Below are positions 1 through 64,000 of a stretch of 64,000 nucleotides of DNA, one piece after another. This DNA comes from Geminicoccus roseus DSM 18922 (GTDB lineage: Bacteria; Pseudomonadota; Alphaproteobacteria; Geminicoccales; Geminicoccaceae). Location of the stretch: the NCBI RefSeq assembly GCF_000427665.1, contig NZ_KE386572.1, forward strand, positions 2,256,196 to 2,320,195, in the 5' to 3' direction. The position numbers and the translations under genes are program-made. Below the pieces are notes generated by a model, which saw only the letters and a program-made list of their open reading frames with translations, was not told where the DNA came from and did no database searches. Within the stretch, counting starts at the first letter, position 1, and each line of letters begins with the position of its first letter.

Positions 1-125
1 CGATGCGGGAGACGTTGGGCGAGGAGTTCGTCGAGGTCATGCTGGCGGTCAAGGAGACCGAACACGCGGCCTATCAGTCCGTGATCAGTTCCTGGGAGCG
101 CGAGCATCTCCTGCTGAACGTCTAG
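1..125 (+). CDS. glutamine synthetase family protein, C-terminal end only (possible gamma-glutamylpolyamine synthetase)
   Basis: Only the last 40 or so codons are inside the window, read from base 3 to a TAG stop. The peptide contains LGEEFVEVMLAVKETE and ends in SWEREHLLLNV. This matches the usual C-terminal helix of glutamine synthetase family enzymes (an F-V-x-x-x-x-x-x-K-x-x-E pattern, then W-E-R-x-x-L). The next gene is a class III aminotransferase of the putrescine/omega-amine type. That pairing suggests a gamma-glutamyl-amine ligase of the PuuA/SpuI kind rather than the housekeeping GlnA, but this is inferred from context. The active site lies outside the window, so the substrate cannot be judged. 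Confidence 0.7.
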   Translation, partial: MRETLGEEFVEVMLAVKETEHAAYQSVISSWEREHLLLNV

Positions 126-373
126 CTTGAGGGCAGCCTGCCGTGGGCGACCGGCCGGGCCAGCCCCGGTCCGGCCAGGTCAGCATGCATCCGCTGCGGG
201 AGAGATTGGTCACCCATGATCGTGCCAAGCTGGATCGTGGGCAGCTTGGGGGGTGGCGGGCATCCTGGCGAGCATGGCAGGATGATCTGGCCGAGGTTCG
301 GCATCATCAGACAGGCGAGAAGGGCAAGACGTCCCGCCGGCAGGCAAGGCCGGCGGACCTTGAAAGGTGGATC

Positions 374-1753
374 ATGGATCTTCAGGTCGCGATGCAGCGT
401 TGGCAGGAGCTCGATGCCGAGCACCACCTGCATCCGTTCAGCACCCACCACCAGCTGGCGGAAAAAGGCACGCGCGTCATCGATCGCGGCGAAGGATGCC
501 ATATTTGGGAAGCAGACGGCCATAAGCTCATCGACGGCATGGCCGGCTTGTGGTGCGTCCAGGTGGGCTACGGGCGGGAACGGCTGGCCAGGACAGCCTA
601 CGAACAGCTCAAGCAGCTCAGCTACTACAACAGTTTCTTCCAGTGCGCCTCGATCCCCTCGATCGAGCTTTCGGCGAAGCTTGGAGAGATCCTGCCGGCC
701 GGCATGAAACGGGTCTTTTTCGCTTCCTCCGGTTCCGAGGCCAACGATACGGTCATCAAGTCCGTCTGGTACTACTGGAACCTGATGGGCAAGCCCGGCA
801 AGAAGCACTTCATCTCGCGCAAGCTCGGCTATCATGGAGTAGGTATCGGCTCTGCCAGCTTGACCGGCATGTCGTTCATGCACGGCATGTTCGACCTGCC
901 GCTGCCGCGCTTCCACCACATCATGAACCCGTATTGGTGGGGCGAAGCCGAAGAAGGCGAGACCGAGGAGCAGATCGGCCAGCGTGCCGCCCAGGCGCTC
1001 GAGGACAAGATCCTGGAACTGGGGGCGGAGAATGTCGCAGCCTTCGTCGCCGAGCCGATCCAGGGCGCTGGCGGGGTGATCATTCCGCCGGACAATTACT
1101 GGCCGGCAATCCAGGCGATCTGCCGAAAGCACGACATCCTGCTGGTCGCCGATGAGGTCATCTGCGGGTTCGGCCGGACCGGCGCCTGGTGGGGCAGCGA
1201 GACCTACGGGATCCAGCCGGACATCATCGCGATGGCCAAGGGACTCTCGTCCGGCTACGTGCCGATCTCGGCGGTGGCCTTCGGCGCCAGGGTCGGCGAT
1301 GCCATCTTCAATGGCGAGAAGGAATATGCCCACGGCGTCACCTATGCCGGTCATCCGGTGGCGGCTGCCGTGTCGCTGGAGAACATCCGGATCATCGAGG
1401 AGGAAGGGCTGGCGACCCGGGCCGCCGGTCCGATCGGTGCCTACTGGAGGGAGGTCCTAACCGAGACCTTCAAGGACCATCCCATGGTCGGCCAGATCCG
1501 CACCAAGGGGCTGCTGGCCTGCCTGGAACTGGCCGAAGATCGCAGCAGGCGGAAGCGTTTCGACGAGAAGCGCGAGGTCGGCTCCACCTGCCGGGACCTG
1601 TCGGTGAAGAACGGGCTGGTGATGCGGGCGGTCCGGGATGGCATGGTGTTGTCGCCGCCCCTGATCGTGACCGAGGCGCAGGTCGACGAGATCGCCGCCA
1701 AGGCCAGGAAATCGATCGATGAGACGATGACTGCGGTCGGGTTCAAGGGCTGA
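374..1753 (+). CDS. class III (omega) aminotransferase, putrescine/beta-alanine:pyruvate type
   Basis: The predicted 459-residue protein has the normal length for PLP fold-type I class III transaminases. Visible landmarks are the SSGSEAND phosphate-binding stretch near residue 118, the DEVICGFGRTG motif with the PLP-nitrogen Asp at 260, and the Schiff-base Lys at 289 in AMAKG. It should move the terminal amino group of an omega-amine (putrescine, GABA, beta-alanine or similar) to pyruvate or another keto acid in the cytoplasm. The frame is open 77 codons further upstream, but the ATG at 374 has a strong GAAAGGTGG ribosome site just before it and starts where family members start. The roughly 250 bp between it and the upstream GS-type gene probably holds its promoter. 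The precise amine is unknown. Confidence 0.9.
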   Translation: MDLQVAMQRWQELDAEHHLHPFSTHHQLAEKGTRVIDRGEGCHIWEADGHKLIDGMAGLWCVQVGYGRERLARTAYEQLKQLSYYNSFFQCASIPSIELSAKLGEILPAGMKRVFFASSGSEANDTVIKSVWYYWNLMGKPGKKHFISRKLGYHGVGIGSASLTGMSFMHGMFDLPLPRFHHIMNPYWWGEAEEGETEEQIGQRAAQALEDKILELGAENVAAFVAEPIQGAGGVIIPPDNYWPAIQAICRKHDILLVADEVICGFGRTGAWWGSETYGIQPDIIAMAKGLSSGYVPISAVAFGARVGDAIFNGEKEYAHGVTYAGHPVAAAVSLENIRIIEEEGLATRAAGPIGAYWREVLTETFKDHPMVGQIRTKGLLACLELAEDRSRRKRFDEKREVGSTCRDLSVKNGLVMRAVRDGMVLSPPLIVTEAQVDEIAAKARKSIDETMTAVGFKG

Positions 1754-1768
1754 AAGAGGATAGGGACG

Positions 1769-2242
1769 ATGGCGGACCATGAGAACCTGCAGGATCTCCT
1801 CGCTGACGAGGAGCGGCTGCAGTTCGCCAGATTCGATAGCGACACTGCCCTGGCGCTCGGAATGTTCATCCTGGAGCAGGCACGTAGCCGCGGTCACGCC
1901 GTCACCATCGACGTGACCCGGGGCGCGCAGCAGGTCTTCCACGCGGCCATGTCTGGTACCAGCGCCGATAACGACGCCTGGGTTCAGCGCAAGGCTCGCG
2001 CAGTCCGGCGGTTCGGGCACAGCTCGTGGTACCTGGGCTGTCTGGCCCGGGCGAAGGGCTACGACTTCAATCAGAAGTTCCTGCTGGAGCCTGCCGAATA
2101 TGCGGCTCACGGCGGCAGCTTCCCGGTGTTCGTTCGCGGCACCGGGATGGTGGGGACCGTGACCGTGTCGGGCCTGCCGCAGAAGGAGGACCACATCTTC
2201 CTCACCGAGGTTCTGGATGCCTTCCTGGCAGCACAAGCCTGA
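1769..2242 (+). CDS. UPF0303 / heme-degrading-domain family protein
   Basis: This 157-residue soluble protein belongs to the UPF0303 (YBR137W-like, DUF336-related) family. The family is recognised from the D-x-x-x-A-x-x-L-G start, the central RRFGHSSW stretch and the SGGSFPV-type C-terminal half (here HGGSFPVFVRG). Databases often label these proteins heme-degrading or GlcG/HbpS-like, but no biochemical role is settled for this branch. It begins 15 bp after the aminotransferase stop, behind a GAGGATAGGGA ribosome site, so the two genes are very likely cotranscribed. That suggests an accessory role in amine use, which is only inference from context. Confidence 0.8.
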   Translation: MADHENLQDLLADEERLQFARFDSDTALALGMFILEQARSRGHAVTIDVTRGAQQVFHAAMSGTSADNDAWVQRKARAVRRFGHSSWYLGCLARAKGYDFNQKFLLEPAEYAAHGGSFPVFVRGTGMVGTVTVSGLPQKEDHIFLTEVLDAFLAAQA

Positions 2243-2407
2243 CCGGAACCGGACCTCGGGACCTTCGGCAGTTCTTGAGACAGGGCGCCTTTCCTCGTCC
2301 ATTGATCTTTAGCTTCAGTCGGTGAGCGACATCCTGCATCATGAGCCTGGGCCTCTGTCTTGGTGGCATGATGCAGAGATCCCGGGATGATGTGGGTGGG
2401 GCTGAGG

Positions 2408-3187
2408 ATGGTGTCGAAGCTGACATTCTTGGGCACGGGCAGCGCGTTCACGGTCGGCGCAGCCAACTGGCAGTCCAATATGCTCATCGAGAGCGAGGAA
2501 GGGCGAAGGCTGCTGATCGATTGTGGCGGTGACGCCCGCTTGGCCCTGGCCGAGAGGGGGCTTGAAGCCAGGGACATCGATGCGGTCTACATCAGCCATC
2601 TGCACAGCGATCATGTTGGTGGGCTGGAGTGGCTTGGCTTCTCGACCTATTTCGATGCCGGAGCGGCTAGGCCCGCCTTGTTCATCGAGGAGAACAAGGT
2701 CGCCCGGCTTTGGACCAACAGCCTGAGCGGCAGCATGGCTCGCAGCGGCCTTGCGACCCTTGACGATTATTTCGAGGTACGGCCCGTATCTGGCGATGGT
2801 GGTTTCGTGTGGGAGGGGCAGCGCTTCGACCTCACCGGCATGCTGCACTGCATGGATGGCAGCGTTCCGCTCATCAGTTTCGGCCTGCGTTTCGAGACTG
2901 ATATCGGCCGCTTTCTGATCACCAGCGACACGAGGTTCGAGCCGCAACGCTGCGCCAGCCTCTATGCCTGGGCAGAGATCATCTTTCATGATTGCGAAAC
3001 TAGCTATGCTGCAGATGGCACGCCCGCCCGCTCTGGCATTCATGCTCATTACGAGGACCTGAGAACTCTCCCTTCGGACGTACGGGCCAAGATGTGGCTC
3101 TACCACTATCAGCCGGGTCCGCGGCCGGACGCCCAGGCTGAAGGTTTTCGCGGGTTTGTCGCCAAGGGACAGGTATTCGGCCTCTGA
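2408..3187 (+). CDS. MBL-fold metallo-hydrolase
   Basis: The 259-residue protein has the metallo-beta-lactamase fold. The H-x-H-x-D-H metal motif is at residues 64-69 (HLHSDH), a GTGSAF loop lies near the start, a metal-bridging Asp sits in ITSDTRFEP, and late His residues occur in the region of YHYQPG. The layout resembles RNase Z/phosphodiesterase-like or PqqB-like small MBL hydrolases without extra domains, so the substrate is open. Two in-frame ATGs lie seven and six codons upstream. The ATG at 2408 is chosen because conserved sequence (VSKLTFLGTG) starts right after it and a GGTGGGG stretch precedes it. It is separated by 165 bp from the gene before it and is probably transcribed on its own. 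Confidence 0.85.
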   Translation: MVSKLTFLGTGSAFTVGAANWQSNMLIESEEGRRLLIDCGGDARLALAERGLEARDIDAVYISHLHSDHVGGLEWLGFSTYFDAGAARPALFIEENKVARLWTNSLSGSMARSGLATLDDYFEVRPVSGDGGFVWEGQRFDLTGMLHCMDGSVPLISFGLRFETDIGRFLITSDTRFEPQRCASLYAWAEIIFHDCETSYAADGTPARSGIHAHYEDLRTLPSDVRAKMWLYHYQPGPRPDAQAEGFRGFVAKGQVFGL

Positions 3188-3551
3188 TCGCCTTTCGCTC
3201 TGGATCGAGTCCAGGTGCGGCAGCGGAGCCGGCAGCGCTCGCTCATCGTCGCAATGCAGGGGCGGGTGAGGCATCATGTATCATGTGCAGGGTTGCCCTG
3301 TGCATTGCTGCCCACTAACCTCCTGGCCGTGCTGCATTGCAGCGCCGCAGCCCCAGGTTGGGTCCATCTCCTCGCGTCAGGGCCAATGTAGGATCTGCTA
3401 CCACCGCACGTCCGCTCCGGGATGCCCATACCACGGTATGCGGCACTGATGGTGTACGTGCGTCGATCCTTCGAGGTAATTCGTCCGCGTCCCTGACGAC
3501 GTCCCTTATTGTTCCCGTCTGCTTTGGCGGGATTTCCCATCGGGTAGATCC
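3188..3551. other. intergenic region without a gene (364 bp)
   Basis: No coding sequence is convincing here. Short open frames exist but carry no recognisable motif and no ribosome site. The stretch holds a near-perfect inverted repeat, CATACC-AC-GGTATG, at 3427-3440. It also holds a weaker hairpin around GCAGGG/CCCTGTGC near 3290-3303 and a CTGCATTGCAG repeat near 3332. The first could be an operator for the anion-transporter gene that follows. Its function is not known. Confidence 0.5.
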
Positions 3552-5042
3552 ATGAGCACCGTTTCGGTGACCACTCTGCGTGAGCAGTGGTTCGGTAACA
3601 TTCGCGCTGACGTGCTGGCGGGCCTTGTTGTTGCGCTCGCTCTCATCCCGGAGGCGATCGCGTTCTCGATCATTGCCGGGGTCGACCCCAAGGTCGGGCT
3701 CTACGCCTCCTTCTCAATCGCTGTCATCACGGCGATCGTGGGTGGTCGTCCGGGCATGATCTCGGCTGCCACGGCAGCTACCGCCGTGCTGATGGTTGAC
3801 CTGGTGCGGGATTACGGCCTGCAATATCTTCTGGCTGCGACCGTGCTGGCCGGGATCCTGCAGGTCATCGCCGGCATCTTCCGGCTGAATTACGTGATGC
3901 GCTTCGTGTCACGATCCGTGATGACCGGGTTCGTCAACGCCCTGGCAATCCTGATCTTCATGGCGCAGCTGCCCGAGATGATCAACGTGCCGCTGCTTAC
4001 CTACCCGATGATCGCAGCCGGGTTGGCGATCATCTATCTCTTCCCCCGCCTGACCACCGCGGTACCCTCGCCATTGATCTGCATCCTGGTGCTGACGGCC
4101 CTGTCCCTGGCGCTGGGCTTCGACCTGCGCACGGTCGGTGACATGGGAGAACTGCCCGACAGCCTCCCGGTGTTCCTGATCCCCGACGTGCCGCTCAACC
4201 TCGAGACCCTGCTCATCATCCTGCCGTACTCGGCAGGCGTGGCGGCGGTTGGCCTGCTCGAATCGCTGATGACCGCCCAGATCGTCGACGACCTCACCGA
4301 TACCTCGAGTGACAAGCGTCGCGAATGCGTTGGCCAGGGCGTCGCCAACTTCTTCACCGCCTTTATCGGCGGGATGGCTGGCTGCGCCATGATCGGCCAG
4401 TCGGTGATCAACGTGAAGTCAGGTGGGCGGCAGCGGCTTTCCACCTTCTGCGCCGGGATCTTCCTCCTGTTCCTGATCGTGGTCCTGGGTGACCTGGTCG
4501 CGATGATCCCGATGGCAGCACTGGTCGCGATCATGATCATGGTCTCGATCGGCACGTTCAGTTGGCAGTCGATCAAGAACCTGCGGACCCACCCCCGCAG
4601 TTCCAGCGTGGTGATGCTGGCGACGGTGGCCGGGGTGGTGATCACCCATAACCTCGCGATCGGCGTGGTGATCGGCGTGCTGCTGTCCGGCATCTTCTTC
4701 GCGTGGAAGATCGCCCAGATCTTCCGCGTGACATCGACGCTCTCGCCTGATGGCAGCGAGCGGACCTATGTGGTCGAAGGGCAGGTGTTCTTTGCCTCGG
4801 CCGACGACTTCGCCGCGGCCTTCGATTTCCGGGAGTCGCTGGAAAAGGTCACGATCGACGTCAGCCGGGCGCATATCTGGGACATCTCCAGCGTGGCGGC
4901 CCTCGATCGGATCATCCTGAAGTTCCGGCGCGAAGGTGCAGAGGTGGTGATGGTCGGCCTCAACAAGGCGAGCGAGACCATTGTCGATCGCCTGGGTGAG
5001 CACGACAAGCCGGGGGCGCTCGAACGCCTCGCGAGCCACTGA
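3552..5042 (+). CDS. SulP-family inorganic anion transporter with STAS domain
   Basis: The 496-residue membrane protein starts with the SulP signature region ([18 protein letters not shown]), followed by GLYASF and [12 protein letters not shown], the substrate-binding part of the family. About a dozen hydrophobic segments reach residue 400. A STAS domain fills the C-terminus, with the DISSVAALD segment typical of its anti-sigma-antagonist-like fold. SulP proteins move sulfate, bicarbonate or other anions across the inner membrane by symport or exchange. The short form paired with a Usp protein is frequent in proteobacteria and is often proposed to be a bicarbonate carrier of the BicA kind. 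The substrate is unproven here. The stop lies 12 bp before the next gene, so they form an operon. Confidence 0.9.
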
Positions 5043-5054
5043 GGGAGGTCGTTC

Positions 5055-5912
5055 ATGTCCAACAAGATCATCGCGCTGATCGATGGTTCGACATACGGCA
5101 AGAGCGTCTGCGAGCTTGCGGCCTGGGTGGCCGCCCGCACCGGACGTTCGGTCGAAGTCCTGCACGTGCTCGGGCGGCGGGACGTTTCCAGCCATCCAAC
5201 CGATTTCAGCGGCAACCTCACCATCGACGAGCGAGACAATCTTCTTTCCGAACTGGTCAGCCTGGATGAACAGAAGGCCAAGCTCGCGCACAAGCGGGGC
5301 CGGCTCATTCTCGATCAGGCGACCGAGTGCCTGAAGCAGGCCGGACTGACGGGGTTCTCGACCAAGCTGCGCAACGGAGACCTGCTCGACACCGTCCGCG
5401 AGTTCGAGACGGATGCCGACCTGATCGTCATCGGCAAGCGAGGCGAGGCCGCCGACTTCGCGAAGCTGCATCTGGGCTCCAACCTGGAACGGGTCGTCAG
5501 GGTGGCGCACAAGCCGGTGCTGGTCGCCGCCCGTGCGTTCAAGCCGATCGAGCGGGTCATGATCGCCTTCGACGGGGGCGCCAGCTCCATGAAGGCCGTG
5601 TCGCACATCACCACTGGCTCGCTGTTCAAGGGTCTCCCCTTGCACCTGCTAATGGCCGGGACGGAGACCCGGGAGGCGAAGGAGCAGGTCGCTCAGGCCT
5701 CAGGGTTGCTGGAGAAGGCGGGCTATGCGGTCGAGGCGCGGGTCCTGCCGGGCGAGGCCGATGCGGTCATCGCCCGGGAGGTCCAGGACCGGCAGATCGA
5801 TTTCCTGGTGATGGGCGCCTATGGCCATTCGCGGCTGCGCAACCTGATCATCGGCAGCACCACCACCGAAATGATCCGATCGTGCAAGGTCCCAATCCTG
5901 CTGTTCCGCTGA
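5055..5912 (+). CDS. universal stress protein with two Usp domains
   Basis: The 285-residue protein is two Usp domains in tandem, like UspE. The second domain carries the full ATP-binding signature G-x2-G-x9-G-S/T near the C-terminus (GAYGHSRLRNLIIGST). The first has a looser version (GKRGEAADFAKLHLGS, one residue longer), so it may bind nucleotide poorly. Usp proteins are cytoplasmic nucleotide-binding regulators or chaperone-like factors. The gene follows the SulP transporter by 12 bp with a GGGAGG ribosome site, so it probably tunes or senses the state of that transporter. The regulatory link is an inference from repeated co-occurrence of the two families. Confidence 0.9.
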   Translation: MSNKIIALIDGSTYGKSVCELAAWVAARTGRSVEVLHVLGRRDVSSHPTDFSGNLTIDERDNLLSELVSLDEQKAKLAHKRGRLILDQATECLKQAGLTGFSTKLRNGDLLDTVREFETDADLIVIGKRGEAADFAKLHLGSNLERVVRVAHKPVLVAARAFKPIERVMIAFDGGASSMKAVSHITTGSLFKGLPLHLLMAGTETREAKEQVAQASGLLEKAGYAVEARVLPGEADAVIAREVQDRQIDFLVMGAYGHSRLRNLIIGSTTTEMIRSCKVPILLFR

Positions 5913-5992
5913 TCTTTCCATGTCCTCCTGCTGATCCTTCCCGCGAACCCACCTTGAACGCCTGACCGCTCGGCGCAGAGGAACCAATCAAC

Positions 5993-7180
5993 ATGGCGCA
6001 TTCCGTCAGCCTAGTTTCGGGTGCCGACAGGATTGCCCAGTCCGAGGCGCCGCCGGCCCATGGCCGGCTGGTGCCGCTGGATGGACTGCGCGGGATCGCG
6101 GTATTCCTGGTGCTGCTGTTCCACTGGAAGTACCTGCCGTTCGGCTGGAGCGGCGTCTGGCTGTTCTTCACCCTCTCCGGCTTCTTCATCTTTCGGAACC
6201 TGCTGGCGACCCGCCAGTCCCGGCCGGACATGAAGCTCGGGCCATTCTATGGCCAGTTCATGGTGCGGCGCTGCCTGCGCCTCCTGCCCCTCTACTACCT
6301 GCTCCTGTTGGTGATGGTCGTCGTGGTGACGATCCTGCAGCGCTGGGACCTGCTAGGCTACACGGTGCCCGGCCTGGCGCTGTTCATCCACAACCTGGTC
6401 AAGCCGTTCTCCACGATCCAGCATACCCTGTACTATGACCATTTCTGGAGCCTGGGCGTCGAGATGCATTTCTATCTCGTCGCGCCGCTGCTGGTGTTCT
6501 TTCTGAGCCGCCGGGCTTTGCAGGTTCTTCTGGTGGCGATCGTCCTAGTCAGTCCCATTCTTCGCCAGACGGCGCTGGAGATCCTCAGCGCCGATCCAGG
6601 AGCGCTGACGATCCGACCCGGCGGGTTCATCTACTTCTTCTCGCTGTTTCACTTCGATGCATTCGCCCTGGGTGGTCTGGCCGCCATGCATGAGCGGGAC
6701 CTGGTGCGGCTGGGCCAGAAGACGTGGTGGCTCCTGCTCGTGCCGGGCACGTTGTTCATCGCCTATTTTCTGGGGGTGGGGCTCTTGTTTCGCGACGTGC
6801 CGTATCAGTTGTTCATGGCCGACCATCTGCAGGCGAGCCTGGGCTATACGCTGCTGATCCTGGGTTGCACCGGACTGATCTGCGTTGGGCTGGTCGACCA
6901 TGGTCTCCTGCACCGGTTCCTCACCCTGCCGCCGCTGCTCCTGCTCGGCCGGATCTCCTACGGAGTCTACCTGATCCACGGGGCGATCCTGATGCTGACC
7001 TTCCAGATCTGGGACAGCTATTTCCCCGGCCTTGGGCGCTTCAGCCCGCAGATCCTGGCCGTGTTCTGCGTCTACCTGCTGGTGACGGTCGGCCTTGCCT
7101 GGCTGTCGTTCACCTATTTCGAGAGCCGGTTCCTGGCGCGGCCCAAGCTGATCTCGGCCCGCGCCATGGGAGGCGGCTGA
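5993..7180 (+). CDS. acyltransferase 3 family membrane protein (OafA/YrhL-like)
   Basis: The 395-residue protein begins, after a short cytoplasmic tail, with PLDGLRGIAVFLVLLFH, the diagnostic first helix of acyltransferase family 3 with its conserved Arg and His. About ten hydrophobic segments follow, including FFTLSGFFIFRNLL and a conserved GRISYGVYLIHG helix near the end. Members transfer acetyl or other acyl groups from the cytoplasm onto surface sugars (O-antigen, exopolysaccharide, Nod factor). A GAGGAA ribosome site precedes the ATG. The neighbours, a NoeA-like methyltransferase and a sulfatase-like membrane enzyme, also look like surface-glycan tailoring genes, which supports the assignment. 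The acceptor is unknown. Confidence 0.9.
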   Translation: MAHSVSLVSGADRIAQSEAPPAHGRLVPLDGLRGIAVFLVLLFHWKYLPFGWSGVWLFFTLSGFFIFRNLLATRQSRPDMKLGPFYGQFMVRRCLRLLPLYYLLLLVMVVVVTILQRWDLLGYTVPGLALFIHNLVKPFSTIQHTLYYDHFWSLGVEMHFYLVAPLLVFFLSRRALQVLLVAIVLVSPILRQTALEILSADPGALTIRPGGFIYFFSLFHFDAFALGGLAAMHERDLVRLGQKTWWLLLVPGTLFIAYFLGVGLLFRDVPYQLFMADHLQASLGYTLLILGCTGLICVGLVDHGLLHRFLTLPPLLLLGRISYGVYLIHGAILMLTFQIWDSYFPGLGRFSPQILAVFCVYLLVTVGLAWLSFTYFESRFLARPKLISARAMGGG

Positions 7181-7186
7181 CTTCGG

Positions 7187-8671
7187 TCAGTCGCCCTTGG
7201 GCGTGCAAAAATAGATGCAGCGCTTGCCACCCTTGAGAGGCTGGCTGGAGCGGATTTCATAATGCTCGGCCAAGCAGGCTTCGAAGCCTGCCTGATGATA
7301 GTCCCCATACTGGTCGTCCTTGTTCGCCAGCAGGGTCTGGACCATCTCGTCCTCGCGACTGACGAACTCAATCACCAGGGCGGTGCCGAGCCCTGCCAGC
7401 CATCCAACGAAGTCGCGCATCGGGATGTTGGCGCTGATGACGATGTGATGGATCAGCGCCAGGCAGAGGGCAAGTTCCGGTCGGCCGCGCTCGGGCAGGG
7501 AGCGCCGCTCCATCCCCCGCCAGCCCTGGGCGGGTGAGGGGTCCGACAGGTTGACCACCAGTGGCAGGATCTGCCGACGATCGGAGCGGCCCTTCTGCTC
7601 CTGGTAAAGGTGCTCGATCGCCATCCAGTCGCCATCCATGGCGACCACATGATCGGCGTGTTCCGCCACGATCCGCGAGAAGGTGCCGGTGTTGCAGCCC
7701 AGGTCCCAGGCCAGCCGCCACTGCCGGTGACCGGCGGCCTTCCGCACGAAGTCGCATTTGGCCTCGAACTCGGGCGCCTCGTAGCTGTGGGTGCGGTGGT
7801 AGTCGGCCCAGACCGTCTTGGAGCCGCCCGGCTTCAGGCCGGACACGATCTTGCGCAAGCCTTCGACGTTGCGGACGATGAACTGCTTGTCGAAGCCCGC
7901 CTTGGCGATCGAGCTGCGAACCCCCTGCGGCTTGCCGGCGTAGCGGCGCTGCAGGCTGTCCTGCGCCAGCACGTGCAGGAGCACGCCCGGCCGCACCATG
8001 TCGCGGGCGGAGAGGAGGGCGCGCAGGCCGGCGGCAGGAATACCGTCGATCTGCCCACGCAGCCAGGGACGATAGTCGACGCCTTTGTAGGCCTGAAGAA
8101 ACAGTGGGTAGAGGAACAACTCGCAGAACTGCCGATAGCCGACCCAAGGCTCGCCCTCGTGCAGTATCTCGAAAGACGGGATGTCGATGAAGACCGGCTG
8201 GGCGCCCATCCACTGGACGTTATAGGCAGATGAATCCTTCAGGATCATCCCGGCTGGCAGCGCCGCCAGCATCAGGTCCAGATGCAGCAGGGCTGCATCC
8301 TTGAGCATTCCGAAGGTCCATTCGTAGGGGTAGGAAATGAAGGGTACCGTCTCATGGCGCAGTACCGCAGCCCAGCCATCTGCCTGATTGACCTCCGGCC
8401 CGCTCTCCAGACGCTCGGTCCTGACAATGCTGCCCGCCTTTATGTGCTCCCGGAAGAAGGGAGCGGCGCTGAGGGCTTGCCAGTTGGCGAGCGCCTTCGC
8501 ACTGATGCCGCGCAGGATCTGGTCGTCTCGGTAGTACACCGCGCCATTGCGATCCCGGAACGAGCCGGGTTCCGCGACAGCGGGAGCGATGCTGGGCTCG
8601 GCAGGCGCGATCAGCGTTTCACTTGCGGGTGGAAGCATCGGGCCCGACATCCTGCTGCACGCTGTGGACAT
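7187..8671 (-). CDS. class I SAM-dependent methyltransferase, NoeA-like
   Basis: The protein, up to 494 residues, carries a class I methyltransferase domain in its second half. The SAM-binding glycine loop DLGCNTGTFSR is near residue 320, followed by an acidic residue in VVAMDGDW. The first half (FRDRNGAVYYRDDQILRGIS and an AYNVQWMG-like kinase-related fold) matches the layout of NoeA-type nodulation or polysaccharide methyltransferases, as remembered from that family. It is convergent with the acyltransferase, 6 bp from its stop. The 5' end overlaps the upstream small gene by 53 bp if the first ATG is used. Met12 (8638) would cut the overlap to 20 bp, so the start is uncertain. The likely target is a surface sugar. 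Confidence 0.8.
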   Translation of the reverse strand: MSTACSRMSGPMLPPASETLIAPAEPSIAPAVAEPGSFRDRNGAVYYRDDQILRGISAKALANWQALSAAPFFREHIKAGSIVRTERLESGPEVNQADGWAAVLRHETVPFISYPYEWTFGMLKDAALLHLDLMLAALPAGMILKDSSAYNVQWMGAQPVFIDIPSFEILHEGEPWVGYRQFCELFLYPLFLQAYKGVDYRPWLRGQIDGIPAAGLRALLSARDMVRPGVLLHVLAQDSLQRRYAGKPQGVRSSIAKAGFDKQFIVRNVEGLRKIVSGLKPGGSKTVWADYHRTHSYEAPEFEAKCDFVRKAAGHRQWRLAWDLGCNTGTFSRIVAEHADHVVAMDGDWMAIEHLYQEQKGRSDRRQILPLVVNLSDPSPAQGWRGMERRSLPERGRPELALCLALIHHIVISANIPMRDFVGWLAGLGTALVIEFVSREDEMVQTLLANKDDQYGDYHQAGFEACLAEHYEIRSSQPLKGGKRCIYFCTPKGD

Positions 8672-8891
8672 GGGTCTCTGGCGCCTCGCGGCGGATACCG
8701 AGCACCGTCAGGATCCGGTGCCAATACAGCTTGCCGGCGAGGAGCAGGCCGGCGACGCCACCCAGCATGACCTGCAGGATGATGCTGCCGGTACCTGGAT
8801 CCAGATAGGCCAGGGCCGATGTGGTCGAGGTTCCGACCAGGAGCGCCGCGATCAGCAGACGAAAGCCATGCGTGCCGATGACCTGAATCAT
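8619..8891 (-). CDS. small membrane protein of polysaccharide loci
   Basis: This 90-residue protein has an N-terminal signal or anchor segment (LLIAALLVGTSTTSALA) followed by the conserved block YLDPGTGSIILQ. A second hydrophobic helix with GGVAGLLLAGKLYW and a short basic tail complete it. The YLDPGTGS block occurs in small uncharacterised proteins next to NoeA-like methyltransferases and sulfatase-like enzymes, from general knowledge of such loci. It overlaps the methyltransferase gene, so the two are translated from one message. A role as a membrane partner of the methyltransferase or a glycan export step is possible but not shown. Confidence 0.75.
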   Translation of the reverse strand: MIQVIGTHGFRLLIAALLVGTSTTSALAYLDPGTGSIILQVMLGGVAGLLLAGKLYWHRILTVLGIRREAPETHVHSVQQDVGPDASTRK

Positions 8892-9105
8892 GATTTCATG
8901 TCCCCTAAGCCAGGCCTAAAGGCCCAGCCGCTTTTGGCGAATCCCACGACCAGGAGACTGGCTGTCACGAGCCAGTCCGCTATTTGTCATTTAACTGTCA
9001 TGGCAAGGGGGCGGCAACAAGGGCCCAGGCCGGGTTGATTGGATCGATGAGGTTTTTTTCGCGAGCCGGCGACGGTGAACGCGGGTGGAGCGGTACTGGA
9101 CGACC
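8892..9105. promoter_or_regulatory. divergent promoter region with phased TGTCA repeats
   Basis: The 214-bp gap separates two divergent units of the glycan group. It contains TGTCAC at 8963, TGTCAT at 8985 and TGTCAT at 8996, all in one orientation and spaced by 22 and 11 bp, so all three face the same side of the helix. The piece around 8980-9000 is also the most A+T-rich stretch nearby. Direct repeats with an 11-bp period are typical of OmpR-type response regulators. No clear -35/-10 pair was found by eye. Confidence 0.4.
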
Positions 9106-10704
9106 ATGAAGAATTCTCAAGGCGAAACGCCCAACCCAGCACCAGTCGAGCAGACTTCGGTCGATCAGCGGATCTATCCACTGCACCCTTTCATGCTCGC
9201 GGTTGCCTCCGTACTCGGGCTCTTCGCGAACAACGTGAAAGAGGCCGCACTCGGCGACATCCTGCCGGCTCTCGCCTCGGTACTCGGCTTTGCGCTGCTG
9301 CTGTTCCTGCTGCTCGGGCTGTTGTTCCGCGGCCTTGGCGCGCGCACGGCGCTGCTCACGAGCATCGTCCTGGTGGGCTGCCTGTTCTATGCCCGCCTAT
9401 GGTTCTGGCTGGACCACAAGACGGGGGGAGTCGTGCCCTTCGGCCTGTTCGTCCTGCCGTTCATGCTGGGGTTGGCCTTGCTGTTCATCCTGGTAGCCCG
9501 GACCCGCGCCGACCTGAGGTTGCCGCATTCCATTCTCAACGGAGTCGCCTTCTTCCTGATGATCACCCCCATCGCCCAGGTCAGCTGGTACACGTGGCAG
9601 AACGCCCGACCCGGCCTTGTCGTGGCGACGTCAGAGGAGGTGGTTGCTCCGGTGGGAGACCGACCAGATATCTACTACCTGATCTTCGATCGATATGCCT
9701 CGGCGGCGACCCTCCAGCGCTATTTCGACTTCGACAATGAGCCTGTTCTGTCCTTTCTGGAGGAGCGCGGCTTCTACGTGGCCCCTGGAAGCCATGCGAA
9801 CTACCTGAAGACTGCTCACTCTTTGGCCTCCACGTTCCAGATGGACTATCTGGACTTCCTGGCGGACGAAGAGGGAAGCAGGTCTAGCGACTGGCAGCCG
9901 ATCTACCGCCTGCTCGGGGAGCATCGGGTGGGACGTCTGTTGAAGTCCGTGGGCTATCGCTATGTCCAGATCGGCTCCTGGTGGCGTCCGACCCAAGCCA
10001 GTTCCTTCGCCGACGTGAACCCGAGCTTCGGCTTCCGCGAGTTCACGTCGATCTATGTGCGTGACCGACTGCTCAACCCGCTGCTTCATCTGATCGCACC
10101 CGAAAGCCCGTACACGCGGAGCCTGCAATGGGACAGCGGTCAATGCCAGCGGGTGCCCTGGCAGATCGAGCAGGTCGAGAAGGCGGCTTCGGGATCCCAG
10201 CCGACCTTTGTGTTCGCTCACTTCCTGCTACCTCACGAGCCCTACGTGTTCGATGCCGAAGGAAACTGCCTCTCGCGGCCGGAGTCGCGCGAGCGTGGAA
10301 CGAAGCAGGGTTATGTCGAGCAGGTCCGATATGCCAACAAGGTGATCCGCGACCTGGTGACGACCCTGCAGGCGAAGAAGGACAGACGCTCGGTCATCAT
10401 CATCCAGGCAGACGAGGGACCGTTTCCCGAAACGGATGTCGGACATACGCGCACATGGCGAGAGGCGACAGAAGACGAGTTGAATATCAAGATGGGTATA
10501 CTGAATGCCTACTACTATCCTGATCAGGATTATGATCTTTTATATCCTACCATCACGCCAGTGAATTCCTTTCGAATGCTGTTCGACAAATACTTCGACG
10601 TCGGTTTGGGGCGGCTGCCGGACCGGCTGGTTGGTTTTCCGAACATCTTCCGGATCTACGAGTTTTTCGACATCACGGGTGCGGTACGGGCTACCCAGGA
10701 CTAA
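9106..10704 (+). CDS. membrane-anchored sulfatase-like hydrolase/transferase (alkaline phosphatase superfamily)
   Basis: The 532-residue protein has about four hydrophobic segments in the first 165 residues, then a large extracytoplasmic domain. That domain begins with PDIYYLIFDRYAS, the typical first strand of alkaline-phosphatase-superfamily enzymes. The stretch NYLKTAHSLASTFQMDYL supplies the usual Thr/Ser nucleophile region. VIIIQADEGPFPETD matches the second metal-binding block, although the common D-H-G is D-E-G here. Related proteins are LTA-synthase-like or phosphoglycerol/phosphoethanolamine transferases acting on surface glycans. A GTG seven codons upstream is an alternative start. 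The sequence near 10,490-10,560 is markedly more A+T-rich than its surroundings, which may point to acquisition. Confidence 0.75.
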   Translation: MKNSQGETPNPAPVEQTSVDQRIYPLHPFMLAVASVLGLFANNVKEAALGDILPALASVLGFALLLFLLLGLLFRGLGARTALLTSIVLVGCLFYARLWFWLDHKTGGVVPFGLFVLPFMLGLALLFILVARTRADLRLPHSILNGVAFFLMITPIAQVSWYTWQNARPGLVVATSEEVVAPVGDRPDIYYLIFDRYASAATLQRYFDFDNEPVLSFLEERGFYVAPGSHANYLKTAHSLASTFQMDYLDFLADEEGSRSSDWQPIYRLLGEHRVGRLLKSVGYRYVQIGSWWRPTQASSFADVNPSFGFREFTSIYVRDRLLNPLLHLIAPESPYTRSLQWDSGQCQRVPWQIEQVEKAASGSQPTFVFAHFLLPHEPYVFDAEGNCLSRPESRERGTKQGYVEQVRYANKVIRDLVTTLQAKKDRRSVIIIQADEGPFPETDVGHTRTWREATEDELNIKMGILNAYYYPDQDYDLLYPTITPVNSFRMLFDKYFDVGLGRLPDRLVGFPNIFRIYEFFDITGAVRATQD

Positions 10705-10745
10705 TCTTTTCTCTGAATGGGTGTTCTGCCTTCAGGAGGACGATC

Positions 10746-11114
10746 ATGTCTGACGCTTCAGACCAACTCGTTGCCCAGTCCTGCACGCCTTGCCGAGGAG
10801 GCGTGCCGCCGCTCGATCCTGAAGAAGCGGAAAGCTATCTGGCGCAGACTCCTGGATGGTCTCTGCACGATCAGGCCCATCGGATCGAGCAGACCTACCG
10901 CTTCAAGAACTTTGCTGCTGCCTATGAATTCGTGAAGCGGGTGGCTGCGCTGAGCGAGGCCGAAGGACATCATCCCGACATCGGATTCGGCTGGGGCTAT
11001 GCGACCATCTCCCTGCAGACCAAGAAGATCAGGGGCCTGCACCAGAACGACTTCATCCTGGCAGCGAAGATCAACCGACTGTCCAATGAGGGAGGGTCGT
11101 CTTCATCGGCATGA
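10746..11114 (+). CDS. phhB: 4a-hydroxytetrahydrobiopterin dehydratase (pterin-4a-carbinolamine dehydratase)
   Basis: The 122-residue protein matches the PCD/DCoH family. It has the conserved EGHHPD active-site block, with the paired His acting in dehydration, then YATISLQT and the closing GLHQNDFILAAKIN. It dehydrates 4a-hydroxy-tetrahydropterin to quinonoid dihydropterin, recycling the cofactor of aromatic amino acid hydroxylases in the cytoplasm. The N-terminus is about 20 residues longer than the shortest family members. A GGAGG ribosome site 9 bp upstream supports the ATG used. No phhA-like hydroxylase is nearby, so its partner must lie elsewhere or it serves molybdopterin/pterin upkeep. 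Confidence 0.93.
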   Translation: MSDASDQLVAQSCTPCRGGVPPLDPEEAESYLAQTPGWSLHDQAHRIEQTYRFKNFAAAYEFVKRVAALSEAEGHHPDIGFGWGYATISLQTKKIRGLHQNDFILAAKINRLSNEGGSSSSA

Positions 11115-11144
11115 CGACCTCGCATGGCCATGCTTGCGGGGCCT

Positions 11145-11176
11145 TCCGAGGACGAACTGGATTGCTCGTCCTCGGA
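11145..11176 (+). terminator. strong hairpin after the pterin dehydratase gene
   Basis: TCCGAGGACGA and TCGTCCTCGGA form a perfect 11-bp stem around a 10-base loop, 30 bp past the stop codon. No T-run follows, so it may end transcription with Rho or protect the 3' end. The convergent hyuB gene ends 220 bp further on, and the rest of that gap shows nothing else. Confidence 0.55.
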
Positions 11177-11397
11177 GAAGCCGGCACGCGAGGTCGAGGG
11201 AGGCGGGCTCCGTGGCCCAGGATGGCGCTGGAGGTGGCTAAGGGAATACCCCGCGGCCGGAATCAGCGTTCAGGCACAGCGACGATGATCCTGGCTGAGG
11301 TGCGTGCCCGCCTGTCGCCACACCTCCTCCTGTACTGCAGGCGCTCAGCGCAGAACCACGTGGGTTTGGCCGGACCCAGACGACTGGAGCGTTTCAC

Positions 11398-13179
11398 TCA
11401 AGCACTCCGCCGCCTGGCCGTTGCCGCCTCGTCGACGGCCAGGCTCTGGTCGTCCAGGGAGCCCGTCAGGACGACGCCATAGATATCGGCCGCACGCTCG
11501 ATCGTCTCGAAGCCATCGATCACGTCCTTGAGGACCCGGGCCGCCGGGCGCTCCATGGGATCACCATAGCCTCCGCCTGAGGTGTGGTGCCCACGCACCC
11601 GCTCCCCCTTCACCAGCCTCTCGACCACGATGTTCGGGAGTTCGGTCTCGCTGCCATCGGCCGCGATCTTGAAGTGCCGCGCGGTGACGCCGTCCTGGCC
11701 CCCGCGAACGCCCTTGGGTGGGAAATGGGTGCCGTCGCATGGCCAGAGCACGTCCATCGGGTGCTCCTTGGGACCGTACTCGAACTCCAGGGCGGGGGCG
11801 CCACGCTGCCGCCCGGCTCCACCGGTGCCGGGCTTCAGGCGCATGAAGCGGACCTCGATCGGGTGCTTGAGCTCGTCGATCTCGACGGAATCCCGATACA
11901 TCAGCCCGGCGATCACCGGGATGCCGTAGGTCGGCCAGCCGTCGGCTGCGGGCGCGCCGGGACCGCCGGAACTGCCAAGGTGAAGCTGGTTGATGTAAGG
12001 GCTGTCCGCGTAGCGGTGATCCTTGCCCGACACCACGGCCATGCCTCCGCCGAGGCCGACCCCGCCTTCGGCCAGACCCCAGCCATCGCCCAGCTGGGCC
12101 ATGGCCGACTGGGTCAGGTTGACCAGCCGGTCGGCGACGTTGGTGGTGGCCACCGAGCAGCTGTGGGGGAACTCTGGGCGCCCGCAGACCGCGCCGTCGC
12201 GCAGGTGCATGACGATACGGCGAAACGACCCGGAGTTGCGCGGGATGGTCGGGTCGATCGAGTTGAAGATGCCGGCGATGCTGGCGGCGGTAGCGCAAGC
12301 CTCGCTCTCGTTGAACCCGCAGTCGACGTTGTCCACGTTGTCGGTCAGATCGAGTTCGACCATCGCCTGGTCCGGATCGATCTGCACGGTGACGTTCAGC
12401 GGAATGCCGTCCGGCAGGAGTACGCCGAAGGGATCGTGGGCGCCACTGGTCGACAGCTTAGCGTGCGGCAGCTTGCGGATCGCCTGGACCATCCGCTGCT
12501 CGGAGTAATCCAGCCAGTCGCGGACGAAGGTCTTGACCTGCGCCTTCCCGTACTTGGCGCACAGTTCCTTCAGGCGCCGCTCGGCCACCCGTGCAGCGCC
12601 GATGCCGGCCAGGAAGTCGCCATACCACTGATCAGGCACGCGGATGCGGGCACGGCACATCCGCACCACGTCCTCGATCATCTGGTGGTCGCGCTGGACC
12701 CGCACGGACGGGAAGATCAGGGAGCCCTCGGCGTACTGATCCTTCGCTCCGGCCATGTAGGTGGTCGGCAGGGAGTTGCCGGTATCGGCCTGATGGGCCT
12801 TGGCGACGGTGGTGAACAGATGCTCACCTTCGAAGAATACCGGCACAAGGAAGGTATGGTCGGCCGCGTGGGTATTGCCGCTGTATGGGTCGTTGTGCAG
12901 GTAGCAGTCGCCCTCCCTCAGGTCGCCGGCATGGGCGAGGCGCATGGCCTTGGCCTGCATGTGGCTGCCGAAGATATGGATCGGCAGGCCTTCGGCCGAG
13001 GCTAGGAGCTGGTCGTCGGCCGTGCAGATCGAGCAGGAGAAGTCCCGGGCGCTGTTGATCACCGCGGAGCGGGCGGCACGCAGCAGCGTGTTGGTCATCT
13101 CCCGGACGATGCCGTCGATCCGGTTGGCGATAATCGCGGTCATGTAGGGATCGAAGCGGGTCTCGTCGGTCGCCGTCAT
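11398..13179 (-). CDS. hyuB: hydantoinase B / oxoprolinase family protein (HyuB, pair A)
   Basis: The 593-residue protein is a full HyuB subunit. The N-terminal DFSCSICTAD block is followed by the YLHNDPYSGNTHAAD motif and ends in the glycine-rich SGGGYGDP segment. HyuB pairs with HyuA to open cyclic amides (5-oxoproline, hydantoins, lactams) with ATP, or to carboxylate ketones in the acetone/acetophenone carboxylase branch. The ATG is chosen because a GAGGA site lies just upstream and the gene then starts 11 bp after the hyuA stop. Reading through from further upstream would enter hyuA antiparallel sequence with no homology. It is the last gene of the seven-gene pxp-biotin-hyu operon. In sequence it resembles the HyuB at 34.4 kb more than the other two in the window. 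Confidence 0.92.
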   Translation of the reverse strand: MTATDETRFDPYMTAIIANRIDGIVREMTNTLLRAARSAVINSARDFSCSICTADDQLLASAEGLPIHIFGSHMQAKAMRLAHAGDLREGDCYLHNDPYSGNTHAADHTFLVPVFFEGEHLFTTVAKAHQADTGNSLPTTYMAGAKDQYAEGSLIFPSVRVQRDHQMIEDVVRMCRARIRVPDQWYGDFLAGIGAARVAERRLKELCAKYGKAQVKTFVRDWLDYSEQRMVQAIRKLPHAKLSTSGAHDPFGVLLPDGIPLNVTVQIDPDQAMVELDLTDNVDNVDCGFNESEACATAASIAGIFNSIDPTIPRNSGSFRRIVMHLRDGAVCGRPEFPHSCSVATTNVADRLVNLTQSAMAQLGDGWGLAEGGVGLGGGMAVVSGKDHRYADSPYINQLHLGSSGGPGAPAADGWPTYGIPVIAGLMYRDSVEIDELKHPIEVRFMRLKPGTGGAGRQRGAPALEFEYGPKEHPMDVLWPCDGTHFPPKGVRGGQDGVTARHFKIAADGSETELPNIVVERLVKGERVRGHHTSGGGYGDPMERPAARVLKDVIDGFETIERAADIYGVVLTGSLDDQSLAVDEAATARRRSA

Positions 13180-13190
13180 GGCAGGGGTCC

Positions 13191-15263
13191 TCAAGCGACG
13201 TGGAGCAGATAGTTGCCAGCACCGCTGACCACCGCCGACATGCCCGGATAGATGACCAGGGTGGTGGTCGGCTCTTCGACGATGGCGGGCCCCAGGATGA
13301 GCTGGCCGGGCTCCAGGTCCTCGGAGCGGAAGATGCCGGTGTGCACCGGCTCGGCACCGCCGAAGTAGCAGTTGCGATGCTCGCGCGAAGTACCCGCGGG
13401 CTTTTCTGTCATTTCGGGAGAGACGACCGGCGGAGTGGCGAGATGCACGACCAGCCGCATTCGCCAGTTCACGATCTCGACCGGCGAGGATATGTCCCTC
13501 ACCGCAAAGACCCGCTCGTGGACCTGATGGAAGCTCTCGACCAGGGCCGCGACGTCTTCCGGCCCGTCGAAGCGACGCTTGGGCAGAGGCGTGTCGAGTT
13601 CCCAGACCTGCGAGAGGTAGCGAGCTTCGGCGATGCACTCGACCGTCCAGTGGTCGTTGCTGCCGGCAAGCCCGGTCCGGAACGCCTCGAGCTTCGCCGC
13701 AAGCCCATCCAGCATCGCATTGATGCTCTCGATATCGAAGCTGGTGGAGAGCGTGACCAGGCTCGCCGCCTCCTCGGCCACGATGTCGGCATGCTGCATG
13801 CCGGCGGCGGACAGCGCCGAGGCGACCTTGGGCAGGACGACGCGCCGGCAGCCCAGTTCCTCGGCTATCTTCATGATGTTGAGGCCTGCGGCACCGCCGC
13901 CTGCCACGATCGTGCTCTCGCGGGGGCTCACACCTTCGTTGATGGTGATGTCGCCGACTGCGCGCATCATCAGGTCGCTGGCAAGGCTGACGATCCGGTA
14001 GGCCGCCTCCTCAAGGGACAGCCCGATCCGTTCAGCCACGCTCGCGACCGCTCTCCGGGCGGCTTCCACGTCCAGGCGCATCCGGCCGCCCAGGAAGTTG
14101 TGCGGATCGAAATAGCCCAGGACCGTGGCGGCATCGGAGACCGTCGGCAGGGTGCCGCCCCGGCCGTAGCAGGCGGGACCAGGCATGGAGCCCGCCGACT
14201 GCGGACCGACCCGCATCAGCCCGCCTTCGTCGATCCAGGCAATCGAGCCGCCTCCGGCGCCGATGGAACGCATGTCGACCGCGGCGATGCCGAGCAGGTC
14301 GCCGGTGTACATCGGGCCCAGCCACGTATCGCGGCTGAAAGTCAGGCGGCCATCGCGGATCAGGCCCACGTCGAAGGTCGTCCCGCCCGTGTCGCAGACG
14401 ATGACGTTGTCGCCGAGGTCTTCCTGGCGCGAGAACACCAGCCCGGCCAGCGGTGCCATCGCCGGGCCGGAACCAACCGTGTAGATCGGCTTCTCGGTGG
14501 CCGCATCGATATGGCCGCAGCCACCGGCCGTCGTGCTGATCAGGATCTCGCCCAGGTAGCCGGCAGCACGCAGGTCGCGCTCCAGGCCCTTGAGGTGCGC
14601 CTGCATCAAGGGCTTGAGCGACGCGTCGATCGCGGTCGCCGAGGCCCGGCGATACTCGCGCACCACCGGGATCAGCTGATGGGACAGGGTGGCCGGCACG
14701 TCCGGCAGGATCTCGGCGATCAACTCGCCGATGCGCCGCTCGTGGGCGGGATTGGCGATCGACCATAGAAGGCAGACCGCGATCGCCTCGAAGCCACGCG
14801 CCCTGATCTTCTCCAGCGTGGCCCTCGCGCTGGCCTCGTCCAAGGGAACTGAAACCGTCCCTTCCGAACTCATCCGCTCCGGGATCTCGAAGGTATGGCT
14901 GCGCGGGATATAGGGCTCGGGGAAGTCCTTGCTGAAGTCGTGGGGATTGAACTTGCCGCCTTCCTTCAGGAGCAGGACGTCGGGAAAGCCCTGGGTGGTC
15001 AGGAACGCGGTCTTGGCGACCCGCTTGGTGACGATCGCGTTGGTGGCGCGAGTGGTGCCGTAGATCAGGAGTTCCGTCGCGGCGAGCAGGCGGTCGCGCT
15101 CGGTGCCAAGCTGTTCCGCAGCGTTGCCGATCGCCTCGTTCATGCCCTCGAAGATGCGCTCGTGGGTGGTCAGGGCCTTGCCGACCGTCATGGCGCCGTC
15201 GGCATCGGCAACGACCACGTCAGTGAAGGTGCCGCCGGTATCGACGGAGATGCGGTATGCCAT
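13191..15263 (-). CDS. hyuA: hydantoinase A / oxoprolinase family ATPase subunit (HyuA, pair A)
   Basis: The 690-residue protein has the HyuA layout. The first phosphate-binding loop DTGGTFTD is at residues 8-15, GTTRATNA at 68-75 and the second actin-fold loop DTGGTTFDVG at 291-300. GAGGGSIAWID and GSMPGPACYG follow. It should phosphorylate or activate the amide oxygen so that HyuB completes ring opening. The tract from pxpC to this gene is 138 bp and holds two hairpins, so its expression may differ from the pxp genes. With the HyuA at 36.4 kb it shares the YRRASAT-x-IDASLKPLM and SGPAMAP segments, setting these two apart from the other pair of HyuA proteins. The ribosome site is weak. Confidence 0.93.
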   Translation of the reverse strand: MAYRISVDTGGTFTDVVVADADGAMTVGKALTTHERIFEGMNEAIGNAAEQLGTERDRLLAATELLIYGTTRATNAIVTKRVAKTAFLTTQGFPDVLLLKEGGKFNPHDFSKDFPEPYIPRSHTFEIPERMSSEGTVSVPLDEASARATLEKIRARGFEAIAVCLLWSIANPAHERRIGELIAEILPDVPATLSHQLIPVVREYRRASATAIDASLKPLMQAHLKGLERDLRAAGYLGEILISTTAGGCGHIDAATEKPIYTVGSGPAMAPLAGLVFSRQEDLGDNVIVCDTGGTTFDVGLIRDGRLTFSRDTWLGPMYTGDLLGIAAVDMRSIGAGGGSIAWIDEGGLMRVGPQSAGSMPGPACYGRGGTLPTVSDAATVLGYFDPHNFLGGRMRLDVEAARRAVASVAERIGLSLEEAAYRIVSLASDLMMRAVGDITINEGVSPRESTIVAGGGAAGLNIMKIAEELGCRRVVLPKVASALSAAGMQHADIVAEEAASLVTLSTSFDIESINAMLDGLAAKLEAFRTGLAGSNDHWTVECIAEARYLSQVWELDTPLPKRRFDGPEDVAALVESFHQVHERVFAVRDISSPVEIVNWRMRLVVHLATPPVVSPEMTEKPAGTSREHRNCYFGGAEPVHTGIFRSEDLEPGQLILGPAIVEEPTTTLVIYPGMSAVVSGAGNYLLHVA

Positions 15264-15303
15264 GACAATCCCGTGCTTGCCTCTGCGCGACCCCGATGGC
15301 CGG

Positions 15304-15394
15304 GGCTGGATCCAGCCGTATCCCCTGCGTGTCTTCAGGCCGGCGGACGCCTGCCTTCGGCGACGTTCGCCGGCCTGAGGACTGTCGCAGGGGA
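15304..15394 (-). repeat. two consecutive inverted repeats inside the pxp-hyu operon
   Basis: In the message, the first hairpin uses arms of about 25 bases (15321-15345 and 15368-15394). The outer stem is TCCCCTGCG/CGCAGGGGA and the inner stem CAGGCCGGCG/CGCCGGCCTG, joined by a small internal bulge. It is followed directly by the perfect 14-bp palindrome GGCTGGATCCAGCC (15304-15317). Neither is followed by a T-run. They lie between pxpC and hyuA and could act as an attenuator, an RNA processing site or a stabiliser of the upstream part of the message. Confidence 0.6.
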
Positions 15395-15401
15395 TGATCG
15401 A

Positions 15402-16376
15402 CTAGGTGAGCGCTGCCTTGATGGCCTCGATGTTCCTGCGGCGCTCGGCGCGTGCGTCCAGGGCTTCCTCCATGCCCACCTCGACGAAGCGGACGGCTTT
15501 GTGCGGCTGGAGCTGGGCGATCTGGTCCATGTCGGCCGAAATCACCGTGCCCAGCATGAAGTAGCCGCCGCCGGACACCGCGTCGCGGTGCAAGACGATG
15601 GGTTCGGTGCCGCCCGGCACCTGGATGGAGCCATAGGGATAGCAGGCATCCACGATGTTCGATGGGTCGGAGCCGGCCCCGAAGGGCGGCTCGCGCGGCA
15701 CGAACTCCAGTGTTGCGCCACCCTTGAAGCGGTAGCCGATACGGTCCGCCTCGGGCGCCACCTTCCAGGTGTCGGCGAAGAACTGCTTGCCGGCGGCCTC
15801 GGTGATCCGGTGCCAGTAGAGCCCAGGCAGCATCCGGATCATGGCGGGCTCCGCCACTCCGCGGCGCAAGGCCGGATCGAGGGCGTGTCCCTCTGCCACG
15901 CTGCGCTGGGGAGCGCCCACGTCCAGGACATCACCTGCAGCGAGCTTGCGGCCCTGGTGCCCGCCAAGAGCGCCCAGCGCGTAGGTCGAGCGACTGCCCA
16001 GGACGACCGGCACGTCGATGCCGCCGGCCACTGCCAGATAGGCCCGCGCTCCCTGCCGCAGGAAGTCGAAGCTGAGTGTCTGGCCGGCCTTGACCTTGAT
16101 GGCGGTCCAGGTCGGCTGGGCTTGGCCATCGAGCTTGGGCGGCAACTCGGCGCCGGTCACCGCGATCACCGCGTCGTCCTGGAAGACAAGTTCCGGGCCC
16201 ATGAACACGAGCTCGAGTCCCGCAGCACCCTCGTCATTGCCGACGATCAGGTTGGCAGCGATCAGCGCCTCCTGGTCCATGGCCCCCGACAGCGGGATGC
16301 CCAGATGGTAATAGCCCGGCCGCCCCAGATCCTGGACGGTGGTGGCGAGCCCGGGTTTCTTGACCTCAAACGCCAT
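15402..16376 (-). CDS. pxpC: 5-oxoprolinase subunit C / AHS2-type carboxyltransferase domain protein
   Basis: The 324-residue protein is a clear member of the KipA/PxpC (allophanate hydrolase subunit 2, AHS2) family. TTVQDLGRPGY and LGIPLSGAMD stand at the start, then AANLIVGN and GLELVF. In PxpABC this subunit works with PxpB in ATP-dependent hydrolysis of 5-oxoproline. The same fold forms half of the carboxyltransferase domain of urea carboxylase. Its start overlaps the end of pxpB by 11 bp, with a GGAGGG site inside pxpB, so the two are translationally coupled. The neighbouring biotin carboxylase and biotin carrier genes make a carboxyltransferase role as likely here as simple hydrolysis. 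Confidence 0.92.
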   Translation of the reverse strand: MAFEVKKPGLATTVQDLGRPGYYHLGIPLSGAMDQEALIAANLIVGNDEGAAGLELVFMGPELVFQDDAVIAVTGAELPPKLDGQAQPTWTAIKVKAGQTLSFDFLRQGARAYLAVAGGIDVPVVLGSRSTYALGALGGHQGRKLAAGDVLDVGAPQRSVAEGHALDPALRRGVAEPAMIRMLPGLYWHRITEAAGKQFFADTWKVAPEADRIGYRFKGGATLEFVPREPPFGAGSDPSNIVDACYPYGSIQVPGGTEPIVLHRDAVSGGGYFMLGTVISADMDQIAQLQPHKAVRFVEVGMEEALDARAERRRNIEAIKAALT

Positions 16377-17241
16377 GGAGCAGGCCCTCCATCTTCTTGG
16401 TGTAGGTGCCTGGATCGGCCTTGAACTCCTCCAGGGCGAAGCGCGTCTCCCGCACGATCGGGAAGAACCGATGGTCCTCCACCTCGGCCAGCGCCGTGTC
16501 GTAGGCCTCTCGGTCGATCGGCTTGTACTTCACGATGTCGCCCGGCTTGAAGAAGACCATGAACTCCCTGAGGTAAGGGGTCTCCTGCCTGGGGTCGTAG
16601 ATCGGCATCGGGGTGATGCCGAACATCTGATACCCGCCAGCACCCCGCACCGAGTAGATCGCGCCGAAGCAGCCGCCATGCCCGACCGTCAGCTTGGGCG
16701 TATCGGTCCGTGGGCGCAGATATTTCGGCGATTCGATCTGCTTGTCGCGCTCCACCATCTGGTAGAGGAACGGCAGGCCCGAGACGAAGCCGACCATGGA
16801 AACAAACCATGGTGCGCCGGCATGGGCGGCGATGAAGTCTGCCGTCGAGGCGTAGCCGTTAATCCTGGCGGTATAGGCGATGTCGGTCGAGGACGGGTCC
16901 TGGTGGCGCTCGCGGAAGCGCATCTGGGTCTCGTAGGTCCAGGGATCCTCGTAGAAGACGGGCAGCTCGACGATCCGGGTATCGATCTCGGCAGCGCCAT
17001 GCGTGGCCTGCTCTTCGAGTTTCTTGATCTCGGCCAGCATGTCGGCCGGCTTGATCACATCCGGGTCAAACTTCACCTGGAAGGAGGCGTTGGCCGGACA
17101 GATCTCGGTAACGCCCTTGATCCGGCTCTCGCGCACGGCGGTCGTGATCGACAGGCTCTTGAAGAAGGCATCGAGCGACATCTCCTCCTCGACCTCGACG
17201 AAGATGTGCTCGTCGCCACCGAACGAATAGCGTGTGGCCAT
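16366..17241 (-). CDS. pxpB: divergent 5-oxoprolinase subunit B / AHS1-type carboxyltransferase domain protein
   Basis: The 291-residue protein is related to KipI/PxpB (AHS1) proteins. It has an N-terminal swapped domain with GDEHIFVEVEEE and a C-terminal cyclophilin-like part with MVGFVSGLPFLYQM and GGYQMFGITPMPIYD. It is about 70 residues longer than the 218-residue E. coli PxpB. It has extra sequence around PWTYETQMRFRERHQDPS and a longer tail, and the usual G-x-P-G-F-P-Y-L block is altered. It therefore belongs to a separate branch found with biotin-enzyme genes. It should form the heteromer with PxpC. Position just after the biotin carboxylase gene (3 bp) fits one complex. Confidence 0.85.
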   Translation of the reverse strand: MATRYSFGGDEHIFVEVEEEMSLDAFFKSLSITTAVRESRIKGVTEICPANASFQVKFDPDVIKPADMLAEIKKLEEQATHGAAEIDTRIVELPVFYEDPWTYETQMRFRERHQDPSSTDIAYTARINGYASTADFIAAHAGAPWFVSMVGFVSGLPFLYQMVERDKQIESPKYLRPRTDTPKLTVGHGGCFGAIYSVRGAGGYQMFGITPMPIYDPRQETPYLREFMVFFKPGDIVKYKPIDREAYDTALAEVEDHRFFPIVRETRFALEEFKADPGTYTKKMEGLLHGV

Positions 17242-17244
17242 TCC

Positions 17245-18627
17245 TCACTTGCTCCCTGGTTGTGCGCCGAGCGTCGCCGCATGGGTCTCGAGCCAGTGCT
17301 CGAGGAAGTTGGTATCGAACCGTCCGGCCCGCACGTCCGGGTCACGGACGAGCGCCTGGTGCAGCGGCCGGGTGGTAGGCACGCCCTGAACCTCCAGCCC
17401 GGACAGGGCCGCTTCGATGCGTGCCAGCGCCTCGTCGCGGCTGGCGCCATGGACGATCAGCTTGCCCAGCAGCGAGTCGTAGAACGGCGGCACCATGTAG
17501 CCTTCGAACAGATGGCTATCGAACCGCACGCCCTCTCCGCCAGGCACGACAAGACTGCTGATCAGCCCTGGGGCGGGCATGAAGTTGCGGGCCGGATCCT
17601 CGGCATTGATCCGGCACTCGATCGCATGGCCGCTGAGCTTGACCTCCGCCTGGGTGATCGGCAGCGGCTTTCCCTGGGCGATCTCGATCATCAGCGCCAC
17701 CAGATCGAGACCGGTCACCATCTCGCTGACCGGATGCTCGACCTGGATGCGGGTGTTCATCTCGATGAAGTAGAAGGCGCGCCGCTGCTCGTCGTACAGA
17801 TATTCAAGCGTGCCTGCGCCGCGATATCCGACGTGGCGGGCAAGCCGCACCGCCGACTCGCAGAGTTCCGCCCGGGTCGCCGGATCCAGGGACGGTGAGG
17901 GTGCCTCTTCCCAGACCTTCTGCCGACGACGCTGCAGGGAACATTCCCGTTCGAAGGCATGGATCGCGTCCTTGCCATCGCCCAAGATCTGCACCTCGAC
18001 GTGACGTGCCTTCTCGATGAACGCTTCCAGATAGACGCCACCGTCGCCGAAGGCAGCCTTGGCCTCGCCCTGGGCGGTGGAGAGCTGCTGCACGAAGTCG
18101 GCATCCTCGCGCACGATCCGGATGCCGCGTCCGCCGCCGCCCGCCGATGCCTTGATCAGCAGCGGGAAGCCGATCGCGGCGGCCGCGGCGCGCGCCTCCT
18201 CCAGCCCCTCGATCCTGCCCTCGCTGCCCGGCACCACCGGCACGCCCGCCATGGCCGCGGCCCTGCGCGCCTTCACCTTGTCGCCCATCATCGCGATGGT
18301 GTCGGGGGTGGGGCCGACGAAGGCGATGCCTTCCGCTTCGACGGCCTGGGCGAACGCCGCATTCTCGGCGAGGAACCCGTAGCCGGGATGGACGGCGCCG
18401 GCACCGGTGGCCTTTGCCGCCTCGATGATGTTGGGGATCGCCAGATAGGACTTGGATGCCTGCGGCGGGCCGATCTCCACGGCCTCGTCTGCCAGCCGCA
18501 CCGGCAGAGAATCCGCATCCGCCTTGCTGTAGGCCTGGATCACCTTCAGGCCCAGGCTCTTGGCGGCCCGGTTGATGCGCAGCGCGATTTCGCCACGGTT
18601 GGCGATCAGGATCGAATCGAAGCTCAT
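17245..18627 (-). CDS. biotin carboxylase (AccC-like ATP-grasp enzyme)
   Basis: The 460-residue protein has all parts of biotin carboxylase: ANRGEIALRI at the start, the flexible glycine loop KASAGGGGRGIR, the EMNTRIQVEHPVSE block with catalytic Glu and Arg, and ECRINAEDP. It uses ATP and bicarbonate to carboxylate biotin on the carrier protein. In the QRRHQK segment of E. coli AccC the His is Arg here (QRRRQK). This position also differs in urea carboxylases. Because it lies between a stand-alone biotin carrier and AHS1/AHS2 genes, with no AccA/AccD nearby, it probably serves a urea-carboxylase-like amide carboxylation and not fatty acid synthesis. The ribosome site is weak. Confidence 0.93.
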   Translation of the reverse strand: MSFDSILIANRGEIALRINRAAKSLGLKVIQAYSKADADSLPVRLADEAVEIGPPQASKSYLAIPNIIEAAKATGAGAVHPGYGFLAENAAFAQAVEAEGIAFVGPTPDTIAMMGDKVKARRAAAMAGVPVVPGSEGRIEGLEEARAAAAAIGFPLLIKASAGGGGRGIRIVREDADFVQQLSTAQGEAKAAFGDGGVYLEAFIEKARHVEVQILGDGKDAIHAFERECSLQRRRQKVWEEAPSPSLDPATRAELCESAVRLARHVGYRGAGTLEYLYDEQRRAFYFIEMNTRIQVEHPVSEMVTGLDLVALMIEIAQGKPLPITQAEVKLSGHAIECRINAEDPARNFMPAPGLISSLVVPGGEGVRFDSHLFEGYMVPPFYDSLLGKLIVHGASRDEALARIEAALSGLEVQGVPTTRPLHQALVRDPDVRAGRFDTNFLEHWLETHAATLGAQPGSK

Positions 18628-18633
18628 CGCCGT

Positions 18634-18876
18634 TCAGCTGCCAAGCTCGACGAGGGGCTGGCCGGGCATGACCGCATCCTCGTCCTCGGCCAGGAACGCC
18701 GTGATGGTGCCGGCTTCCTCGGCGACGACCTGGTTGAAGCTCTTCATCACCTCGACGATCCCTACCACGTCGCCCACCGCGACCTGATCGCCGACCTCCT
18801 TGAAGGGCGGCTCGTCGGGGGAGGGCTTGCGGTAGAAGGTGCCGGGCAGCGGCGAGAGGATCTGCTTGGGAGCCAT
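18634..18876 (-). CDS. small biotin carboxyl carrier protein
   Basis: The 80-residue protein is a lone biotinyl/lipoyl-attachment domain. The biotinylated Lys is expected at residue 45 in EVMKS, which replaces the canonical A-M-K-M. The PLPGTFYRKPSP start and the DAVMPGQPLVEL end match BCCP-like domains. It lacks the Pro/Ala-rich linker of AccB, so it is a dedicated carrier and not the housekeeping one. The gene ends 6 bp before the biotin carboxylase start, and an A/G-rich tract precedes its ATG. It would carry carboxybiotin from the carboxylase to the PxpB/PxpC pair. Confidence 0.92.
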   Translation of the reverse strand: MAPKQILSPLPGTFYRKPSPDEPPFKEVGDQVAVGDVVGIVEVMKSFNQVVAEEAGTITAFLAEDEDAVMPGQPLVELGS

Positions 18877-18896
18877 GTTCTTCTTCTTTCTGATGG

Positions 18897-19682
18897 TCAG
18901 GAAGCGGCCAGCACCTCAGGCAGCGGGACGACCCGGATCCCGGCATCGTCCAGTGCCTTGCGGATCGCCTTGATGATGTCGAGCGAACCCGGGGTGTCGG
19001 AATGGAAGCAGATCGATTCGAACGGAAGCTCGATCGTCTCGCCGTCCACGGTCTCGACAACGCCTTCCTGACAAGCCCGGACCACACGGGCGGCAAGCGC
19101 CTGCGGGTCCGGCCGAGCGACCTGGCGGGCGAACACGATCCGTCCGGAGCGGTCGTAGCCGCGATCGGCATAGAACTCGCGCACGTAGGGCTGGCCCTTT
19201 TCCTGGGCGATCCGGCAGGTCACTGCTGCGTGCATGCCGTAGGCGGGAAGATCAGGGTCGACCGTGCGCAGCATGTCGATGAACGCCTCGGACAGCGCCT
19301 CGTCGACCGCCGAGTCCACCGCCAGCGCGCCGTGCAGCTTGACGTGCTGCACCGGCACGCCATGGCGCCGCGCGAACTCACGCACGGCGCCCATCTGGTA
19401 GATCACGTCGTTGATCAGCTCGGCCGGAGGCGCCTTGATCGTGCGCCGGCCGAAGCCCTGGAGGTCGCCGTAGCCCGGATGGGAGCCCAGGCCTACGCCG
19501 TGCTGCTTGGCCAGCTGCACCGACCGGTCGATGTGGTTCGGGTCGCCGGCGTGGAAGCCGGCAGCCACGTTGGCGCTGGTGATCAGCGGGTAGAGGGTGG
19601 CGTCGTCGGTCTCGCCCAATCGCCAGGCGCCGAACGCTTCTCCCATGTCGCAATTGATGTCGATCTTGCTGCGGTAGGTCAA
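18897..19682 (-). CDS. pxpA: 5-oxoprolinase subunit A (LamB/YcsF family)
   Basis: The 261-residue protein has the YcsF signature segments IDINCDMGEAFG, NVAAGFHAGDP, GLGSHPGYGD and KLHGAL, the polar ones forming the predicted active site of a TIM-barrel-like fold. PxpA with PxpB/PxpC hydrolyses 5-oxoproline to glutamate using ATP. The start is taken as TTG at 19682, because a GGTGGAGG site lies 7 bp upstream and conserved sequence begins at residue 6. An ATG 21 codons further upstream has no such site and would add unconserved sequence. It heads the operon, which faces an intergenic region with a TGTGATCAC operator and a 9-bp inverted repeat. Confidence 0.92.
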   Translation of the reverse strand: MTYRSKIDINCDMGEAFGAWRLGETDDATLYPLITSANVAAGFHAGDPNHIDRSVQLAKQHGVGLGSHPGYGDLQGFGRRTIKAPPAELINDVIYQMGAVREFARRHGVPVQHVKLHGALAVDSAVDEALSEAFIDMLRTVDPDLPAYGMHAAVTCRIAQEKGQPYVREFYADRGYDRSGRIVFARQVARPDPQALAARVVRACQEGVVETVDGETIELPFESICFHSDTPGSLDIIKAIRKALDDAGIRVVPLPEVLAAS

Positions 19683-19717
19683 AGCCCGCCTCCACCCATC
19701 ATTGGCCCCTCTGTCAT

Positions 19718-19740
19718 GCACGGTCCGTGCCGGACCGTGC
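19718..19740. promoter_or_regulatory. 9-bp inverted repeat upstream of pxpA
   Basis: GCACGGTCC and GGACCGTGC are perfect arms around a 5-base centre, 36 bp upstream of the pxpA start. It may be an operator for a second regulator or a hairpin in the pxpA leader. Its sequence is unrelated to the TGTGATCACA palindromes. Confidence 0.5.
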
Positions 19741-19815
19741 TGCATCGTTGCGCGATGTCCTTGGCGGGAAGAATGGAGCGGAAATCGGCGTACGGATAGA
19801 GCGGGTTGATGAATG

Positions 19816-19825
19816 TGTGATCACG
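19816..19825. promoter_or_regulatory. TGTGATCAC operator, pxpA/hyuA divergent region
   Basis: TGTGATCACG lies in the gap between pxpA (minus) and hyuA pair B (plus), about 95 bp before hyuA. It is one of seven intergenic copies of this palindrome in the window and the leftmost one. The GntR-family gene at 46.4 kb is the proposed binder. Confidence 0.7.
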
Positions 19826-19920
19826 ATGCACACCATCCCAGCCGAGCGGTCGCCGGACAGGCCGTGGCATGAACGTTGCCCTCAGCTGGCCGGGCAATGA
19901 CACAGAAGAAGGATTAAGCG

Positions 19921-21960
19921 ATGACAGGTCAGGGCTTGAGGGTCGCCGTGGATATCGGGGGGACGTTCACCGATATCTGCATCCTGGATGAGGCCACCCG
20001 GACGCTGCGCGTCTTCAAGACGGCGTCGACCCCCGACCCGATCGACGGCGTCCTCAAGGGGATCGGCGATGCCGGCATCGACTTGGCCGACGTGGTCCTG
20101 TTTTCCCATGGCACCACGGTCGCCACCAACGCACTGATCACCCGCCGCCTGCCACCTGCGGCGATGGTGTGCACCGCGGGCTTCCGGGACGTGCTGGAAA
20201 TCCGTCGTGCCAACAAGGAAGACCTCTGGGACGTCTACAAGGACGTCGCTCCGCCCTACATCCGGCGCCGCGACCGTCTCACTGTGCCGGAGCGGATCGA
20301 TTCGGATGGCAAGGTCGTCACGCCGCTCGACGAGGATGCCACCCGCGAGGTGGCAAGGGTCCTCTGCGCGCGCGGAGTGTCCGCTGTAGCGGTCTGCTTC
20401 ATCAACGCGTTCATCAATCCAAGTCACGAACAGCGTGCGAAGGAGATCTTCGAGGAGGAGCTGCCGGGCGTCGCTATCTCGACCTCGTCCGAGGTCCTGC
20501 CGGAGATCTTCGAGCACGAGCGCTTCTCCACCACGGTGGTCAACGCGATCCTGCGGCCGGTCGCGGGCGACTATATCGGCCGCCTGAGCGACCGGCTCGC
20601 GGAGGGCGGCCTGAAGAGCGACCTTCTCCTGCTGCACTCGGGCGGCGGCGTGATGACCGCCAAGACGGCCAAGGATTTTGCTGGAAGGCTGGCCGGCTCA
20701 GGCATCGCCGCGGGTGCGATCGCCAGCCGGCACATCGCCATGCTGTGCGGCTACCAGAACTCGATCGGCGTCGACATGGGCGGCACCAGCGCCGACGTGT
20801 CGCTGGTCCATGACGGGGTGAGCCGGGTCACCAAGGACTGGCACATCCAGTTCGGCTACCCGATCCGCTTTCCTTCCATCGAGGTACTGACGATCGGCGC
20901 TGGGGGCGGCTCGCTCGCCTGGATCGACGCCGCGGGCGGTCTGCACAACGGCCCGCAGTCGGCCGGCGCCAATCCCGGCCCCTGCTGCTACGGCAACGGC
21001 AACCAGGTCCCGACCAATACCGACGCCAACGTGACCCTCGGCCGCCTCGGAACCGACCTCGCCGGTGGCGAGATCCACCTGGAACGTGATCTCGCAGTCA
21101 GGAGCGTCGAGACCGGCGTGGCGCAGCCTTTGAAGCTCTCCACCAACGAGGCGGCCAAGGCGATCCTCAGCGTGGCCAACGCCAACATGGCCGATGCGGT
21201 CCGGCTGATCTCGATCAGCCGTGGCTACGACCCGCGCGACTTCGCCCTGGTGGCATTCGGCGGGGCCGGTGCCCTGCAGGGTGTGGCGCTGGCCAAGGAA
21301 CTTTCGATCCCGACCGTGATCGTGCCGCCCAACCCGGGGGTGACCTCGGCGCTAGGCTGCCTCCTGGTCGACATCCGCCACGACCTGGCGCTCAGCTACC
21401 TGGCATCGGCCTCCAGCGCGGATGCGGCGGATGTCGAGGCGCGCTTCGCGGAACTGGAGGATCAGGCCCGTGACCGCCTCGCCAGGGATGGCGTGCCGGC
21501 GGACGGGATGAGCCTGACCCGCTCGATCGACATGATGTACCAGGGACAGTGGCGCTCGCTGAGCGTGCCGGTTCCCTCGCCGATCACCTCGATCGAGGCG
21601 GCGGTGGCGGCGTTCCACGATCTGCACGAGCGCGAGTATAATTTCCGCCGGGACGGGGCGCCGGTCGGGCTGTTCCGCCTGAACCTAGTGGCAGTCGGCA
21701 CCACGCCGAAAGCCGACCTTGCCGAGCACGAGCTGGGCAAGCCGCTGCCGGAGCCGCGAACTCGCCGCCCGGTCGATTTCGACGAGACCGAGCAGCCGGT
21801 GGACACCCCAATCTACTGGCGGCCCAACCTGCCGGCCGGCGCCGACATCCCCGGCCCGGCCATCATCGACCAGCTCGATTCGACCACGGTGGTGCCACCG
21901 GGCGTGACCGCGCATGTCGACAAGTGGCTGAACCTCATCCTGAAGATCTCGGAGGCCTGA
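19921..21960 (+). CDS. hyuA: hydantoinase A / oxoprolinase family ATPase subunit (HyuA, pair B)
   Basis: The 679-residue protein has DIGGTFTD at residues 11-18, GTTVATNA at 64-71 and the second loop DMGGTSADVS at 285-294. GAGGGSLAWID and GANPGPCCYG follow. It is the ATP-using half of an amide-opening or carboxylating HyuAB enzyme. The usual PGPACYG has Cys for Ala here. An AGAAGGA site precedes the ATG. The gene is divergent from the pxp operon and runs into its hyuB partner with only 2 bp between stop and start. In its central motifs it groups with the HyuA at 31.4 kb (DMGGTS) and not with those at 13.2 and 36.4 kb (DTGGT). Confidence 0.93.
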   Translation: MTGQGLRVAVDIGGTFTDICILDEATRTLRVFKTASTPDPIDGVLKGIGDAGIDLADVVLFSHGTTVATNALITRRLPPAAMVCTAGFRDVLEIRRANKEDLWDVYKDVAPPYIRRRDRLTVPERIDSDGKVVTPLDEDATREVARVLCARGVSAVAVCFINAFINPSHEQRAKEIFEEELPGVAISTSSEVLPEIFEHERFSTTVVNAILRPVAGDYIGRLSDRLAEGGLKSDLLLLHSGGGVMTAKTAKDFAGRLAGSGIAAGAIASRHIAMLCGYQNSIGVDMGGTSADVSLVHDGVSRVTKDWHIQFGYPIRFPSIEVLTIGAGGGSLAWIDAAGGLHNGPQSAGANPGPCCYGNGNQVPTNTDANVTLGRLGTDLAGGEIHLERDLAVRSVETGVAQPLKLSTNEAAKAILSVANANMADAVRLISISRGYDPRDFALVAFGGAGALQGVALAKELSIPTVIVPPNPGVTSALGCLLVDIRHDLALSYLASASSADAADVEARFAELEDQARDRLARDGVPADGMSLTRSIDMMYQGQWRSLSVPVPSPITSIEAAVAAFHDLHEREYNFRRDGAPVGLFRLNLVAVGTTPKADLAEHELGKPLPEPRTRRPVDFDETEQPVDTPIYWRPNLPAGADIPGPAIIDQLDSTTVVPPGVTAHVDKWLNLILKISEA

Positions 21961-21962
21961 TC

Positions 21963-23924
21963 ATGAGCGAGTTCGGCTCTCTCCATCCCGTCACCTTCGA
22001 GGTGCTCAAGAACGCCTACATCACCGCGGTCGACCAGATGGGCGAACAGGTGCTGCGCACCTGCTACTCGTTCGTGATCTTCAACCGCGACTTCTCCAGC
22101 GCGCTGCACGACGCCAACGGAGATTCGGTCGCCCAGGGCAATTTCGATATCGCGGTCCATGTCGGGACGCTGCACCTGACGGCGAAAGACGCGATCCGGG
22201 TCTTCAAGGACGAGATGAAGCCCGGCGACGTCTACATGGTCAACGACCCCTATGCCGGCGGCACTCACTTCTCCGACGTCCGGGTGATCCGCCCCATCTT
22301 TGTCGGCGACGAGGTAATCGCGTTCAGCCAGTCGAACGGCCACTGGTCGGACGTGGGCGGCAGCGTGCCCGGCTCCTTCGATGTGTCGGCCAGGGACATG
22401 TTCCGCGAAGGGCTGCGGATCACCCCGGTGCGGATCTTCGACGGCGGCCGGTTCTGCCACGACGTCGCCCACATGATCGCCAACAATACCCGTGATCCGG
22501 CCTCGGTGATCGGCGACATGCAGGCGCAGGCCGAGGCCACCCGGGTGGCCGAGCGGGAAATCCTTCGCCTCGTCGACAAGTACGGCAAGGACACCGTGCT
22601 GGAAGGCTTCCGCGAAGTGCAGAACTACGTGGAGCGGGCAACCCGCCAGCGCATCGCGGCGCTGCCGGACGGCACCTGGGAAACGGTCGACTACATCGAC
22701 CGGGACCCCGCCGGCGGCGAGGGCATGATCCCGATCCGGGTGAAGCTCACCATCAAGGGCGACGAGGTCATCTACGACTTCTCCGGCTCGCACGCCTGCA
22801 TCGGCACGCTCTACAACTCGGCCTTCGGCACGACGTTCTCGGCGGTCGTAGCGGGCATGAAGACCTTTTTCCCCGACCTGCCGCTGAACTCGGGCTTCTA
22901 CCGGCCGATCAAGATCGTGGCGCCCGAGGACACGATCGTGAACGCGAAGTGGCCGATCGCGGTCACCGGGTTCCTGATGCCGTTCGAGAAGATCATGAAC
23001 TCGATCTACGAGATCTGGTCGAAGATCATGCCGGAGCGGGCGATCGCCTGCGCGTTCAATCTGGAATACCTGCTGACCGGTGGCAGCGACCGCCGCCATG
23101 ACGCCAAAAACATCTTCATGTTCTATGACTGGCTGCCCGGAGGCTGGGGCGGGCGCAACGGCAAGGACGGATCCAACGTCACCACCGCCTGCTTCGGCAC
23201 CGGCCTGATGGCCCAGCCGGTGGAAGGCCAGGAGCGCACCAGCCCGATTCTCTGCCACGAGATGGAGATGGTCACCGATTCCGCTGGTCCCGGCAAATGG
23301 CGGGGCGGTGTCGGCCTGCGCAAGACCAGCACGCTGGGCGAGGCCGACAACGTGGTGATCTCCTATATCTGCGATCGCGAGCGTGCGGTCGTGTGGGGTA
23401 TTGAAGGCGGACTCCCGGCGATGCCGCACGGCCTGGCGCTGCACCGCGGCGGCAAGGATGGCGACAAGGAGTGGCTCGGCACCATCTTCTCCGATGTGCC
23501 GATCCGCCAGGGCGACATGTTCACCCGCCCGACCTCGGGCGGCGGCGGGTTCGGCGATCCGCTCACCCGTGATCCGGCGCTGGTCGTGGAGGACGTAGCC
23601 GATGACTACGTGTCGATCGAGCGAGCGGCCAAGGATTACGGCGTGGTGATCCGCACGGTCGACAAGGACCGGGCGCTCTACGAGGTCGATGCCGATGCCA
23701 CGGAGAAGCTCCGGGCGGAGATCCGCACCCAACGGAAAGGCTGGCTGGAGGAGGAGCCGGAGGCGGTGGCGCAGCTCTACCGCGATGGCAAGGTCGACCA
23801 ATTGGACCTGGTGCGCCGCTACGGCGTGATCCTGGACTGGAGCACGGGCGAACTGGCAGTCAACTCGACCAACCAGTTCCGCGAGATGGTGAAGAAGCGC
23901 TCCGCGGCGCACTGGGCGGAGTGA
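21963..23924 (+). CDS. hyuB: hydantoinase B / oxoprolinase family protein (HyuB, pair B)
   Basis: The 653-residue protein has FNRDFSSALHDANGD near residue 40, MVNDPYAGGTHFSD for the conserved N-D-P-Y-x-G-x-x-H motif, and TSGGGGFGDP near residue 535. After this motif it has an unusually long C-terminal part of over 100 residues (IRTQRKGWLEEEPEAVAQ and onward) that the pair A and D HyuB proteins lack. The ATG follows the hyuA stop at once, so the subunits are made together. A perfect GGGGCAGGC/GCCTGCCCC hairpin follows the stop. Substrate class is as for HyuA. The adjacent Liv-type importer converges on it and may supply the substrate. Confidence 0.92.
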   Translation: MSEFGSLHPVTFEVLKNAYITAVDQMGEQVLRTCYSFVIFNRDFSSALHDANGDSVAQGNFDIAVHVGTLHLTAKDAIRVFKDEMKPGDVYMVNDPYAGGTHFSDVRVIRPIFVGDEVIAFSQSNGHWSDVGGSVPGSFDVSARDMFREGLRITPVRIFDGGRFCHDVAHMIANNTRDPASVIGDMQAQAEATRVAEREILRLVDKYGKDTVLEGFREVQNYVERATRQRIAALPDGTWETVDYIDRDPAGGEGMIPIRVKLTIKGDEVIYDFSGSHACIGTLYNSAFGTTFSAVVAGMKTFFPDLPLNSGFYRPIKIVAPEDTIVNAKWPIAVTGFLMPFEKIMNSIYEIWSKIMPERAIACAFNLEYLLTGGSDRRHDAKNIFMFYDWLPGGWGGRNGKDGSNVTTACFGTGLMAQPVEGQERTSPILCHEMEMVTDSAGPGKWRGGVGLRKTSTLGEADNVVISYICDRERAVVWGIEGGLPAMPHGLALHRGGKDGDKEWLGTIFSDVPIRQGDMFTRPTSGGGGFGDPLTRDPALVVEDVADDYVSIERAAKDYGVVIRTVDKDRALYEVDADATEKLRAEIRTQRKGWLEEEPEAVAQLYRDGKVDQLDLVRRYGVILDWSTGELAVNSTNQFREMVKKRSAAHWAE

Positions 23925-23932
23925 ACAGGAAA

Positions 23933-23954
23933 GGGGCAGGCGGCTGCCTGCCCC
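23933..23954. terminator. bidirectional hairpin between convergent operons
   Basis: GGGGCAGGC and GCCTGCCCC form a perfect 9-bp stem with a 4-base loop, 8 bp after the hyuB stop and 22 bp from the stop of the convergent VOC gene. There is no long T-run on either side, but the place and strength fit a shared transcription end. Confidence 0.65.
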
Positions 23955-23976
23955 GTCATTGCGGGCTGCCTGTCTG

Positions 23977-24369
23977 TCAGACGTCGATGCCGTAGTCGGC
24001 CAGTTCCGGCAGCATCGCCTCGATCACGAAGTCGACGAAGGCCTCCGGCGCGTCCAGGAAGAACTCCCGGTCGGAATAGCTGCCGACCTGTGCCGGCAGG
24101 CCCCGGGTCGCCGTCCAGGCGGCCAGTTCCTCCAGGTCCGCCCGCGGCGTGCCGCTCAGGAACGAGACCTGCGAGGAGCGCTTGTCGGTGTCGCGATGGG
24201 TGCAGTCGCTCCGGTTGAACTGAAGATCGACGTTGCTGCCCGGCTGGCGCATCCAGATGGCCCGCTCTGTCCGGCGCAGCTCGATGAAGCCGAGCCGTTC
24301 GAGGAACATCTCGACGACGATGTCGAAGTAACGCGCATCGACCCGCTGCGCGACGTGATTGAACTTCAT
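23977..24369 (-). CDS. VOC-superfamily (glyoxalase-like) small protein, unrecognised function
   Basis: The 130-residue protein looks like a single vicinal-oxygen-chelate unit. It starts FNHVAQRV with a possible metal His, carries LERLGFIEL and IWMRQPGSNVDLQF as the paired strands, and ends REFFLDAPEAFVDFVIE. VOC proteins include isomerases, dioxygenases, lyases and resistance proteins, so no reaction is proposed. The gene is the last of the Liv transporter operon, 32 bp after livM, with a GGAGGTG ribosome site. Position next to a HyuB gene and in a transporter operon suggests a step in using the imported compound, such as epimerising the substrate, but this is inference. Confidence 0.65.
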   Translation of the reverse strand: MKFNHVAQRVDARYFDIVVEMFLERLGFIELRRTERAIWMRQPGSNVDLQFNRSDCTHRDTDKRSSQVSFLSGTPRADLEELAAWTATRGLPAQVGSYSDREFFLDAPEAFVDFVIEAMLPELADYGIDV

Positions 24370-24401
24370 GGGGGCGACACCTCCGTCTCTTGGCATCCGG
24401 C

Positions 24402-25490
24402 TCAGCTTCCGGCCGCGGCCTCCCGCCGCGCAAGCGATTGCTCGCCGGCGGTGTCGCGTCCACTGCGGCCCGGCCACGGCAGACGCAGCTCCTTCGAGCC
24501 GGTGAGGCCGGCCGGCATGAAAATCAGAATCAGCGCCATGCCGATGCCCAATGCGATTTCCTGCGAACCCTCGGGCAGCGCGAAGGTGGAAGCGCCGACG
24601 GCGACTCCCGCCTCGAGGTAGCGGAAGAACTCCACGAAGACCGTCACCGCCAGCACGCCGACCACCGCGCCAGTGACGCTGCCCATGCCGCCGATGATCA
24701 GCATGGCGAGCGTGATGAAGGTCAGCTGCAGATAGAACATGTCGACGGTCACCACGCCCAGGAACTGTGCGTAGAGCGTTCCGCCCAGGCCCACGACGAA
24801 GGCGGAGAGGACGAAGGCTGCCAGCCGGACCCGCACGATGCTGATCCCTGAAGCCTTGGCGGCGACCGGATCGTCGCGGGTCGCCCGGAGCATCAGGCCG
24901 AACCTGGAGCCCTTGAACCAGAACGCGATCACGATCGAGACCAGGGCGAAGGCCAGGCCGATCCAGGGATCCACTACCGTCGGAATGCCGATGATCGAGC
25001 TGACCCCGGCGGTTACCGACTCCCAGTTGGAGTAGATGTTGTTGACGATCGCCAGGAAGGCAAAGGTGGCGATCGAGGCGGCGATGCCGGACAGCCGCAT
25101 GATCGCCGCCCCGAACACCAGCGCCACCAGGGCCGCCAGGACAGCGCCGCCGGCCACCGCCACCAGGAACGGGTACTGGTTCTCCTGCAGGAACACTGGC
25201 AGGCCGGTGAGCATCAGCTGCTTCCACATCGGGTTGCAGGTGGCCCAGGCGGCGACATAGGCGGCGATGCACATGAAGCCGATATGGCCGAAGGACACGA
25301 CACCGGAATTGCCGATGAAGATCGACAGCCCGACCACCACGGTCAGGCGGATCAGCGCCTCGGTGATCGTCAGGCTCATGTCCTCGCCGCCCAGGAAGGC
25401 GGTGACCGCGGTGATCGCGGTCAGGCCCACCAGGAGAGCCAGGACGGACAGCACGGCTCGGGTGCTGCGGGTCGTGGAGGACTGGGTCAT
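24402..25490 (-). CDS. branched-chain amino acid-type ABC transporter permease LivM
   Basis: The 362-residue membrane protein has the LivM layout. About ten hydrophobic segments include the SFGHIGFMCIAAYVAAW motif region near residue 65 and the loop ATRDDPVAAKASGI near residue 205 that contacts the ATPase. MGSVTGAVVGV follows. It forms the inner-membrane channel with LivH. The gene overlaps livH by 4 bp with a GGAGCGCG site. The family also carries amides, urea, short-chain amide drugs and aromatic acids, so the cargo could be a cyclic amide and not an amino acid, as the Hyu neighbours suggest. Confidence 0.92.
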   Translation of the reverse strand: MTQSSTTRSTRAVLSVLALLVGLTAITAVTAFLGGEDMSLTITEALIRLTVVVGLSIFIGNSGVVSFGHIGFMCIAAYVAAWATCNPMWKQLMLTGLPVFLQENQYPFLVAVAGGAVLAALVALVFGAAIMRLSGIAASIATFAFLAIVNNIYSNWESVTAGVSSIIGIPTVVDPWIGLAFALVSIVIAFWFKGSRFGLMLRATRDDPVAAKASGISIVRVRLAAFVLSAFVVGLGGTLYAQFLGVVTVDMFYLQLTFITLAMLIIGGMGSVTGAVVGVLAVTVFVEFFRYLEAGVAVGASTFALPEGSQEIALGIGMALILIFMPAGLTGSKELRLPWPGRSGRDTAGEQSLARREAAAGS

Positions 25491-26401
25491 ACGCGCTCCA
25501 CGAGGGCTTTGGTAGGAACGAGGCCGCTGGGGCGGACGAGGAGCATCAGGATGACGATGCCGAACACGAAGGAATCGCGGAACGGCCGGAGTTCGTCGGG
25601 CAGGTAGGCCTGCAGGAACACGGCGGTGAACGCGACGGCGAAGCCGCCGGTGGCGGCGCCGATCAGGCTGCCCATGCCGCCGACCACCGTGGCGATGAAG
25701 GCGAACAGCATGAGCTGCACGCCCATGGTCTGGCTGAGCGTGCCGGTCTGGGACAGGAGGAGAAGCGAGGCCACCGCCGCAAGCACGCCGGACAGGGCGA
25801 AGGCCAGCCCGATCACGATGTTGCCGCGCACGCCGAGATAGCGGGCCATTTTAAAGTCCTCAGCGGCGGCGCGCATCTGGATGCCCAGCGAGGTGCGCTT
25901 CAGGAGCAAGGTGAGCGCCGCCATCAGGACGACGGTGGCGACGATCGTCACGATCTGCAGCAAGGGAATGCGCAGGTCGCCAAGCTGGATCTGGTAGTTC
26001 AGGTTGGACCACAGATCGATGCTCTTCGGCCGCGAGCCATAGAACATCAGGATCAGGTTCTGGATCACGAAGCTGACCGCGAACGAAGAGATCATCAGGG
26101 TCGATGGATCGGCGCGTCGGACGTGCCGGAACACCAGGAAGTCGGAAAGCAGGGCGGCGACGACCACGATCAGCGCCACCACCAAGACCACCAGGAACCA
26201 GGGCCACGAGCCGATGAACAGGGTGGCGACCGCCTCGGTGGACGGGATGATCAGGGCATAGGCGCCAAGGGTGATCAGGTCGCCATAGGCGAAGTTGATC
26301 AGCCGCAGGATGCCGAACAGAAGGCCGATGCCCAGGGCCGCCAGCGCGTAGAGGCTGCCGAGCGACAAGGCGTCAATGAAGGTCTGGGCAAAGTTGATCA
26401 T
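25487..26401 (-). CDS. branched-chain amino acid-type ABC transporter permease LivH
   Basis: The 304-residue protein shows the LivH start (TFIDALSLGSLYALAALG), the GILRLINFAYGDLITLGAY block and the cytoplasmic loop MRAAAEDFKMARYLGV that docks on the ATPase. VVGGMGSLIGAATGG lies near the end. It is half of the transmembrane channel. It is preceded by a GGAGG site and overlaps the genes on both sides by 4 bp, so subunits are made in fixed ratio. It belongs to the operon livG-livF-livH-livM-VOC. Confidence 0.93.
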   Translation of the reverse strand: MINFAQTFIDALSLGSLYALAALGIGLLFGILRLINFAYGDLITLGAYALIIPSTEAVATLFIGSWPWFLVVLVVALIVVVAALLSDFLVFRHVRRADPSTLMISSFAVSFVIQNLILMFYGSRPKSIDLWSNLNYQIQLGDLRIPLLQIVTIVATVVLMAALTLLLKRTSLGIQMRAAAEDFKMARYLGVRGNIVIGLAFALSGVLAAVASLLLLSQTGTLSQTMGVQLMLFAFIATVVGGMGSLIGAATGGFAVAFTAVFLQAYLPDELRPFRDSFVFGIVILMLLVRPSGLVPTKALVERV

Positions 26402-27138
26402 GCCGCTGCCTCCTTGTCGGCCTGAGCCTCGTCGAAGCCGAAATAGGCGCTGGCAATCGCCTCGCCGTCCTGCAGGTCGGCAGTGGCGCCGTGCAGGAGA
26501 ATGCGTCCGTTGCGCAGGACATAGATGCGATCGCTGAACTTCAGCATCCGGTCGGAACTCTGCTCGTTGATCAGGAGGGTGAGGCCTCGCTCGCGCCGCA
26601 GGGCCAGGAGCGTGTCATAGACGGTGTCCACGATCATCGGGGCCAAGCCCAGCGACGGCTCGTCGACCAGCAGCAACCGCGGCCGGGTCATCAGGGCCCG
26701 GGCGATCACGAGCATCTGCTGCTCGCCCCCGGAAAGCCGGCCGGCTGGCTGCCGCCACCGCTCCTTCAGGCGCGGGAAGTAACCCAGAAGCTGCTCGGTA
26801 TCCTGCGCGACATGCCGCCGGTCACTCATGGTGAAGGTGCCGATCAGCAGATTTTCCTCGACCGTCAGCGTGCCGAACACGTGCCGTCCTTCAGGGACCA
26901 GAGAGATCCCAAGCCGTGCGATGTTCTCCGGACGCATGCCCACGAGCCGCCGGCCATCGAAGGTAATCTGGCCGCGAGCCGGCGAGACGCCGCCGGCGAT
27001 GGCGGCCATCAGCGTGGACTTGCCAGCACCGTTCGGACCTACCACGCAGACCGCCTCGCGTTCCTTCACGGCGACCGATACCCCAGCGAGAGCGGTCGTA
27101 CCGCCATAGCTGACCGCTAGATCCTGGACCTCCAGCAT
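26398..27138 (-). CDS. ABC transporter ATP-binding protein LivF
   Basis: The 246-residue ATPase has Walker A GPNGAGKSTL near residue 36, the signature LSGGEQQML, Walker B LLLVDEPSLGLAP and the switch-region segment INEQSS, where the usual switch His is Ser. It powers uptake with LivG. A GGAGG site precedes the ATG, and the gene overlaps livG by a single base and livH by 4 bp. Confidence 0.93.
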   Translation of the reverse strand: MLEVQDLAVSYGGTTALAGVSVAVKEREAVCVVGPNGAGKSTLMAAIAGGVSPARGQITFDGRRLVGMRPENIARLGISLVPEGRHVFGTLTVEENLLIGTFTMSDRRHVAQDTEQLLGYFPRLKERWRQPAGRLSGGEQQMLVIARALMTRPRLLLVDEPSLGLAPMIVDTVYDTLLALRRERGLTLLINEQSSDRMLKFSDRIYVLRNGRILLHGATADLQDGEAIASAYFGFDEAQADKEAAA

Positions 27139-27938
27139 CAGTGATGAGCCTCCGAATGCTCGAGCTGCCGCTCGCTTTCGCCGCCCAGGTAGGCGTGGAT
27201 CACGGCTTTGTCGTTCTTGATCTCTTCGGGTGTGCCTTCGGCAATGGTGCGACCGCTGTCCAGCACGTGGATCCGGTCGCAGGTGCCCATGACCATGCGC
27301 ATGTTGTGCTCAATCAGGAGGATGCCGCAACCGAACGTGCCCGGGATCGCGAGCACGATCCGGGAGAGTTCGTCGCATTCCGCGTCCGACATGCCGGCCG
27401 CCGGCTCGTCGAGCAGGATGAAGGCTGGTCCCAGCATCAGGGCCCGGGCGATGCCAACGCGGCGCTCGTCCGTGTAGGCAAGACCTCCCGCCATGACGTC
27501 CGCCTTGTCGGCCAGGCCGATCCACTGGAGCATTTCCACCGCCAGGCGGTGCGCCTGGCGCCGGCCCAGGCCCATCCCGTTGGCGGTGACCTCCACGTTC
27601 TCGGTCACCGAGAGATGCTTGAACAGCCGCCCCGCCTGGAAGGTGCGGGCGACCCCTCGATGACGGAAATGCTCTGCCGTCCAGCCATGGGTGCTGACGC
27701 CGCCGAGCAGGATGCGGCCTTCGGTGGGAGCCTGGAATCCGGTGAGACAGTTGACGAGGGTCGTCTTGCCCGCGCCGTTTGGCCCGATCAGGCCTAGGAT
27801 CTTCTCCCGTTCCAGGTGCAGGGTGACACCGCCTATGGCGGTGAGACCGCCAAACTGGACCGAAATCCCTTCTGCCTTGAGGCTGGCGGCCTCCGATCGT
27901 TCGACGCCCGGGGCGCTCTTGGAAGGTACGGTGGTCAT
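27138..27938 (-). CDS. ABC transporter ATP-binding protein LivG
   Basis: The 266-residue ATPase has Walker A GPNGAGKTTL, Walker B AFILLDEPAAGM and the switch His in LLIEHNMRMVM. The signature region reads LAYTDERRVGIARAL, where common LivG proteins have L-S/P-Y-G-x-Q-R-R, so the Gly of the C-loop is Thr. The EHFRHRGVARTFQ Q-loop is normal. It is the first gene of the importer operon and faces a 220-bp region holding a TGTGATCACA operator, with the binding-protein gene leaving in the other direction. The ribosome site is weak. Confidence 0.92.
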   Translation of the reverse strand: MTTVPSKSAPGVERSEAASLKAEGISVQFGGLTAIGGVTLHLEREKILGLIGPNGAGKTTLVNCLTGFQAPTEGRILLGGVSTHGWTAEHFRHRGVARTFQAGRLFKHLSVTENVEVTANGMGLGRRQAHRLAVEMLQWIGLADKADVMAGGLAYTDERRVGIARALMLGPAFILLDEPAAGMSDAECDELSRIVLAIPGTFGCGILLIEHNMRMVMGTCDRIHVLDSGRTIAEGTPEEIKNDKAVIHAYLGGESERQLEHSEAHH

Positions 27939-27960
27939 TTAGGTGCCAACCCGCTCCGCT

Positions 27961-27970
27961 TGTGATCACA
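27961..27970. promoter_or_regulatory. TGTGATCACA operator, livG / binding-protein divergent region
   Basis: A perfect 10-bp palindrome lies 22 bp upstream of the livG start and about 190 bp before the divergent binding-protein gene. It matches the sites at 38,490, 40,234 and 44,732 exactly, which puts the Liv importer in the same proposed regulon. Confidence 0.75.
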
Positions 27971-28158
27971 CTGGTGCTTAAGGGATCAGTTGCCGTGGCA
28001 GAAGCCAGGAAATACCGCTTGTCATCGGGGAGCAAGAAGCGTGCAATCCGTGGGCAAGCGGCCTGTCAGGAATGGCCCTCAAGCGCTGGTACGGCTCTTG
28101 CTGCCGTCCAGCCCGTGGCCTTTCCGGCGGAAGCCGCGACAATTGGGGGGAGCAGAGC

Positions 28159-29364
28159 ATGCTCAGCACTAGGATCCTGAGCGCAGTCGCGTTCGGCGCT
28201 GCACTGACCATGGGAGCAACGTCTCCGCAGGCAGCCGAGGACGACATCGTCCTGGGCTTCGCCGTCGCCGAATCCGGCATGATGGCGGCCTACGACAGCG
28301 ATTCCATGAAGATGGCAAAGCTGTGGATGGAGGAGCAGAACGAGAAGGGCGGGCTCCTCGGCAAGAAGCTCACCCAGGTGACTGCGGACACCAAGTCCGA
28401 CCGCGTCGAGGGTGCCAAGGCCGGGCAGCGCGTCCTGCGTGAGGGCGCTGACCTGGTGTTTGCCACGTGCGACTATGATTATGGCGCGCCGGCGGCCCTG
28501 CAGGCGCAGCAGGCGGAGGTCATCTCCGTGTTCCTGTGCGCGGGCGATCCGAAAGCCGGGGTGATGGGCGTCGGCCCCTATTCCTTCACCTCCTCCAACG
28601 CGGCGCAGGTCGAGGGTGCCACGCTTGCCGAGTGGGGCATGGAGAAGAAGGGCTTCAAGACCGCCTATCTGCTGCTTGACGAGACACTGGAGTACAACAA
28701 GTCGGCCTGTGCCGGCTTCGAGTGGGCATTCCCCAAGGTCGGGGGCGAGATCGTCGGCCAGGATGTCTTCAAGGGCAGCGACGCCTCGATCGCCTCGCAG
28801 ATCACCCGCTACCGCTCGGTGGCTGCCGAGAAGCCGGTCGACGTGTTCGTGCTGTGCTCGTCGATGCCCGGTGCCGGAAGTGCGCTGCGCCAGATCCGCG
28901 CGGCCGGCATCGACATCCCGGTGTTCGGCTCGCAGTCGATGGACGGTCTGTACTGGCAGGACGCCGTGCCCGGCCTGACCGACTTCTACGTGCCGATCCA
29001 GGCCTCGTCCTATGGCGATGACCCGCGTCCCGAGGTCAACGAGCTGACCAAGCGCTTCGAGGAGATGTACGGGTCGCCGCCGGCCAGCCAGTACGCCTAC
29101 CCGATCTATGCCTGGCTGGAACTGTGGGCCAAGGCCGTGGAGAAGGCTGGCACCACCGACGCCAAGGAAGTCGTCGATGTGATGAACACCTACAAGGACG
29201 AGCCGACCCTGCTCGGGCCCAGGACGTTCACACCCATGCTGCACATCCAGGACCAGCCGCTTGAACTGATCGCCATGGTCGGCAGCGGCAAGGGCGAGGT
29301 GATCGACCAGTGGCGCATTTCCGAGCCCGTCCCGCAGGAGGTGCTCTACCGCCTGAAGAAGTGA
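28159..29364 (+). CDS. periplasmic substrate-binding protein of the Liv-type importer
   Basis: The 401-residue protein starts with a Sec signal peptide cleaved near residue 26 (SPQAA-EDD). It continues as a type I periplasmic binding protein of the LivK/AmiC/UrtA kind, with GFAVAESGMMAAYDSDSMKM, LWMEEQNEKGGLLGKK and ADTKSDRVEGA. It should catch the substrate for the divergent livGFHM operon. The ATG has a GGGGGGAG site; an upstream in-frame extension would hide the signal peptide and is rejected. Its own strong terminator follows. Whether it binds amino acids or amides cannot be decided from sequence. Confidence 0.92.
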   Translation: MLSTRILSAVAFGAALTMGATSPQAAEDDIVLGFAVAESGMMAAYDSDSMKMAKLWMEEQNEKGGLLGKKLTQVTADTKSDRVEGAKAGQRVLREGADLVFATCDYDYGAPAALQAQQAEVISVFLCAGDPKAGVMGVGPYSFTSSNAAQVEGATLAEWGMEKKGFKTAYLLLDETLEYNKSACAGFEWAFPKVGGEIVGQDVFKGSDASIASQITRYRSVAAEKPVDVFVLCSSMPGAGSALRQIRAAGIDIPVFGSQSMDGLYWQDAVPGLTDFYVPIQASSYGDDPRPEVNELTKRFEEMYGSPPASQYAYPIYAWLELWAKAVEKAGTTDAKEVVDVMNTYKDEPTLLGPRTFTPMLHIQDQPLELIAMVGSGKGEVIDQWRISEPVPQEVLYRLKK

Positions 29365-29382
29365 GCTTCCGCTCCTGAAAAG

Positions 29383-29413
29383 AAACGCCCCCGCCGGCTG
29401 GCGGGGGCGTTTG
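29383..29413 (+). terminator. rho-independent terminator after the binding-protein gene
   Basis: AACGCCCCCGCC and GGCGGGGGCGTT form a 12-bp stem with a 4-base loop, followed by TTTG. It lies 19 bp after the stop and is also placed to end the convergent Hyu operon from the other side, where the arm begins with AA. Confidence 0.85.
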
Positions 29414-29435
29414 CATCTGGACGCTGCCTGTCCCG

Positions 29436-31370
29436 CTATTCGGTCAGGCCATAGAAGCGGCGCGCCGCTTCCTGGCTGACAAAGCCTTCCGCCACATCCT
29501 GGAGCACCGCCTCACGATCTCGTTGCAGGGGATCGCCGTAGCCACCGCCGCCAGCCGTCACGAGTTGGATGCGATCACCAGGCTCGAACACCACGTTCGC
29601 GTACTTGCTGCTCGACACCTTGTTGTTGGTCTCGCGCACGGTGGTCCAGGTCTCGGTTCCCGCCTTCATGATCCTGGTACCGCCCGCAGCGCCGCGCTCG
29701 CCGCCGAACAGCGGGAAGGGCCCGGTCTCGTGGCGGTCGCTGCACTGCGAGCCGGTGATCGGCACGGTGGTGACGAAGAGCGTGCGCTTGAAGCCGAGGC
29801 CGCCGCGCCACTGCCCGGCGCCCCCGGAATCCTGGACAAGCTCGCAGTTCTCGACGCGCAGGGGAAAGCGGGTCTCGAACACCTCGGTCGGATTGAAGCG
29901 ACAGTTGCCGTTGATGGCGTTGACGGTGTTATTGCCGTCATGACCTTTCCGGCCACCCCAGCCGCCCGACATGATATCGTAGCAGGCGAAGTACTCGTCA
30001 TGGTCGGGATGGTCGCCGCCGAACACGAAGTTCGTGCTGGTCCCCGATTCCGAGGCCATCGCGCGGTCCGGCGTGCAACCGGACATGGCGCCGATCACGA
30101 TGTCGGCCAGGCGCGGATGGGTCTCGGTGTTGCCGGCGACCAACGGGCCCGGGTAGTCGACGTTGGTGACATGCCCTGGAGGCGAGATCACCCGGATGGG
30201 CCGGAAGCATCCAGAGTTCTTCGGGATCGAGGCGTCGGTGACGTGCAGGATGCCATTATAGGTGGCGCCCGTGGTCACGCCGAGCGTGGCATTGATCGGA
30301 CCCCTAGCCTGCTTGGAACTGCGGCCGAAGTCGGCCACGATCTCGTCGCCATGCAGATGAAGGTCGACGGCGATCTCATAGGGCGTGTTGGTGATGCCGT
30401 CGTTCTCGATCACGTCCTCGAAGGAATAGACGCCGTCCGCAAAGGCGGCGATCTCTGCCCGCATCCGCCGCTCGGCATAGTCCATCAGGTCTTCGCAGGT
30501 CTGCTTGAAGACGTCCTTGCCGTATTTCTTGACGATCTGGACGATCCGGTCGACGCCTAGATCCACGGAGCCGATCATGGCGCGCAGGTCGCCGTAGGAC
30601 TGCCGGGGCGTGCGGGTGTTGGCGAGGATCAGCTTCCAGACTTCCTCGACATCCTCGCCCTTCTTCATGATCTTCACCGGGGGTACGCGCATGCCCTCGT
30701 GGAAGATCTCGGTGGCCTCGCCGCAGAAGGCACCCGGCACCATGCCGCCGATCTCGGCGATGTGACCGATGCAGACGGCAAAGCCCAGGAGCTCGCCATC
30801 CACGAAGAACGGCTTGAAGAAGGTGTGCTCGGGGCAGTGGAGGCCGCCGCGGTAAGGGTCATTGTGCAGGAGGATGTCTCCTTCGGACAGGGTCTCGAAG
30901 GGGATCTCCTGGGCGCAAGTCTTGATGAGCAGCGGCATGCCGCCGATCATGGTGGGGCAGAACTCGGCGCAGGCGATCATGTCGCCCTTGGCGTCAGCCA
31001 GCGCACAGGTGAAGTCGAGGCCCTCGTTGAAGATCGTCGAGTACGACGTCTTCATGAGCAGGATGCCCATCTCCCGGCAGATCGACACCATGGTCGAATC
31101 CAGGATGTTCATGTTGACCATGTCGAGCGGGGCCAGGCGCTCGTGCTTGGTCGGGTAGGCCGCTTCGAACGGCAGCTTCGGCTGGACGATCGGCATGATC
31201 GGGTCGTCCTCGCCCTTTGCCCGCCGCTCGGTCCACTCCACGCACCAGGGCGAGCAGAACAGGCCCTTGGGACCGGGCCCGGTGCGCTCCCCCTCGCCAT
31301 AGACGAGCAGGCCGCAGCAGGCGCACTTGTTGTACTTCTCGACGTAGAAGCCGTTCTCGGACATGCGCAT
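29436..31370 (-). CDS. hyuB: hydantoinase B / oxoprolinase family protein with N-terminal cysteine-rich zinc-like domain (HyuB, pair C)
   Basis: The 644-residue protein is a full HyuB, with LHNDPYRGGLHCPEH and the closing TAGGGGYGDP, preceded by about 80 extra residues. The extension has Cys at 16, 18, 19, 39 and 43 (C-A-C-C-G then F-C-S-P-W-C), the spacing of a zinc ribbon or treble-clef finger. Conserved HyuB sequence begins only near MVNMNILDST. Acetone and acetophenone carboxylases, which share the HyuA/HyuB core, use separate small extra subunits, so a built-in finger may do a similar job; this is inference. It is the last gene of the five-gene minus operon and starts 16 bp after hyuA, with an AGGA site. 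Confidence 0.9.
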   Translation of the reverse strand: MRMSENGFYVEKYNKCACCGLLVYGEGERTGPGPKGLFCSPWCVEWTERRAKGEDDPIMPIVQPKLPFEAAYPTKHERLAPLDMVNMNILDSTMVSICREMGILLMKTSYSTIFNEGLDFTCALADAKGDMIACAEFCPTMIGGMPLLIKTCAQEIPFETLSEGDILLHNDPYRGGLHCPEHTFFKPFFVDGELLGFAVCIGHIAEIGGMVPGAFCGEATEIFHEGMRVPPVKIMKKGEDVEEVWKLILANTRTPRQSYGDLRAMIGSVDLGVDRIVQIVKKYGKDVFKQTCEDLMDYAERRMRAEIAAFADGVYSFEDVIENDGITNTPYEIAVDLHLHGDEIVADFGRSSKQARGPINATLGVTTGATYNGILHVTDASIPKNSGCFRPIRVISPPGHVTNVDYPGPLVAGNTETHPRLADIVIGAMSGCTPDRAMASESGTSTNFVFGGDHPDHDEYFACYDIMSGGWGGRKGHDGNNTVNAINGNCRFNPTEVFETRFPLRVENCELVQDSGGAGQWRGGLGFKRTLFVTTVPITGSQCSDRHETGPFPLFGGERGAAGGTRIMKAGTETWTTVRETNNKVSSSKYANVVFEPGDRIQLVTAGGGGYGDPLQRDREAVLQDVAEGFVSQEAARRFYGLTE

Positions 31371-31386
31371 TGGGGAGGTGTCCTTC

Positions 31387-33423
31387 TCAGGCCTTGATCG
31401 TGTCGATGAGGAGATGGCCGTAGTCGTCGACCGTGAGCCGCTGACCGGGGCAGACGACAGTAACCGAGGCGGCTTCCTCGACGATCACCGGGCCGTCGAG
31501 GACATGGCCGGCGCGCAGCATGTCGCGATCGTAAACCGCTACGTCGAAGCGGCCCTGGGCATAGCCGACACTGCGCCGGCTGGTCGGCACGGGCGGGCCC
31601 ATCGCCTTGTCGAGCCTGGGTACGTCGGGCACCGCCGAGTTGGAGATCGCGGTCACCCCGAAATTGACGATCTCGATGATCTCGCCCTTGGTGTTGAAGC
31701 CGAAACGCGCCTTGTGCGCATCATGGAAGGCCTGCCACAGCCGCTCGATGTCCGCGCTGGGCGAAAGCGCATCCGCGTCGACCGTCAGCTCCAGCTCATA
31801 GTTCTGCCCGAGATAACGCATCTCCAGGCTGCGCGAGACCCTGATCTCGTCGGTGAAGCCCTGCCCGGTGAGCTGGCCGGTGGCCTCTTCCACCAGCGAC
31901 GTCATGATCGCCGCTGCCTTCTCCTTGTCGAAGCGGTTGCTGGTGAGCTGTGCCGTGCGCTGCCGGTCGACCCGGGCCTGGGTCATGATGAACCCGTAGG
32001 CGGAGAACTGGCCCGGATGGTTCGGGACGATGCCGCGCGGAATGCCCATCTCGCTCATCAGTTCCCCCACATGGAGCGGTCCTGCGCCGCCAAACGTGCA
32101 CAGGGTGAAATCGCGCGGGTCGAGGCCGCCCTCGATCAGCACCGACCGGAGGGCGCCCACCATGTTGCTGTTGGCGATCCGCACGATCGCCAGCGCGGTC
32201 TGGTCGACGTCCTGGCCCAGCGCCTCGGCGACGCCAGTCACGGCCTTGCGGGCGCGCTCGACGTCCAGCCGCATCCGCCCGCCCAGGAAGTTGCCTGGAT
32301 CAATCCGCCCAAGCAGCACGTTGGCGTCGGTGACGGTCGGCAGATCGCCCTTGCCATAGCAGGCGGGACCAGGATTGGCCCCGGCACTCTGCGGCCCGAC
32401 CCGGAGCATGCCGCCTTTGTCGATCCAGGCGATCGAGCCGCCGCCGGCGCCGATCGTGCGGATGTCGATGATCGGGATCTGGATCGGCACGCCCCACTCG
32501 ATCTCGAACGCCGTGGTGAAGCGCTCCTGGCCGTCCAGGATCACCGAGACGTCGGTGGAGGTACCCCCCATGTCGAGCGTGACGAGATGGTCGATGCCGG
32601 TCAGCCGCGCCACGTGGCGGCTGGCGATGACGCCGCCGGTGGGGCCGGAGACCACCAGGTTGACCGGCGCCTCGGCGGCGGCGTCGAGGGTCATCTCGCC
32701 GCCATTCGACTTGATGACGACGGTGGGCGCCTTGAAGCCGGCCTCGTCCAGCCGCTTGCGCATCGAGCCCATCTGCCGGCTTACCACCGGCTTCAGGTAG
32801 GCATCGGCGAGCACGGTGGAGGCGCGCTCGTACTCCTTCCACTTCGGCAGGACCTCGTAGGAGATCGAGATCGGCATGTCCGGGAGGACTTCCGTCAGGA
32901 TCTGCTTGATGCGCTGCTCGTGGGAAGGATTGAGGTAGGAGAACAGAGTGCAGACCGCGACCGCCTGGATCTCCGTGGTGGCGGCGATCGTCTCACCCAG
33001 GGCGCGGACCTCCGCCTCGTCCAGGTCCTTCAGGACATTACCGTAGGCATCGATCCGCTCGTCCAGCTCGAAGCAGTGCCGGCGCTTGGCCAGCGGGTTC
33101 GGCTTCACCCAGCTCGCGTCGTAATGGTACTTGCGGTTGCCGCGCTGGACGAAGATGACGTCCTTGAAGCCCTTGGTGGTGACATAGGCGACTGTGGCGC
33201 CCTTCCGCTCCAGGATCGCGTTGGTGGCGACCGTGGTGCCGAGGCGGATGTGCTCGACGGCGGCGTCGCTCTCCTTGTAGCGGCCAAGGCCGCCAATGAT
33301 GCCGACGACCGGGTCGGTCGGGGTGGAAAGCTCCTTCCAGACCTCGACCTTCTGCTTGTCGCGGTCGTAGGCGACGAAGTCGGTGAACGTGCCACCGACG
33401 TCGATCCCGAGGGCATGGCTCAT
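31387..33423 (-). CDS. hyuA: hydantoinase A / oxoprolinase family ATPase subunit (HyuA, pair C)
   Basis: The 678-residue protein has DVGGTFTD at residues 8-15, GTTVATNA at 62-69 and DMGGTSTDVS at 284-293. GAGGGSIAWID, GANPGPACYG and LGRIDPGNFLGG follow. These are the marks of the ATP-binding HyuA subunit. An AAGGAG site sits 12 bp before the ATG. It lies between a class IV aminotransferase gene (43 bp upstream) and its zinc-finger HyuB partner. The DMGGTS form of the second loop groups it with pair B. Together the pair should activate and open a cyclic amide, or less likely carboxylate a ketone. Confidence 0.93.
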   Translation of the reverse strand: MSHALGIDVGGTFTDFVAYDRDKQKVEVWKELSTPTDPVVGIIGGLGRYKESDAAVEHIRLGTTVATNAILERKGATVAYVTTKGFKDVIFVQRGNRKYHYDASWVKPNPLAKRRHCFELDERIDAYGNVLKDLDEAEVRALGETIAATTEIQAVAVCTLFSYLNPSHEQRIKQILTEVLPDMPISISYEVLPKWKEYERASTVLADAYLKPVVSRQMGSMRKRLDEAGFKAPTVVIKSNGGEMTLDAAAEAPVNLVVSGPTGGVIASRHVARLTGIDHLVTLDMGGTSTDVSVILDGQERFTTAFEIEWGVPIQIPIIDIRTIGAGGGSIAWIDKGGMLRVGPQSAGANPGPACYGKGDLPTVTDANVLLGRIDPGNFLGGRMRLDVERARKAVTGVAEALGQDVDQTALAIVRIANSNMVGALRSVLIEGGLDPRDFTLCTFGGAGPLHVGELMSEMGIPRGIVPNHPGQFSAYGFIMTQARVDRQRTAQLTSNRFDKEKAAAIMTSLVEEATGQLTGQGFTDEIRVSRSLEMRYLGQNYELELTVDADALSPSADIERLWQAFHDAHKARFGFNTKGEIIEIVNFGVTAISNSAVPDVPRLDKAMGPPVPTSRRSVGYAQGRFDVAVYDRDMLRAGHVLDGPVIVEEAASVTVVCPGQRLTVDDYGHLLIDTIKA

Positions 33424-33466
33424 CTTGTTCGTTCTCCTTGCCGGACAGGCGGCATCCGGAAGTGGA

Positions 33467-34393
33467 TCAGGATTTCAGGTCGTAGTCGATCGGCGTGGCG
33501 TGCCATCCCTGCCGGCGCTTCTCCCAGAAGGTCTCGCGCAGCCTGGCCGAGATGGGCCCCGGGCGGTCGTTGCCGAGAATGCGCGAGCCCAGCCGGCTGG
33601 CGGGCATGATGCCGCCGGCGGTGGTGGAGAACAGGATTTCGTCGGCTTCCTCGAGTTCGGCTCGCGGGATCGGGCGGATCTCGAACGGGATGCCGAGTTC
33701 CTGGCAGAGTTCCTGGACCGATTTGCGGGTGATCCCCTCCAGGGCGCCCTGGGGCGGGCTGACCACGGTGCCGTTGATCACGGCGAAGGCGTTGTAGCCG
33801 GGGCCTTCCGTCAGGTAGCCCTGATGATCAAGCAGCACGGCCGTGTCAAAGCCGGCGTCGTGCGCCTCGAACAGGGCGGCCGTAAGATCGCCCCAGTGAA
33901 AGTTCTTCACGGTCGGATCGACCGAATCCGGCGGTATGCGCGGCGTCCTGGCGATCATCGCGTGCACCCCCCGAGCCTGCTGCTCTTCGGTGAACAGCCA
34001 CACCCAGGGGATCGCGAAGCAGATCAGGTAGGCGCGGCCATAAGCCGGATGATAGGGCAATCCTGGCGCTGGTTTGCCGCGTGCGCAGTCCATAGCGACA
34101 TAGGCTTCCTTGAGCCCGCTTCGCTGGACGAGCCTGGTCAGGATTCCCTTGATGTCCTCGTCGCTCTCTTCCGGCTTCAGGCGAAGCTTGTCCATCGAGC
34201 GGCGAAACCGCGTGACATGGTCGTCCAGGCGGAAGAACGCGCCGAAATAGACGCCGACCACGTCATAGGTGACATCGGAGCGCCGGTAGCCCCAGTCGGT
34301 GACAGGGATCCGGGCTTCCTTGATCGGTACGATCTGACCGTCGACATAGGCAGCGCCGGCTGACCAGTCGATGGAGGGAGAGGGGCTTTCCAT
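33467..34393 (-). CDS. class IV (D-amino acid / branched-chain type) aminotransferase
   Basis: The 308-residue protein is a fold-type IV PLP enzyme. ARIPVTDWGYRRSD is the usual N-terminal block, the Schiff-base Lys is at 163 in TVKNFHWGD, and Glu196 in YLTEGPGYN holds the PLP ring nitrogen. The TTAGGIMPASR segment contacts phosphate. Members act on D-amino acids, branched-chain amino acids, 4-amino-4-deoxychorismate or (R)-amines. Having NFHWGD in place of N-x-L makes the subgroup unclear. An AGGAG site sits 9 bp before the ATG. The gene lies between two Hyu pairs in one operon, so it probably deaminates an amino acid released by ring opening. Confidence 0.88.
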   Translation of the reverse strand: MESPSPSIDWSAGAAYVDGQIVPIKEARIPVTDWGYRRSDVTYDVVGVYFGAFFRLDDHVTRFRRSMDKLRLKPEESDEDIKGILTRLVQRSGLKEAYVAMDCARGKPAPGLPYHPAYGRAYLICFAIPWVWLFTEEQQARGVHAMIARTPRIPPDSVDPTVKNFHWGDLTAALFEAHDAGFDTAVLLDHQGYLTEGPGYNAFAVINGTVVSPPQGALEGITRKSVQELCQELGIPFEIRPIPRAELEEADEILFSTTAGGIMPASRLGSRILGNDRPGPISARLRETFWEKRRQGWHATPIDYDLKS

Positions 34394-34419
34394 GGCTCGG
34401 GCTCCTAAAGGCGAATGGC

Positions 34420-36231
34420 TCAGGCAGCCATCTGCTGGCGGAGGCTGGCGGTTGCGCTTTGGTCGACAGTCAGCGAGGAGCCGTTGCCGGTCAGGACCAC
34501 CCCGTAGACTTCGCGGGCGCGCTCGACCGATACCCAGCCCTCGCGCACGTCGTGCAGCACGCGCTGGACATCGCGGTGCAGTGGCGAGCCGTAGCCGCCG
34601 CCCCCGGAGGACCTGGACACCACATATTCCCCGGGCTCCAGCTTCACGCCGTAGCAGGCAGGCAGTTCCGTCAGGGAGCCATTGAGCTCGCGCTTGTGGG
34701 CCTGCGACAAGGCGCCCGGCCCTCCGCCCCGGGTGCCGGCGGCCGGATTGATCGTGCCGTCGGCGGTGTACAGGACTTCCATCGTGCAGCCGTCGATCGG
34801 CCCGAACTCCGCATAGGCGGAGGGTGCGCCCCGGAACTCGCCGGCGCCCTCCGTGTCGGCAAGCAGGCAGCGGCGACGCACGAAGACCGGATGGTGCAGT
34901 TCGTCGACCTCGATGCTGTCCTGCCGGCAAAGCCCGGCGTTGCCGACGTGGATGATCGACAGGAAGCCGTCGGTCACCGGGGTGCCTGCCCCGCCCGTGG
35001 TGCCCAGGAAGATCTGGTTGACGAACGCGGCCCCGTCATGCCGCGGGTCCTTGCCGGAGATCACGCCCATGGCAGGGGGCATGATCGGACCGGTATCGGC
35101 CATGCCATAGCCAGGGGCGATCTCCGCGATCGCACGCTGTACCGGGTTCGAAACCCGGTCGGCGAGGTTGGTGGTGGCAACGGAGCAGGAATGGGGGTGG
35201 CGCGGGATGCCGACCACGCAGTTCTCGCGCAGGAGCACATCGACCCGCCGGAAGCTGCCGGCATTGGCGGGCACGGTGTGGTCGAGGATGCCGTTGTAGA
35301 TGCCGACCATGGCAGCGGTCCGCGCGCAGCCTTCCGACAGGTTCAGGCCGCAGGGCTGGCAGTCGATGTTGTCGCGCAGATCGACCACGATCTTGCCGGC
35401 CTGGGCATCGATCTGCATGTCGACCTTGACCGGGATCCCGTCCGGCACGCCGGGGAAGGGGTCGTGCGCCGAGTGGACCGTGACCCTGCCGGAAGGCAGG
35501 CGACCGATCGCGTCGATCATCTTCCTTTCGGAATAGTCGAACCAGCCTTCGGCATATTGCTCGAGCGTGTCCCAGCCGACCTCCTTGCCGAGTTCCAGCA
35601 ACTCGCGCTCGCCGATCCGCACCGCTCCAAGCGTCGCCAGATAGTCGCCCCACCACTGCTCGGGCACCCGGATGCGCGCCTTGCACATCCGGATCAGGTC
35701 GTTGTTGTCCTGATAGCCCGACTGGATCTTGGCGGCCGAGAAGATCAGGGCGCCTTCCTCGTACACGTCCTTGGCGTGGCCCATGTAGGTTGTCGGCCGC
35801 GAGTTCCCGCAATCCGCCTGATGGGCCTTGGCCAGCACGAAGAAGCGTACGATGCCGGCATCGTCGACCACGGGCACGATCAGGCAGTGATCGGCAGGAT
35901 GGGAATCGCCCTCGTAAGGACTGTTGTGAAGGAAGCAGTCGCCGGCCTTCAGCTCCGGATGATAGTGACGCACCGTCCTGCACATGATGTCCGGACCGAT
36001 CAGGGTGTGGATCGGCAGGCTCTCCGCGGTGGCCAGCAGGTCGCAGTCGGCGGTCAGGATCACGCAGGAGAAGTCGTGCGCGGTGTTGAGCACGCCGGAA
36101 CGGGCGGTCCGGAACAGGGTGTTCTGCATCTTGCGGGCGATGCTCTCCATCCGGTTGGAGATGATCGCCATCCGGACGCCTTCGCGTGCCCAGCCCGGGC
36201 GGTTGTCGGCAACGGTTTCGTTCGAATCCAT
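34420..36231 (-). CDS. hyuB: hydantoinase B / oxoprolinase family protein (HyuB, pair D)
   Basis: The 603-residue protein carries HDFSCVILTADCDLL, FLHNSPYEGDSHPADH and SSGGGGYGSP. The conserved N-D-P-Y is N-S-P-Y and the closing G-D-P is G-S-P, two Asp-to-Ser changes at conserved motifs that should be checked for effect on activity. The ATG used has a GGAAGGGATAGG stretch just upstream. Longer readings in the same frame run through the 153-bp gap to hyuA without similarity. That gap holds a weak TCCCGCC/GGCGGGA hairpin. Overall the protein is closest to pair A HyuB in this window. Confidence 0.9.
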   Translation of the reverse strand: MDSNETVADNRPGWAREGVRMAIISNRMESIARKMQNTLFRTARSGVLNTAHDFSCVILTADCDLLATAESLPIHTLIGPDIMCRTVRHYHPELKAGDCFLHNSPYEGDSHPADHCLIVPVVDDAGIVRFFVLAKAHQADCGNSRPTTYMGHAKDVYEEGALIFSAAKIQSGYQDNNDLIRMCKARIRVPEQWWGDYLATLGAVRIGERELLELGKEVGWDTLEQYAEGWFDYSERKMIDAIGRLPSGRVTVHSAHDPFPGVPDGIPVKVDMQIDAQAGKIVVDLRDNIDCQPCGLNLSEGCARTAAMVGIYNGILDHTVPANAGSFRRVDVLLRENCVVGIPRHPHSCSVATTNLADRVSNPVQRAIAEIAPGYGMADTGPIMPPAMGVISGKDPRHDGAAFVNQIFLGTTGGAGTPVTDGFLSIIHVGNAGLCRQDSIEVDELHHPVFVRRRCLLADTEGAGEFRGAPSAYAEFGPIDGCTMEVLYTADGTINPAAGTRGGGPGALSQAHKRELNGSLTELPACYGVKLEPGEYVVSRSSGGGGYGSPLHRDVQRVLHDVREGWVSVERAREVYGVVLTGNGSSLTVDQSATASLRQQMAA

Positions 36232-36384
36232 CGGACCTATCCCTTCCGTCCTGGGGCACGGCTTGTCGTGAGGCGCAGGCTTGCGGCGCTGCAGCCCGGT
36301 CCCGGCAGCTTGCACCGGTGGTCCCGCCTGCTCGAAGTGCATGGCGGGATCGTGGTGTCGGACACGTTCATCAGACCTCCACCC

Positions 36385-38445
36385 TCAGAACGTGACCCGC
36401 AGGCCGCCACCTTCGGTTCGCACCGCCGTCGTGCCCGGATCGACCACGACCGTGGTGAACGAGGACTCGATGATCGCGGGGCCGGTCACTGGCTCGCCCG
36501 CCTCCATGGCCTCGAACCGTGCCACCGGCGCATCGACCCAACCGGTGGCGGCGAAGTAGATCTGGCGGCGGTGCATCATCGGCCCTGCGCCCTTGGGACT
36601 GGGCAGGCGGCCGCTACCGCTCTCGCGCAACCGACAGCTCACCTTGGCGCGCCAGGTGACGAACTCGACCTCGGAATGAGGATCGCTGATCTCGAAGATG
36701 CTCTTGTGGGTGTCGTGGAACGCCTGCTTGAGCGCATCCAGTTCCGTCTGGCTGCTGATCCGGCCGGACGCCATCGGCACCTCGATCTCCCAGATCTGGT
36801 GCGGGTAGCGCGCTTCGACCGAGAACTCGGTGACGACCTCCAGGGCACCTTCGCCAGGCCCGTCCGCGAAGGCCTTGCAGCGGCGCTCCAGCTCGGACAG
36901 CACCTCGTTGACCTGCTCGAAGGGGAAGCGGTCGCTGACAGTGAACAGCATCTGCGCATAGTCGGACGAGAGCTCCGACATCAGCGCCCCCGCTGCGCTC
37001 AGCACGGCGCCGGCCTCCGGGATCAGGACGCCTGCGCAGCCCAGCCTCTTGCCGACCGCCACCGCATTCAGCCCGGCGGCGCCGCCTCCTCCGATCAGGA
37101 TTGCCGTGCTCGGGTCGATCCCCTGGTTCACGGTGATCTCGTCGATGGCGCCCACCATCTTCTCGGTCGCCAGGGCCAGCACCGCCGCGGCGGTTTCCTC
37201 GACCGACAGGCCCAGCTTGTCGGAGACCTTCTCCTTCAATGCCGCCATCGCCGCGGCGCGGTCCAGCGCCATCGTGCCGCCCAGGAAGAAGTCCGGGTCG
37301 ATGTAGCCCAGGATGATCGAGCAGTCGGTGACGGTCGGCTCGGTGCCGCCCTTGCCGTACGCGACGGGACCAGGCGTCGAGCCGGCGCTTTTGGGGCCGA
37401 CCTGAAGAAGACCGCCGCTGTCGACCCAGGCGATCGAACCACCACCGGCTCCGATGCTCTTCACGTCGACCGAGGGGAAGCCGGTCATGTGGCCGCGGAA
37501 GCGCTGGCCCAGCCAGGTTTCACGGGTCCATGGAATGCGGCCGTCGCGGACCAGGCTGACGTCATAGCTGGTGCCACCAGTATCGGCGACGATCGCGGCT
37601 GCGTTGTCGAAGTCGCGGCTGGCATAGTAGCGGCCGGCAACAGGGGCCATGGCTGGCCCGGAGTTGATCGAGTGGATCGGGGCACGCGCCACTGCCTCGG
37701 CATCCATGATGCCGCCACCGGAGGTGACCATCAGCGTCCGGCCGGTAAAGCCTGCCTCGCGCAGCCGGTTGGTCAGGCCGTTCAGGTATTTGAACATGAG
37801 CGGCTTGAGCGAGGCGTCGATCACGGTGGCGGAGGCGCGGCGATACTCGCGCATGGTCGGGTTGAGGACGTGGGAGAGCGTCACCGAGACGTTGGGCAAA
37901 TGCTCGGCCAGCATTTCGCCGATCCGCCGCTCGTGGGCGCTGTTCAGCACCGACCAGAGCAGGCAGATGCCGACTGCCTCGACCTTCTCCTCCCTCAGCT
38001 TCTCGATCACCCGCAAGACCGCGGCTTCATCAAGTTCCTTCACCACCTCGCCTTCGGCATTGATGCGCTCGGGCACCTCGAAGGTCAGGCGGCGCGGCAC
38101 GTACGGCTCAGGGTAGGGGACCGTGAAGTTGAACGGCTCGATCCGGCCACCCTCGCGGATCACCAGGACATCCGGGTGGCCTTCCGTCGTCAGGAACGCC
38201 GTCTTGGCGGTGTTGCCGGTCAGGATCGCGTTGATCGCGCGGGTGGTGCCGTGAATGAACATCTGGCCGCGCGCCAGGAAGTCGCTGCGTTCCAGGCCAT
38301 AATGCGTTGCCGCAAGACCAAGGGCGTCCAACACGCCGCGCACCGGGTCGTCCGGCGTGGTCGAGGCCTTGAACAGGCGGATCTCGTCCCCGTCTTCCAC
38401 CACCAGATCGGTGAAGGTGCCGCCAGTATCGCAAGCGAGCCGCAT
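36385..38445 (-). CDS. hyuA: hydantoinase A / oxoprolinase family ATPase subunit (HyuA, pair D)
   Basis: The 686-residue protein has DTGGTFTD at 6-13, GTTRAINA at 66-73 and DTGGTSYDVS at 288-297, then GAGGGSIAWVD and GSTPGPVAYG. The usual PGPACYG motif has lost its Cys (V-A-Y-G). The open frame continues about 530 codons upstream, but that part is antisense to the chaperonin gene. The ATG at 38445 with a GGAGGGGG site is the start, and the family's first residues follow at once. It is the first gene of the operon hyuA-hyuB-aminotransferase-hyuA-hyuB and faces two TGTGATCAC operators in the divergent promoter region. Confidence 0.93.
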   Translation of the reverse strand: MRLACDTGGTFTDLVVEDGDEIRLFKASTTPDDPVRGVLDALGLAATHYGLERSDFLARGQMFIHGTTRAINAILTGNTAKTAFLTTEGHPDVLVIREGGRIEPFNFTVPYPEPYVPRRLTFEVPERINAEGEVVKELDEAAVLRVIEKLREEKVEAVGICLLWSVLNSAHERRIGEMLAEHLPNVSVTLSHVLNPTMREYRRASATVIDASLKPLMFKYLNGLTNRLREAGFTGRTLMVTSGGGIMDAEAVARAPIHSINSGPAMAPVAGRYYASRDFDNAAAIVADTGGTSYDVSLVRDGRIPWTRETWLGQRFRGHMTGFPSVDVKSIGAGGGSIAWVDSGGLLQVGPKSAGSTPGPVAYGKGGTEPTVTDCSIILGYIDPDFFLGGTMALDRAAAMAALKEKVSDKLGLSVEETAAAVLALATEKMVGAIDEITVNQGIDPSTAILIGGGGAAGLNAVAVGKRLGCAGVLIPEAGAVLSAAGALMSELSSDYAQMLFTVSDRFPFEQVNEVLSELERRCKAFADGPGEGALEVVTEFSVEARYPHQIWEIEVPMASGRISSQTELDALKQAFHDTHKSIFEISDPHSEVEFVTWRAKVSCRLRESGSGRLPSPKGAGPMMHRRQIYFAATGWVDAPVARFEAMEAGEPVTGPAIIESSFTTVVVDPGTTAVRTEGGGLRVTF

Positions 38446-38489
38446 TGATCTCGTCCCCCTCCTGCCCTTTTCCCGAAGGGTACGCACTG

Positions 38490-38499
38490 TGTGATCACA
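38490..38499. promoter_or_regulatory. TGTGATCACA operator, hyuA / chaperonin divergent region, site 1
   Basis: The perfect palindrome lies 45 bp upstream of the minus-strand hyuA start. A second copy is centred 24 bp away, near two helical turns, which would allow side-by-side binding of two regulator dimers. Confidence 0.75.
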
Positions 38500-38513
38500 G
38501 GCGCAACCCCCGC

Positions 38514-38523
38514 TGTGATCACG
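38514..38523. promoter_or_regulatory. TGTGATCACG operator, hyuA / chaperonin divergent region, site 2
   Basis: This has the same core GTGATCAC with G at the last position. It is placed between site 1 and the chaperonin start, about 105 bp before the ATG, so one site may serve each direction. Confidence 0.7.
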
Positions 38524-38628
38524 GAGCAAGTCCCATGCCACTGGAGAGGGTTTCTCGTGATGGCACACCTCGTGCAAAGGTCTTCGGGCCGGTCCGCACG
38601 AGCGGAGGCGACAGGGGGGATTGGCGGC

Positions 38629-40206
38629 ATGACGGCGAAGAGGATCCGGTGGGGAGCCTGTGCTGGCGAAGCGCTGGCGCGAGGTGCGGATGTCGCGGCT
38701 GATCTGGTTGGAGCTACGCTTGGACCGGCTGGCCGGTCGGTGCTGGTCGGGCGATCGTTCGCGGCCCCGTTGATGCTGCGCGGTGGCCATACGCTCCTCC
38801 AGCAACTCGAACTGGAAGATGCCGATCAGCAGATGGGCGTGCAGGCCATGCGGGAATTGGCATGGCGCACCAGCGAGGAGGTGGGGGACGGCACCAGTAC
38901 CGCGATCGTGATGGCGCGGGCACTGCTGCGAGCCGGACTGAGGGCGGTGTCGGCGGGAATCGCGCCTGCCGATCTGCAGGATGCGATCGATGCCCATGCC
39001 AAGGTCGTGCTCCGGGAACTTGCAAGCGCAGGGCGACCTGTCTCCGGCCGGGATCAATTGGTTCCCCTCGCCACCCAGGCTGCCGGCGGCGATACCGCTA
39101 TCGGGGCGCTGGTCGCCGACGCGCACGAGCAGGTGGGACCTCACGGGGTGGTGCAGGTCCAGGAAGGCCGGGGCAGTACGGACGAGATCGAGATCGTGCC
39201 CGGACTGCATTTCGACCAGGGCTGGATTTCGCCGCATTTTGTCGATGATCCCAAGACGCAGAGCGTCGAGATCGATGATCCCTTGATCATCATGCATCTG
39301 GGCGTTCTCAATGACCTGGGTCCCATCGTGCCGATGCTGGAGATGGTCGCCAAGGCCCATCGCGGCTTGGTACTGATCGCAGAGAACGTGGGCGGTGAGG
39401 CGCTCGCCACGCTGGTCGTCAACAAGCAGCGGGCCGGCTTCAAGGTTGCTGCCGTCAAGGCTCCGGGTGCCGGCGCCTGGCGGGCATTGATGCTGGACGA
39501 CATTGCGGTCGCCACCGGCGGCGCGATGGTTGCCGAGCATCTCGGTACCCGGCTCGAGCATCTGCGCCCCCAGATGGCCGGACGCGCTGCCAGGATTCGC
39601 ATTACCCGTTCCGGCACCATCATCACGGGCGGCAGGGCGGATCCTGCTGCCATTGATCTGCGCCGACGCGAGATCCGGGACGCAATCGCCCGGGAGAAGC
39701 ATTTGTCGTTTGATCGCGACCAGCACCGCAAGCGCCTGGCGCGGCTGGAAGGTGGCATCGCCACCCTGCGCCTGGGTGGATCCAGCGCTATCGAGATCGC
39801 TGATCGCCAGAAGCGCGCCCAGAGCGCATCGGCAGCCGTGCAGGCGGCGCAGGAAGGCGGAGTCGTGCCAGGTGGCAGTGCAGCGCTGATTCACGCGGGG
39901 CGCCGGGCCCGTGCCGTCCTGCCGGACGACTTTCTGGGCCGACTGGTCGGGCAGGTCTTCGAAGCCGGCCTGCATGCCCCCCTTCGTATCATCGCCGACA
40001 ACGCCGGCCTCGACGGCCGGATGGTGGTCCATCGCCTGGCAGCTGGGGGAGACGATACCGCTTTCGATGTGCTTGGGCAGAATACGGTTGGAAGCGATTT
40101 CCTGGGTGATCCCCTGCCGGTGCTGAACGCGGCACTCAGCAATGCCGTGTCCACGGCGTCACGCCTTCTCGGGGCCTCCGTTACGATCACTTCCGACGCT
40201 GCGTGA
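38629..40206 (+). CDS. divergent GroEL-family chaperonin lacking two catalytic aspartates
   Basis: The 525-residue protein aligns along all of GroEL: TLGPAGRSVLV, ELED, GDGTSTA, the apical segment LIAENVGGEALATLVVN, VAAVKAPGAG and GGIATLRLGG. Recalled ungapped against GroEL, Asp52 is Gly (codon at 38,782) and Asp398 is Ser399 here (codon at 39,823). Both Asp residues are needed for ATP hydrolysis. Asp87 (GDGTS), which contacts Mg-ATP, is kept. Lys51 is Arg, and the GGM-rich tail is absent. The ATG gives the same residue numbers as GroEL up to Asp87, and GGGGGGA precedes it. No groES gene is adjacent. It probably folds or holds Hyu complexes, slowly or without cycling. Confidence 0.9.
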   Translation: MTAKRIRWGACAGEALARGADVAADLVGATLGPAGRSVLVGRSFAAPLMLRGGHTLLQQLELEDADQQMGVQAMRELAWRTSEEVGDGTSTAIVMARALLRAGLRAVSAGIAPADLQDAIDAHAKVVLRELASAGRPVSGRDQLVPLATQAAGGDTAIGALVADAHEQVGPHGVVQVQEGRGSTDEIEIVPGLHFDQGWISPHFVDDPKTQSVEIDDPLIIMHLGVLNDLGPIVPMLEMVAKAHRGLVLIAENVGGEALATLVVNKQRAGFKVAAVKAPGAGAWRALMLDDIAVATGGAMVAEHLGTRLEHLRPQMAGRAARIRITRSGTIITGGRADPAAIDLRRREIRDAIAREKHLSFDRDQHRKRLARLEGGIATLRLGGSSAIEIADRQKRAQSASAAVQAAQEGGVVPGGSAALIHAGRRARAVLPDDFLGRLVGQVFEAGLHAPLRIIADNAGLDGRMVVHRLAAGGDDTAFDVLGQNTVGSDFLGDPLPVLNAALSNAVSTASRLLGASVTITSDAA

Positions 40207-40233
40207 GCATCCCAAATAGGCGGTTGCCTGCTC

Positions 40234-40243
40234 TGTGATCACA
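40234..40243. promoter_or_regulatory. TGTGATCACA operator before the Pot-type ABC operon, site 1
   Basis: The palindrome extends to 12 bp (CTGTGATCACAG) and starts 28 bp after the chaperonin stop. A TTGCCT hexamer at 40,224 and an ATTATT stretch at 40,245 flank it and could be parts of a promoter it would block; that is tentative. Confidence 0.7.
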
Positions 40244-40328
40244 GATTATTCCTTGAAGCATGGGGAGAGGGAACCGCGAGTTCCCTGAAAAACGAACGGC
40301 GCTGCAGGCTGGCACGGCTGTTGCACGC

Positions 40329-40338
40329 TGTGATCACT
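40329..40338. promoter_or_regulatory. TGTGATCACT operator before the Pot-type ABC operon, site 2
   Basis: A second copy with one changed end base lies 95 bp after site 1, close to nine helical turns, and 118 bp before the chosen ATPase start. The spacing would suit DNA looping. A coding start upstream of this site would place the operator inside the gene, which argues for the later ATG. Confidence 0.65.
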
Positions 40339-40455
40339 AGAATGAGTGCCGACGCTCTCGGGCAACCGGGTCTTGCTGAAAGGTTGCGCATGCCGCACGG
40401 TCAGACAGCCCTAGCATCGCGGCCTGCGGGCCGTATTGTGGAGGCACAGTCCTCA

Positions 40456-41556
40456 ATGGCCGACCCTGGCCCAGCTCCCGCTGTCCAGCCGATGCTGGAA
40501 GTCATCGATGCCGTGCACGCCTATGGCGACGTAGTCGCGCTGGACAACGTCACGGTCACTGCCGCGCCAGGCGAATTCCTGACCATCCTCGGCGAGAGCG
40601 GGTCCGGGAAGACCACGTTGCTGCGTCTCATCTCGGGGTTGGAGAAGCCCTACAAGATCGGCGCACTGCGACTGAACGGCGTGGATGTCCGCGAGGTCCC
40701 GGCGTTCTCGCGCAATTGCACGACCGTCTTCCAGAACTACGCCCTTTTCCCGCACATGACGGTGGGCGCCAACGTCGAGTACGGGCTGAAAGTCCGCGGC
40801 GTGGCGATGCCCGAGCGGCAGGAACGCGCGCGCGAGGCGCTGAACCTGGTGCGTCTTGCCGACAAGTACGATCGCAAGATCCATCAGCTATCCGGTGGCG
40901 AGCGCCAGCGCGTGGCCCTGGCGCGGGCGCTTGTACCGCGGCCGGCCATCCTCCTGCTCGACGAGCCGCTGGGTGCCCTGGACGAGAAGCTGCGCGTCGA
41001 CATGCAGGTGGAACTCATGGAGATCCACAAGACGCTCGGCATGACCTTCGTCTACATCACCCACAGCCAGGAAGAAGCGCTCACGATGAGTGACCGCATC
41101 ATCCTGATGCGCAAGGGCCGGATTGAGCAGGCCGGGCCGCCGCCCGCGATCTTCGACCGACCGGTAAGCCGGTTCGTCGCTGAATTCATGGGGGTCGAAA
41201 ACCTTCTCAGGGCGGAACTCGTGGCGCTGGATGGCGATCGGGCGACGGTGCAGGTAGGTGGTGCACGGCTGGACGGCCGCTGGTCCGGCAAGAGCCGGCC
41301 GCCCCTCGGTTCGGAAGTGGCTGTCGGCATGCGGGCGGAGCGACTGCACATTGCCGATCAGGCTCCGGACAACGACGCCCTGAACGTCCTGCCGGGCCGC
41401 CTCGACAGCGCGATCTACAAGGGAAAATATCTAGACCGCACCGTCCTTACCGAGATCGGGCCGATCAAGGTGCGCTTGTGGGATTCGTCCTCCACCACCA
41501 GGGACCGCGGGTTCGTCTGGTGGAAGAAGGACGACTGCATGGTCATGAGCGCCTGA
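40456..41556 (+). CDS. polyamine-type ABC transporter ATP-binding protein (PotA-like)
   Basis: The 366-residue protein has an ABC domain with Walker A GESGSGKTTLL, the signature LSGGERQRVAL, Walker B LLLDEPLGALD and the switch THSQEEAL. A C-terminal TOBE-like domain (residues about 250-366) follows, as in PotA and other MalK-like ATPases. It energises the two permeases downstream. The frame is open 45 codons further upstream, but the ATG with a GTGGAGG site is preferred. It heads a four-gene importer operon behind two operators. The cargo may be a polyamine, an omega-amino acid or an amide. Confidence 0.92.
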   Translation: MADPGPAPAVQPMLEVIDAVHAYGDVVALDNVTVTAAPGEFLTILGESGSGKTTLLRLISGLEKPYKIGALRLNGVDVREVPAFSRNCTTVFQNYALFPHMTVGANVEYGLKVRGVAMPERQERAREALNLVRLADKYDRKIHQLSGGERQRVALARALVPRPAILLLDEPLGALDEKLRVDMQVELMEIHKTLGMTFVYITHSQEEALTMSDRIILMRKGRIEQAGPPPAIFDRPVSRFVAEFMGVENLLRAELVALDGDRATVQVGGARLDGRWSGKSRPPLGSEVAVGMRAERLHIADQAPDNDALNVLPGRLDSAIYKGKYLDRTVLTEIGPIKVRLWDSSSTTRDRGFVWWKKDDCMVMSA

Positions 41557-41610
41557 GCCAGCACGGCCATCGTCAGCGACATTGCCCTCAGCCAGAGAAT
41601 GGAGAAGCCG

Positions 41611-42828
41611 ATGACCAGAGGTAAGTTCGATCCGAGCGACCCGCGCATGTCGCGGCGCAGCTTTGTGGAGAGTGCGCTCTCCCTCACCGCCCTGACCACG
41701 GCTGCGGCAACGCTGCCGGCTGCCGTTCCGGGGATGAGCCAGCAGGCCTGGGCGGCCGGAGAGGCGGTCAAAGGCTATGGCGTGACCACGGCGCAGCTGA
41801 AGGACTGGTCGATCATGACCAAGTCCATCGGCGTCGATATCGAGTACACGCCGACCAACGCCGACATCGGCGTGTTCATGCGCGATGTGATGTCGAACGA
41901 CCTGGGAGCGACCCACGACATCTTCATCTTTGACGGCGGTACTGAAAAGGTCCTCGGCCCGGAGGGCTATTACGCAGAGATCATCGAGGATCAGCCGGAA
42001 CTCACTTTGTGGGAGCGGACCCCGGACGCATGGAAGCGCTCGGACCTGATCCGCGCCGAAGGCAAGCAGTACGGCGTGCCGGTGATCGGCAATGGCGACG
42101 CGTTCGGCTATTTCCCTGAGGTCATCGACGCCAATCCGAACGGGATGGACGAGATACCCTGGACCACCTTCTTTGAGGGGGAGCAGGTCAAGGGACGGGT
42201 AGCGATCGATCGCAGCTGGCTGCAGTCGATGACCGAGACTGCCAACTACCTGAAACATCATGGCAAGGCGGAGATCGACGATCCGGCCGACCTGCCGCAG
42301 GAGCAGGCGCGCCAGGTGGCGGACTACCTGGTCGAGCGCAAGCGGGCCGGACAGTTCCGGACGATCTTCACGGCGTTCGAGGAACAGGTACAACTGCTTT
42401 CCAACAAAGAGATCGACATGATCAATTGTTGGGAACCGGCCACCAAGGAAGCCAACAACGCTTTAGGTGCCGGTACGGTGATCTATGCGTTCACCGTAGA
42501 AGGCTATTACAAGTGGGGCCATGGCGCCTATGTCCATACCCAGGCCATGGAGCGCGGCAACCTCGACAACATCTACAAGGTTCTGAATTATTTTCTTGGT
42601 GGCGAATATCGCGCCTATCAGGCCAAGCAGCGTGGCTATGCCGGCCCGAACATGGACCTGGGCGTTCAGTACGCCATCGAGCACGACTGGCCGCAGGAAG
42701 ACATCGACCTCCTCAAGTGGACCGAGGAGAAGGTGAACCGCAAGTTCGAGAAGCCATTCTTCGGCAAGTCGACACCGACCAATGCCGACGTGATGGAAGA
42801 AGAGTGGCAACGTTTCCTGAACGCCTGA
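41611..42828 (+). CDS. Tat-exported substrate-binding protein, spermidine/putrescine type (PotD-like)
   Basis: The 405-residue protein opens with a twin-arginine signal (MSRRSFVESALSLTAL, cleavage after AWA near residue 47). It is therefore exported folded by Tat, as is common for this family in alphaproteobacteria. The mature part has the type II binding fold with FDGGTEKVLGPEGYY, GKQYGVPVIGNGDAFGY and INCWEPATKEANNALGAG. An ATG four codons upstream is possible; the one chosen has GGAGAAG before it. A GGGGCCG/CGGCCCC hairpin follows and probably lowers expression of the permease genes relative to this one. Confidence 0.9.
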   Translation: MTRGKFDPSDPRMSRRSFVESALSLTALTTAAATLPAAVPGMSQQAWAAGEAVKGYGVTTAQLKDWSIMTKSIGVDIEYTPTNADIGVFMRDVMSNDLGATHDIFIFDGGTEKVLGPEGYYAEIIEDQPELTLWERTPDAWKRSDLIRAEGKQYGVPVIGNGDAFGYFPEVIDANPNGMDEIPWTTFFEGEQVKGRVAIDRSWLQSMTETANYLKHHGKAEIDDPADLPQEQARQVADYLVERKRAGQFRTIFTAFEEQVQLLSNKEIDMINCWEPATKEANNALGAGTVIYAFTVEGYYKWGHGAYVHTQAMERGNLDNIYKVLNYFLGGEYRAYQAKQRGYAGPNMDLGVQYAIEHDWPQEDIDLLKWTEEKVNRKFEKPFFGKSTPTNADVMEEEWQRFLNA

Positions 42829-42836
42829 CCTGAACA

Positions 42837-42863
42837 GGGGCCGGCCGACCTGCGGGCGGCCCC
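42837..42863 (+). terminator. stem-loop between binding-protein and permease genes
   Basis: GGGGCCG and CGGCCCC form a 7-bp all-GC stem around 13 bases, followed by TTCATCTT. The place, right after the binding-protein stop and before the permease ribosome site, fits a partial terminator or 3' stabiliser giving excess binding protein. Confidence 0.55.
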
Positions 42864-42893
42864 TTCATCTTGCAGCAGAGGAGGCCATTGCCG

Positions 42894-43814
42894 ATGGCGG
42901 CAGCGCTGACGCCGACGCGACGTGCATGGGGCAAGCGGGTGCTGGACCGCCTGACGCCTACCGGTCTGGCGGTGCCGGCCTTCCTGATTGCCTGGTCGTT
43001 CCTGGTCATCGTTCCGCTGCTCGTCATCGTGATGTTCAGCTTCTTCCAGGTGAAGTCGTACCGGATCGTCTACGAGCCCTCCCTTGCCACCTGGGAGACG
43101 CTGATCGAGTCCGGTCGCTGGATCACCGCCGTGCGGACCTTGCGGATCGGGATCACCATGACGGTGATCGAACTGCTGCTGGCGTTCCCCTTCGCGCTCT
43201 GGCTGGCCAAGGGCTGCAAGTCCAAGACCGTCAAGGCGCTGATCATCACCCTGCTCACGATCCCGTTCTTCCTGGATACCTCGTCGCGGATCATTGTCTG
43301 GCGGTCGATCCTGGGCACCAACGGCTTCGTGAACACCGTCCTGATGTCGTCGGGCCTGATCGACGAGCCGATCAGCTGGCTGCTCTACTCGGAGTTCGCC
43401 GTTCATTTCGGCATGCTCGGGACCTACTTCCCGACCATGGTCTTTCCGATCTTCATGATCATGTCGCTGATCGACGACGACTACATCCAGGCTAGCAGCG
43501 ACCTTGGCGGCAGTCCGGGCCAGACCCTGCTCTACGTGATCCTGCCCATGTCGCTGCCGGGCGTGGTAGCCGGGGTGGTCTTCACCCTCGTGCCGCTGAT
43601 GGCCGCCTTCACCGAGCCGCAGATGCTGGGTGGCGGGTTCGTCAACCTGCTGGGCAACTCGGTCAATTCGGCCCTGCAGGAACTGAAGTATCCCACGGCA
43701 GCGGCCCTCTCGACCGTCGTCGTGGCGCTGCTCGGCCTCTGCCTCGCCGCCCTGATCATGATCACCCGAAAGCGGTTCGACATGTCCACCATGTTCCAGG
43801 CGATCCAGCGATGA
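42894..43814 (+). CDS. ABC transporter permease (PotB-like)
   Basis: The 306-residue protein has six or so hydrophobic segments, with VPAFLIAWSFLVIVPLLVIVMF cut short here to its theme, and the EAA-type loop QASSDLGGSPGQTL near residue 207. This is the contact to the ATPase. A GAGGAGG ribosome site 8 bp upstream of the ATG fixes the start; a TTG eight codons earlier is unlikely. It ends in a 4-bp ATGA overlap with the second permease. Confidence 0.92.
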   Translation: MAAALTPTRRAWGKRVLDRLTPTGLAVPAFLIAWSFLVIVPLLVIVMFSFFQVKSYRIVYEPSLATWETLIESGRWITAVRTLRIGITMTVIELLLAFPFALWLAKGCKSKTVKALIITLLTIPFFLDTSSRIIVWRSILGTNGFVNTVLMSSGLIDEPISWLLYSEFAVHFGMLGTYFPTMVFPIFMIMSLIDDDYIQASSDLGGSPGQTLLYVILPMSLPGVVAGVVFTLVPLMAAFTEPQMLGGGFVNLLGNSVNSALQELKYPTAAALSTVVVALLGLCLAALIMITRKRFDMSTMFQAIQR

Positions 43815-44683
43815 TCGGCTCTCCGTCCATGCCGACGATGGCGCTGATCGACGAGCGGGCGCTGGGCGAGCGCAGCCGGTTCTGGCGCCGGATCAGCCGC
43901 TGGCCGGGTTGGCCGGGGGTCGCAAGGGCGCTTGGCTTCTTCGCGATCGCGATGATCTACGTGCCGATGCTCTGGCTGGCGATCATGTCGTTTGCCGAGA
44001 GCCCCCTTTCCGGGATGCCCTATCCGCTGACTCTCGGCAATTACGGCGCCCTGGTGGAGGACGAGCGGTGGATTCCGCCCCTGCAGACCAGCTTGGTGAT
44101 GAGCCTGCTGGTGGCGCTCGTCTGCATGGTGATCGCCACCATGGTCGGCCGGGCGATCACGCGGATGCGACGGCCGGGTGGCGTCCTGCTGCTCACCCTG
44201 CTCCCGCTGTTCGTGCCGGGACTGACCATGGGGGCGGCGCTGTTCATCTTCCTGCGCACCATGCTCGGCCTGACCATGGGGCTGTGGTCGATATTCCTGG
44301 CGCAGCTGATCTGGGCGCTGCCGTTCGCCCTCCTGCTGGTCCTGGTGATCGCGAGCCGCTTCGATCTGCGGCTCCTGGAGGCGGCGGAGGATCTGGGCGC
44401 GCCACCCTGGCGGCGCTTTTGGGACATTGAGATGCCGCTCCTGCGGCCGGGCGTGTTCGGTGCCGGCGTGTTCGGCTTCCTCCTCTCGTTCAATGAACTG
44501 CTGCGTTCGCTGTTCCTGCGCGGCGTCGAGACGACCATGCCGATCTACAACTGGGCGATGGCCGCCTCGCAGCAGTCGCAGGTCCCGATCATCTTCTCGC
44601 TGGCGACCATCATCCTGGTGGTCACGCTGCCGGTGATGGGCCTGTTCTTCTGGTTCCTGTTCGTCAAGCTCGACCGCAGCTGA
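43811..44683 (+). CDS. ABC transporter permease (PotC-like)
   Basis: The 290-residue inner-membrane protein is the second channel subunit. About six hydrophobic helices follow a cytoplasmic start, with the ATPase-contact loop EAAEDLGAPPWRRFWDIEMP near residue 195. Its start overlaps the previous gene by 4 bp, so the two are coupled. It closes the importer operon. A 110-bp gap with an operator separates it from the aminotransferase gene. Confidence 0.92.
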   Translation: MIGSPSMPTMALIDERALGERSRFWRRISRWPGWPGVARALGFFAIAMIYVPMLWLAIMSFAESPLSGMPYPLTLGNYGALVEDERWIPPLQTSLVMSLLVALVCMVIATMVGRAITRMRRPGGVLLLTLLPLFVPGLTMGAALFIFLRTMLGLTMGLWSIFLAQLIWALPFALLLVLVIASRFDLRLLEAAEDLGAPPWRRFWDIEMPLLRPGVFGAGVFGFLLSFNELLRSLFLRGVETTMPIYNWAMAASQQSQVPIIFSLATIILVVTLPVMGLFFWFLFVKLDRS

Positions 44684-44731
44684 CCTGCCGTCGCAGCGTC
44701 ATTGACGGTCCTGCTCGTCCAGGAGCACAAC

Positions 44732-44741
44732 TGTGATCACA
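44732..44741. promoter_or_regulatory. TGTGATCACA operator before the class III aminotransferase
   Basis: The perfect palindrome lies 51 bp before the aminotransferase ATG and 48 bp after the permease stop. It shows that the aminotransferase can be controlled apart from read-through of the importer operon. TTGACG at 44,702 may be a -35 element, but no good -10 was seen. Confidence 0.72.
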
Positions 44742-44792
44742 CTGCGCCGCCCTCTTTCGGCGACGCTTCTTTCCCATTCATGGAGGCGACCG

Positions 44793-46223
44793 ATGCTGGA
44801 TGATCAAGCGCTGGGCGAGCGTGCCAATTACTCCTTGGAAGACATGGACCGGAACAGCCTGTTCCATCCCCTGACGTCGATCGCCACGCACATGGACAAG
44901 GGCCCTCATATCATGGGCAGCGCCAAGGGCGCCCGCCTCCGTGATCACAGTGGCAACGAGTTGGTGGATTGCTCCGGCGGGCTCTGGTGCGTGAATGTCG
45001 GCTATGGCCGGCCCGAGATCGCCGAGGCCGCCAAGCAGGCCATCCTGGACCTGAACTACTGGCATCTGTTCGGCTCGTCCTCCAACGAGGCAACGATCCG
45101 GCTTGCCGACAAGGTGCTCACCCTGTTCCATGAACAGGCGAATGCCCGGCACCTGAAGCGCGTGTTCTTCGGCACCTCCGGATCCGATGCCAATGACACC
45201 AACTACAAGCTCGTCCGCTACTACGCCAACCTGCGCGGCACCCCTGAGAAGAAGAAGATCATTTCCCGCCAGGGAGGCTATCACGGCCTGACGGCGGCGG
45301 CGGCGGCGCTCACCGGCATTCCCGTCTACCACAAGGCGTGGAGCCTGCACTCGGACGACGTCATCCACACCAGTTGCCCGCATTACTTCCGCTTCGCCCA
45401 TGACGGCGAGAGCGAGGAGGCATTCTGCGACCGGATGATCGCCGAGATCGAAGGGATCATCGAGCGCGAAGGGGCGGACAAGATCGGCGCGTTCATTGCC
45501 GAGCCCATCATGGGAACCGGCGGCGTCCTGATGCCCCCCAAGGGCTACTTCGCCAAGCTCCAGCCTGTGCTGCAGAAGCACGACATCCTGCTGATCGCCG
45601 ACGAGGTGATCACCGGCTTTGGCCGCACGGGCCATTGGTTCGGCACCGGTCTCTACGATCTCAAGCCCGACATCGTGACCCTCGCCAAGGGTATCACCAG
45701 CGCCTACTTCCCGGTCTCCGCCTCGGTGGTGTCCGACAGGATCTGGAACGTCCTGGAAGGCGCCTCGGCTGAGTTCGGGCCGGTGATGCACGGCTTCACC
45801 TATTCCGGGCATCCGGTCGGTGCCGCCGTGGGACTGGCCAACCTCGCCATCATGGAGAACGAGGGGATGGTTCAGAATGCCCGCATGGTGGGAACCTATC
45901 TCCGTGACGGCCTCCAGCAGCGCCTGGCCGAGCATCCGTTTGTCGGAGATGTTCGCGGCGAGGGGTTGATGATCGGCGTGGAGTTCACTGCGGATCGTGC
46001 CAAGCGGCGCCCGTTCGCCCCCGGCACCGGTGCCCACCGTGTGGCCGCGGCCAAGGCGGTGGAACACAAGCTGATGGTCCGCGCCCTGCCGTTCATCGAG
46101 GTGGTGTCGTTCTCGCCGCCGCTCTGCATCACCAAGGCGGAGTGCGACATGGCAATCGACCGGTTCGCTAGCGCCCTGAATGCGGCGACCCCGGAACTTG
46201 CACGGCTGAGCGCCTTGTCCTGA
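44793..46223 (+). CDS. class III (omega) aminotransferase of the cyclic-amide island
   Basis: The 476-residue PLP enzyme has GTSGSDAND near residue 127, ADEVITGFGRTG with Asp270, and the Schiff-base Lys299 in LAKG. It belongs to the same broad omega-transaminase group as the enzyme at 0.4-1.8 kb but is clearly separate in sequence. The TGGAGGCG site supports the ATG at 44793. Lactam pathways need an omega-amino acid transaminase after ring opening (for example 6-aminohexanoate or 5-aminovalerate), which fits its place beside HyuAB genes and a Pot-type importer. That link is inference. A GTGATCAC core also occurs inside the gene at 44941. Confidence 0.92.
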   Translation: MLDDQALGERANYSLEDMDRNSLFHPLTSIATHMDKGPHIMGSAKGARLRDHSGNELVDCSGGLWCVNVGYGRPEIAEAAKQAILDLNYWHLFGSSSNEATIRLADKVLTLFHEQANARHLKRVFFGTSGSDANDTNYKLVRYYANLRGTPEKKKIISRQGGYHGLTAAAAALTGIPVYHKAWSLHSDDVIHTSCPHYFRFAHDGESEEAFCDRMIAEIEGIIEREGADKIGAFIAEPIMGTGGVLMPPKGYFAKLQPVLQKHDILLIADEVITGFGRTGHWFGTGLYDLKPDIVTLAKGITSAYFPVSASVVSDRIWNVLEGASAEFGPVMHGFTYSGHPVGAAVGLANLAIMENEGMVQNARMVGTYLRDGLQQRLAEHPFVGDVRGEGLMIGVEFTADRAKRRPFAPGTGAHRVAAAKAVEHKLMVRALPFIEVVSFSPPLCITKAECDMAIDRFASALNAATPELARLSALS

Positions 46224-46231
46224 TCGACGAC

Positions 46232-46262
46232 GACGGTGGGGGCTTGTCTGGCTTCCACCGTC
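46232..46262 (+). terminator. hairpin after the aminotransferase gene
   Basis: GACGGTGG and CCACCGTC form an 8-bp stem with a 15-base loop, followed by GCTCCTTCC. It lies 8 bp after the stop and probably separates the aminotransferase from the regulator gene. Confidence 0.55.
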
Positions 46263-46383
46263 GCTCCTTCCGACATCATGTCGCCAGACGGTTGTCTGCC
46301 GGCGGAACCCGCGCGATAGCGGCCGGGGATGAGTGCGCTCATCAAGCCGCCGCCTATGTCGTTCCACCATATTGAAGTCACGC

Positions 46384-47133
46384 ATGACATCCGATGGCAT
46401 CGGCCCGGCCTGGCTGCTGCGGCATCGTCCAGATGCGCCCGAGCCCGACGAGAGTACGTTAGGTCAACAGGTCTATCTCGGCCTGGAAGAGCGGATCCTC
46501 ACAGGCCAGCTCTTGCCGGGCGCCAAGGTCAGCCTGCGCAAGCTCGCGACCTCCCTTGAGACGAGCATGCAGCCGGTCCGCGAGGCGGTCGGACGGCTGG
46601 TGGCTGCCTCTGCCCTGGAAATGACGCCCAACCGGTCGATCCGGGTGCCCCCGGTCGACCGGGGGGTGATCGACGAGATCTGGGCCATGCGGCTGCTCCT
46701 GGAGGGAGAAGCGGCGGCCCGCTTCGCGGCCCGTCATACCCTGGCGGAAACCCGAGAACTGTTCGCACCCACCCGCACCATGCGCACCTTACGGTTCGGC
46801 GTCGATCTGGTGCCGACCATGCAGGGGCTGATGGAGTGGAACTTCCGCCTCCTGCGCGGCTCAGGCTCGCCCATTCTGATCGGCATGGTCCATGGCCTGC
46901 TCTTGCGGTACGCCCCGTTCCTCGCGCATGCGCTGACGGTGCCGACGCCCTATGACGAGGCCTTCCTGCAGTTCACCCTGCATATCCAGGACGAACTCGT
47001 GCTGGCGATCGAGGCGGGGGATGTCGCGGCGGCGCGTCACCTGCGCTGCGCCGACCTCCGGTCCTTTCAGCGGTTCCTGTACAGCCGGGTTGGCTGGCAG
47101 CCGGGAGTGGGAGACGACGTTCCGGCGGCCTGA
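46384..47133 (+). CDS. GntR-family transcriptional regulator, FCD (FadR-like) type
   Basis: The 249-residue protein has a GntR winged helix at residues 27-90 (VYLGLEERILTGQLLPG, then LRKLATSLETSMQPVREAVGRL) and an all-helical FCD ligand domain from about 95. The FCD metal ligands are not all evident, so a metal-free effector site is possible. It is the only regulator inside the 19.8-47.1 kb island and is the best candidate to bind the seven TGTGATCACA sites. FadR-type GntR proteins bind short palindromes of this length. No such site lies directly before its own gene. The start is uncertain: a GTG 17 codons upstream is the alternative. It converges on the SDR gene with a 14-bp gap. Confidence 0.88.
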   Translation: MTSDGIGPAWLLRHRPDAPEPDESTLGQQVYLGLEERILTGQLLPGAKVSLRKLATSLETSMQPVREAVGRLVAASALEMTPNRSIRVPPVDRGVIDEIWAMRLLLEGEAAARFAARHTLAETRELFAPTRTMRTLRFGVDLVPTMQGLMEWNFRLLRGSGSPILIGMVHGLLLRYAPFLAHALTVPTPYDEAFLQFTLHIQDELVLAIEAGDVAAARHLRCADLRSFQRFLYSRVGWQPGVGDDVPAA

Positions 47134-47147
47134 GCGCTTCGCCCTGC

Positions 47148-47906
47148 TCAGTCGATGATGCCACCTGCCAGGAAGCCTCCATCGACTCCGATGACCTGGC
47201 CGGTGACATAGCTGGAGCCGTCGGGGTCGATCAGGTAGGCGATGGCGCCCGCGACTTCTTCCGGCATGCCATAGCGGCGCATGGGCACGGTGCGGTACCA
47301 GCTCTGGCGCATGCGCTTGCTATGGAAAGCTGCGACCAGCGGCGTCTCGATCGGGCCCGGTGCCACGATGTTGACCCGGATGCCGAGCGGGGCGAGTTCT
47401 ACCGCCATCACCTTGGTGAGCGTGGTGATCGCGGCCTTCGAGGCGCCATACGCGGCGCGCCCGACATTGCCTGCTATCCCCGAGACGCTCCCAATGTTGA
47501 CGATCGACCCGCCGCCACTCTGGGCCATCGCCTTGGCCACGGCCTTGGCGACCAGGAACGAGCCGATCAGGTTGATCTCGTAGACGCTGCGGAGCATCTG
47601 GGCGGTTGTATCGAGGAACGTCGCATCCGCGCCGACACCCGCCGAGTTCACCAGCCCTGCCACCGGCCCGCGCTCCCGCAGGGTGCGTTCGACCAGCTCG
47701 TCGATCATGGCTTCGTTGGTGACGTCGAGCAGGGCCGTCGAGAGCCTGTCACCATCATCGGCGCAACTCGCCGCCGTCCGCTCGAGCGCCTCAGGGTCGC
47801 GGTCGGCGGCGACCACCTGCCAGCCCTGGTCGAGAAGGCGCCGGACGCTCGCCTGGCCGATGCCTGAGCCGCCGCCTGTCACGATCACCGCTGGTCTCGT
47901 CGCCAT
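47148..47906 (-). CDS. SDR-family NAD(P)-dependent oxidoreductase
   Basis: The 252-residue classical short-chain dehydrogenase has TGGGSGIG at residues 10-17, an acidic residue after strand 2 (AADRDP, suggesting NAD preference), NSAGVG, the catalytic Ser in NIGSVSG and Tyr153/Lys157 in YGASK. APGPIETP and the GQVIGVDGGF end are typical. It could act as a 3-hydroxyacyl-CoA or hydroxy-acid dehydrogenase with the thiolase and acyl-CoA ligase upstream in the same operon. The ATG with an AAAGGGAGC stretch is used, leaving a 47-bp gap to the gene before it. Confidence 0.9.
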   Translation of the reverse strand: MATRPAVIVTGGGSGIGQASVRRLLDQGWQVVAADRDPEALERTAASCADDGDRLSTALLDVTNEAMIDELVERTLRERGPVAGLVNSAGVGADATFLDTTAQMLRSVYEINLIGSFLVAKAVAKAMAQSGGGSIVNIGSVSGIAGNVGRAAYGASKAAITTLTKVMAVELAPLGIRVNIVAPGPIETPLVAAFHSKRMRQSWYRTVPMRRYGMPEEVAGAIAYLIDPDGSSYVTGQVIGVDGGFLAGGIID

Positions 47907-47953
47907 CTCCCGCTCCCTTTGCGTGGGCCACACATCCGGCACCGGCCGCGTTC

Positions 47954-48907
47954 TCAGTCGGACGGTTCGATCACGAATTCGGCGGTGACGCAGACCGGGT
48001 TCTGTCCGCGCACCAGCACCCCTTCCGAGATCGCGCCATCCATGTCGACAATTGCGATGTCGATCCGGGCACGATGTCCTTGGGGTGTCTTCACGACCAG
48101 CCCCTCCCGGACAAGCAGTTCGGTGGCGTAGGAATCCACAACGCCGCCATCCTCGAAGCGGGCGCCGTTCAGGCTGCCGATCCCATGGATGCGAGCTCGA
48201 TCGACGCCATGGCCGGCGCAGATCGCCTCAAGGGCCAGGCAGACGTCTTCGTTGGGCCGGATCGTCACTGCAAGGCCAAGGCCTTCGCGGTGGCCGAGTA
48301 CGGTGGGCTTCTCGAGACGATCGGGCGTGAACAGGGTGAAGTTGGTCTCGGGATCATGAACCGCCGTGAACGCCCCCTCGATCAGGCCGATCCCCGTGAC
48401 CTGGACCGATTCGGCGACCTCCGTGTCGAGCGGCAAGAGATGGCCCATGCGGCGAATGCCATCGCTTCCGGACCAGAGGCCGTGGCAGTGGATGAACGGC
48501 GCGCCATCCCGTCGCCCGACGATGGCGCCAGCTTCTTCGATCTGGACCGGGCCTTCTGGGCTATAGGTGGCGCTATACCATGCTGCATGATCCGTGCCCG
48601 GAGACCCTGCCGGGATCACGTAGTGGAAGGGCTGAAAGCGGCCGCCGCGGATCCGGATGAAGCCGCCGGCGCAGCCCGCATCAGCGAAACCATGGGCAAT
48701 GGCGGCATTGACGCTCCGCCCGGGCTCGATCCGGAAGCTCAATGGTATCGCTGGGGCGGCCATGCTGGCGGATCGCTGGGCGGCCGGAGGCCCGGGATGG
48801 CGGATCCAGCGCTGCGGCGGGCTTGGTGATCCCCCACCGTCCAGGCTGCTCGGCTCCATGATGGGAGACGTCCTTCGGGCAGTTCCAGACTCCGGCGGAT
48901 TCGTCAC
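47954..48907 (-). CDS. protein with two DUF296/PPC-like domains
   Basis: The protein, up to 317 residues, seems to hold two copies of the PPC (DUF296) fold. The first starts around SFRIEPGRSVNAAI and has PFIHCHGLW. The second starts VTIRPNEDVCLALEAI and has RIHGIGSLNGARFEDG. PPC domains form trimers; in plants they go with AT-hooks, while the bacterial ones are of unknown role. The GTG start overlaps the acyl-CoA ligase stop in a GTGA, which supports it. An ATG at 48859 would give 301 residues and drop a Pro/Ser-rich tail. It is cotranscribed with CoA-ligase and thiolase genes, so an acyl-CoA link is likely. Confidence 0.75.
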   Translation of the reverse strand: MTNPPESGTARRTSPIMEPSSLDGGGSPSPPQRWIRHPGPPAAQRSASMAAPAIPLSFRIEPGRSVNAAIAHGFADAGCAGGFIRIRGGRFQPFHYVIPAGSPGTDHAAWYSATYSPEGPVQIEEAGAIVGRRDGAPFIHCHGLWSGSDGIRRMGHLLPLDTEVAESVQVTGIGLIEGAFTAVHDPETNFTLFTPDRLEKPTVLGHREGLGLAVTIRPNEDVCLALEAICAGHGVDRARIHGIGSLNGARFEDGGVVDSYATELLVREGLVVKTPQGHRARIDIAIVDMDGAISEGVLVRGQNPVCVTAEFVIEPSD

Positions 48908-50526
48908 GCCGCCTTGTCCGGATCGAGCAGCCTGCGCTCCTGCAGCGTCTCCCGAATCAGCTTCTTGGTGATCTTGCCGTAGGCGGACTTCGGCATCTCG
49001 TCCAAGAAGATGAAGCGCTTGGGCATCTTGTAGCGAGCAAACTTGCCTTCAAGAAACGCCGCCAGATCGGCATCCGACACGGTGCCCTCAGCCGTGCGGA
49101 CACAGACGGCGATTCCGACCTCGCCCCAGACGGGGTCTGGGACGCCTAGTACCGCGACCTCGCTGATCTCGGGATGGATCAGGATCTTCTCCTCGATCTC
49201 GCGGGGATAAACGTTGGATCCTCCGGAGATGAACATGTCAGAGGCGCGGCCGGTGATATAGAGAAAGCCGCTCTCATCGAGATGGCCTAGATCGCCGGTT
49301 CGAAACCAGCCGTTGCGGAACGCTTTCGCATTGGCTTCCGGATTGTCGTAGTAGCCGGCGAACACGGCCGGACCAGCGACGCAGATCTCGCCAGTGCTCC
49401 CTGGCGGCAGTTCGGTGCCGTCATCGCCCTGGATCGACACGCGCATGCCGGTTCGCTCGAATCCGCAGGTGCCGACACGGGCGGCCGGAATGTCCTCTTC
49501 GTGGTGCTCGCTCGGAGGCAGGACGGTGATGTTGCCGGTCACTTCGCCCAGCCCGAAATACTGCACGAGAACAGGCCCGAGCTTGGCCAGCGCCTTCTTC
49601 TGGTCCGCGCGGTACATCGGGGCGCCGGCATAGATCACGTAGCGCAGGGAGGAGTGGTCATGACGGTCGACCGCTGGATGCTCGACGAGCATCTTCAGGA
49701 TGGTCGGTACCGTGAACATGTTGGAGATCCGCCACTTCTCGACGAGCGACCAGGCCATGTCGACGTCGAAGCGCTCGCCCGGCAGCAGAACCGTCTTGGC
49801 CCCTGCCGCCACCTGCACCAGCTGGTGGATGCCTGCGCCATGCGACAGCGGGGCAACCACCAAGGAGGCATCGTCCTTGCCCGTTCCAGGCATCAGGTCG
49901 CATAGATGATTGGCGATGACAAAGGCCATCTGGCCATGGGTAAGGACAGCCGCCTTGGGCCGTCCGGTCGTGCCGGAGGTGAAAAAGAACCAGCACGGAT
50001 CATCCCGGTCGACCACCGTGTCCGGAACGACCGCGCCCAGATGGCGCGCTACCAGCGTGTCATGGTCGCTGGCGAAATCGGCTGCTCCGATCGAGATCGT
50101 GAAGCGGAGCTGCGGGCAGGATTGCTGGCATGTCGCGGCGTGCTGCGGAAACGACGCATTGCAGATCAGTCCCTTGGCGCCACTCGCCTGAGCGAGAAAG
50201 GCGATCTCTTCCGGGGTCTGGCGAAAATTGGCCGGAACCCACACCGCGCCCAAGCGAAAGCAGGCGAACATCGCCTCGAACATCTGGTTGCAGTTCTGCG
50301 ACTGCACCAGGATCCGGTCACCCTTCTCGACGCCATAGTCGTCGCGGAGCGCGGCCGCGATCGCGTCGACCCGCGCCCCCAGTTCATTCCAGGTCCAGCG
50401 GGCCTCGCCCCAGACTAGCGCCACCTCGTCCCCAAGGCGGCGGCGCGAACGGGTCAGGAAATGGGCAAGGTTGGCGACGGTGGTCGAGACGGGCGTGATG
50501 CCGCCCCTGGGGCTGACCGCCGTCAC
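48904..50526 (-). CDS. acyl-CoA synthetase (AMP-forming, ANL superfamily)
   Basis: The 540-residue enzyme shows the AMP-binding P-loop FTSGTTGRPKAAVLTH near residue 185, YFGLGEVTGN, the TGDLGHLDE hinge region and the catalytic C-terminal Lys in SAYGKITKK. It activates a carboxylic acid to its CoA thioester with ATP; the chain type is open, though the layout resembles medium- or long-chain ligases. The GTG start forms a GTGA overlap with the thiolase stop, so the two are translationally coupled. It acts with the thiolase and SDR in what looks like side-chain or keto-acid breakdown. Confidence 0.9.
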   Translation of the reverse strand: MTAVSPRGGITPVSTTVANLAHFLTRSRRRLGDEVALVWGEARWTWNELGARVDAIAAALRDDYGVEKGDRILVQSQNCNQMFEAMFACFRLGAVWVPANFRQTPEEIAFLAQASGAKGLICNASFPQHAATCQQSCPQLRFTISIGAADFASDHDTLVARHLGAVVPDTVVDRDDPCWFFFTSGTTGRPKAAVLTHGQMAFVIANHLCDLMPGTGKDDASLVVAPLSHGAGIHQLVQVAAGAKTVLLPGERFDVDMAWSLVEKWRISNMFTVPTILKMLVEHPAVDRHDHSSLRYVIYAGAPMYRADQKKALAKLGPVLVQYFGLGEVTGNITVLPPSEHHEEDIPAARVGTCGFERTGMRVSIQGDDGTELPPGSTGEICVAGPAVFAGYYDNPEANAKAFRNGWFRTGDLGHLDESGFLYITGRASDMFISGGSNVYPREIEEKILIHPEISEVAVLGVPDPVWGEVGIAVCVRTAEGTVSDADLAAFLEGKFARYKMPKRFIFLDEMPKSAYGKITKKLIRETLQERRLLDPDKAA

Positions 50527-51692
50527 TTCACGCGCTCCATGATCGACACGTAGTTGGCGACCGCGGCGCCGCCCATGTTGAAGACGCCGGCCAGGGTGGC
50601 GTTCGGGATCTGCATGGCGCCACCCTCGTTCATGAGCTGCATCGCCGCCATCACATGCATCGAGACGCCGGTGGCGCCGATCGGATGCCCCTTGGACTTC
50701 AGGCCGCCGGAGGGATTGACCGGGAGTCGCCCGTCCTTTGTCGTCCAGCCCTCCCGGACCGCCCGGTGCCCCTGGCCCGGCTCGACCAGACCCATCGCCT
50801 CGTACTCGATCATTTCGGCAATGGTGAAGCAGTCATGGGTCTCGACCAGGTCGAGGTCGTCCAGGCTCAGGCCCGCGTTCGAGAGCGCCTTGGACCAAGC
50901 GATTCTAGCGCCCCTGAACTCGGTTACATCGCGCCGGCTGAGCGCCAGGATGTCGTTGGCGTTGCAGCGGGCGCGAAAGCCGATGGCGCGCCGCAGACCA
51001 CTTGCGGTCTCTTCATCCGCCACGATCAGGGCGGCGGCGCCGTCCGACACCAGCGAGCAGTCGGTGCGCCGGAGGGGAGGGGCGACATACGGGTTCTTCT
51101 CGGAGACCGTGTTGCAGAAGTCGAACCCGAAATCCCTGCGCATATGGGCATAGGGATTCGCCATCCCGTTGGCGTGGTTCTTGGCGGCGATCATCGCGAG
51201 CTCGGAGGACCGGTCGCCGTGCTTTTGGAAGTACTGCTGGGCGATCCGGCCGAACAGTCCGGCAAAGCCGCCTTCGACCTCGGCCTCCTCGGCGCGGTAG
51301 CAGGCGCTGAGCAGGATGTCGCCGACATCGGCCGTGGGGGTTGCGGTCATCTTCTCCGCGCCGACGACCAGCGCCACCCGGCCGCGCCCGGCTTCGATGA
51401 AGTCCATGGCGCTGTAGAGCGCAGCCGAGCCGGTGGCACAGGCGTTCTCCATGCGCACCGCCGGCACATGATCCAGCCCCTCCTGGGCCATCGCGACCAG
51501 GGCGCCCTGGAAGTCCTGCTTGGAGAAGCCGTTGTTCATGACCCCGACGAAGATCCCGTCCACCGCCTCGGTTCCGATACCGGCATGGTCCAGGGCGGCG
51601 CCGACGACCTCGGCCATCAGGCGCTCGGTCGAGGGGGCCTCCGACTTGCCGAACTGGTTGTGCGCCCAGCCAACGATCTGCGCCTTGCTCAT
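50523..51692 (-). CDS. thiolase-family acyltransferase (SCP-x type)
   Basis: The 389-residue protein belongs to the SCP-x branch of thiolases. The nucleophile Cys is at residue 85 in ENACATGSAAL, the His in VETHDCF and the closing GGLKSKGHPIGATG block. It would cleave a 3-ketoacyl-CoA into acetyl- or propionyl-CoA and a shorter acyl-CoA. Many such proteins work with a small DUF35 partner; none is encoded here. It overlaps the IclR gene by 4 bp (ATGA), so the enzymes are made from the regulator's own message. Confidence 0.9.
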   Translation of the reverse strand: MSKAQIVGWAHNQFGKSEAPSTERLMAEVVGAALDHAGIGTEAVDGIFVGVMNNGFSKQDFQGALVAMAQEGLDHVPAVRMENACATGSAALYSAMDFIEAGRGRVALVVGAEKMTATPTADVGDILLSACYRAEEAEVEGGFAGLFGRIAQQYFQKHGDRSSELAMIAAKNHANGMANPYAHMRRDFGFDFCNTVSEKNPYVAPPLRRTDCSLVSDGAAALIVADEETASGLRRAIGFRARCNANDILALSRRDVTEFRGARIAWSKALSNAGLSLDDLDLVETHDCFTIAEMIEYEAMGLVEPGQGHRAVREGWTTKDGRLPVNPSGGLKSKGHPIGATGVSMHVMAAMQLMNEGGAMQIPNATLAGVFNMGGAAVANYVSIMERVK

Positions 51693-52579
51693 GGAGCTAA
51701 CCTTTCCAGCCTCGTCTCGATCCCGTTCTCTGCCGTGGGGATGTCCTTGGAACGGACGTCCGGTCGCCGCCCAGCAGGCTTGGCGGTGAACATGCGCCGG
51801 AGCTTGTCTTCCACCCTGGAGGCTTCCCTCTGGAGCAGCCTGCCCAGTTCCTCCTGCCGGTCCTCGCCCATCCTGCTGTCGATCGCGGCGATGCTCAGGG
51901 CTCCGGCCGGACGACCGTTCGGGTAGAGCATCGCCACCCCGATCGCCCATGAGTTCGGCAGGATCAGGCCAGGATTGATCGACCAGCCCCGCGCCCGGGT
52001 GAGAGCCACGTGGTGACGCAGGAGCGGCAGGGAGTAGCTCGGGTATTGGGCGGCCAGGACCGGTTGGTTGGCCTCCAAAACCCGTTCCACGTCCTCGTCG
52101 GGCAGCACTGCCAGAATGGCGAGGGATCCTCCTCCGACTCCGAGCGGGTGCTGGTAGCCGACCTGCAGGGCATGGATCCGGATCGGAAAGGCGCCTTCCT
52201 CCCGATGAAGGCATACAGCATGGTTGTCACGGCGCACCGAAAGGAAACTGGTGTCACCGCTTTCCCGGGCGAGCGCCGCCAGGCTCTCCATGGCGAGGTC
52301 GAGCAGGCCGAAGCGACGCGAGGCAAGGGTACCCAGCACGAAAGCTTCTTCGCCGAGGAAGTAATGGCGGGATGCTTCATCCTGCTCGACGAGGCGGGCG
52401 CGGATCAGGGCCAGGAGCAGCCGGCGCGCGGTTGGCCGGTTCAGCCCGGTCTCGGCCACGATGGTAGCAAGCCCGACGCCGCGGTCCGGATGACGGCCGA
52501 CCAGTGCCAGCAGCGTCAGTGCCCGATCGACGCTCTGAGCGCCACCCACATCCCGCTGGCCTGTTGCCGTGCCCCCCAC
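51689..52579 (-). CDS. IclR-family transcriptional regulator
   Basis: The 296-residue protein has the IclR winged helix (VDRALTLLALVG, then LATIVAETGLNRPTARRLLLAL) and the GAF-like effector domain with RHYFLGEEAFVLG, YQHPLGVGGGSLAIL and GAALSIAAID-like sequence (GALSIAAI). It starts at GTG with a GGGAGG site 4-5 bp before it. The first gene of the thiolase operon, it faces two mirror-image TCCAC-N3-GTGGA palindromes in the divergent region with the TRAP genes. It therefore probably controls both its own operon and the transporter. The effector is unknown, likely the imported acid. Confidence 0.92.
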   Translation of the reverse strand: MGGTATGQRDVGGAQSVDRALTLLALVGRHPDRGVGLATIVAETGLNRPTARRLLLALIRARLVEQDEASRHYFLGEEAFVLGTLASRRFGLLDLAMESLAALARESGDTSFLSVRRDNHAVCLHREEGAFPIRIHALQVGYQHPLGVGGGSLAILAVLPDEDVERVLEANQPVLAAQYPSYSLPLLRHHVALTRARGWSINPGLILPNSWAIGVAMLYPNGRPAGALSIAAIDSRMGEDRQEELGRLLQREASRVEDKLRRMFTAKPAGRRPDVRSKDIPTAENGIETRLERLAP

Positions 52580-52593
52580 TTAGCCTCCCGATC

Positions 52594-52610
52594 TGTCCAC
52601 CATGTGGACA
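52594..52610. promoter_or_regulatory. putative IclR operator 1
   Basis: TGTCCAC-CAT-GTGGACA is a perfect palindrome of 7-bp arms, 15 bp upstream of the iclR-family start. Its core TCCACCATGTGGA is the exact reverse complement of the core of the second site. Binding here would block the regulator's own operon. Confidence 0.7.
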
Positions 52611-52702
52611 TTGCCTTATCACCGGCCATTGTGCGGCTGCCGAAATGACCTTGCAAGCGGCGAAGGCGGCTGCGATTTTGTCCAAGCTAGTTCGCAGAGC
52701 GC

Positions 52703-52717
52703 ATCCACATGGTGGAT
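52703..52717. promoter_or_regulatory. putative IclR operator 2
   Basis: ATCCAC-ATG-GTGGAT is a perfect palindrome of 6-bp arms, 57 bp upstream of the TRAP binding-protein start. It has the same core as operator 1 in the other orientation, 108 bp away. Confidence 0.7.
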
Positions 52718-52773
52718 ACCGCCGAAGGTCATCGGGCCGCAGTGTCCGAAAGACAGATCAGGGAGACAACATC

Positions 52774-53793
52774 GTGCATATCAGGACGCTCGCCGCGGTC
52801 GCGGCGCTTGGTGCGTTCGCGGTCCTCTCGATGGGGGGAGCAGCGTCGGCGGAAACCCTGCGTCTGTCGCACAACACCGGAGACACCACGACCTGGCAGA
52901 AGGGCGCCGAGAAGTTCGACGAACTGGTCCGGGAGAAGACCGGCGGCGAGACCAGCATCCGCATCTTTCCCAATGCCCAGCTCACCGGTGGCGACCAGAT
53001 GAAGCAGGCCGAGATGGTCGGCCGGGGCGCCCTTGATTTTGTGGTTACCTCGGCGATCAACGTCACGCCTTTGGTCCCGGAGATGGCGGTGTTCTCGCTG
53101 CCCTATCTCTATGCCGGCTACGAGGACGTCGATGCCACCACCGGGGGAGCGCCCGGCGAGCGCATGACCGAAATCATGGCCGACCATGGGATTGTGGTGC
53201 TGGCCTGGGGCGAGAACGGCTTTCGCGAGGTCACCAACAATGTCCGCCCGATCATGGCTCCTGGAGACCTGCAGGGCCTGAAGATGCGGGTCGCCGGCCC
53301 GATGTACATCGACGTGATGAACGCGTTGGGGGCCAACCCGCAGCAGATGCAGTGGACCGAGACCTTCTCTGCCCTCCAGCAGGGCGTGGTTGACGGACAG
53401 GAGAACCCGATCGGCGCGGTGATCATCCCCCAGCGGGTCTACGAGGTGCAGAAGTACATCACGACCTGGCACTACTCCTACGATCCCATCTTCGTCGGCG
53501 TGAGCCAGAAGCTCTGGGAATCCTGGGACGATGAGAAGAAGGCCACGATCCGGGCCGCGGCCGAGGAAGCCATGGACTTCCAGAAGGCGATGACGCGGGA
53601 GGATACGGAGAACGGGATCGCCTTCCTCAAGGAGAAGGGGATGGAGGTCTACGTCCCGTCCGACGAGGAGATGCAGGCGTTCCGGGATGCCACCCGATCG
53701 GCCTTCGACGCCTGGGCGGAGAAGGTCGGGCCCGACCTGGTCAAGCTCTTCCAGGACACGATCGCGACGTCCAGCGGCACGTCCGCGAACTAG
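52774..53793 (+). CDS. dctP: TRAP transporter substrate-binding protein DctP
   Basis: The 339-residue protein begins with a Sec signal peptide (cleavage near ASA-ETL, residue 28) and continues as a DctP-family binder. RLSHNTGDTTTWQKG, IFPNAQLTGGDQMKQ and the GLKMRVAGPMYIDVM block hold the Arg that grips the substrate carboxylate. The start is GTG, with an AGGGAG site 8 bp upstream; the family's signal peptide begins there. It is divergent from the IclR operon and probably imports the acid that the CoA ligase activates. Confidence 0.93.
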   Translation: MHIRTLAAVAALGAFAVLSMGGAASAETLRLSHNTGDTTTWQKGAEKFDELVREKTGGETSIRIFPNAQLTGGDQMKQAEMVGRGALDFVVTSAINVTPLVPEMAVFSLPYLYAGYEDVDATTGGAPGERMTEIMADHGIVVLAWGENGFREVTNNVRPIMAPGDLQGLKMRVAGPMYIDVMNALGANPQQMQWTETFSALQQGVVDGQENPIGAVIIPQRVYEVQKYITTWHYSYDPIFVGVSQKLWESWDDEKKATIRAAAEEAMDFQKAMTREDTENGIAFLKEKGMEVYVPSDEEMQAFRDATRSAFDAWAEKVGPDLVKLFQDTIATSSGTSAN

Positions 53794-53870
53794 CGCCGAT
53801 CCGGGCGGCCGGCTATGTCCGGCCGCCTGTCCCCCCGACTGGCCTGGTCGACTTTCCGGGTGCTGCCGTG

Positions 53871-54359
53871 ATGCGTGCTGTTCTCGACGACGCCGAGAAG
53901 CTTCTCTGCGCCCTGATCCTGCTGGCGATGACGGTTCTGGGTTTCCTGAACATCATCGTCCGCTACCTCACCAGCTATTCGTTCGCGGCGACCGAGGAAA
54001 TCCTGATCAATGGCTTCTTGCTGCTGACCATCTTCGGCGCGGCCATTGCGGCCCGCCGGGGCGAGCATCTGGCCGTGACGCTGGTCTTCGACATGCTCCC
54101 GGGCCGCGGCCGCCAGGTCCTGCTCTGGCTGTCCACCGGGCTGTCGGTCCTGCTGATGTTGCTGTCCGCTTGGTACTGTTTCCAGTTGGTCCAGAACCAG
54201 TTCCAGAGCGGCGTGGTCTCGCCGGGACTGCAGGTGCCGGCCTGGTATTATACGGTCGGGCTGCCGCTGGGCTTCCTGCTGATCGTGGTGCGGCTCGTCC
54301 AGCATGCGATCCGGACATCCAGGCAGATGTCCGGCCAGGAGGCAGGCCATCATGGCTGA
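53871..54359 (+). CDS. dctQ: TRAP transporter small permease DctQ
   Basis: The 162-residue protein has four transmembrane helices with the DctQ motifs FLNIIVRYLTSYSFAATEEI and RRGEHLAV. It links the binding protein to the large permease. A GTG one codon earlier is an equal start. The ribosome site is weak, so it may rely on coupling. It overlaps dctM by 8 bp. Confidence 0.92.
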   Translation: MRAVLDDAEKLLCALILLAMTVLGFLNIIVRYLTSYSFAATEEILINGFLLLTIFGAAIAARRGEHLAVTLVFDMLPGRGRQVLLWLSTGLSVLLMLLSAWYCFQLVQNQFQSGVVSPGLQVPAWYYTVGLPLGFLLIVVRLVQHAIRTSRQMSGQEAGHHG

Positions 54360-55677
54360 CCTCGATGCCGGCACCCAGATGGTGCTCCTGTTCTTCCTGC
54401 TCCTGCTGGTCCGGGTGCCGGTCGCCTTCGCGCTCGGCCTCTCCTCGCTCTACGCCATGTGGCAGATCGGCTTTGGCCTGGAACTGGTCGGCGACCTGCT
54501 CTCCAGCGGGGTCGCGAAGTTCTCGCTGCTGGCGATCCCGTTCTTCATCCTGGCCGGCTCCCTGATGGGCACCGTCGGCATCGCGGAGCGGATGATCCGC
54601 TTCTTCCGGGTCCTGATCGGTTCCCTTCCAGGCGGCATGGGCATCGTCGGCACGGTGGTCTGTCTTTTCTGGGGCGCGGTCAGCGGCTCCGGGCCGGCCT
54701 CGGTCGCAGCGATCGGCCCGCTGCTCATCAAGGCGATGGCGGAGGACGGCTATCCGCGTCCGTTCGCGGCAGCCCTGGTCTGTACCGGGGCCGCCCTCTC
54801 GATCGTGATCCCGCCGTCGATCGGCCTGGTCATCTATGGCGTGATCGCGGAGACCTCGATCGCCGACCTGTTCATCGCCGCGATCATCCCGGGCCTAGTG
54901 ATGGGCCTGCTCATGCTCCTGACCCTGCCGTTCGCCATGCCAGCCAGACGGGCAGCCCATGCCGCAGGCGGACTTGAGGCCCTGGCGCCGCCACCCTATG
55001 CGGGGCTGCCCTATGGCCGCCGGCTCGGCCGCGCCTTTCTGGATGCTGCCTGGGGCCTGCTTACCCCGGTCGTCATCCTCGGCGGAATCTATGCGGGCAT
55101 CTTCACGCCCACCGAGGCGGCGATCGTCGCGACCGTCTACGCCCTGTTCGTGGGTCTGTTCATCTACCGGACCCTGACCTTCGCCACGCTCTATGCTTCC
55201 CTCGTCGATGCCAGCGCTTCCTCGGCGGTGGTGATGCTGGTGGTCGCCTTCGCGAGCCTATTCGGCTGGGTGGTCACGGTCGATGACCTGGTCGGCACCT
55301 ATTCCGAGGCGCTGCTGGCGCTCAGCTCGAACCCATGGGTGATCCTGACGGTGATCATGGTCGTGCTGCTGGTGGCCGGTATGTTCATGGATGCGATCAC
55401 CATCATGTTCATCACGCTGCCGATCTTCCTGCCGGTGGTGCGCGAACTTGCGTGGGATCCGGTCTGGTTCGGCGTGCTGCTGATGGTGAGCCTTGCAATC
55501 GGCCTGATCACGCCGCCGGTGGGGATCAACCTGTTCGTCGCGGCCAACATCACGAGGCTCCCGCTGGAGCGGATCGCGGTCGGTGCCCTGCCTTTCCTGC
55601 TGACCAGCCTGATCGGCCTCGCCATCGTGGCTGCCGTTCCCGCCCTGTCACTGTTCCTCGTGGGACTGCTGCGCTGA
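54352..55677 (+). CDS. dctM: TRAP transporter large permease DctM
   Basis: The 441-residue protein has about twelve hydrophobic segments and the DctM features GLSSLYAMW, FILAGSLMGTVGIAERM, GAVSGSGPASVAAIGPL and VIPPSIGLVIYGVIAETS, then LITPPVGINLFVAANI near the end. It forms the Na+-driven channel. Its 3' end overlaps the end of the convergent dehydrogenase gene by 30 bp, so both stop codons lie in the other gene. Confidence 0.93.
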   Translation: MADLDAGTQMVLLFFLLLLVRVPVAFALGLSSLYAMWQIGFGLELVGDLLSSGVAKFSLLAIPFFILAGSLMGTVGIAERMIRFFRVLIGSLPGGMGIVGTVVCLFWGAVSGSGPASVAAIGPLLIKAMAEDGYPRPFAAALVCTGAALSIVIPPSIGLVIYGVIAETSIADLFIAAIIPGLVMGLLMLLTLPFAMPARRAAHAAGGLEALAPPPYAGLPYGRRLGRAFLDAAWGLLTPVVILGGIYAGIFTPTEAAIVATVYALFVGLFIYRTLTFATLYASLVDASASSAVVMLVVAFASLFGWVVTVDDLVGTYSEALLALSSNPWVILTVIMVVLLVAGMFMDAITIMFITLPIFLPVVRELAWDPVWFGVLLMVSLAIGLITPPVGINLFVAANITRLPLERIAVGALPFLLTSLIGLAIVAAVPALSLFLVGLLR

Positions 55678-57327
55678 GGCGTCCTGGCCCTCGCCGCGGA
55701 TCAGCCGCTCCTCGTCGATGCGTGACCAGCCCTGCGGGGCGCCTTCCGGGTGCAGCGTGCGGATCGTCGTCAGCGGCAGGTCCAGCCGGCCGGGATAGAT
55801 CGCGATCTTGCCCGAGACCCGGCCATCCCTGACCGCCTCCAGCGCGTCGGGCAGGGCGGCGAGGCCGCCGACCGCCTCCAGGTTGCCGGTCAGGTCAAGC
55901 GTTCCATCCAGGACCCGGTCCAGCACGGCCAGCTGGTCGGCGACCGTGGAGCCGGTCGAGCCGGTGAACCGCGCACCATGCGAGGCGATCCGGCCGAGTG
56001 GCAGTCGGCAAGGCTGGCCGAACGGCATGCCGGAGAACAGGACCAGCATGCCGTCGGCCGCCATCCGGGTAGCGCCCCGCTCGATCAGCCCGACATCCGG
56101 TGCGACCACCACGACATCGTCGCAGCCGCGGGGGGCCAGCTCGTCCAGGACGGGATCAATTTCGGCATCCTTGATCACGACCAGCCGCTTGCCGGATCGC
56201 TCTGCGAGAGGCCCGAAATCGTCCTGGAGTGCCTGGCAGCGCTCCGCCTTCCGGGAGGTGGCGATGACGATCGCTGGTCCCTCGGCAAGCTCCAGGGCGC
56301 GGTGGGTATGGATCCGTCCCATGGCGCCTCCGGCCCCGAGGATCAGCATCGTGCCATTTGGCTTCAGGTCGAAGCGGTGCCGTTCAGGGGCGAACGCCTG
56401 GGCAAGCGATGGGCCGGGCGCGCCAACCAGCGACAAGGCTTGGTAGTGGATCCGGGCGGCATCCAGCGTCACCGCCTCGGCAGGCTGGTCCCCGACCAGC
56501 GCCAGCAGGCCGTCCTTCGCCAACAGGCCGGTGATCATGCTGAGCTCGTCTGTCTCCAGGCGGCCGCGCACGACGATGTCGTCGAAGGAATACCCGCTCG
56601 TCTGACGCAAGGCTTCCAGGTCCGGCAGGATCGTCGTAGGCCTTGCGCCCGCCCAGGCTCGGGCAGCGGCATCCGGCGCCACCATGGTAACCGTTCCGGC
56701 AGGCATCGGCAGATCCAGCGCAATGTGGCCACCGTCCCGACCGGTCACCAGGAGGAGGCTTCCGCCGCTCTTGAGCGCTGTCCGGCAGTTCGGCCGATAG
56801 GCGGCCTCGACGCAGGAATAAGGCTCGAGCATGGCGACGGTCGCCGAACTGACCTGTGCAGGAACCGGGAAGACATAGGGCTGGGCGCCGCTCAGGGTCC
56901 GAGCGTCCAGCCGGATATGCTGGCCGAACGCCCCTGGCAGATCCATGCCGATCGTGTGTCGCCGCCCATCGACCATGATGGCCGGCTGCAGTCCGAGCCG
57001 GTCGCCAGGGCGATAGTACCGCTGCCAGTCAGCGCCGACCGCGCAGACGGTCAGCGACATCTCATGCCCAAGCACGGCAGGGGCCGAAGTCAGGTCCCGC
57101 TCGGCAAACAGCGGATGGGCTGTGCCCATGCGGATCACCTTGATGTCCGACGAGCAAATGCAGACCGCATCGACCCGCGCGATGACCTCGTCCGCTGCCG
57201 GCGGTGCCCAGCCTTCCTCGACGAACCGCCCGCTCACGCCGATGTCGCGCACCTCGCCTCCGGAGAACGGCCAGAAATGCGTGACCAGCAGCGCCGTGCG
57301 GTCGTGGGAGTCTTGCTGCTCGGTCAT
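55648..57327 (-). CDS. unusually long zinc-type (MDR) alcohol dehydrogenase, sorbose-1-phosphate reductase-like
   Basis: The 559-residue protein has the MDR catalytic-zinc motifs Cys58 in CICSSDIK and His88-Glu89 in LGHE, but not the four-Cys structural zinc lobe. It is about 200 residues longer than normal members. A Rossmann-like segment begins near LKSGGSLLLVTGRDGG and a second near PNGTMLILGAGGAMG, so the cofactor part seems doubled, with only the second having a full glycine loop. SorE-type sugar-phosphate reductases are the nearest family that comes to mind. The ATG chosen has AGAAG..CAGGGA upstream; two earlier ATGs have nothing. It probably belongs to the sugar/polyol locus to its right. 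Confidence 0.75.
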   Translation of the reverse strand: MTEQQDSHDRTALLVTHFWPFSGGEVRDIGVSGRFVEEGWAPPAADEVIARVDAVCICSSDIKVIRMGTAHPLFAERDLTSAPAVLGHEMSLTVCAVGADWQRYYRPGDRLGLQPAIMVDGRRHTIGMDLPGAFGQHIRLDARTLSGAQPYVFPVPAQVSSATVAMLEPYSCVEAAYRPNCRTALKSGGSLLLVTGRDGGHIALDLPMPAGTVTMVAPDAAARAWAGARPTTILPDLEALRQTSGYSFDDIVVRGRLETDELSMITGLLAKDGLLALVGDQPAEAVTLDAARIHYQALSLVGAPGPSLAQAFAPERHRFDLKPNGTMLILGAGGAMGRIHTHRALELAEGPAIVIATSRKAERCQALQDDFGPLAERSGKRLVVIKDAEIDPVLDELAPRGCDDVVVVAPDVGLIERGATRMAADGMLVLFSGMPFGQPCRLPLGRIASHGARFTGSTGSTVADQLAVLDRVLDGTLDLTGNLEAVGGLAALPDALEAVRDGRVSGKIAIYPGRLDLPLTTIRTLHPEGAPQGWSRIDEERLIRGEGQDASAQQSHEEQ

Positions 57328-57537
57328 TCCCTGTAACTTCTCGTGGTGGCGCAGTTGGGCAGTCGTTGTGGTCGCCATTGACGGAATCTCGTGGTTGCGC
57401 AAGCAGCGCGTGGCACGGTTGGTGATTCGAGGACCATGCGAATCCGGCTGCCGCAGGCCGGCCTGCCTCGTGACAAGCCTCCCATCTGCACCGAGCCCGG
57501 CTGGCGGGCGTGCGTCGAACAGAAAGCAAGGAACCAG

Positions 57538-58227
57538 ATGACCAAGCCCATCGAGAACGAGAAGCTCGCCTCATTCATCGACCACACCATCCTCAAGCCG
57601 GATGCGATAGCCTCCGAGGTTGAACGCCATTGCGCCGAGGCACGCGAGCACGGCTTCAAGTCCGTCTGCGTCAACGCCGTCCACGTGGCGCAGGTGGCTC
57701 AGGCTCTCAGGGGCAGCGGAGTGCTGACCTGCGCCGTCGTCGGCTTCCCGCTGGGAGCGACTCTGCCCGCCATCAAGGCTGCGGAAGCCGCCGCGGTCAT
57801 CGAAGCCGGTGCCGCGGAAGTCGACATGGTCATCAACATCGGTGCCCTGAAGGAGGGCCGGATCGACGCAGTCCGCGAGGACATCGCGGCGGTTCGCAAG
57901 GCCTGCGGAAACAAGCTCCTCAAGGTCATCATCGAGACCTGCCTCCTCGACGATGAGCAGAAGCGGCAGGCCTGTGGGGCCGCCAAGGAAGCCGGCGCCG
58001 ATTTCGTCAAGACCTCCACCGGGTTCAGCAAGTCCGGCGCCACCGTCGCCGACGTGCGCCTGATGCGCGAGGTGGTGGGCCTCGACATGGGCGTGAAGGC
58101 GTCCGGCGGGATCCGCACCCGGGCGGATGCCCTGGCGATGATCGAGGCAGGTGCGACCCGCATCGGTGCCAGCGCCAGTGTCGACATCGTGGCTGGCGGT
58201 CAGCCCTCGGCCCAAGGAGGCTACTGA
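57538..58227 (+). CDS. deoC: deoxyribose-phosphate aldolase (DeoC family)
   Basis: The 229-residue TIM-barrel enzyme has the Schiff-base Lys158 in VKTSTGF, the proton-relay Lys187 in GVKASGGIR and Asp96 in DMVINIG. It cleaves 2-deoxyribose 5-phosphate to glyceraldehyde 3-phosphate and acetaldehyde, or a related sugar phosphate in catabolic clusters. The ATG has AAGGA upstream. A good terminator follows, so it is its own unit. The nearby importer and kinase suggest a role in breakdown of the sugar taken up there, besides nucleoside salvage. Confidence 0.93.
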   Translation: MTKPIENEKLASFIDHTILKPDAIASEVERHCAEAREHGFKSVCVNAVHVAQVAQALRGSGVLTCAVVGFPLGATLPAIKAAEAAAVIEAGAAEVDMVINIGALKEGRIDAVREDIAAVRKACGNKLLKVIIETCLLDDEQKRQACGAAKEAGADFVKTSTGFSKSGATVADVRLMREVVGLDMGVKASGGIRTRADALAMIEAGATRIGASASVDIVAGGQPSAQGGY

Positions 58228-58254
58228 CCGGCACTTCCCGTCCACTCCTAACCG

Positions 58255-58280
58255 CGAGGGCGTCCTGCGCCCTCGTTCTT
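58255..58280 (+). terminator. rho-independent terminator after deoC
   Basis: CGAGGGCG and CGCCCTCG form a perfect 8-bp stem with loop TCCTG, followed by TTCTT. It lies 28 bp after the deoC stop and separates it from the sugar importer operon. Confidence 0.8.
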
Positions 58281-58404
58281 ACAAATGTGATGTTAGTTCA
58301 AAAATGCGCAATCGGCGCTTGACCATTTCGGAGCATGCCATCAAACAAATCCCAGGACGGGTCGCGTGAGACGCCCGTTGGATCGGGATCTGGGAGGTAC
58401 GAAC

Positions 58405-59373
58405 ATGAAGCACCTGCTCTTGGGCTGTGCTGTTGCTGCGCTCATGCTGGGCGCGCCGGGTGGAGACGCCGAGGCAGCCGACTGCACCGTCGGCATCGCC
58501 ATGTACACGCTGGGGGCGCCCTATTTCGCGGCGCAGGTCGCCGCCGCCCAGGACCAGGCCGAGAAGGCCGGCTGCACCGTCTATACCGCGGACGGCCAGA
58601 ACGACATGGGCAAGCAGATTTCCGACGTCGAGGACATGGTCGCGCGGGGCGTCGACCTGCTGATCCTCAATCCTCGGGATCCCGAGGGCCTTGTTGCCAC
58701 CGCCAGCAGCGCCACGGCTCAGGGCGTGAAGGTCGTGGTGATGGACTCCAGCATCAATCCCCGCGCCGACGTCGTCACCCAGGTGCGCTCCTCGAATGAC
58801 CAGAATGGTTTTCTGGTCGGGCAGTGGCTTGCCCAGGAGATGCAGGGCAAGCCGATGAAGATCATCTTGCTGTCCGGCGACAAGGGCAACGAGGTCGGTC
58901 GTGACCGCCGTCTCGGCGTGTTCCGCGGGCTGGTCGAGGGGCAGCTGGTCAACGAGGGCCGGGCCGGCTTCGAGGTGGTCGGCCAGGGCTGGGGTGGCTG
59001 GTCGCATGAAGGCGGGCTTGCCGCCATGGAAGACCTGCTGACCGCGCATCCCGACGCCAATGTCGTCATTGGCGAGAACGACTCCATGGTGCTGGGCGCC
59101 ATGAAGGCGCTGGAAGCCTCGGGCAAGAGCGACGTCCTCGTGCTTGCGGCCGCTGACGGGCAGAAGGAAGCGCTGGAGATGATCAAGGAGGGCAGCTACG
59201 GCGCGACCGGCCTGAACGACCCGGACCTGGTTGCCCGCACCGCGGTGGACATCGGGCTAAAGGCGGTCGACGGCAGCCTGCCGGCGGACTTCCCCAAGCT
59301 TGAGCTGACCACGCCCGCGGTCATCACCCAGGAAAACGTGGACGAGTACTACCGGCCCGACGCGGTCTTCTGA
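58405..59373 (+). CDS. sugar ABC transporter substrate-binding protein (RbsB-like)
   Basis: The 322-residue protein has a Sec signal peptide (cleaved near AEA-ADC, residue 25) and a type I sugar-binding fold. IAMYTLGAPYFAAQ, DVEDMVARGVDLLILNPRD and GENDSMVLGAMKALE match ribose/inositol/polyol binders. A GGGAGG site precedes the ATG. A strong hairpin after the gene probably gives it higher expression than the ATPase and permease downstream. The leader, 58,281-58,404, is A+T-rich and includes TTGACC at 58,319 as a possible -35 hexamer. Confidence 0.92.
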   Translation: MKHLLLGCAVAALMLGAPGGDAEAADCTVGIAMYTLGAPYFAAQVAAAQDQAEKAGCTVYTADGQNDMGKQISDVEDMVARGVDLLILNPRDPEGLVATASSATAQGVKVVVMDSSINPRADVVTQVRSSNDQNGFLVGQWLAQEMQGKPMKIILLSGDKGNEVGRDRRLGVFRGLVEGQLVNEGRAGFEVVGQGWGGWSHEGGLAAMEDLLTAHPDANVVIGENDSMVLGAMKALEASGKSDVLVLAAADGQKEALEMIKEGSYGATGLNDPDLVARTAVDIGLKAVDGSLPADFPKLELTTPAVITQENVDEYYRPDAVF

Positions 59374-59383
59374 TCCCGAGCAG

Positions 59384-59416
59384 GATCGGCGGCCCTGCCT
59401 GCCAGGGTCGCCGATC
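59384..59416 (+). terminator. 14-bp hairpin between sugar-binding and ATPase genes
   Basis: GATCGGCGGCCCTG pairs with CAGGGTCGCCGATC with a single G-T pair and a 4-5 base loop. TCCTTGCCGTTTTT follows. It is probably a partial terminator or 3' protector that leaves binding protein in excess. Confidence 0.65.
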
Positions 59417-59473
59417 TCCTTGCCGTTTTTGCGCAGCAACCTGACTGCGTGCTCGACCTCCATGGATGCCGCT

Positions 59474-60985
59474 ATGACCGAACTCGTCAGGCTCCAGGCC
59501 ATCACCAAGTCGTTCGGCGGTGTCCACGCCCTGCGTGGCGTCGATTTCGATGTCCGCGCCGGCGAAGTCCATGCCCTGCTGGGTGAGAATGGAGCCGGCA
59601 AGTCGACCCTGATGCGGGTCCTGAACGGCGAATTCCCGCCGACCTCGGGGGAGATCAGGATCGGCGGACAGGCCGTAACCTTGCGGGATCCCCATGCGGC
59701 ACGCGCCCTGGGCATCGCGGTGGTTCATCAGGAACTGGCCCTGGCGCCGGATCTGTCCGTGGCCGAGAACATCTTCCTTGGCGAGCTGCCGGGCGTCATC
59801 GCCTGGTCCGGCCTGAAGGCGCGGGCGCGCAAGCTGATCGAGCGGCTGGGCTTCGAGATCGACCCCGGCGCCATCGTCGGCAACCTGACCGTGGCCCACC
59901 AGCAGGTGGTCGAGATCGCCAAGGCCCTGTCGCGCGACGTCAAGATCATCGTCTTCGACGAACCGAGCGCGGTGCTGTCCGCCCAGGACGCCGACCGGCT
60001 GCACCAGATCATCGCCGACCTGCGCGGCCAGGGTGTCGGCATCGTCTACATCTCGCATCGGCTGGAGGAGATCTTCAAGATCTCCGACCGCATGACCGTG
60101 ATGAAGGACGGGCAGCGGGTCGGCACCGTGGACAACGGCGACGTCACCATCGACGAGCTCATTCGCATGATGGTCGGGCGGCCACTGGCCGCCATGTTCC
60201 CGGAGAAGGGCAAGCGTGCGCTCGGCGACGAAGTGCTGCGCCTGGACCGGGTCAACGCCGGTCGCATGGTCCGCGACGTCAGCCTGTCCATCCGGGCAGG
60301 CGAGATCGTCGGCCTTGGTGGCCTGGTCGGCTCCGGCCGCACCGAAGTGGCCCGTGCCATCTTCGGCGCGGACCGGCTGGACAGCGGCACCATCCATGTG
60401 AACGGCAAGCCAGTGACCCTGCGCACGCCGGTCCAGGCAGTGAAGGCCGGGATCGGTCTGGTGCCCGAGGACCGCAAGCTGCATGGCGTGATCCTGGACA
60501 AGCCGATCCGGGTGAACGCCACCATGGCGCGACTTTCCGCCGTGGTGAACGCGCTGGGCTTCCTGCGCCATGGGCTGGAGAAGAAGATCGTCACCGATCT
60601 CGGCAGCAGCTTGCGTCTCAAGGCGTCGAGCATCGACGCTCCCGTGTCCAGCCTCTCCGGAGGCAACCAGCAGAAGGTCGTGCTGGCCAAGTGGTTTCAC
60701 GCCGGCGGCGACCTGATCATCCTGGACGAGCCCACCCGCGGGGTGGATGTCGGCGCCAAGACCGAGATCTACGGGTTGGTCAACCGGCTGGCCGAGGAGG
60801 GCAAGGCGGTGCTGATCATTTCCTCCGAACATCAGGAACTGTTCGGCTTGTGCGACCGCGTGCTCGTGATGGGGCAGGGTGAACTCAAGGGCGAACTCCT
60901 GCCGGACCAGTACAGCGAGGAACGGCTGCTGGCGCTGTCGATGACCGGGCGGCCGAACACGAACGACATTGGTGAAGCAGCATGA
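59474..60985 (+). CDS. sugar ABC transporter ATP-binding protein, two ABC domains (RbsA-like)
   Basis: The 503-residue protein is a double ATPase. The first half has Walker A GENGAGKSTLM and Walker B VFDEPSAVL, with a weakened signature (LTVAHQQVVEIAKAL). The second has the degenerate Walker A GLVGSGRTE usual in RbsA, the signature LSGGNQQK and ILDEPTRGVDVG. It powers import of the sugar bound by the upstream protein. The start could also be the ATG at 59462; the one used has GGA eight bases before it. It overlaps the permease start by 4 bp. Confidence 0.92.
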   Translation: MTELVRLQAITKSFGGVHALRGVDFDVRAGEVHALLGENGAGKSTLMRVLNGEFPPTSGEIRIGGQAVTLRDPHAARALGIAVVHQELALAPDLSVAENIFLGELPGVIAWSGLKARARKLIERLGFEIDPGAIVGNLTVAHQQVVEIAKALSRDVKIIVFDEPSAVLSAQDADRLHQIIADLRGQGVGIVYISHRLEEIFKISDRMTVMKDGQRVGTVDNGDVTIDELIRMMVGRPLAAMFPEKGKRALGDEVLRLDRVNAGRMVRDVSLSIRAGEIVGLGGLVGSGRTEVARAIFGADRLDSGTIHVNGKPVTLRTPVQAVKAGIGLVPEDRKLHGVILDKPIRVNATMARLSAVVNALGFLRHGLEKKIVTDLGSSLRLKASSIDAPVSSLSGGNQQKVVLAKWFHAGGDLIILDEPTRGVDVGAKTEIYGLVNRLAEEGKAVLIISSEHQELFGLCDRVLVMGQGELKGELLPDQYSEERLLALSMTGRPNTNDIGEAA

Positions 60986-61971
60986 TCTCTGCGGTCGAAG
61001 CACCCTCCGAGCGTAACAACGGGGCTCGCATCGCGGCCGTCCTGCAGCGCTTTGGAACACTTGCGATCTTCCTGACGCTCGTCGTGGTGGCGACGTTCTG
61101 GTCGGACGCGTTCCTCACCACCGGCAACATCCTGAACGTGCTGCGTCAGGTGGCGTCCGGCGCCGGGATCATGGCCGTCGGCATGCTCTATGTGATCCTG
61201 ACCCGCGGCATCGACCTTTCGGTCGGTTCAATCGCGGCGCTGGGAAGCGTGCTCACCGGCTATTTCGTCGCCACCTCGGGCTACGGGACGTTCACGACCA
61301 TCCTGCTGGTCCTGCTCGCCGGCGGCGCCTGCGGCCTGTTCACCGGCGCCTTCGTCGCCTACCTGCGCCTGCCGTCCTTCGTCATGTCCCTGGCGATGCT
61401 GGCGATCGCACGCGGTCTGGCGCTGATCATCTCGGATGGCCGGCCGATACCGCTGGGCGAGCCCGGACAGGCGTTTCAGTCGTTCGGCTCCGGCTTCCTT
61501 TATGGCATCCCGCAGCCGGTGATCCTGATGTTCCTCGTGTTCATCGTCGGCGGGGTCGTGCTGAACTTCACCCGCTTTGGCCGGATCATCACGTCGATCG
61601 GTTCCAACGAGGAAGCCGTCCGACTCGCAGGCATCGCCGTGCCCCGCTACATCCTCGCGGTCTACGTGATCTCCGGCATGCTCGCCGCCACCGCCGGCAT
61701 CATCTCGTCCAGCCGCACCGGCGTCGGCTCGGCGCAGGTCGGCGTGGGGGCGGAACTCAGCGTGATCGCCGCCGTGGTGATCGGCGGCGCCAGCCTGATG
61801 GGCGGACGCGGCAGCGCGTTCAACACGCTGCTGGGCGCGCTGGTCATGGGGATCATCGGCAACATCATGAACCTCGCTGGTGTGCCCGGCTATCACCAGC
61901 AGGTCTACATGGGCGCGATCATCGTCGTGGCGATGCTGCTGCAGTTCGGCGCCGGCTCGCTCAAACGCTGA
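60982..61971 (+). CDS. sugar ABC transporter permease (RbsC-like)
   Basis: The 329-residue membrane protein has RbsC features: GMLYVILTRGIDLSVGSIAALGS near residue 70, SNEEAVRLAGI as the ATPase-contact loop and GGASLMGGRGSAFNTLLGAL. About nine hydrophobic segments are present. It forms the homodimeric channel of the importer. The ATGA overlap with the ATPase gene couples them. Confidence 0.93.
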   Translation: MISAVEAPSERNNGARIAAVLQRFGTLAIFLTLVVVATFWSDAFLTTGNILNVLRQVASGAGIMAVGMLYVILTRGIDLSVGSIAALGSVLTGYFVATSGYGTFTTILLVLLAGGACGLFTGAFVAYLRLPSFVMSLAMLAIARGLALIISDGRPIPLGEPGQAFQSFGSGFLYGIPQPVILMFLVFIVGGVVLNFTRFGRIITSIGSNEEAVRLAGIAVPRYILAVYVISGMLAATAGIISSSRTGVGSAQVGVGAELSVIAAVVIGGASLMGGRGSAFNTLLGALVMGIIGNIMNLAGVPGYHQQVYMGAIIVVAMLLQFGAGSLKR

Positions 61972-62052
61972 GCCGCGCCTTCCACCGCAATGCGGGCGCC
62001 CGCCAACGGCCCGGCGATGGCGCTCGATCTACCGACAAGGACCAGACCAGCC

Positions 62053-63069
62053 ATGCGCGCTGCCGTGATGTACCAGCCGGGCGATATCCGCCTGGAAGAC
62101 CTGCCCAAGCCCTCGCCCGGCAAGGGCGAGGTCCTGTTGAAGGTCGCGGCGGTCGGCGTGTGCGGCTCGGACATCCCGCGCATGCTGATCAAGGGTGCGC
62201 ACCGGATGCCGATCGTCTGCGGCCACGAATTCTCCGGGGAGGTCGTCGAGCTCGGCGAAGGTGTCGAGGGCTTTGCCGCCGGCGATCTGGTGGGCGTCGC
62301 GCCGATGCTTCCCTGCGGCGTCTGCGACCAGTGCGCCACCGGCAATTTCTCCCGATGCCGCGACTATGACTATTTCGGGAGCCGCCGCGATGGCGCCTAT
62401 GCCGAGTTCGTCTGTGCGCCGACCGCAAACCTGCTGAAGGCGCGTCCGGGAACCGATTTGCGCGCCGTTGCGATGACCGACCCCGCCTCGATCGCGCTGC
62501 ACGCGATCTGGAAGGCCAAGCCGACCCTGGGGGACCGCGGCGGCGTCATCGGCTGCGGGCCGATCGGCCTGTTCGCGATCCAGTGGATGAAGCTGATGGG
62601 ATGCCGTGACATCGTCGCGGTGGATGTCTCGGAGCGCAAGCTCGAGCAGGCGCGCGAAGCCGGCGCCAGCCATACCTTCCTGGCCACGGCCGAGATCCCA
62701 AGCGACCTGAAATGCGACCTCATCGTGGAGGCGGCCGGGCACCCGTCTTCCATCAACCTTGCCGCCAACCTGGCGGCACCTGGCGGGCATGTCGTCTTCA
62801 TCGGGATTCCCGTCGGCGACGTCACCCTCGCCAACAAGACCTTCCAGCACTTCCTGCGCCAGGAGGTGTCGCTGCATGGCGCCTGGAACTCCTTCGGAGC
62901 TCCCTATCCCGGTCCGCAATGGACAGTCACCCTGGACTATCTGTCCTCGGGCGCGCTGCGCTGGGAGTTCATGATCAGCCATGAGCTGAGCCTGGACGAG
63001 TTGCCGGGCATGTTCGGGAAGATCAAGGCGGGCGGGGAATTCTTCTCCAAGATCATGTTCCGGCCCTGA
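62053..63069 (+). CDS. zinc-dependent polyol/sugar alcohol dehydrogenase (GatD/sorbitol dehydrogenase-like)
   Basis: The 338-residue MDR enzyme has catalytic zinc ligands Cys37 (CGSD) and His58-Glu59 (CGHEF). It has the structural zinc set Cys88, 91, 94 and 102, and the NAD loop GCGPIGLFAIQW near residue 173 with Asp in AVDVSERK, favouring NAD. Members oxidise polyols (galactitol phosphate, sorbitol, xylitol, threonine-like substrates). Between a sugar importer and an FGGY kinase it would turn an imported polyol into a ketose for phosphorylation. An in-frame ATG 21 codons upstream is not supported; the ribosome site is weak for both. Confidence 0.9.
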   Translation: MRAAVMYQPGDIRLEDLPKPSPGKGEVLLKVAAVGVCGSDIPRMLIKGAHRMPIVCGHEFSGEVVELGEGVEGFAAGDLVGVAPMLPCGVCDQCATGNFSRCRDYDYFGSRRDGAYAEFVCAPTANLLKARPGTDLRAVAMTDPASIALHAIWKAKPTLGDRGGVIGCGPIGLFAIQWMKLMGCRDIVAVDVSERKLEQAREAGASHTFLATAEIPSDLKCDLIVEAAGHPSSINLAANLAAPGGHVVFIGIPVGDVTLANKTFQHFLRQEVSLHGAWNSFGAPYPGPQWTVTLDYLSSGALRWEFMISHELSLDELPGMFGKIKAGGEFFSKIMFRP

Positions 63070-63115
63070 GGCCCGTCTTGGCGGGCGAGGACGACCAAGA
63101 TCGGGGACGAGGCTG

Positions 63116-64000
63116 ATGGCGCTGCTGCTGGGACTGGATTTCGGCACCGGAGGCGTGCGGGCTGGCCTGTATGATCTGGCCGCATGCCGGATGCTGGGCG
63201 AGCAGGAAGCCGCCTATGCCACGGCCTACCCCCAGCCGGGCTGGGCGGAGCAGTCGCCAACGGACTGGTGGCAGGCCGCCGGTGCCGCCACCCGTGCCCT
63301 CCTGCGGGCCGCCGGTCGTCCCGAGGTGGCCGGGATCTGCGTGGCCACGACAGCCTCGACAGTCATGGCTTGCCGCGAGGACGGCACCCCGCTGCGGCCG
63401 GCCCTGCTCTGGATGGATTGCCGCGCCGCCGAGCAGGCGGATCGCACAGCGCGCTCCGGCCATCCGGTCCTGGCCTATGCCGGCGGGGGCGATGCCGCCG
63501 AATGGCTGGTGCCGAAGGCGATGTGGCTGAAGGAGCATGAGCCGGACAGCTACCGGCAGGCCGGCATCATCTGCGAATGCCTGGACTATGTGAACTTTCT
63601 GCTCGCCGGCCGCTGGGTCGGATCGCGGATGAACGCGACCTGCAAGTGGAACTACGATTCCGTCGCCGCGCGGTTTCATGACGATCTCTTCGCCGAACTC
63701 GGTATCCCTGAGCTGCCGGACAAGCTCCCCCGCGAGATCGTCCCGGTGGGCGGCGCGATCGGCCGGATCCAGGCATCGGCGATGGAGCATCTGGGGCTCG
63801 CCAATCGGCCCGTTCTGGCGCAGGGTGGGATCGACGCCCATATCGGCATGGTCGGTGCCGCCACCATGGCGCCGGGCGAACTTCTGATGATCGGCGGAAC
63901 CTCGGTCGTGCAGCTTTTCCAGCTCGCGGCCGGGCAGGCTGTTCCCGGCTTCTGGGGACCCTATCCGCATGCGCTGGTGGATGACCACTGGCTGGTCGAG
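63116..64000 (+). CDS. FGGY-family carbohydrate kinase, ribulokinase-like, cut by the window end
   Basis: The first 295 codons are present, open to the last base. LGLDFGTGGVRAGLYD is the N-terminal phosphate-binding loop, PGWAEQSPTDWW and LLWMDCRAAEQA are typical of ribulokinase/xylulokinase-like FGGY enzymes, and GGIDAHIGMVGA holds the catalytic Asp. IGGTSVVQLF follows. It should phosphorylate a ketose (pentulose or similar) made by the dehydrogenase before it. It starts 46 bp after that gene behind a GACGAGG site. The second domain and the adenine site lie outside the window. Confidence 0.9.
   Translation, partial: MALLLGLDFGTGGVRAGLYDLAACRMLGEQEAAYATAYPQPGWAEQSPTDWWQAAGAATRALLRAAGRPEVAGICVATTASTVMACREDGTPLRPALLWMDCRAAEQADRTARSGHPVLAYAGGGDAAEWLVPKAMWLKEHEPDSYRQAGIICECLDYVNFLLAGRWVGSRMNATCKWNYDSVAARFHDDLFAELGIPELPDKLPREIVPVGGAIGRIQASAMEHLGLANRPVLAQGGIDAHIGMVGAATMAPGELLMIGGTSVVQLFQLAAGQAVPGFWGPYPHALVDDHWLVE

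Follow-up and report, generated by a model that had tools for sequence, protein, structure and literature searches.

A GroEL paralogue without the ATP-hydrolysis residues Asp52 and Asp398 at a hyuAB/ABC transporter locus of Geminicoccus roseus

MmoG and mycobacterial MimG are GroEL-like proteins reported to be needed for the enzyme of their own monooxygenase operon (PMC7994243, PMC6849523), and at 37 degrees the gbu cluster is described as depending on a GroES/GroEL-like pair (PMC10653785). Chlamydiae likewise have natural GroEL paralogues, GroEL2 and GroEL3, encoded apart from groES (PMC5904260), for which differences have been reported at the ATP binding and hydrolysis regions (PMC1892554). 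The point of GroEL is usually taken to be its ATP cycle, yet E. coli GroEL D398A, with normal ATP binding and 3% ATPase, is reported still to encapsulate and fold proteins with hydrolysis almost stopped, in a source that derives GroEL movements from ATP binding (PMC3326522). PDB 3WVL is listed as the football of 'D52A/D358A' (as printed; PMC5941174). Here we describe groEL', which resembles MmoG and MimG/PrmG in being a GroEL copy at a metabolic operon, and the chlamydial proteins in being a natural paralogue away from groES (bacteria and setting differ). The same change as in the E. coli mutant has seemingly been made by nature in GroEL copies tied to single catabolic loci. The operon-dedicated kind of GroEL is already known; what is new here is the loss of hydrolysis residues, with loss of ATPase activity as the prediction.

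The groEL' gene and its locus

The window, that is, the whole stretch of Geminicoccus roseus DNA analysed (64 kb), holds groEL' among the following features.

33467-34393, minus strand: class IV (branched-chain/D-amino acid type) aminotransferase gene, from profile matches below the models' cut-offs
34420-36342, minus strand: gene for a hyuB-type subunit (Pfam)
36385-38445, minus strand: gene for a hyuA-type ATP-dependent amide hydrolase subunit (profile matches)
38490-38499, unstranded: TGTGATCACA, operator-like palindrome between hyuA and groEL' (motif scan)
38514-38523, unstranded: TGTGATCACG, second copy between hyuA and groEL' (motif scan)
38629-40206, plus strand: groEL', GroEL paralogue of 525 aa (protein P0001)
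40234-40243, unstranded: TGTGATCACA between groEL' and the ABC ATPase gene (motif scan)
40321-41556, plus strand: PotA-type ABC ATPase gene (Pfam, NCBIfam), whose true start may lie further on
40329-40338, unstranded: TGTGATCACT at the listed start of the ABC ATPase ORF (motif scan)
41599-42828, plus strand: gene for a solute-binding protein with a twin-arginine motif, S-R-R-S-F-V, read by eye
42870-44683, plus strand: two ABC permease genes (Pfam)
44733-46223, plus strand: class III aminotransferase gene (Pfam, NCBIfam)
46333-47133, plus strand: gene for a GntR/FCD regulator (Pfam)

The groEL' reading frame runs from an ATG at 38629 to a stop codon that ends at 40206, with no internal stop. 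Its product is a full-length three-domain group I chaperonin homologue, matching Pfam Cpn60_TCP1 and, over residues 1-517, solved group I chaperonins (best chain 1iok, E 1.8e-112), with 3WVL among the matches. It passes the broader NCBIfam GroEL models NF009487 (447.4 bits, cut-off 352) and NF000592 (431.6 bits, cut-off 397), stays below the equivalog TIGR02348 (428.9 vs a cut-off of 582.1 bits) and falls far under the chlamydial models NF038369 and NF038370 (155 and 101.5 bits vs 600). AlphaFold on P0001 with P0002 gave a mean pLDDT of 35 and no ring model. The genome holds one other GroEL match, ~0.9 Mb away (C5:1397433-1398992). With the canonical GroEL of the same genome (L002) and with E. 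coli GroEL, the groEL' product shares full-length homology, the nucleotide-loop residues and most hydrophobic apical residues; it differs from the canonical protein in being only 39% identical to it, in lacking the GGM tail and in having no adjoining groES.

An earlier note, made from the sequence, had described a GroEL gene without GGM tail or groES, set between operators of a metabolic locus, and all of this holds. The tail is absent in the alignment with E. coli GroL. Neither the window nor any of 23 stretches from related loci yielded a GroES-like ORF, the controls L002, L047 and L196 being detected, and the only groES of the genome (99% complete) lies directly beside the canonical GroEL gene. 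Operator-like sites flank groEL' and are conserved, as is the locus, in relatives. Sites resembling TGTGATCACA with at most one mismatch number eight in the window vs 1.24 expected, and as many were seen in none of 100 shuffles; the GntR/FCD regulator possibly binds these palindromes. The best NCBIfam model for the window HyuA is caprolactamase CapA, at 570 bits under a cut-off of 1000, so that a cyclic amide is a fair guess, and only a guess, for the substrate. The presumed binding protein has no Pfam match, its role being suggested by its place between ABC genes. No monooxygenase occurs among the window neighbours scanned with Pfam and NCBIfam models.

Genomes were sampled from the family (31), from the class (385) and from two further families (21 and two). 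groEL' is present in five of the 31 family genomes, and five orthologous loci besides the window were found, in Geminicoccus harenae (L003), G001, G003, G015 and G025. In the class sample a query that detects window-type GroEL only scored the window protein at 892 bits and the next at 502, canonical rows lying at ~470-500 among the best rows listed. The common order is hyuB-hyuA on one strand and, diverging from it, groEL' followed by the genes for the PotA-type ATPase, the binding protein, two permeases, the class III aminotransferase and the GntR regulator. groEL' stands between hyuA and potA at all four loci read on both sides (window, L003, L035, L038), and exact copies of the palindrome adjoin it at all six orthologous loci, the window included. 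At the G015 locus the matches stop after the two permeases; the G001 contig starts inside groEL' and shows only the potA side, hyuA and hyuB being on another contig, and that of G025 ends inside groEL' and shows only the hyuA side.

Loci without GroEL were also found. That of G021 has hyuA (81%), hyuB, both aminotransferase genes and the GntR gene, with neither transporter nor GroEL. Over the stretches read, GroEL was seen at none of six other hyuA loci (L172-L177) and none of four loci with distant binding proteins (L168-L171), and neither potA nor GroEL at five family f82 loci (L184-L188) where this transporter is represented by its binding protein and permeases; L165 and L189 were set aside, as they begin too close to a contig edge. 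In a raw family-wide tally of 34 GroEL places and 49 of 50 hyuA places, short GroEL fragments left out, five of the 34 lie within 10 kb of hyuA, four of them window-type and the fifth in G008. This fifth, a second canonical-like GroEL that lacks the GGM tail and lies 2.4 kb from hyuA (L126 7687-9318, G008:C96), was rejected as a relative because both aspartates are present and the tree places it among canonical GroELs. A tie of GroEL to hydantoinase, oxoprolinase or lactam loci was not found among the matches listed in our literature search, outside which most subscription journals lie.

Nucleotide-site and apical residues

E. coli MG1655 GroL, aligned with the groEL' product and its relatives, served as reference for residue numbering, and the following places were located.

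38782-38784, plus strand: Gly codon GGT, aligned with E. coli GroEL Asp52
38887-38889, plus strand: codon GAC, Asp87 retained
39217-39237, plus strand: Gln197, Trp199 and His203, changes of the apical binding face
39823-39825, plus strand: Ser codon AGC, aligned with E. coli GroEL Asp398

The alignment bears out the Gly, the Ser and the retained Asp87 that had been proposed from an ungapped comparison; no other Asp falls at either place, and the flanking sequence is ungapped. The Ser is residue 399 of the groEL' product, whose residue 398 by plain count is Gln, and the immediate contexts are R-G-G-H at the Asp52 place and A-Q-S-A at the Asp398 place. The nucleotide-binding residues Thr30, Gly32, Pro33, Asp87 (the Mg2+ ligand in GroEL), Gly88 and Gly415 are present, with Lys51 replaced by Arg and Thr90 by Ser, and Gly32, Gly86, Asp87 and Gly88 are invariant across seven operon-linked GroEL rows in one alignment. 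Changes relative to E. coli GroEL comprise D52G, D398S, R197Q, Y199W, Y203H, E386A and K51R. Positions 197, 199 and 203 presumably belong to the apical binding face, and Gln197 and Trp199 are identical in all four full-length groEL' orthologues. The two aspartate places are those changed in the laboratory mutants D398A and D52A/D398A, which were engineered; the double mutant reportedly hydrolyses ATP more slowly still than D398A.

In a first comparison, 67 of 67 full-length non-identical GroELs outside the groEL' orthologous group retain both Asp52 and Asp398; further rows without Asp398 (types D and E below) came from searches directed at related loci. The comparison comprised 71 full-length rows, identical rows and 17 partial GroELs being left out, and its four groEL' orthologues all lack Asp398, two of them Asp52 as well. 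When partial orthologues are taken in too, Asp398 is gone in all five that can be read there (Ser in the window, Ala in L003 and L033, Gly in L035, Arg in L038) and Asp52 in three of five (Gly in the window, Asn in L035 and L041); in G. harenae (L003) and G015 (L038) Asp52 is kept and only Asp398 is absent. The event common to groEL' orthologues is, on these alignments, the loss of Asp398, that of Asp52 being patchy. Since the window protein and L003 pair at 99/99 in the tree, Asp52 would most simply have been lost in the window line after its split from G. harenae. The double loss, which the earlier note had thought natural, thus stands for the window protein and was rejected as a conserved or lasting feature, Asp52 being present in L003 and L038.

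Three trivial explanations were considered and set aside: misalignment, by the lack of gaps around either site in several alignments; sequencing error, by the absence of Asp398 in separate genomes as well; and a compensating acid directly adjoining either place, as the alignment has none. No report of a natural loss of Asp398 was found among the literature matches listed, most subscription journals lying outside the search; Asp398 is described as conserved in CPNA1 and CPNA2 (PMC5636168).

Related GroELs at other hyu- and pxp-type loci

By following hyuA, the transporter and then GroELs into other families, we found, besides the window-type groEL' (type A), related GroELs at other hyu/pxp-type loci (types B-E). 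In type B (family f121) the GroEL gene of G150 lies directly before potA of the same transporter, with hyuB in the fetched stretch (L167), and that of G253 is taken as one gene divided over two contigs, its N part adjoining hyuB (L221) and its C part preceding potA (L166); Asp52 and Asp398 are kept in G150 and in the G253 N part. In type C (family f82) GroEL adjoins a class IV aminotransferase gene in four genomes (L192-L195), with hyuA in the two longer stretches read and hyuB too in one of them (L218), and both aspartates are kept. Type D (also f82) has an operon of potA, two permease genes, binding-protein gene and GroEL that converges with hyuB-hyuA near an Asp/Glu/hydantoin racemase gene, the full stretch being read in G424 (L219); in three genomes (L212-L214) its GroEL has Asn at 398 and keeps Asp52. 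In type E, from G015 (L040) and a plasmid of Shinella sp. PSBB067 (L190), the GroEL is highly diverged and its gene immediately precedes those of the same transporter, after which come pxpB/pxpC-like genes that in L040 do not reach the PxpB/PxpC equivalog cut-offs; this GroEL has Ser or Thr at 52 (gapped for L040 in one alignment), Arg at 398, Asp87 kept and a gap over part of the 199-204 apical face.

A HyuAB or PxpBC-like gene is therefore present in all five types and the transporter in four, as a distant one in type D. The earlier note had suggested looking for the same double change beside hyu clusters: type E, at PxpBC-like loci, has lost both aspartates, and types B and C keep both and type D has D398N only. 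Because types B and C keep both, loss of hydrolysis is not needed for association with the locus. The L190 GroEL-like gene (6236-7714 of NZ_CP069303.1) has no counterpart in the distributed gene table, and a tblastn search of plasmids with the pxp-type GroEL returned only its own record at E 1e-30.

In a tree built with a hand-picked subset of canonical rows, three partial rows being left out, types A-E form one clade (SH-aLRT 98.8, UFBoot 86); given several long branches and a UFBoot under 95, we treat it as a lead and not as proof. The neighbours of this clade (96/85) are the MimG-like GroELs of relatives (L036, L039, L045), so that groEL' lies outside the MimG-like clade, in the one next to it, and at a hyu/ABC locus instead of a binuclear iron monooxygenase operon. 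MimG-like rows keep Asp52, Asp87 and Asp398, whereas the window protein retains only Asp87. The MimG-like genes (L036 8201-9826, L039 8321-9946, L045 7729-9360 and, partial, L044 7759-8847) encode a much altered apical face (Y203H, F204M, L234E/Q), and those of L036, L039 and L045 adjoin binuclear iron monooxygenase genes, recognised from Phenol_Hydrox/MmoB by Pfam in L045 and L036 and by eye in L039.

In the tree type D stands away from A and E, which would imply two losses of Asp398, but the intervening branches are weak (71.5/53 and 72.2/43). An arrangement with A, D and E together, which would need one loss of Asp398, is not rejected (AU p 0.555) and fits equally well; one loss and several are both compatible with the data, and a statement that Asp398 was lost at least twice was withdrawn. 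We tentatively suggest a clade of chaperonins of cyclic-amide loci, some branches of which have shed hydrolysis residues (Asp398 to Ser, Ala, Gly or Arg in one branch and to Asn in another, in one event or more) under purifying selection. These may be natural non-cycling, ATP-binding chaperonins with a specialised apical face, each acting as a one-shot assembly chamber or platform.

Candidate functions of groEL'

With the homology, place, synteny, operator-like sites, aspartate losses and purifying selection observed, we put at about even odds that groEL' encodes a locus-dedicated chaperonin of the MimG/MmoG kind, reduced to an ATP-binding and nearly non-cycling form. It would probably be switched on with the locus and serve a protein made there. 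Its product should still bind ATP, since the nucleotide-loop residues and Asp87 are kept, and would hydrolyse it very slowly; by analogy with D398A, a natural GroEL that lacks Asp398 would be expected to take up ATP, go through the movement and remain for a long time in the state it has reached. The ATP-driven movement could capture the client, which would be held or enclosed for long, or until assembled, without cycling, any lid presumably being the one GroES that the genome encodes. A chamber that works slowly, or only once, may be enough for a single client of the same regulon, and hydrolysis could for that reason have gone after the gene was tied to the locus, with types that keep the residues coexisting. 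The first-choice client would be the ATP-dependent cyclic-amide hydrolase HyuA/HyuB. The recurrence of groES-less paralogues at some HyuAB or PxpBC-like loci speaks for this client, the G021 locus and the six other hyuA loci without GroEL against it. The earlier note had proposed a holdase, a slow timer or an assembly platform for HyuAB, all three being candidate roles. The HyuAB-related CapAB has been made in E. coli, ~60% soluble, with no chaperone named in the part of the source available (PMC6061476); for close homologues of CapAB no activity is said to have been seen on expression in E. coli (PMC8453981), a finding that would allow for a helper protein. GroEL copies of this kind make it testable what purpose a chaperonin has without turnover and whether a single client renders hydrolysis dispensable. 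In practical terms, a possible aid to the expression of lactam hydrolases of the HyuAB type is one target, and slow variants that occur in nature are another, for structural studies.

The second-choice client, the ABC transporter in place of HyuAB, with its Tat-type binding protein or PotA ATPase as the foremost candidates, is possible, if rather doubtful. GroEL lies directly before potA at all nine loci where potA precedes the binding-protein gene (window, L003, L033, L035, L038, L040, L166, L167, L190); in the stretches read, two of these (L040, L190) show pxpBC-like genes but matches to neither hyuA nor hyuB, and the G021 locus lacks both transporter and groEL'. The binding proteins of all nine have, by eye, a twin-arginine motif and would for that reason fold in the cytoplasm, to be exported, apparently, by Tat. 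However, the motif recurs in the binding proteins of three GroEL-less loci (L169-L171), the five f82 loci with binding protein and permeases carry no GroEL in the stretch read, and the two longer stretches read for type C, where GroEL has hyuA nearby, contain no such transporter.

It is unlikely, in our estimate, that the groEL' product is a regulatory, hydrolysis-dead subunit of mixed rings with canonical GroEL, slowing or retuning them for the client of the locus: its equatorial domain, where the ring contacts of GroEL presumably lie, is just 34% identical to that of the canonical protein. In favour of such rings, a single canonical GroEL and a single GroES were found in the genome, rapid evolution of the equatorial domain is what a change in self-assembly constraints would lead one to expect, and chloroplast Cpn60 is described as forming mixed rings of two subunit types (PMC4828840).

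That groEL' is a decaying duplicate, its aspartate losses being drift toward loss of the gene, would agree with its long branches and fast evolution, with the patchy Asp52 and with the absence of groEL' at the G021 locus, but appears improbable in view of the constraint on it. Between the closely related G. harenae and G001 (L003 against L033/L128), dN/dS of groEL' is 0.21 (bootstrap 0.12-0.34). Its neighbours evolve more slowly, at 0.13 in the class III aminotransferase gene and 0.06 in hyuA and in the genes for the binding protein and a permease. By domain it is 0.12 apical and 0.37 equatorial between L003 and L033, and 0.20 and 0.37 between the window and L003, with dS near 1. Mean identity within the groEL' group is likewise higher in the apical (0.59) than in the equatorial domain (0.44), vs 0.76 and 0.71 among the other 67 GroELs. 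Type D, with D398N, has a dN/dS of 0.107 (0.069-0.154), below the 0.234 of type C, which keeps Asp398; the two pxp-type copies of type E give 0.416. Low dN/dS, far under 1, and constraint on the apical domain count against decay, as do the conserved palindromes and gene order; nor does a stop interrupt any of the 11 GroELs checked, which come from types A, C, D and E (one partial).

A main role of groEL' in gene regulation, for example in holding the GntR regulator, much as mmoG mutants lose mmo transcription, would suit the palindromes on both sides of groEL' but seems most improbable, because at the type B and E loci read the core GTGATCAC is absent from the GroEL-bearing L167, L190 and L040 and L166 has it only as GGTGATCACC. 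In the window, further TGTGATCACA-like sites lie away from groEL', at 19816, 27961, 44732 and 44940, and suggest a wider regulon.
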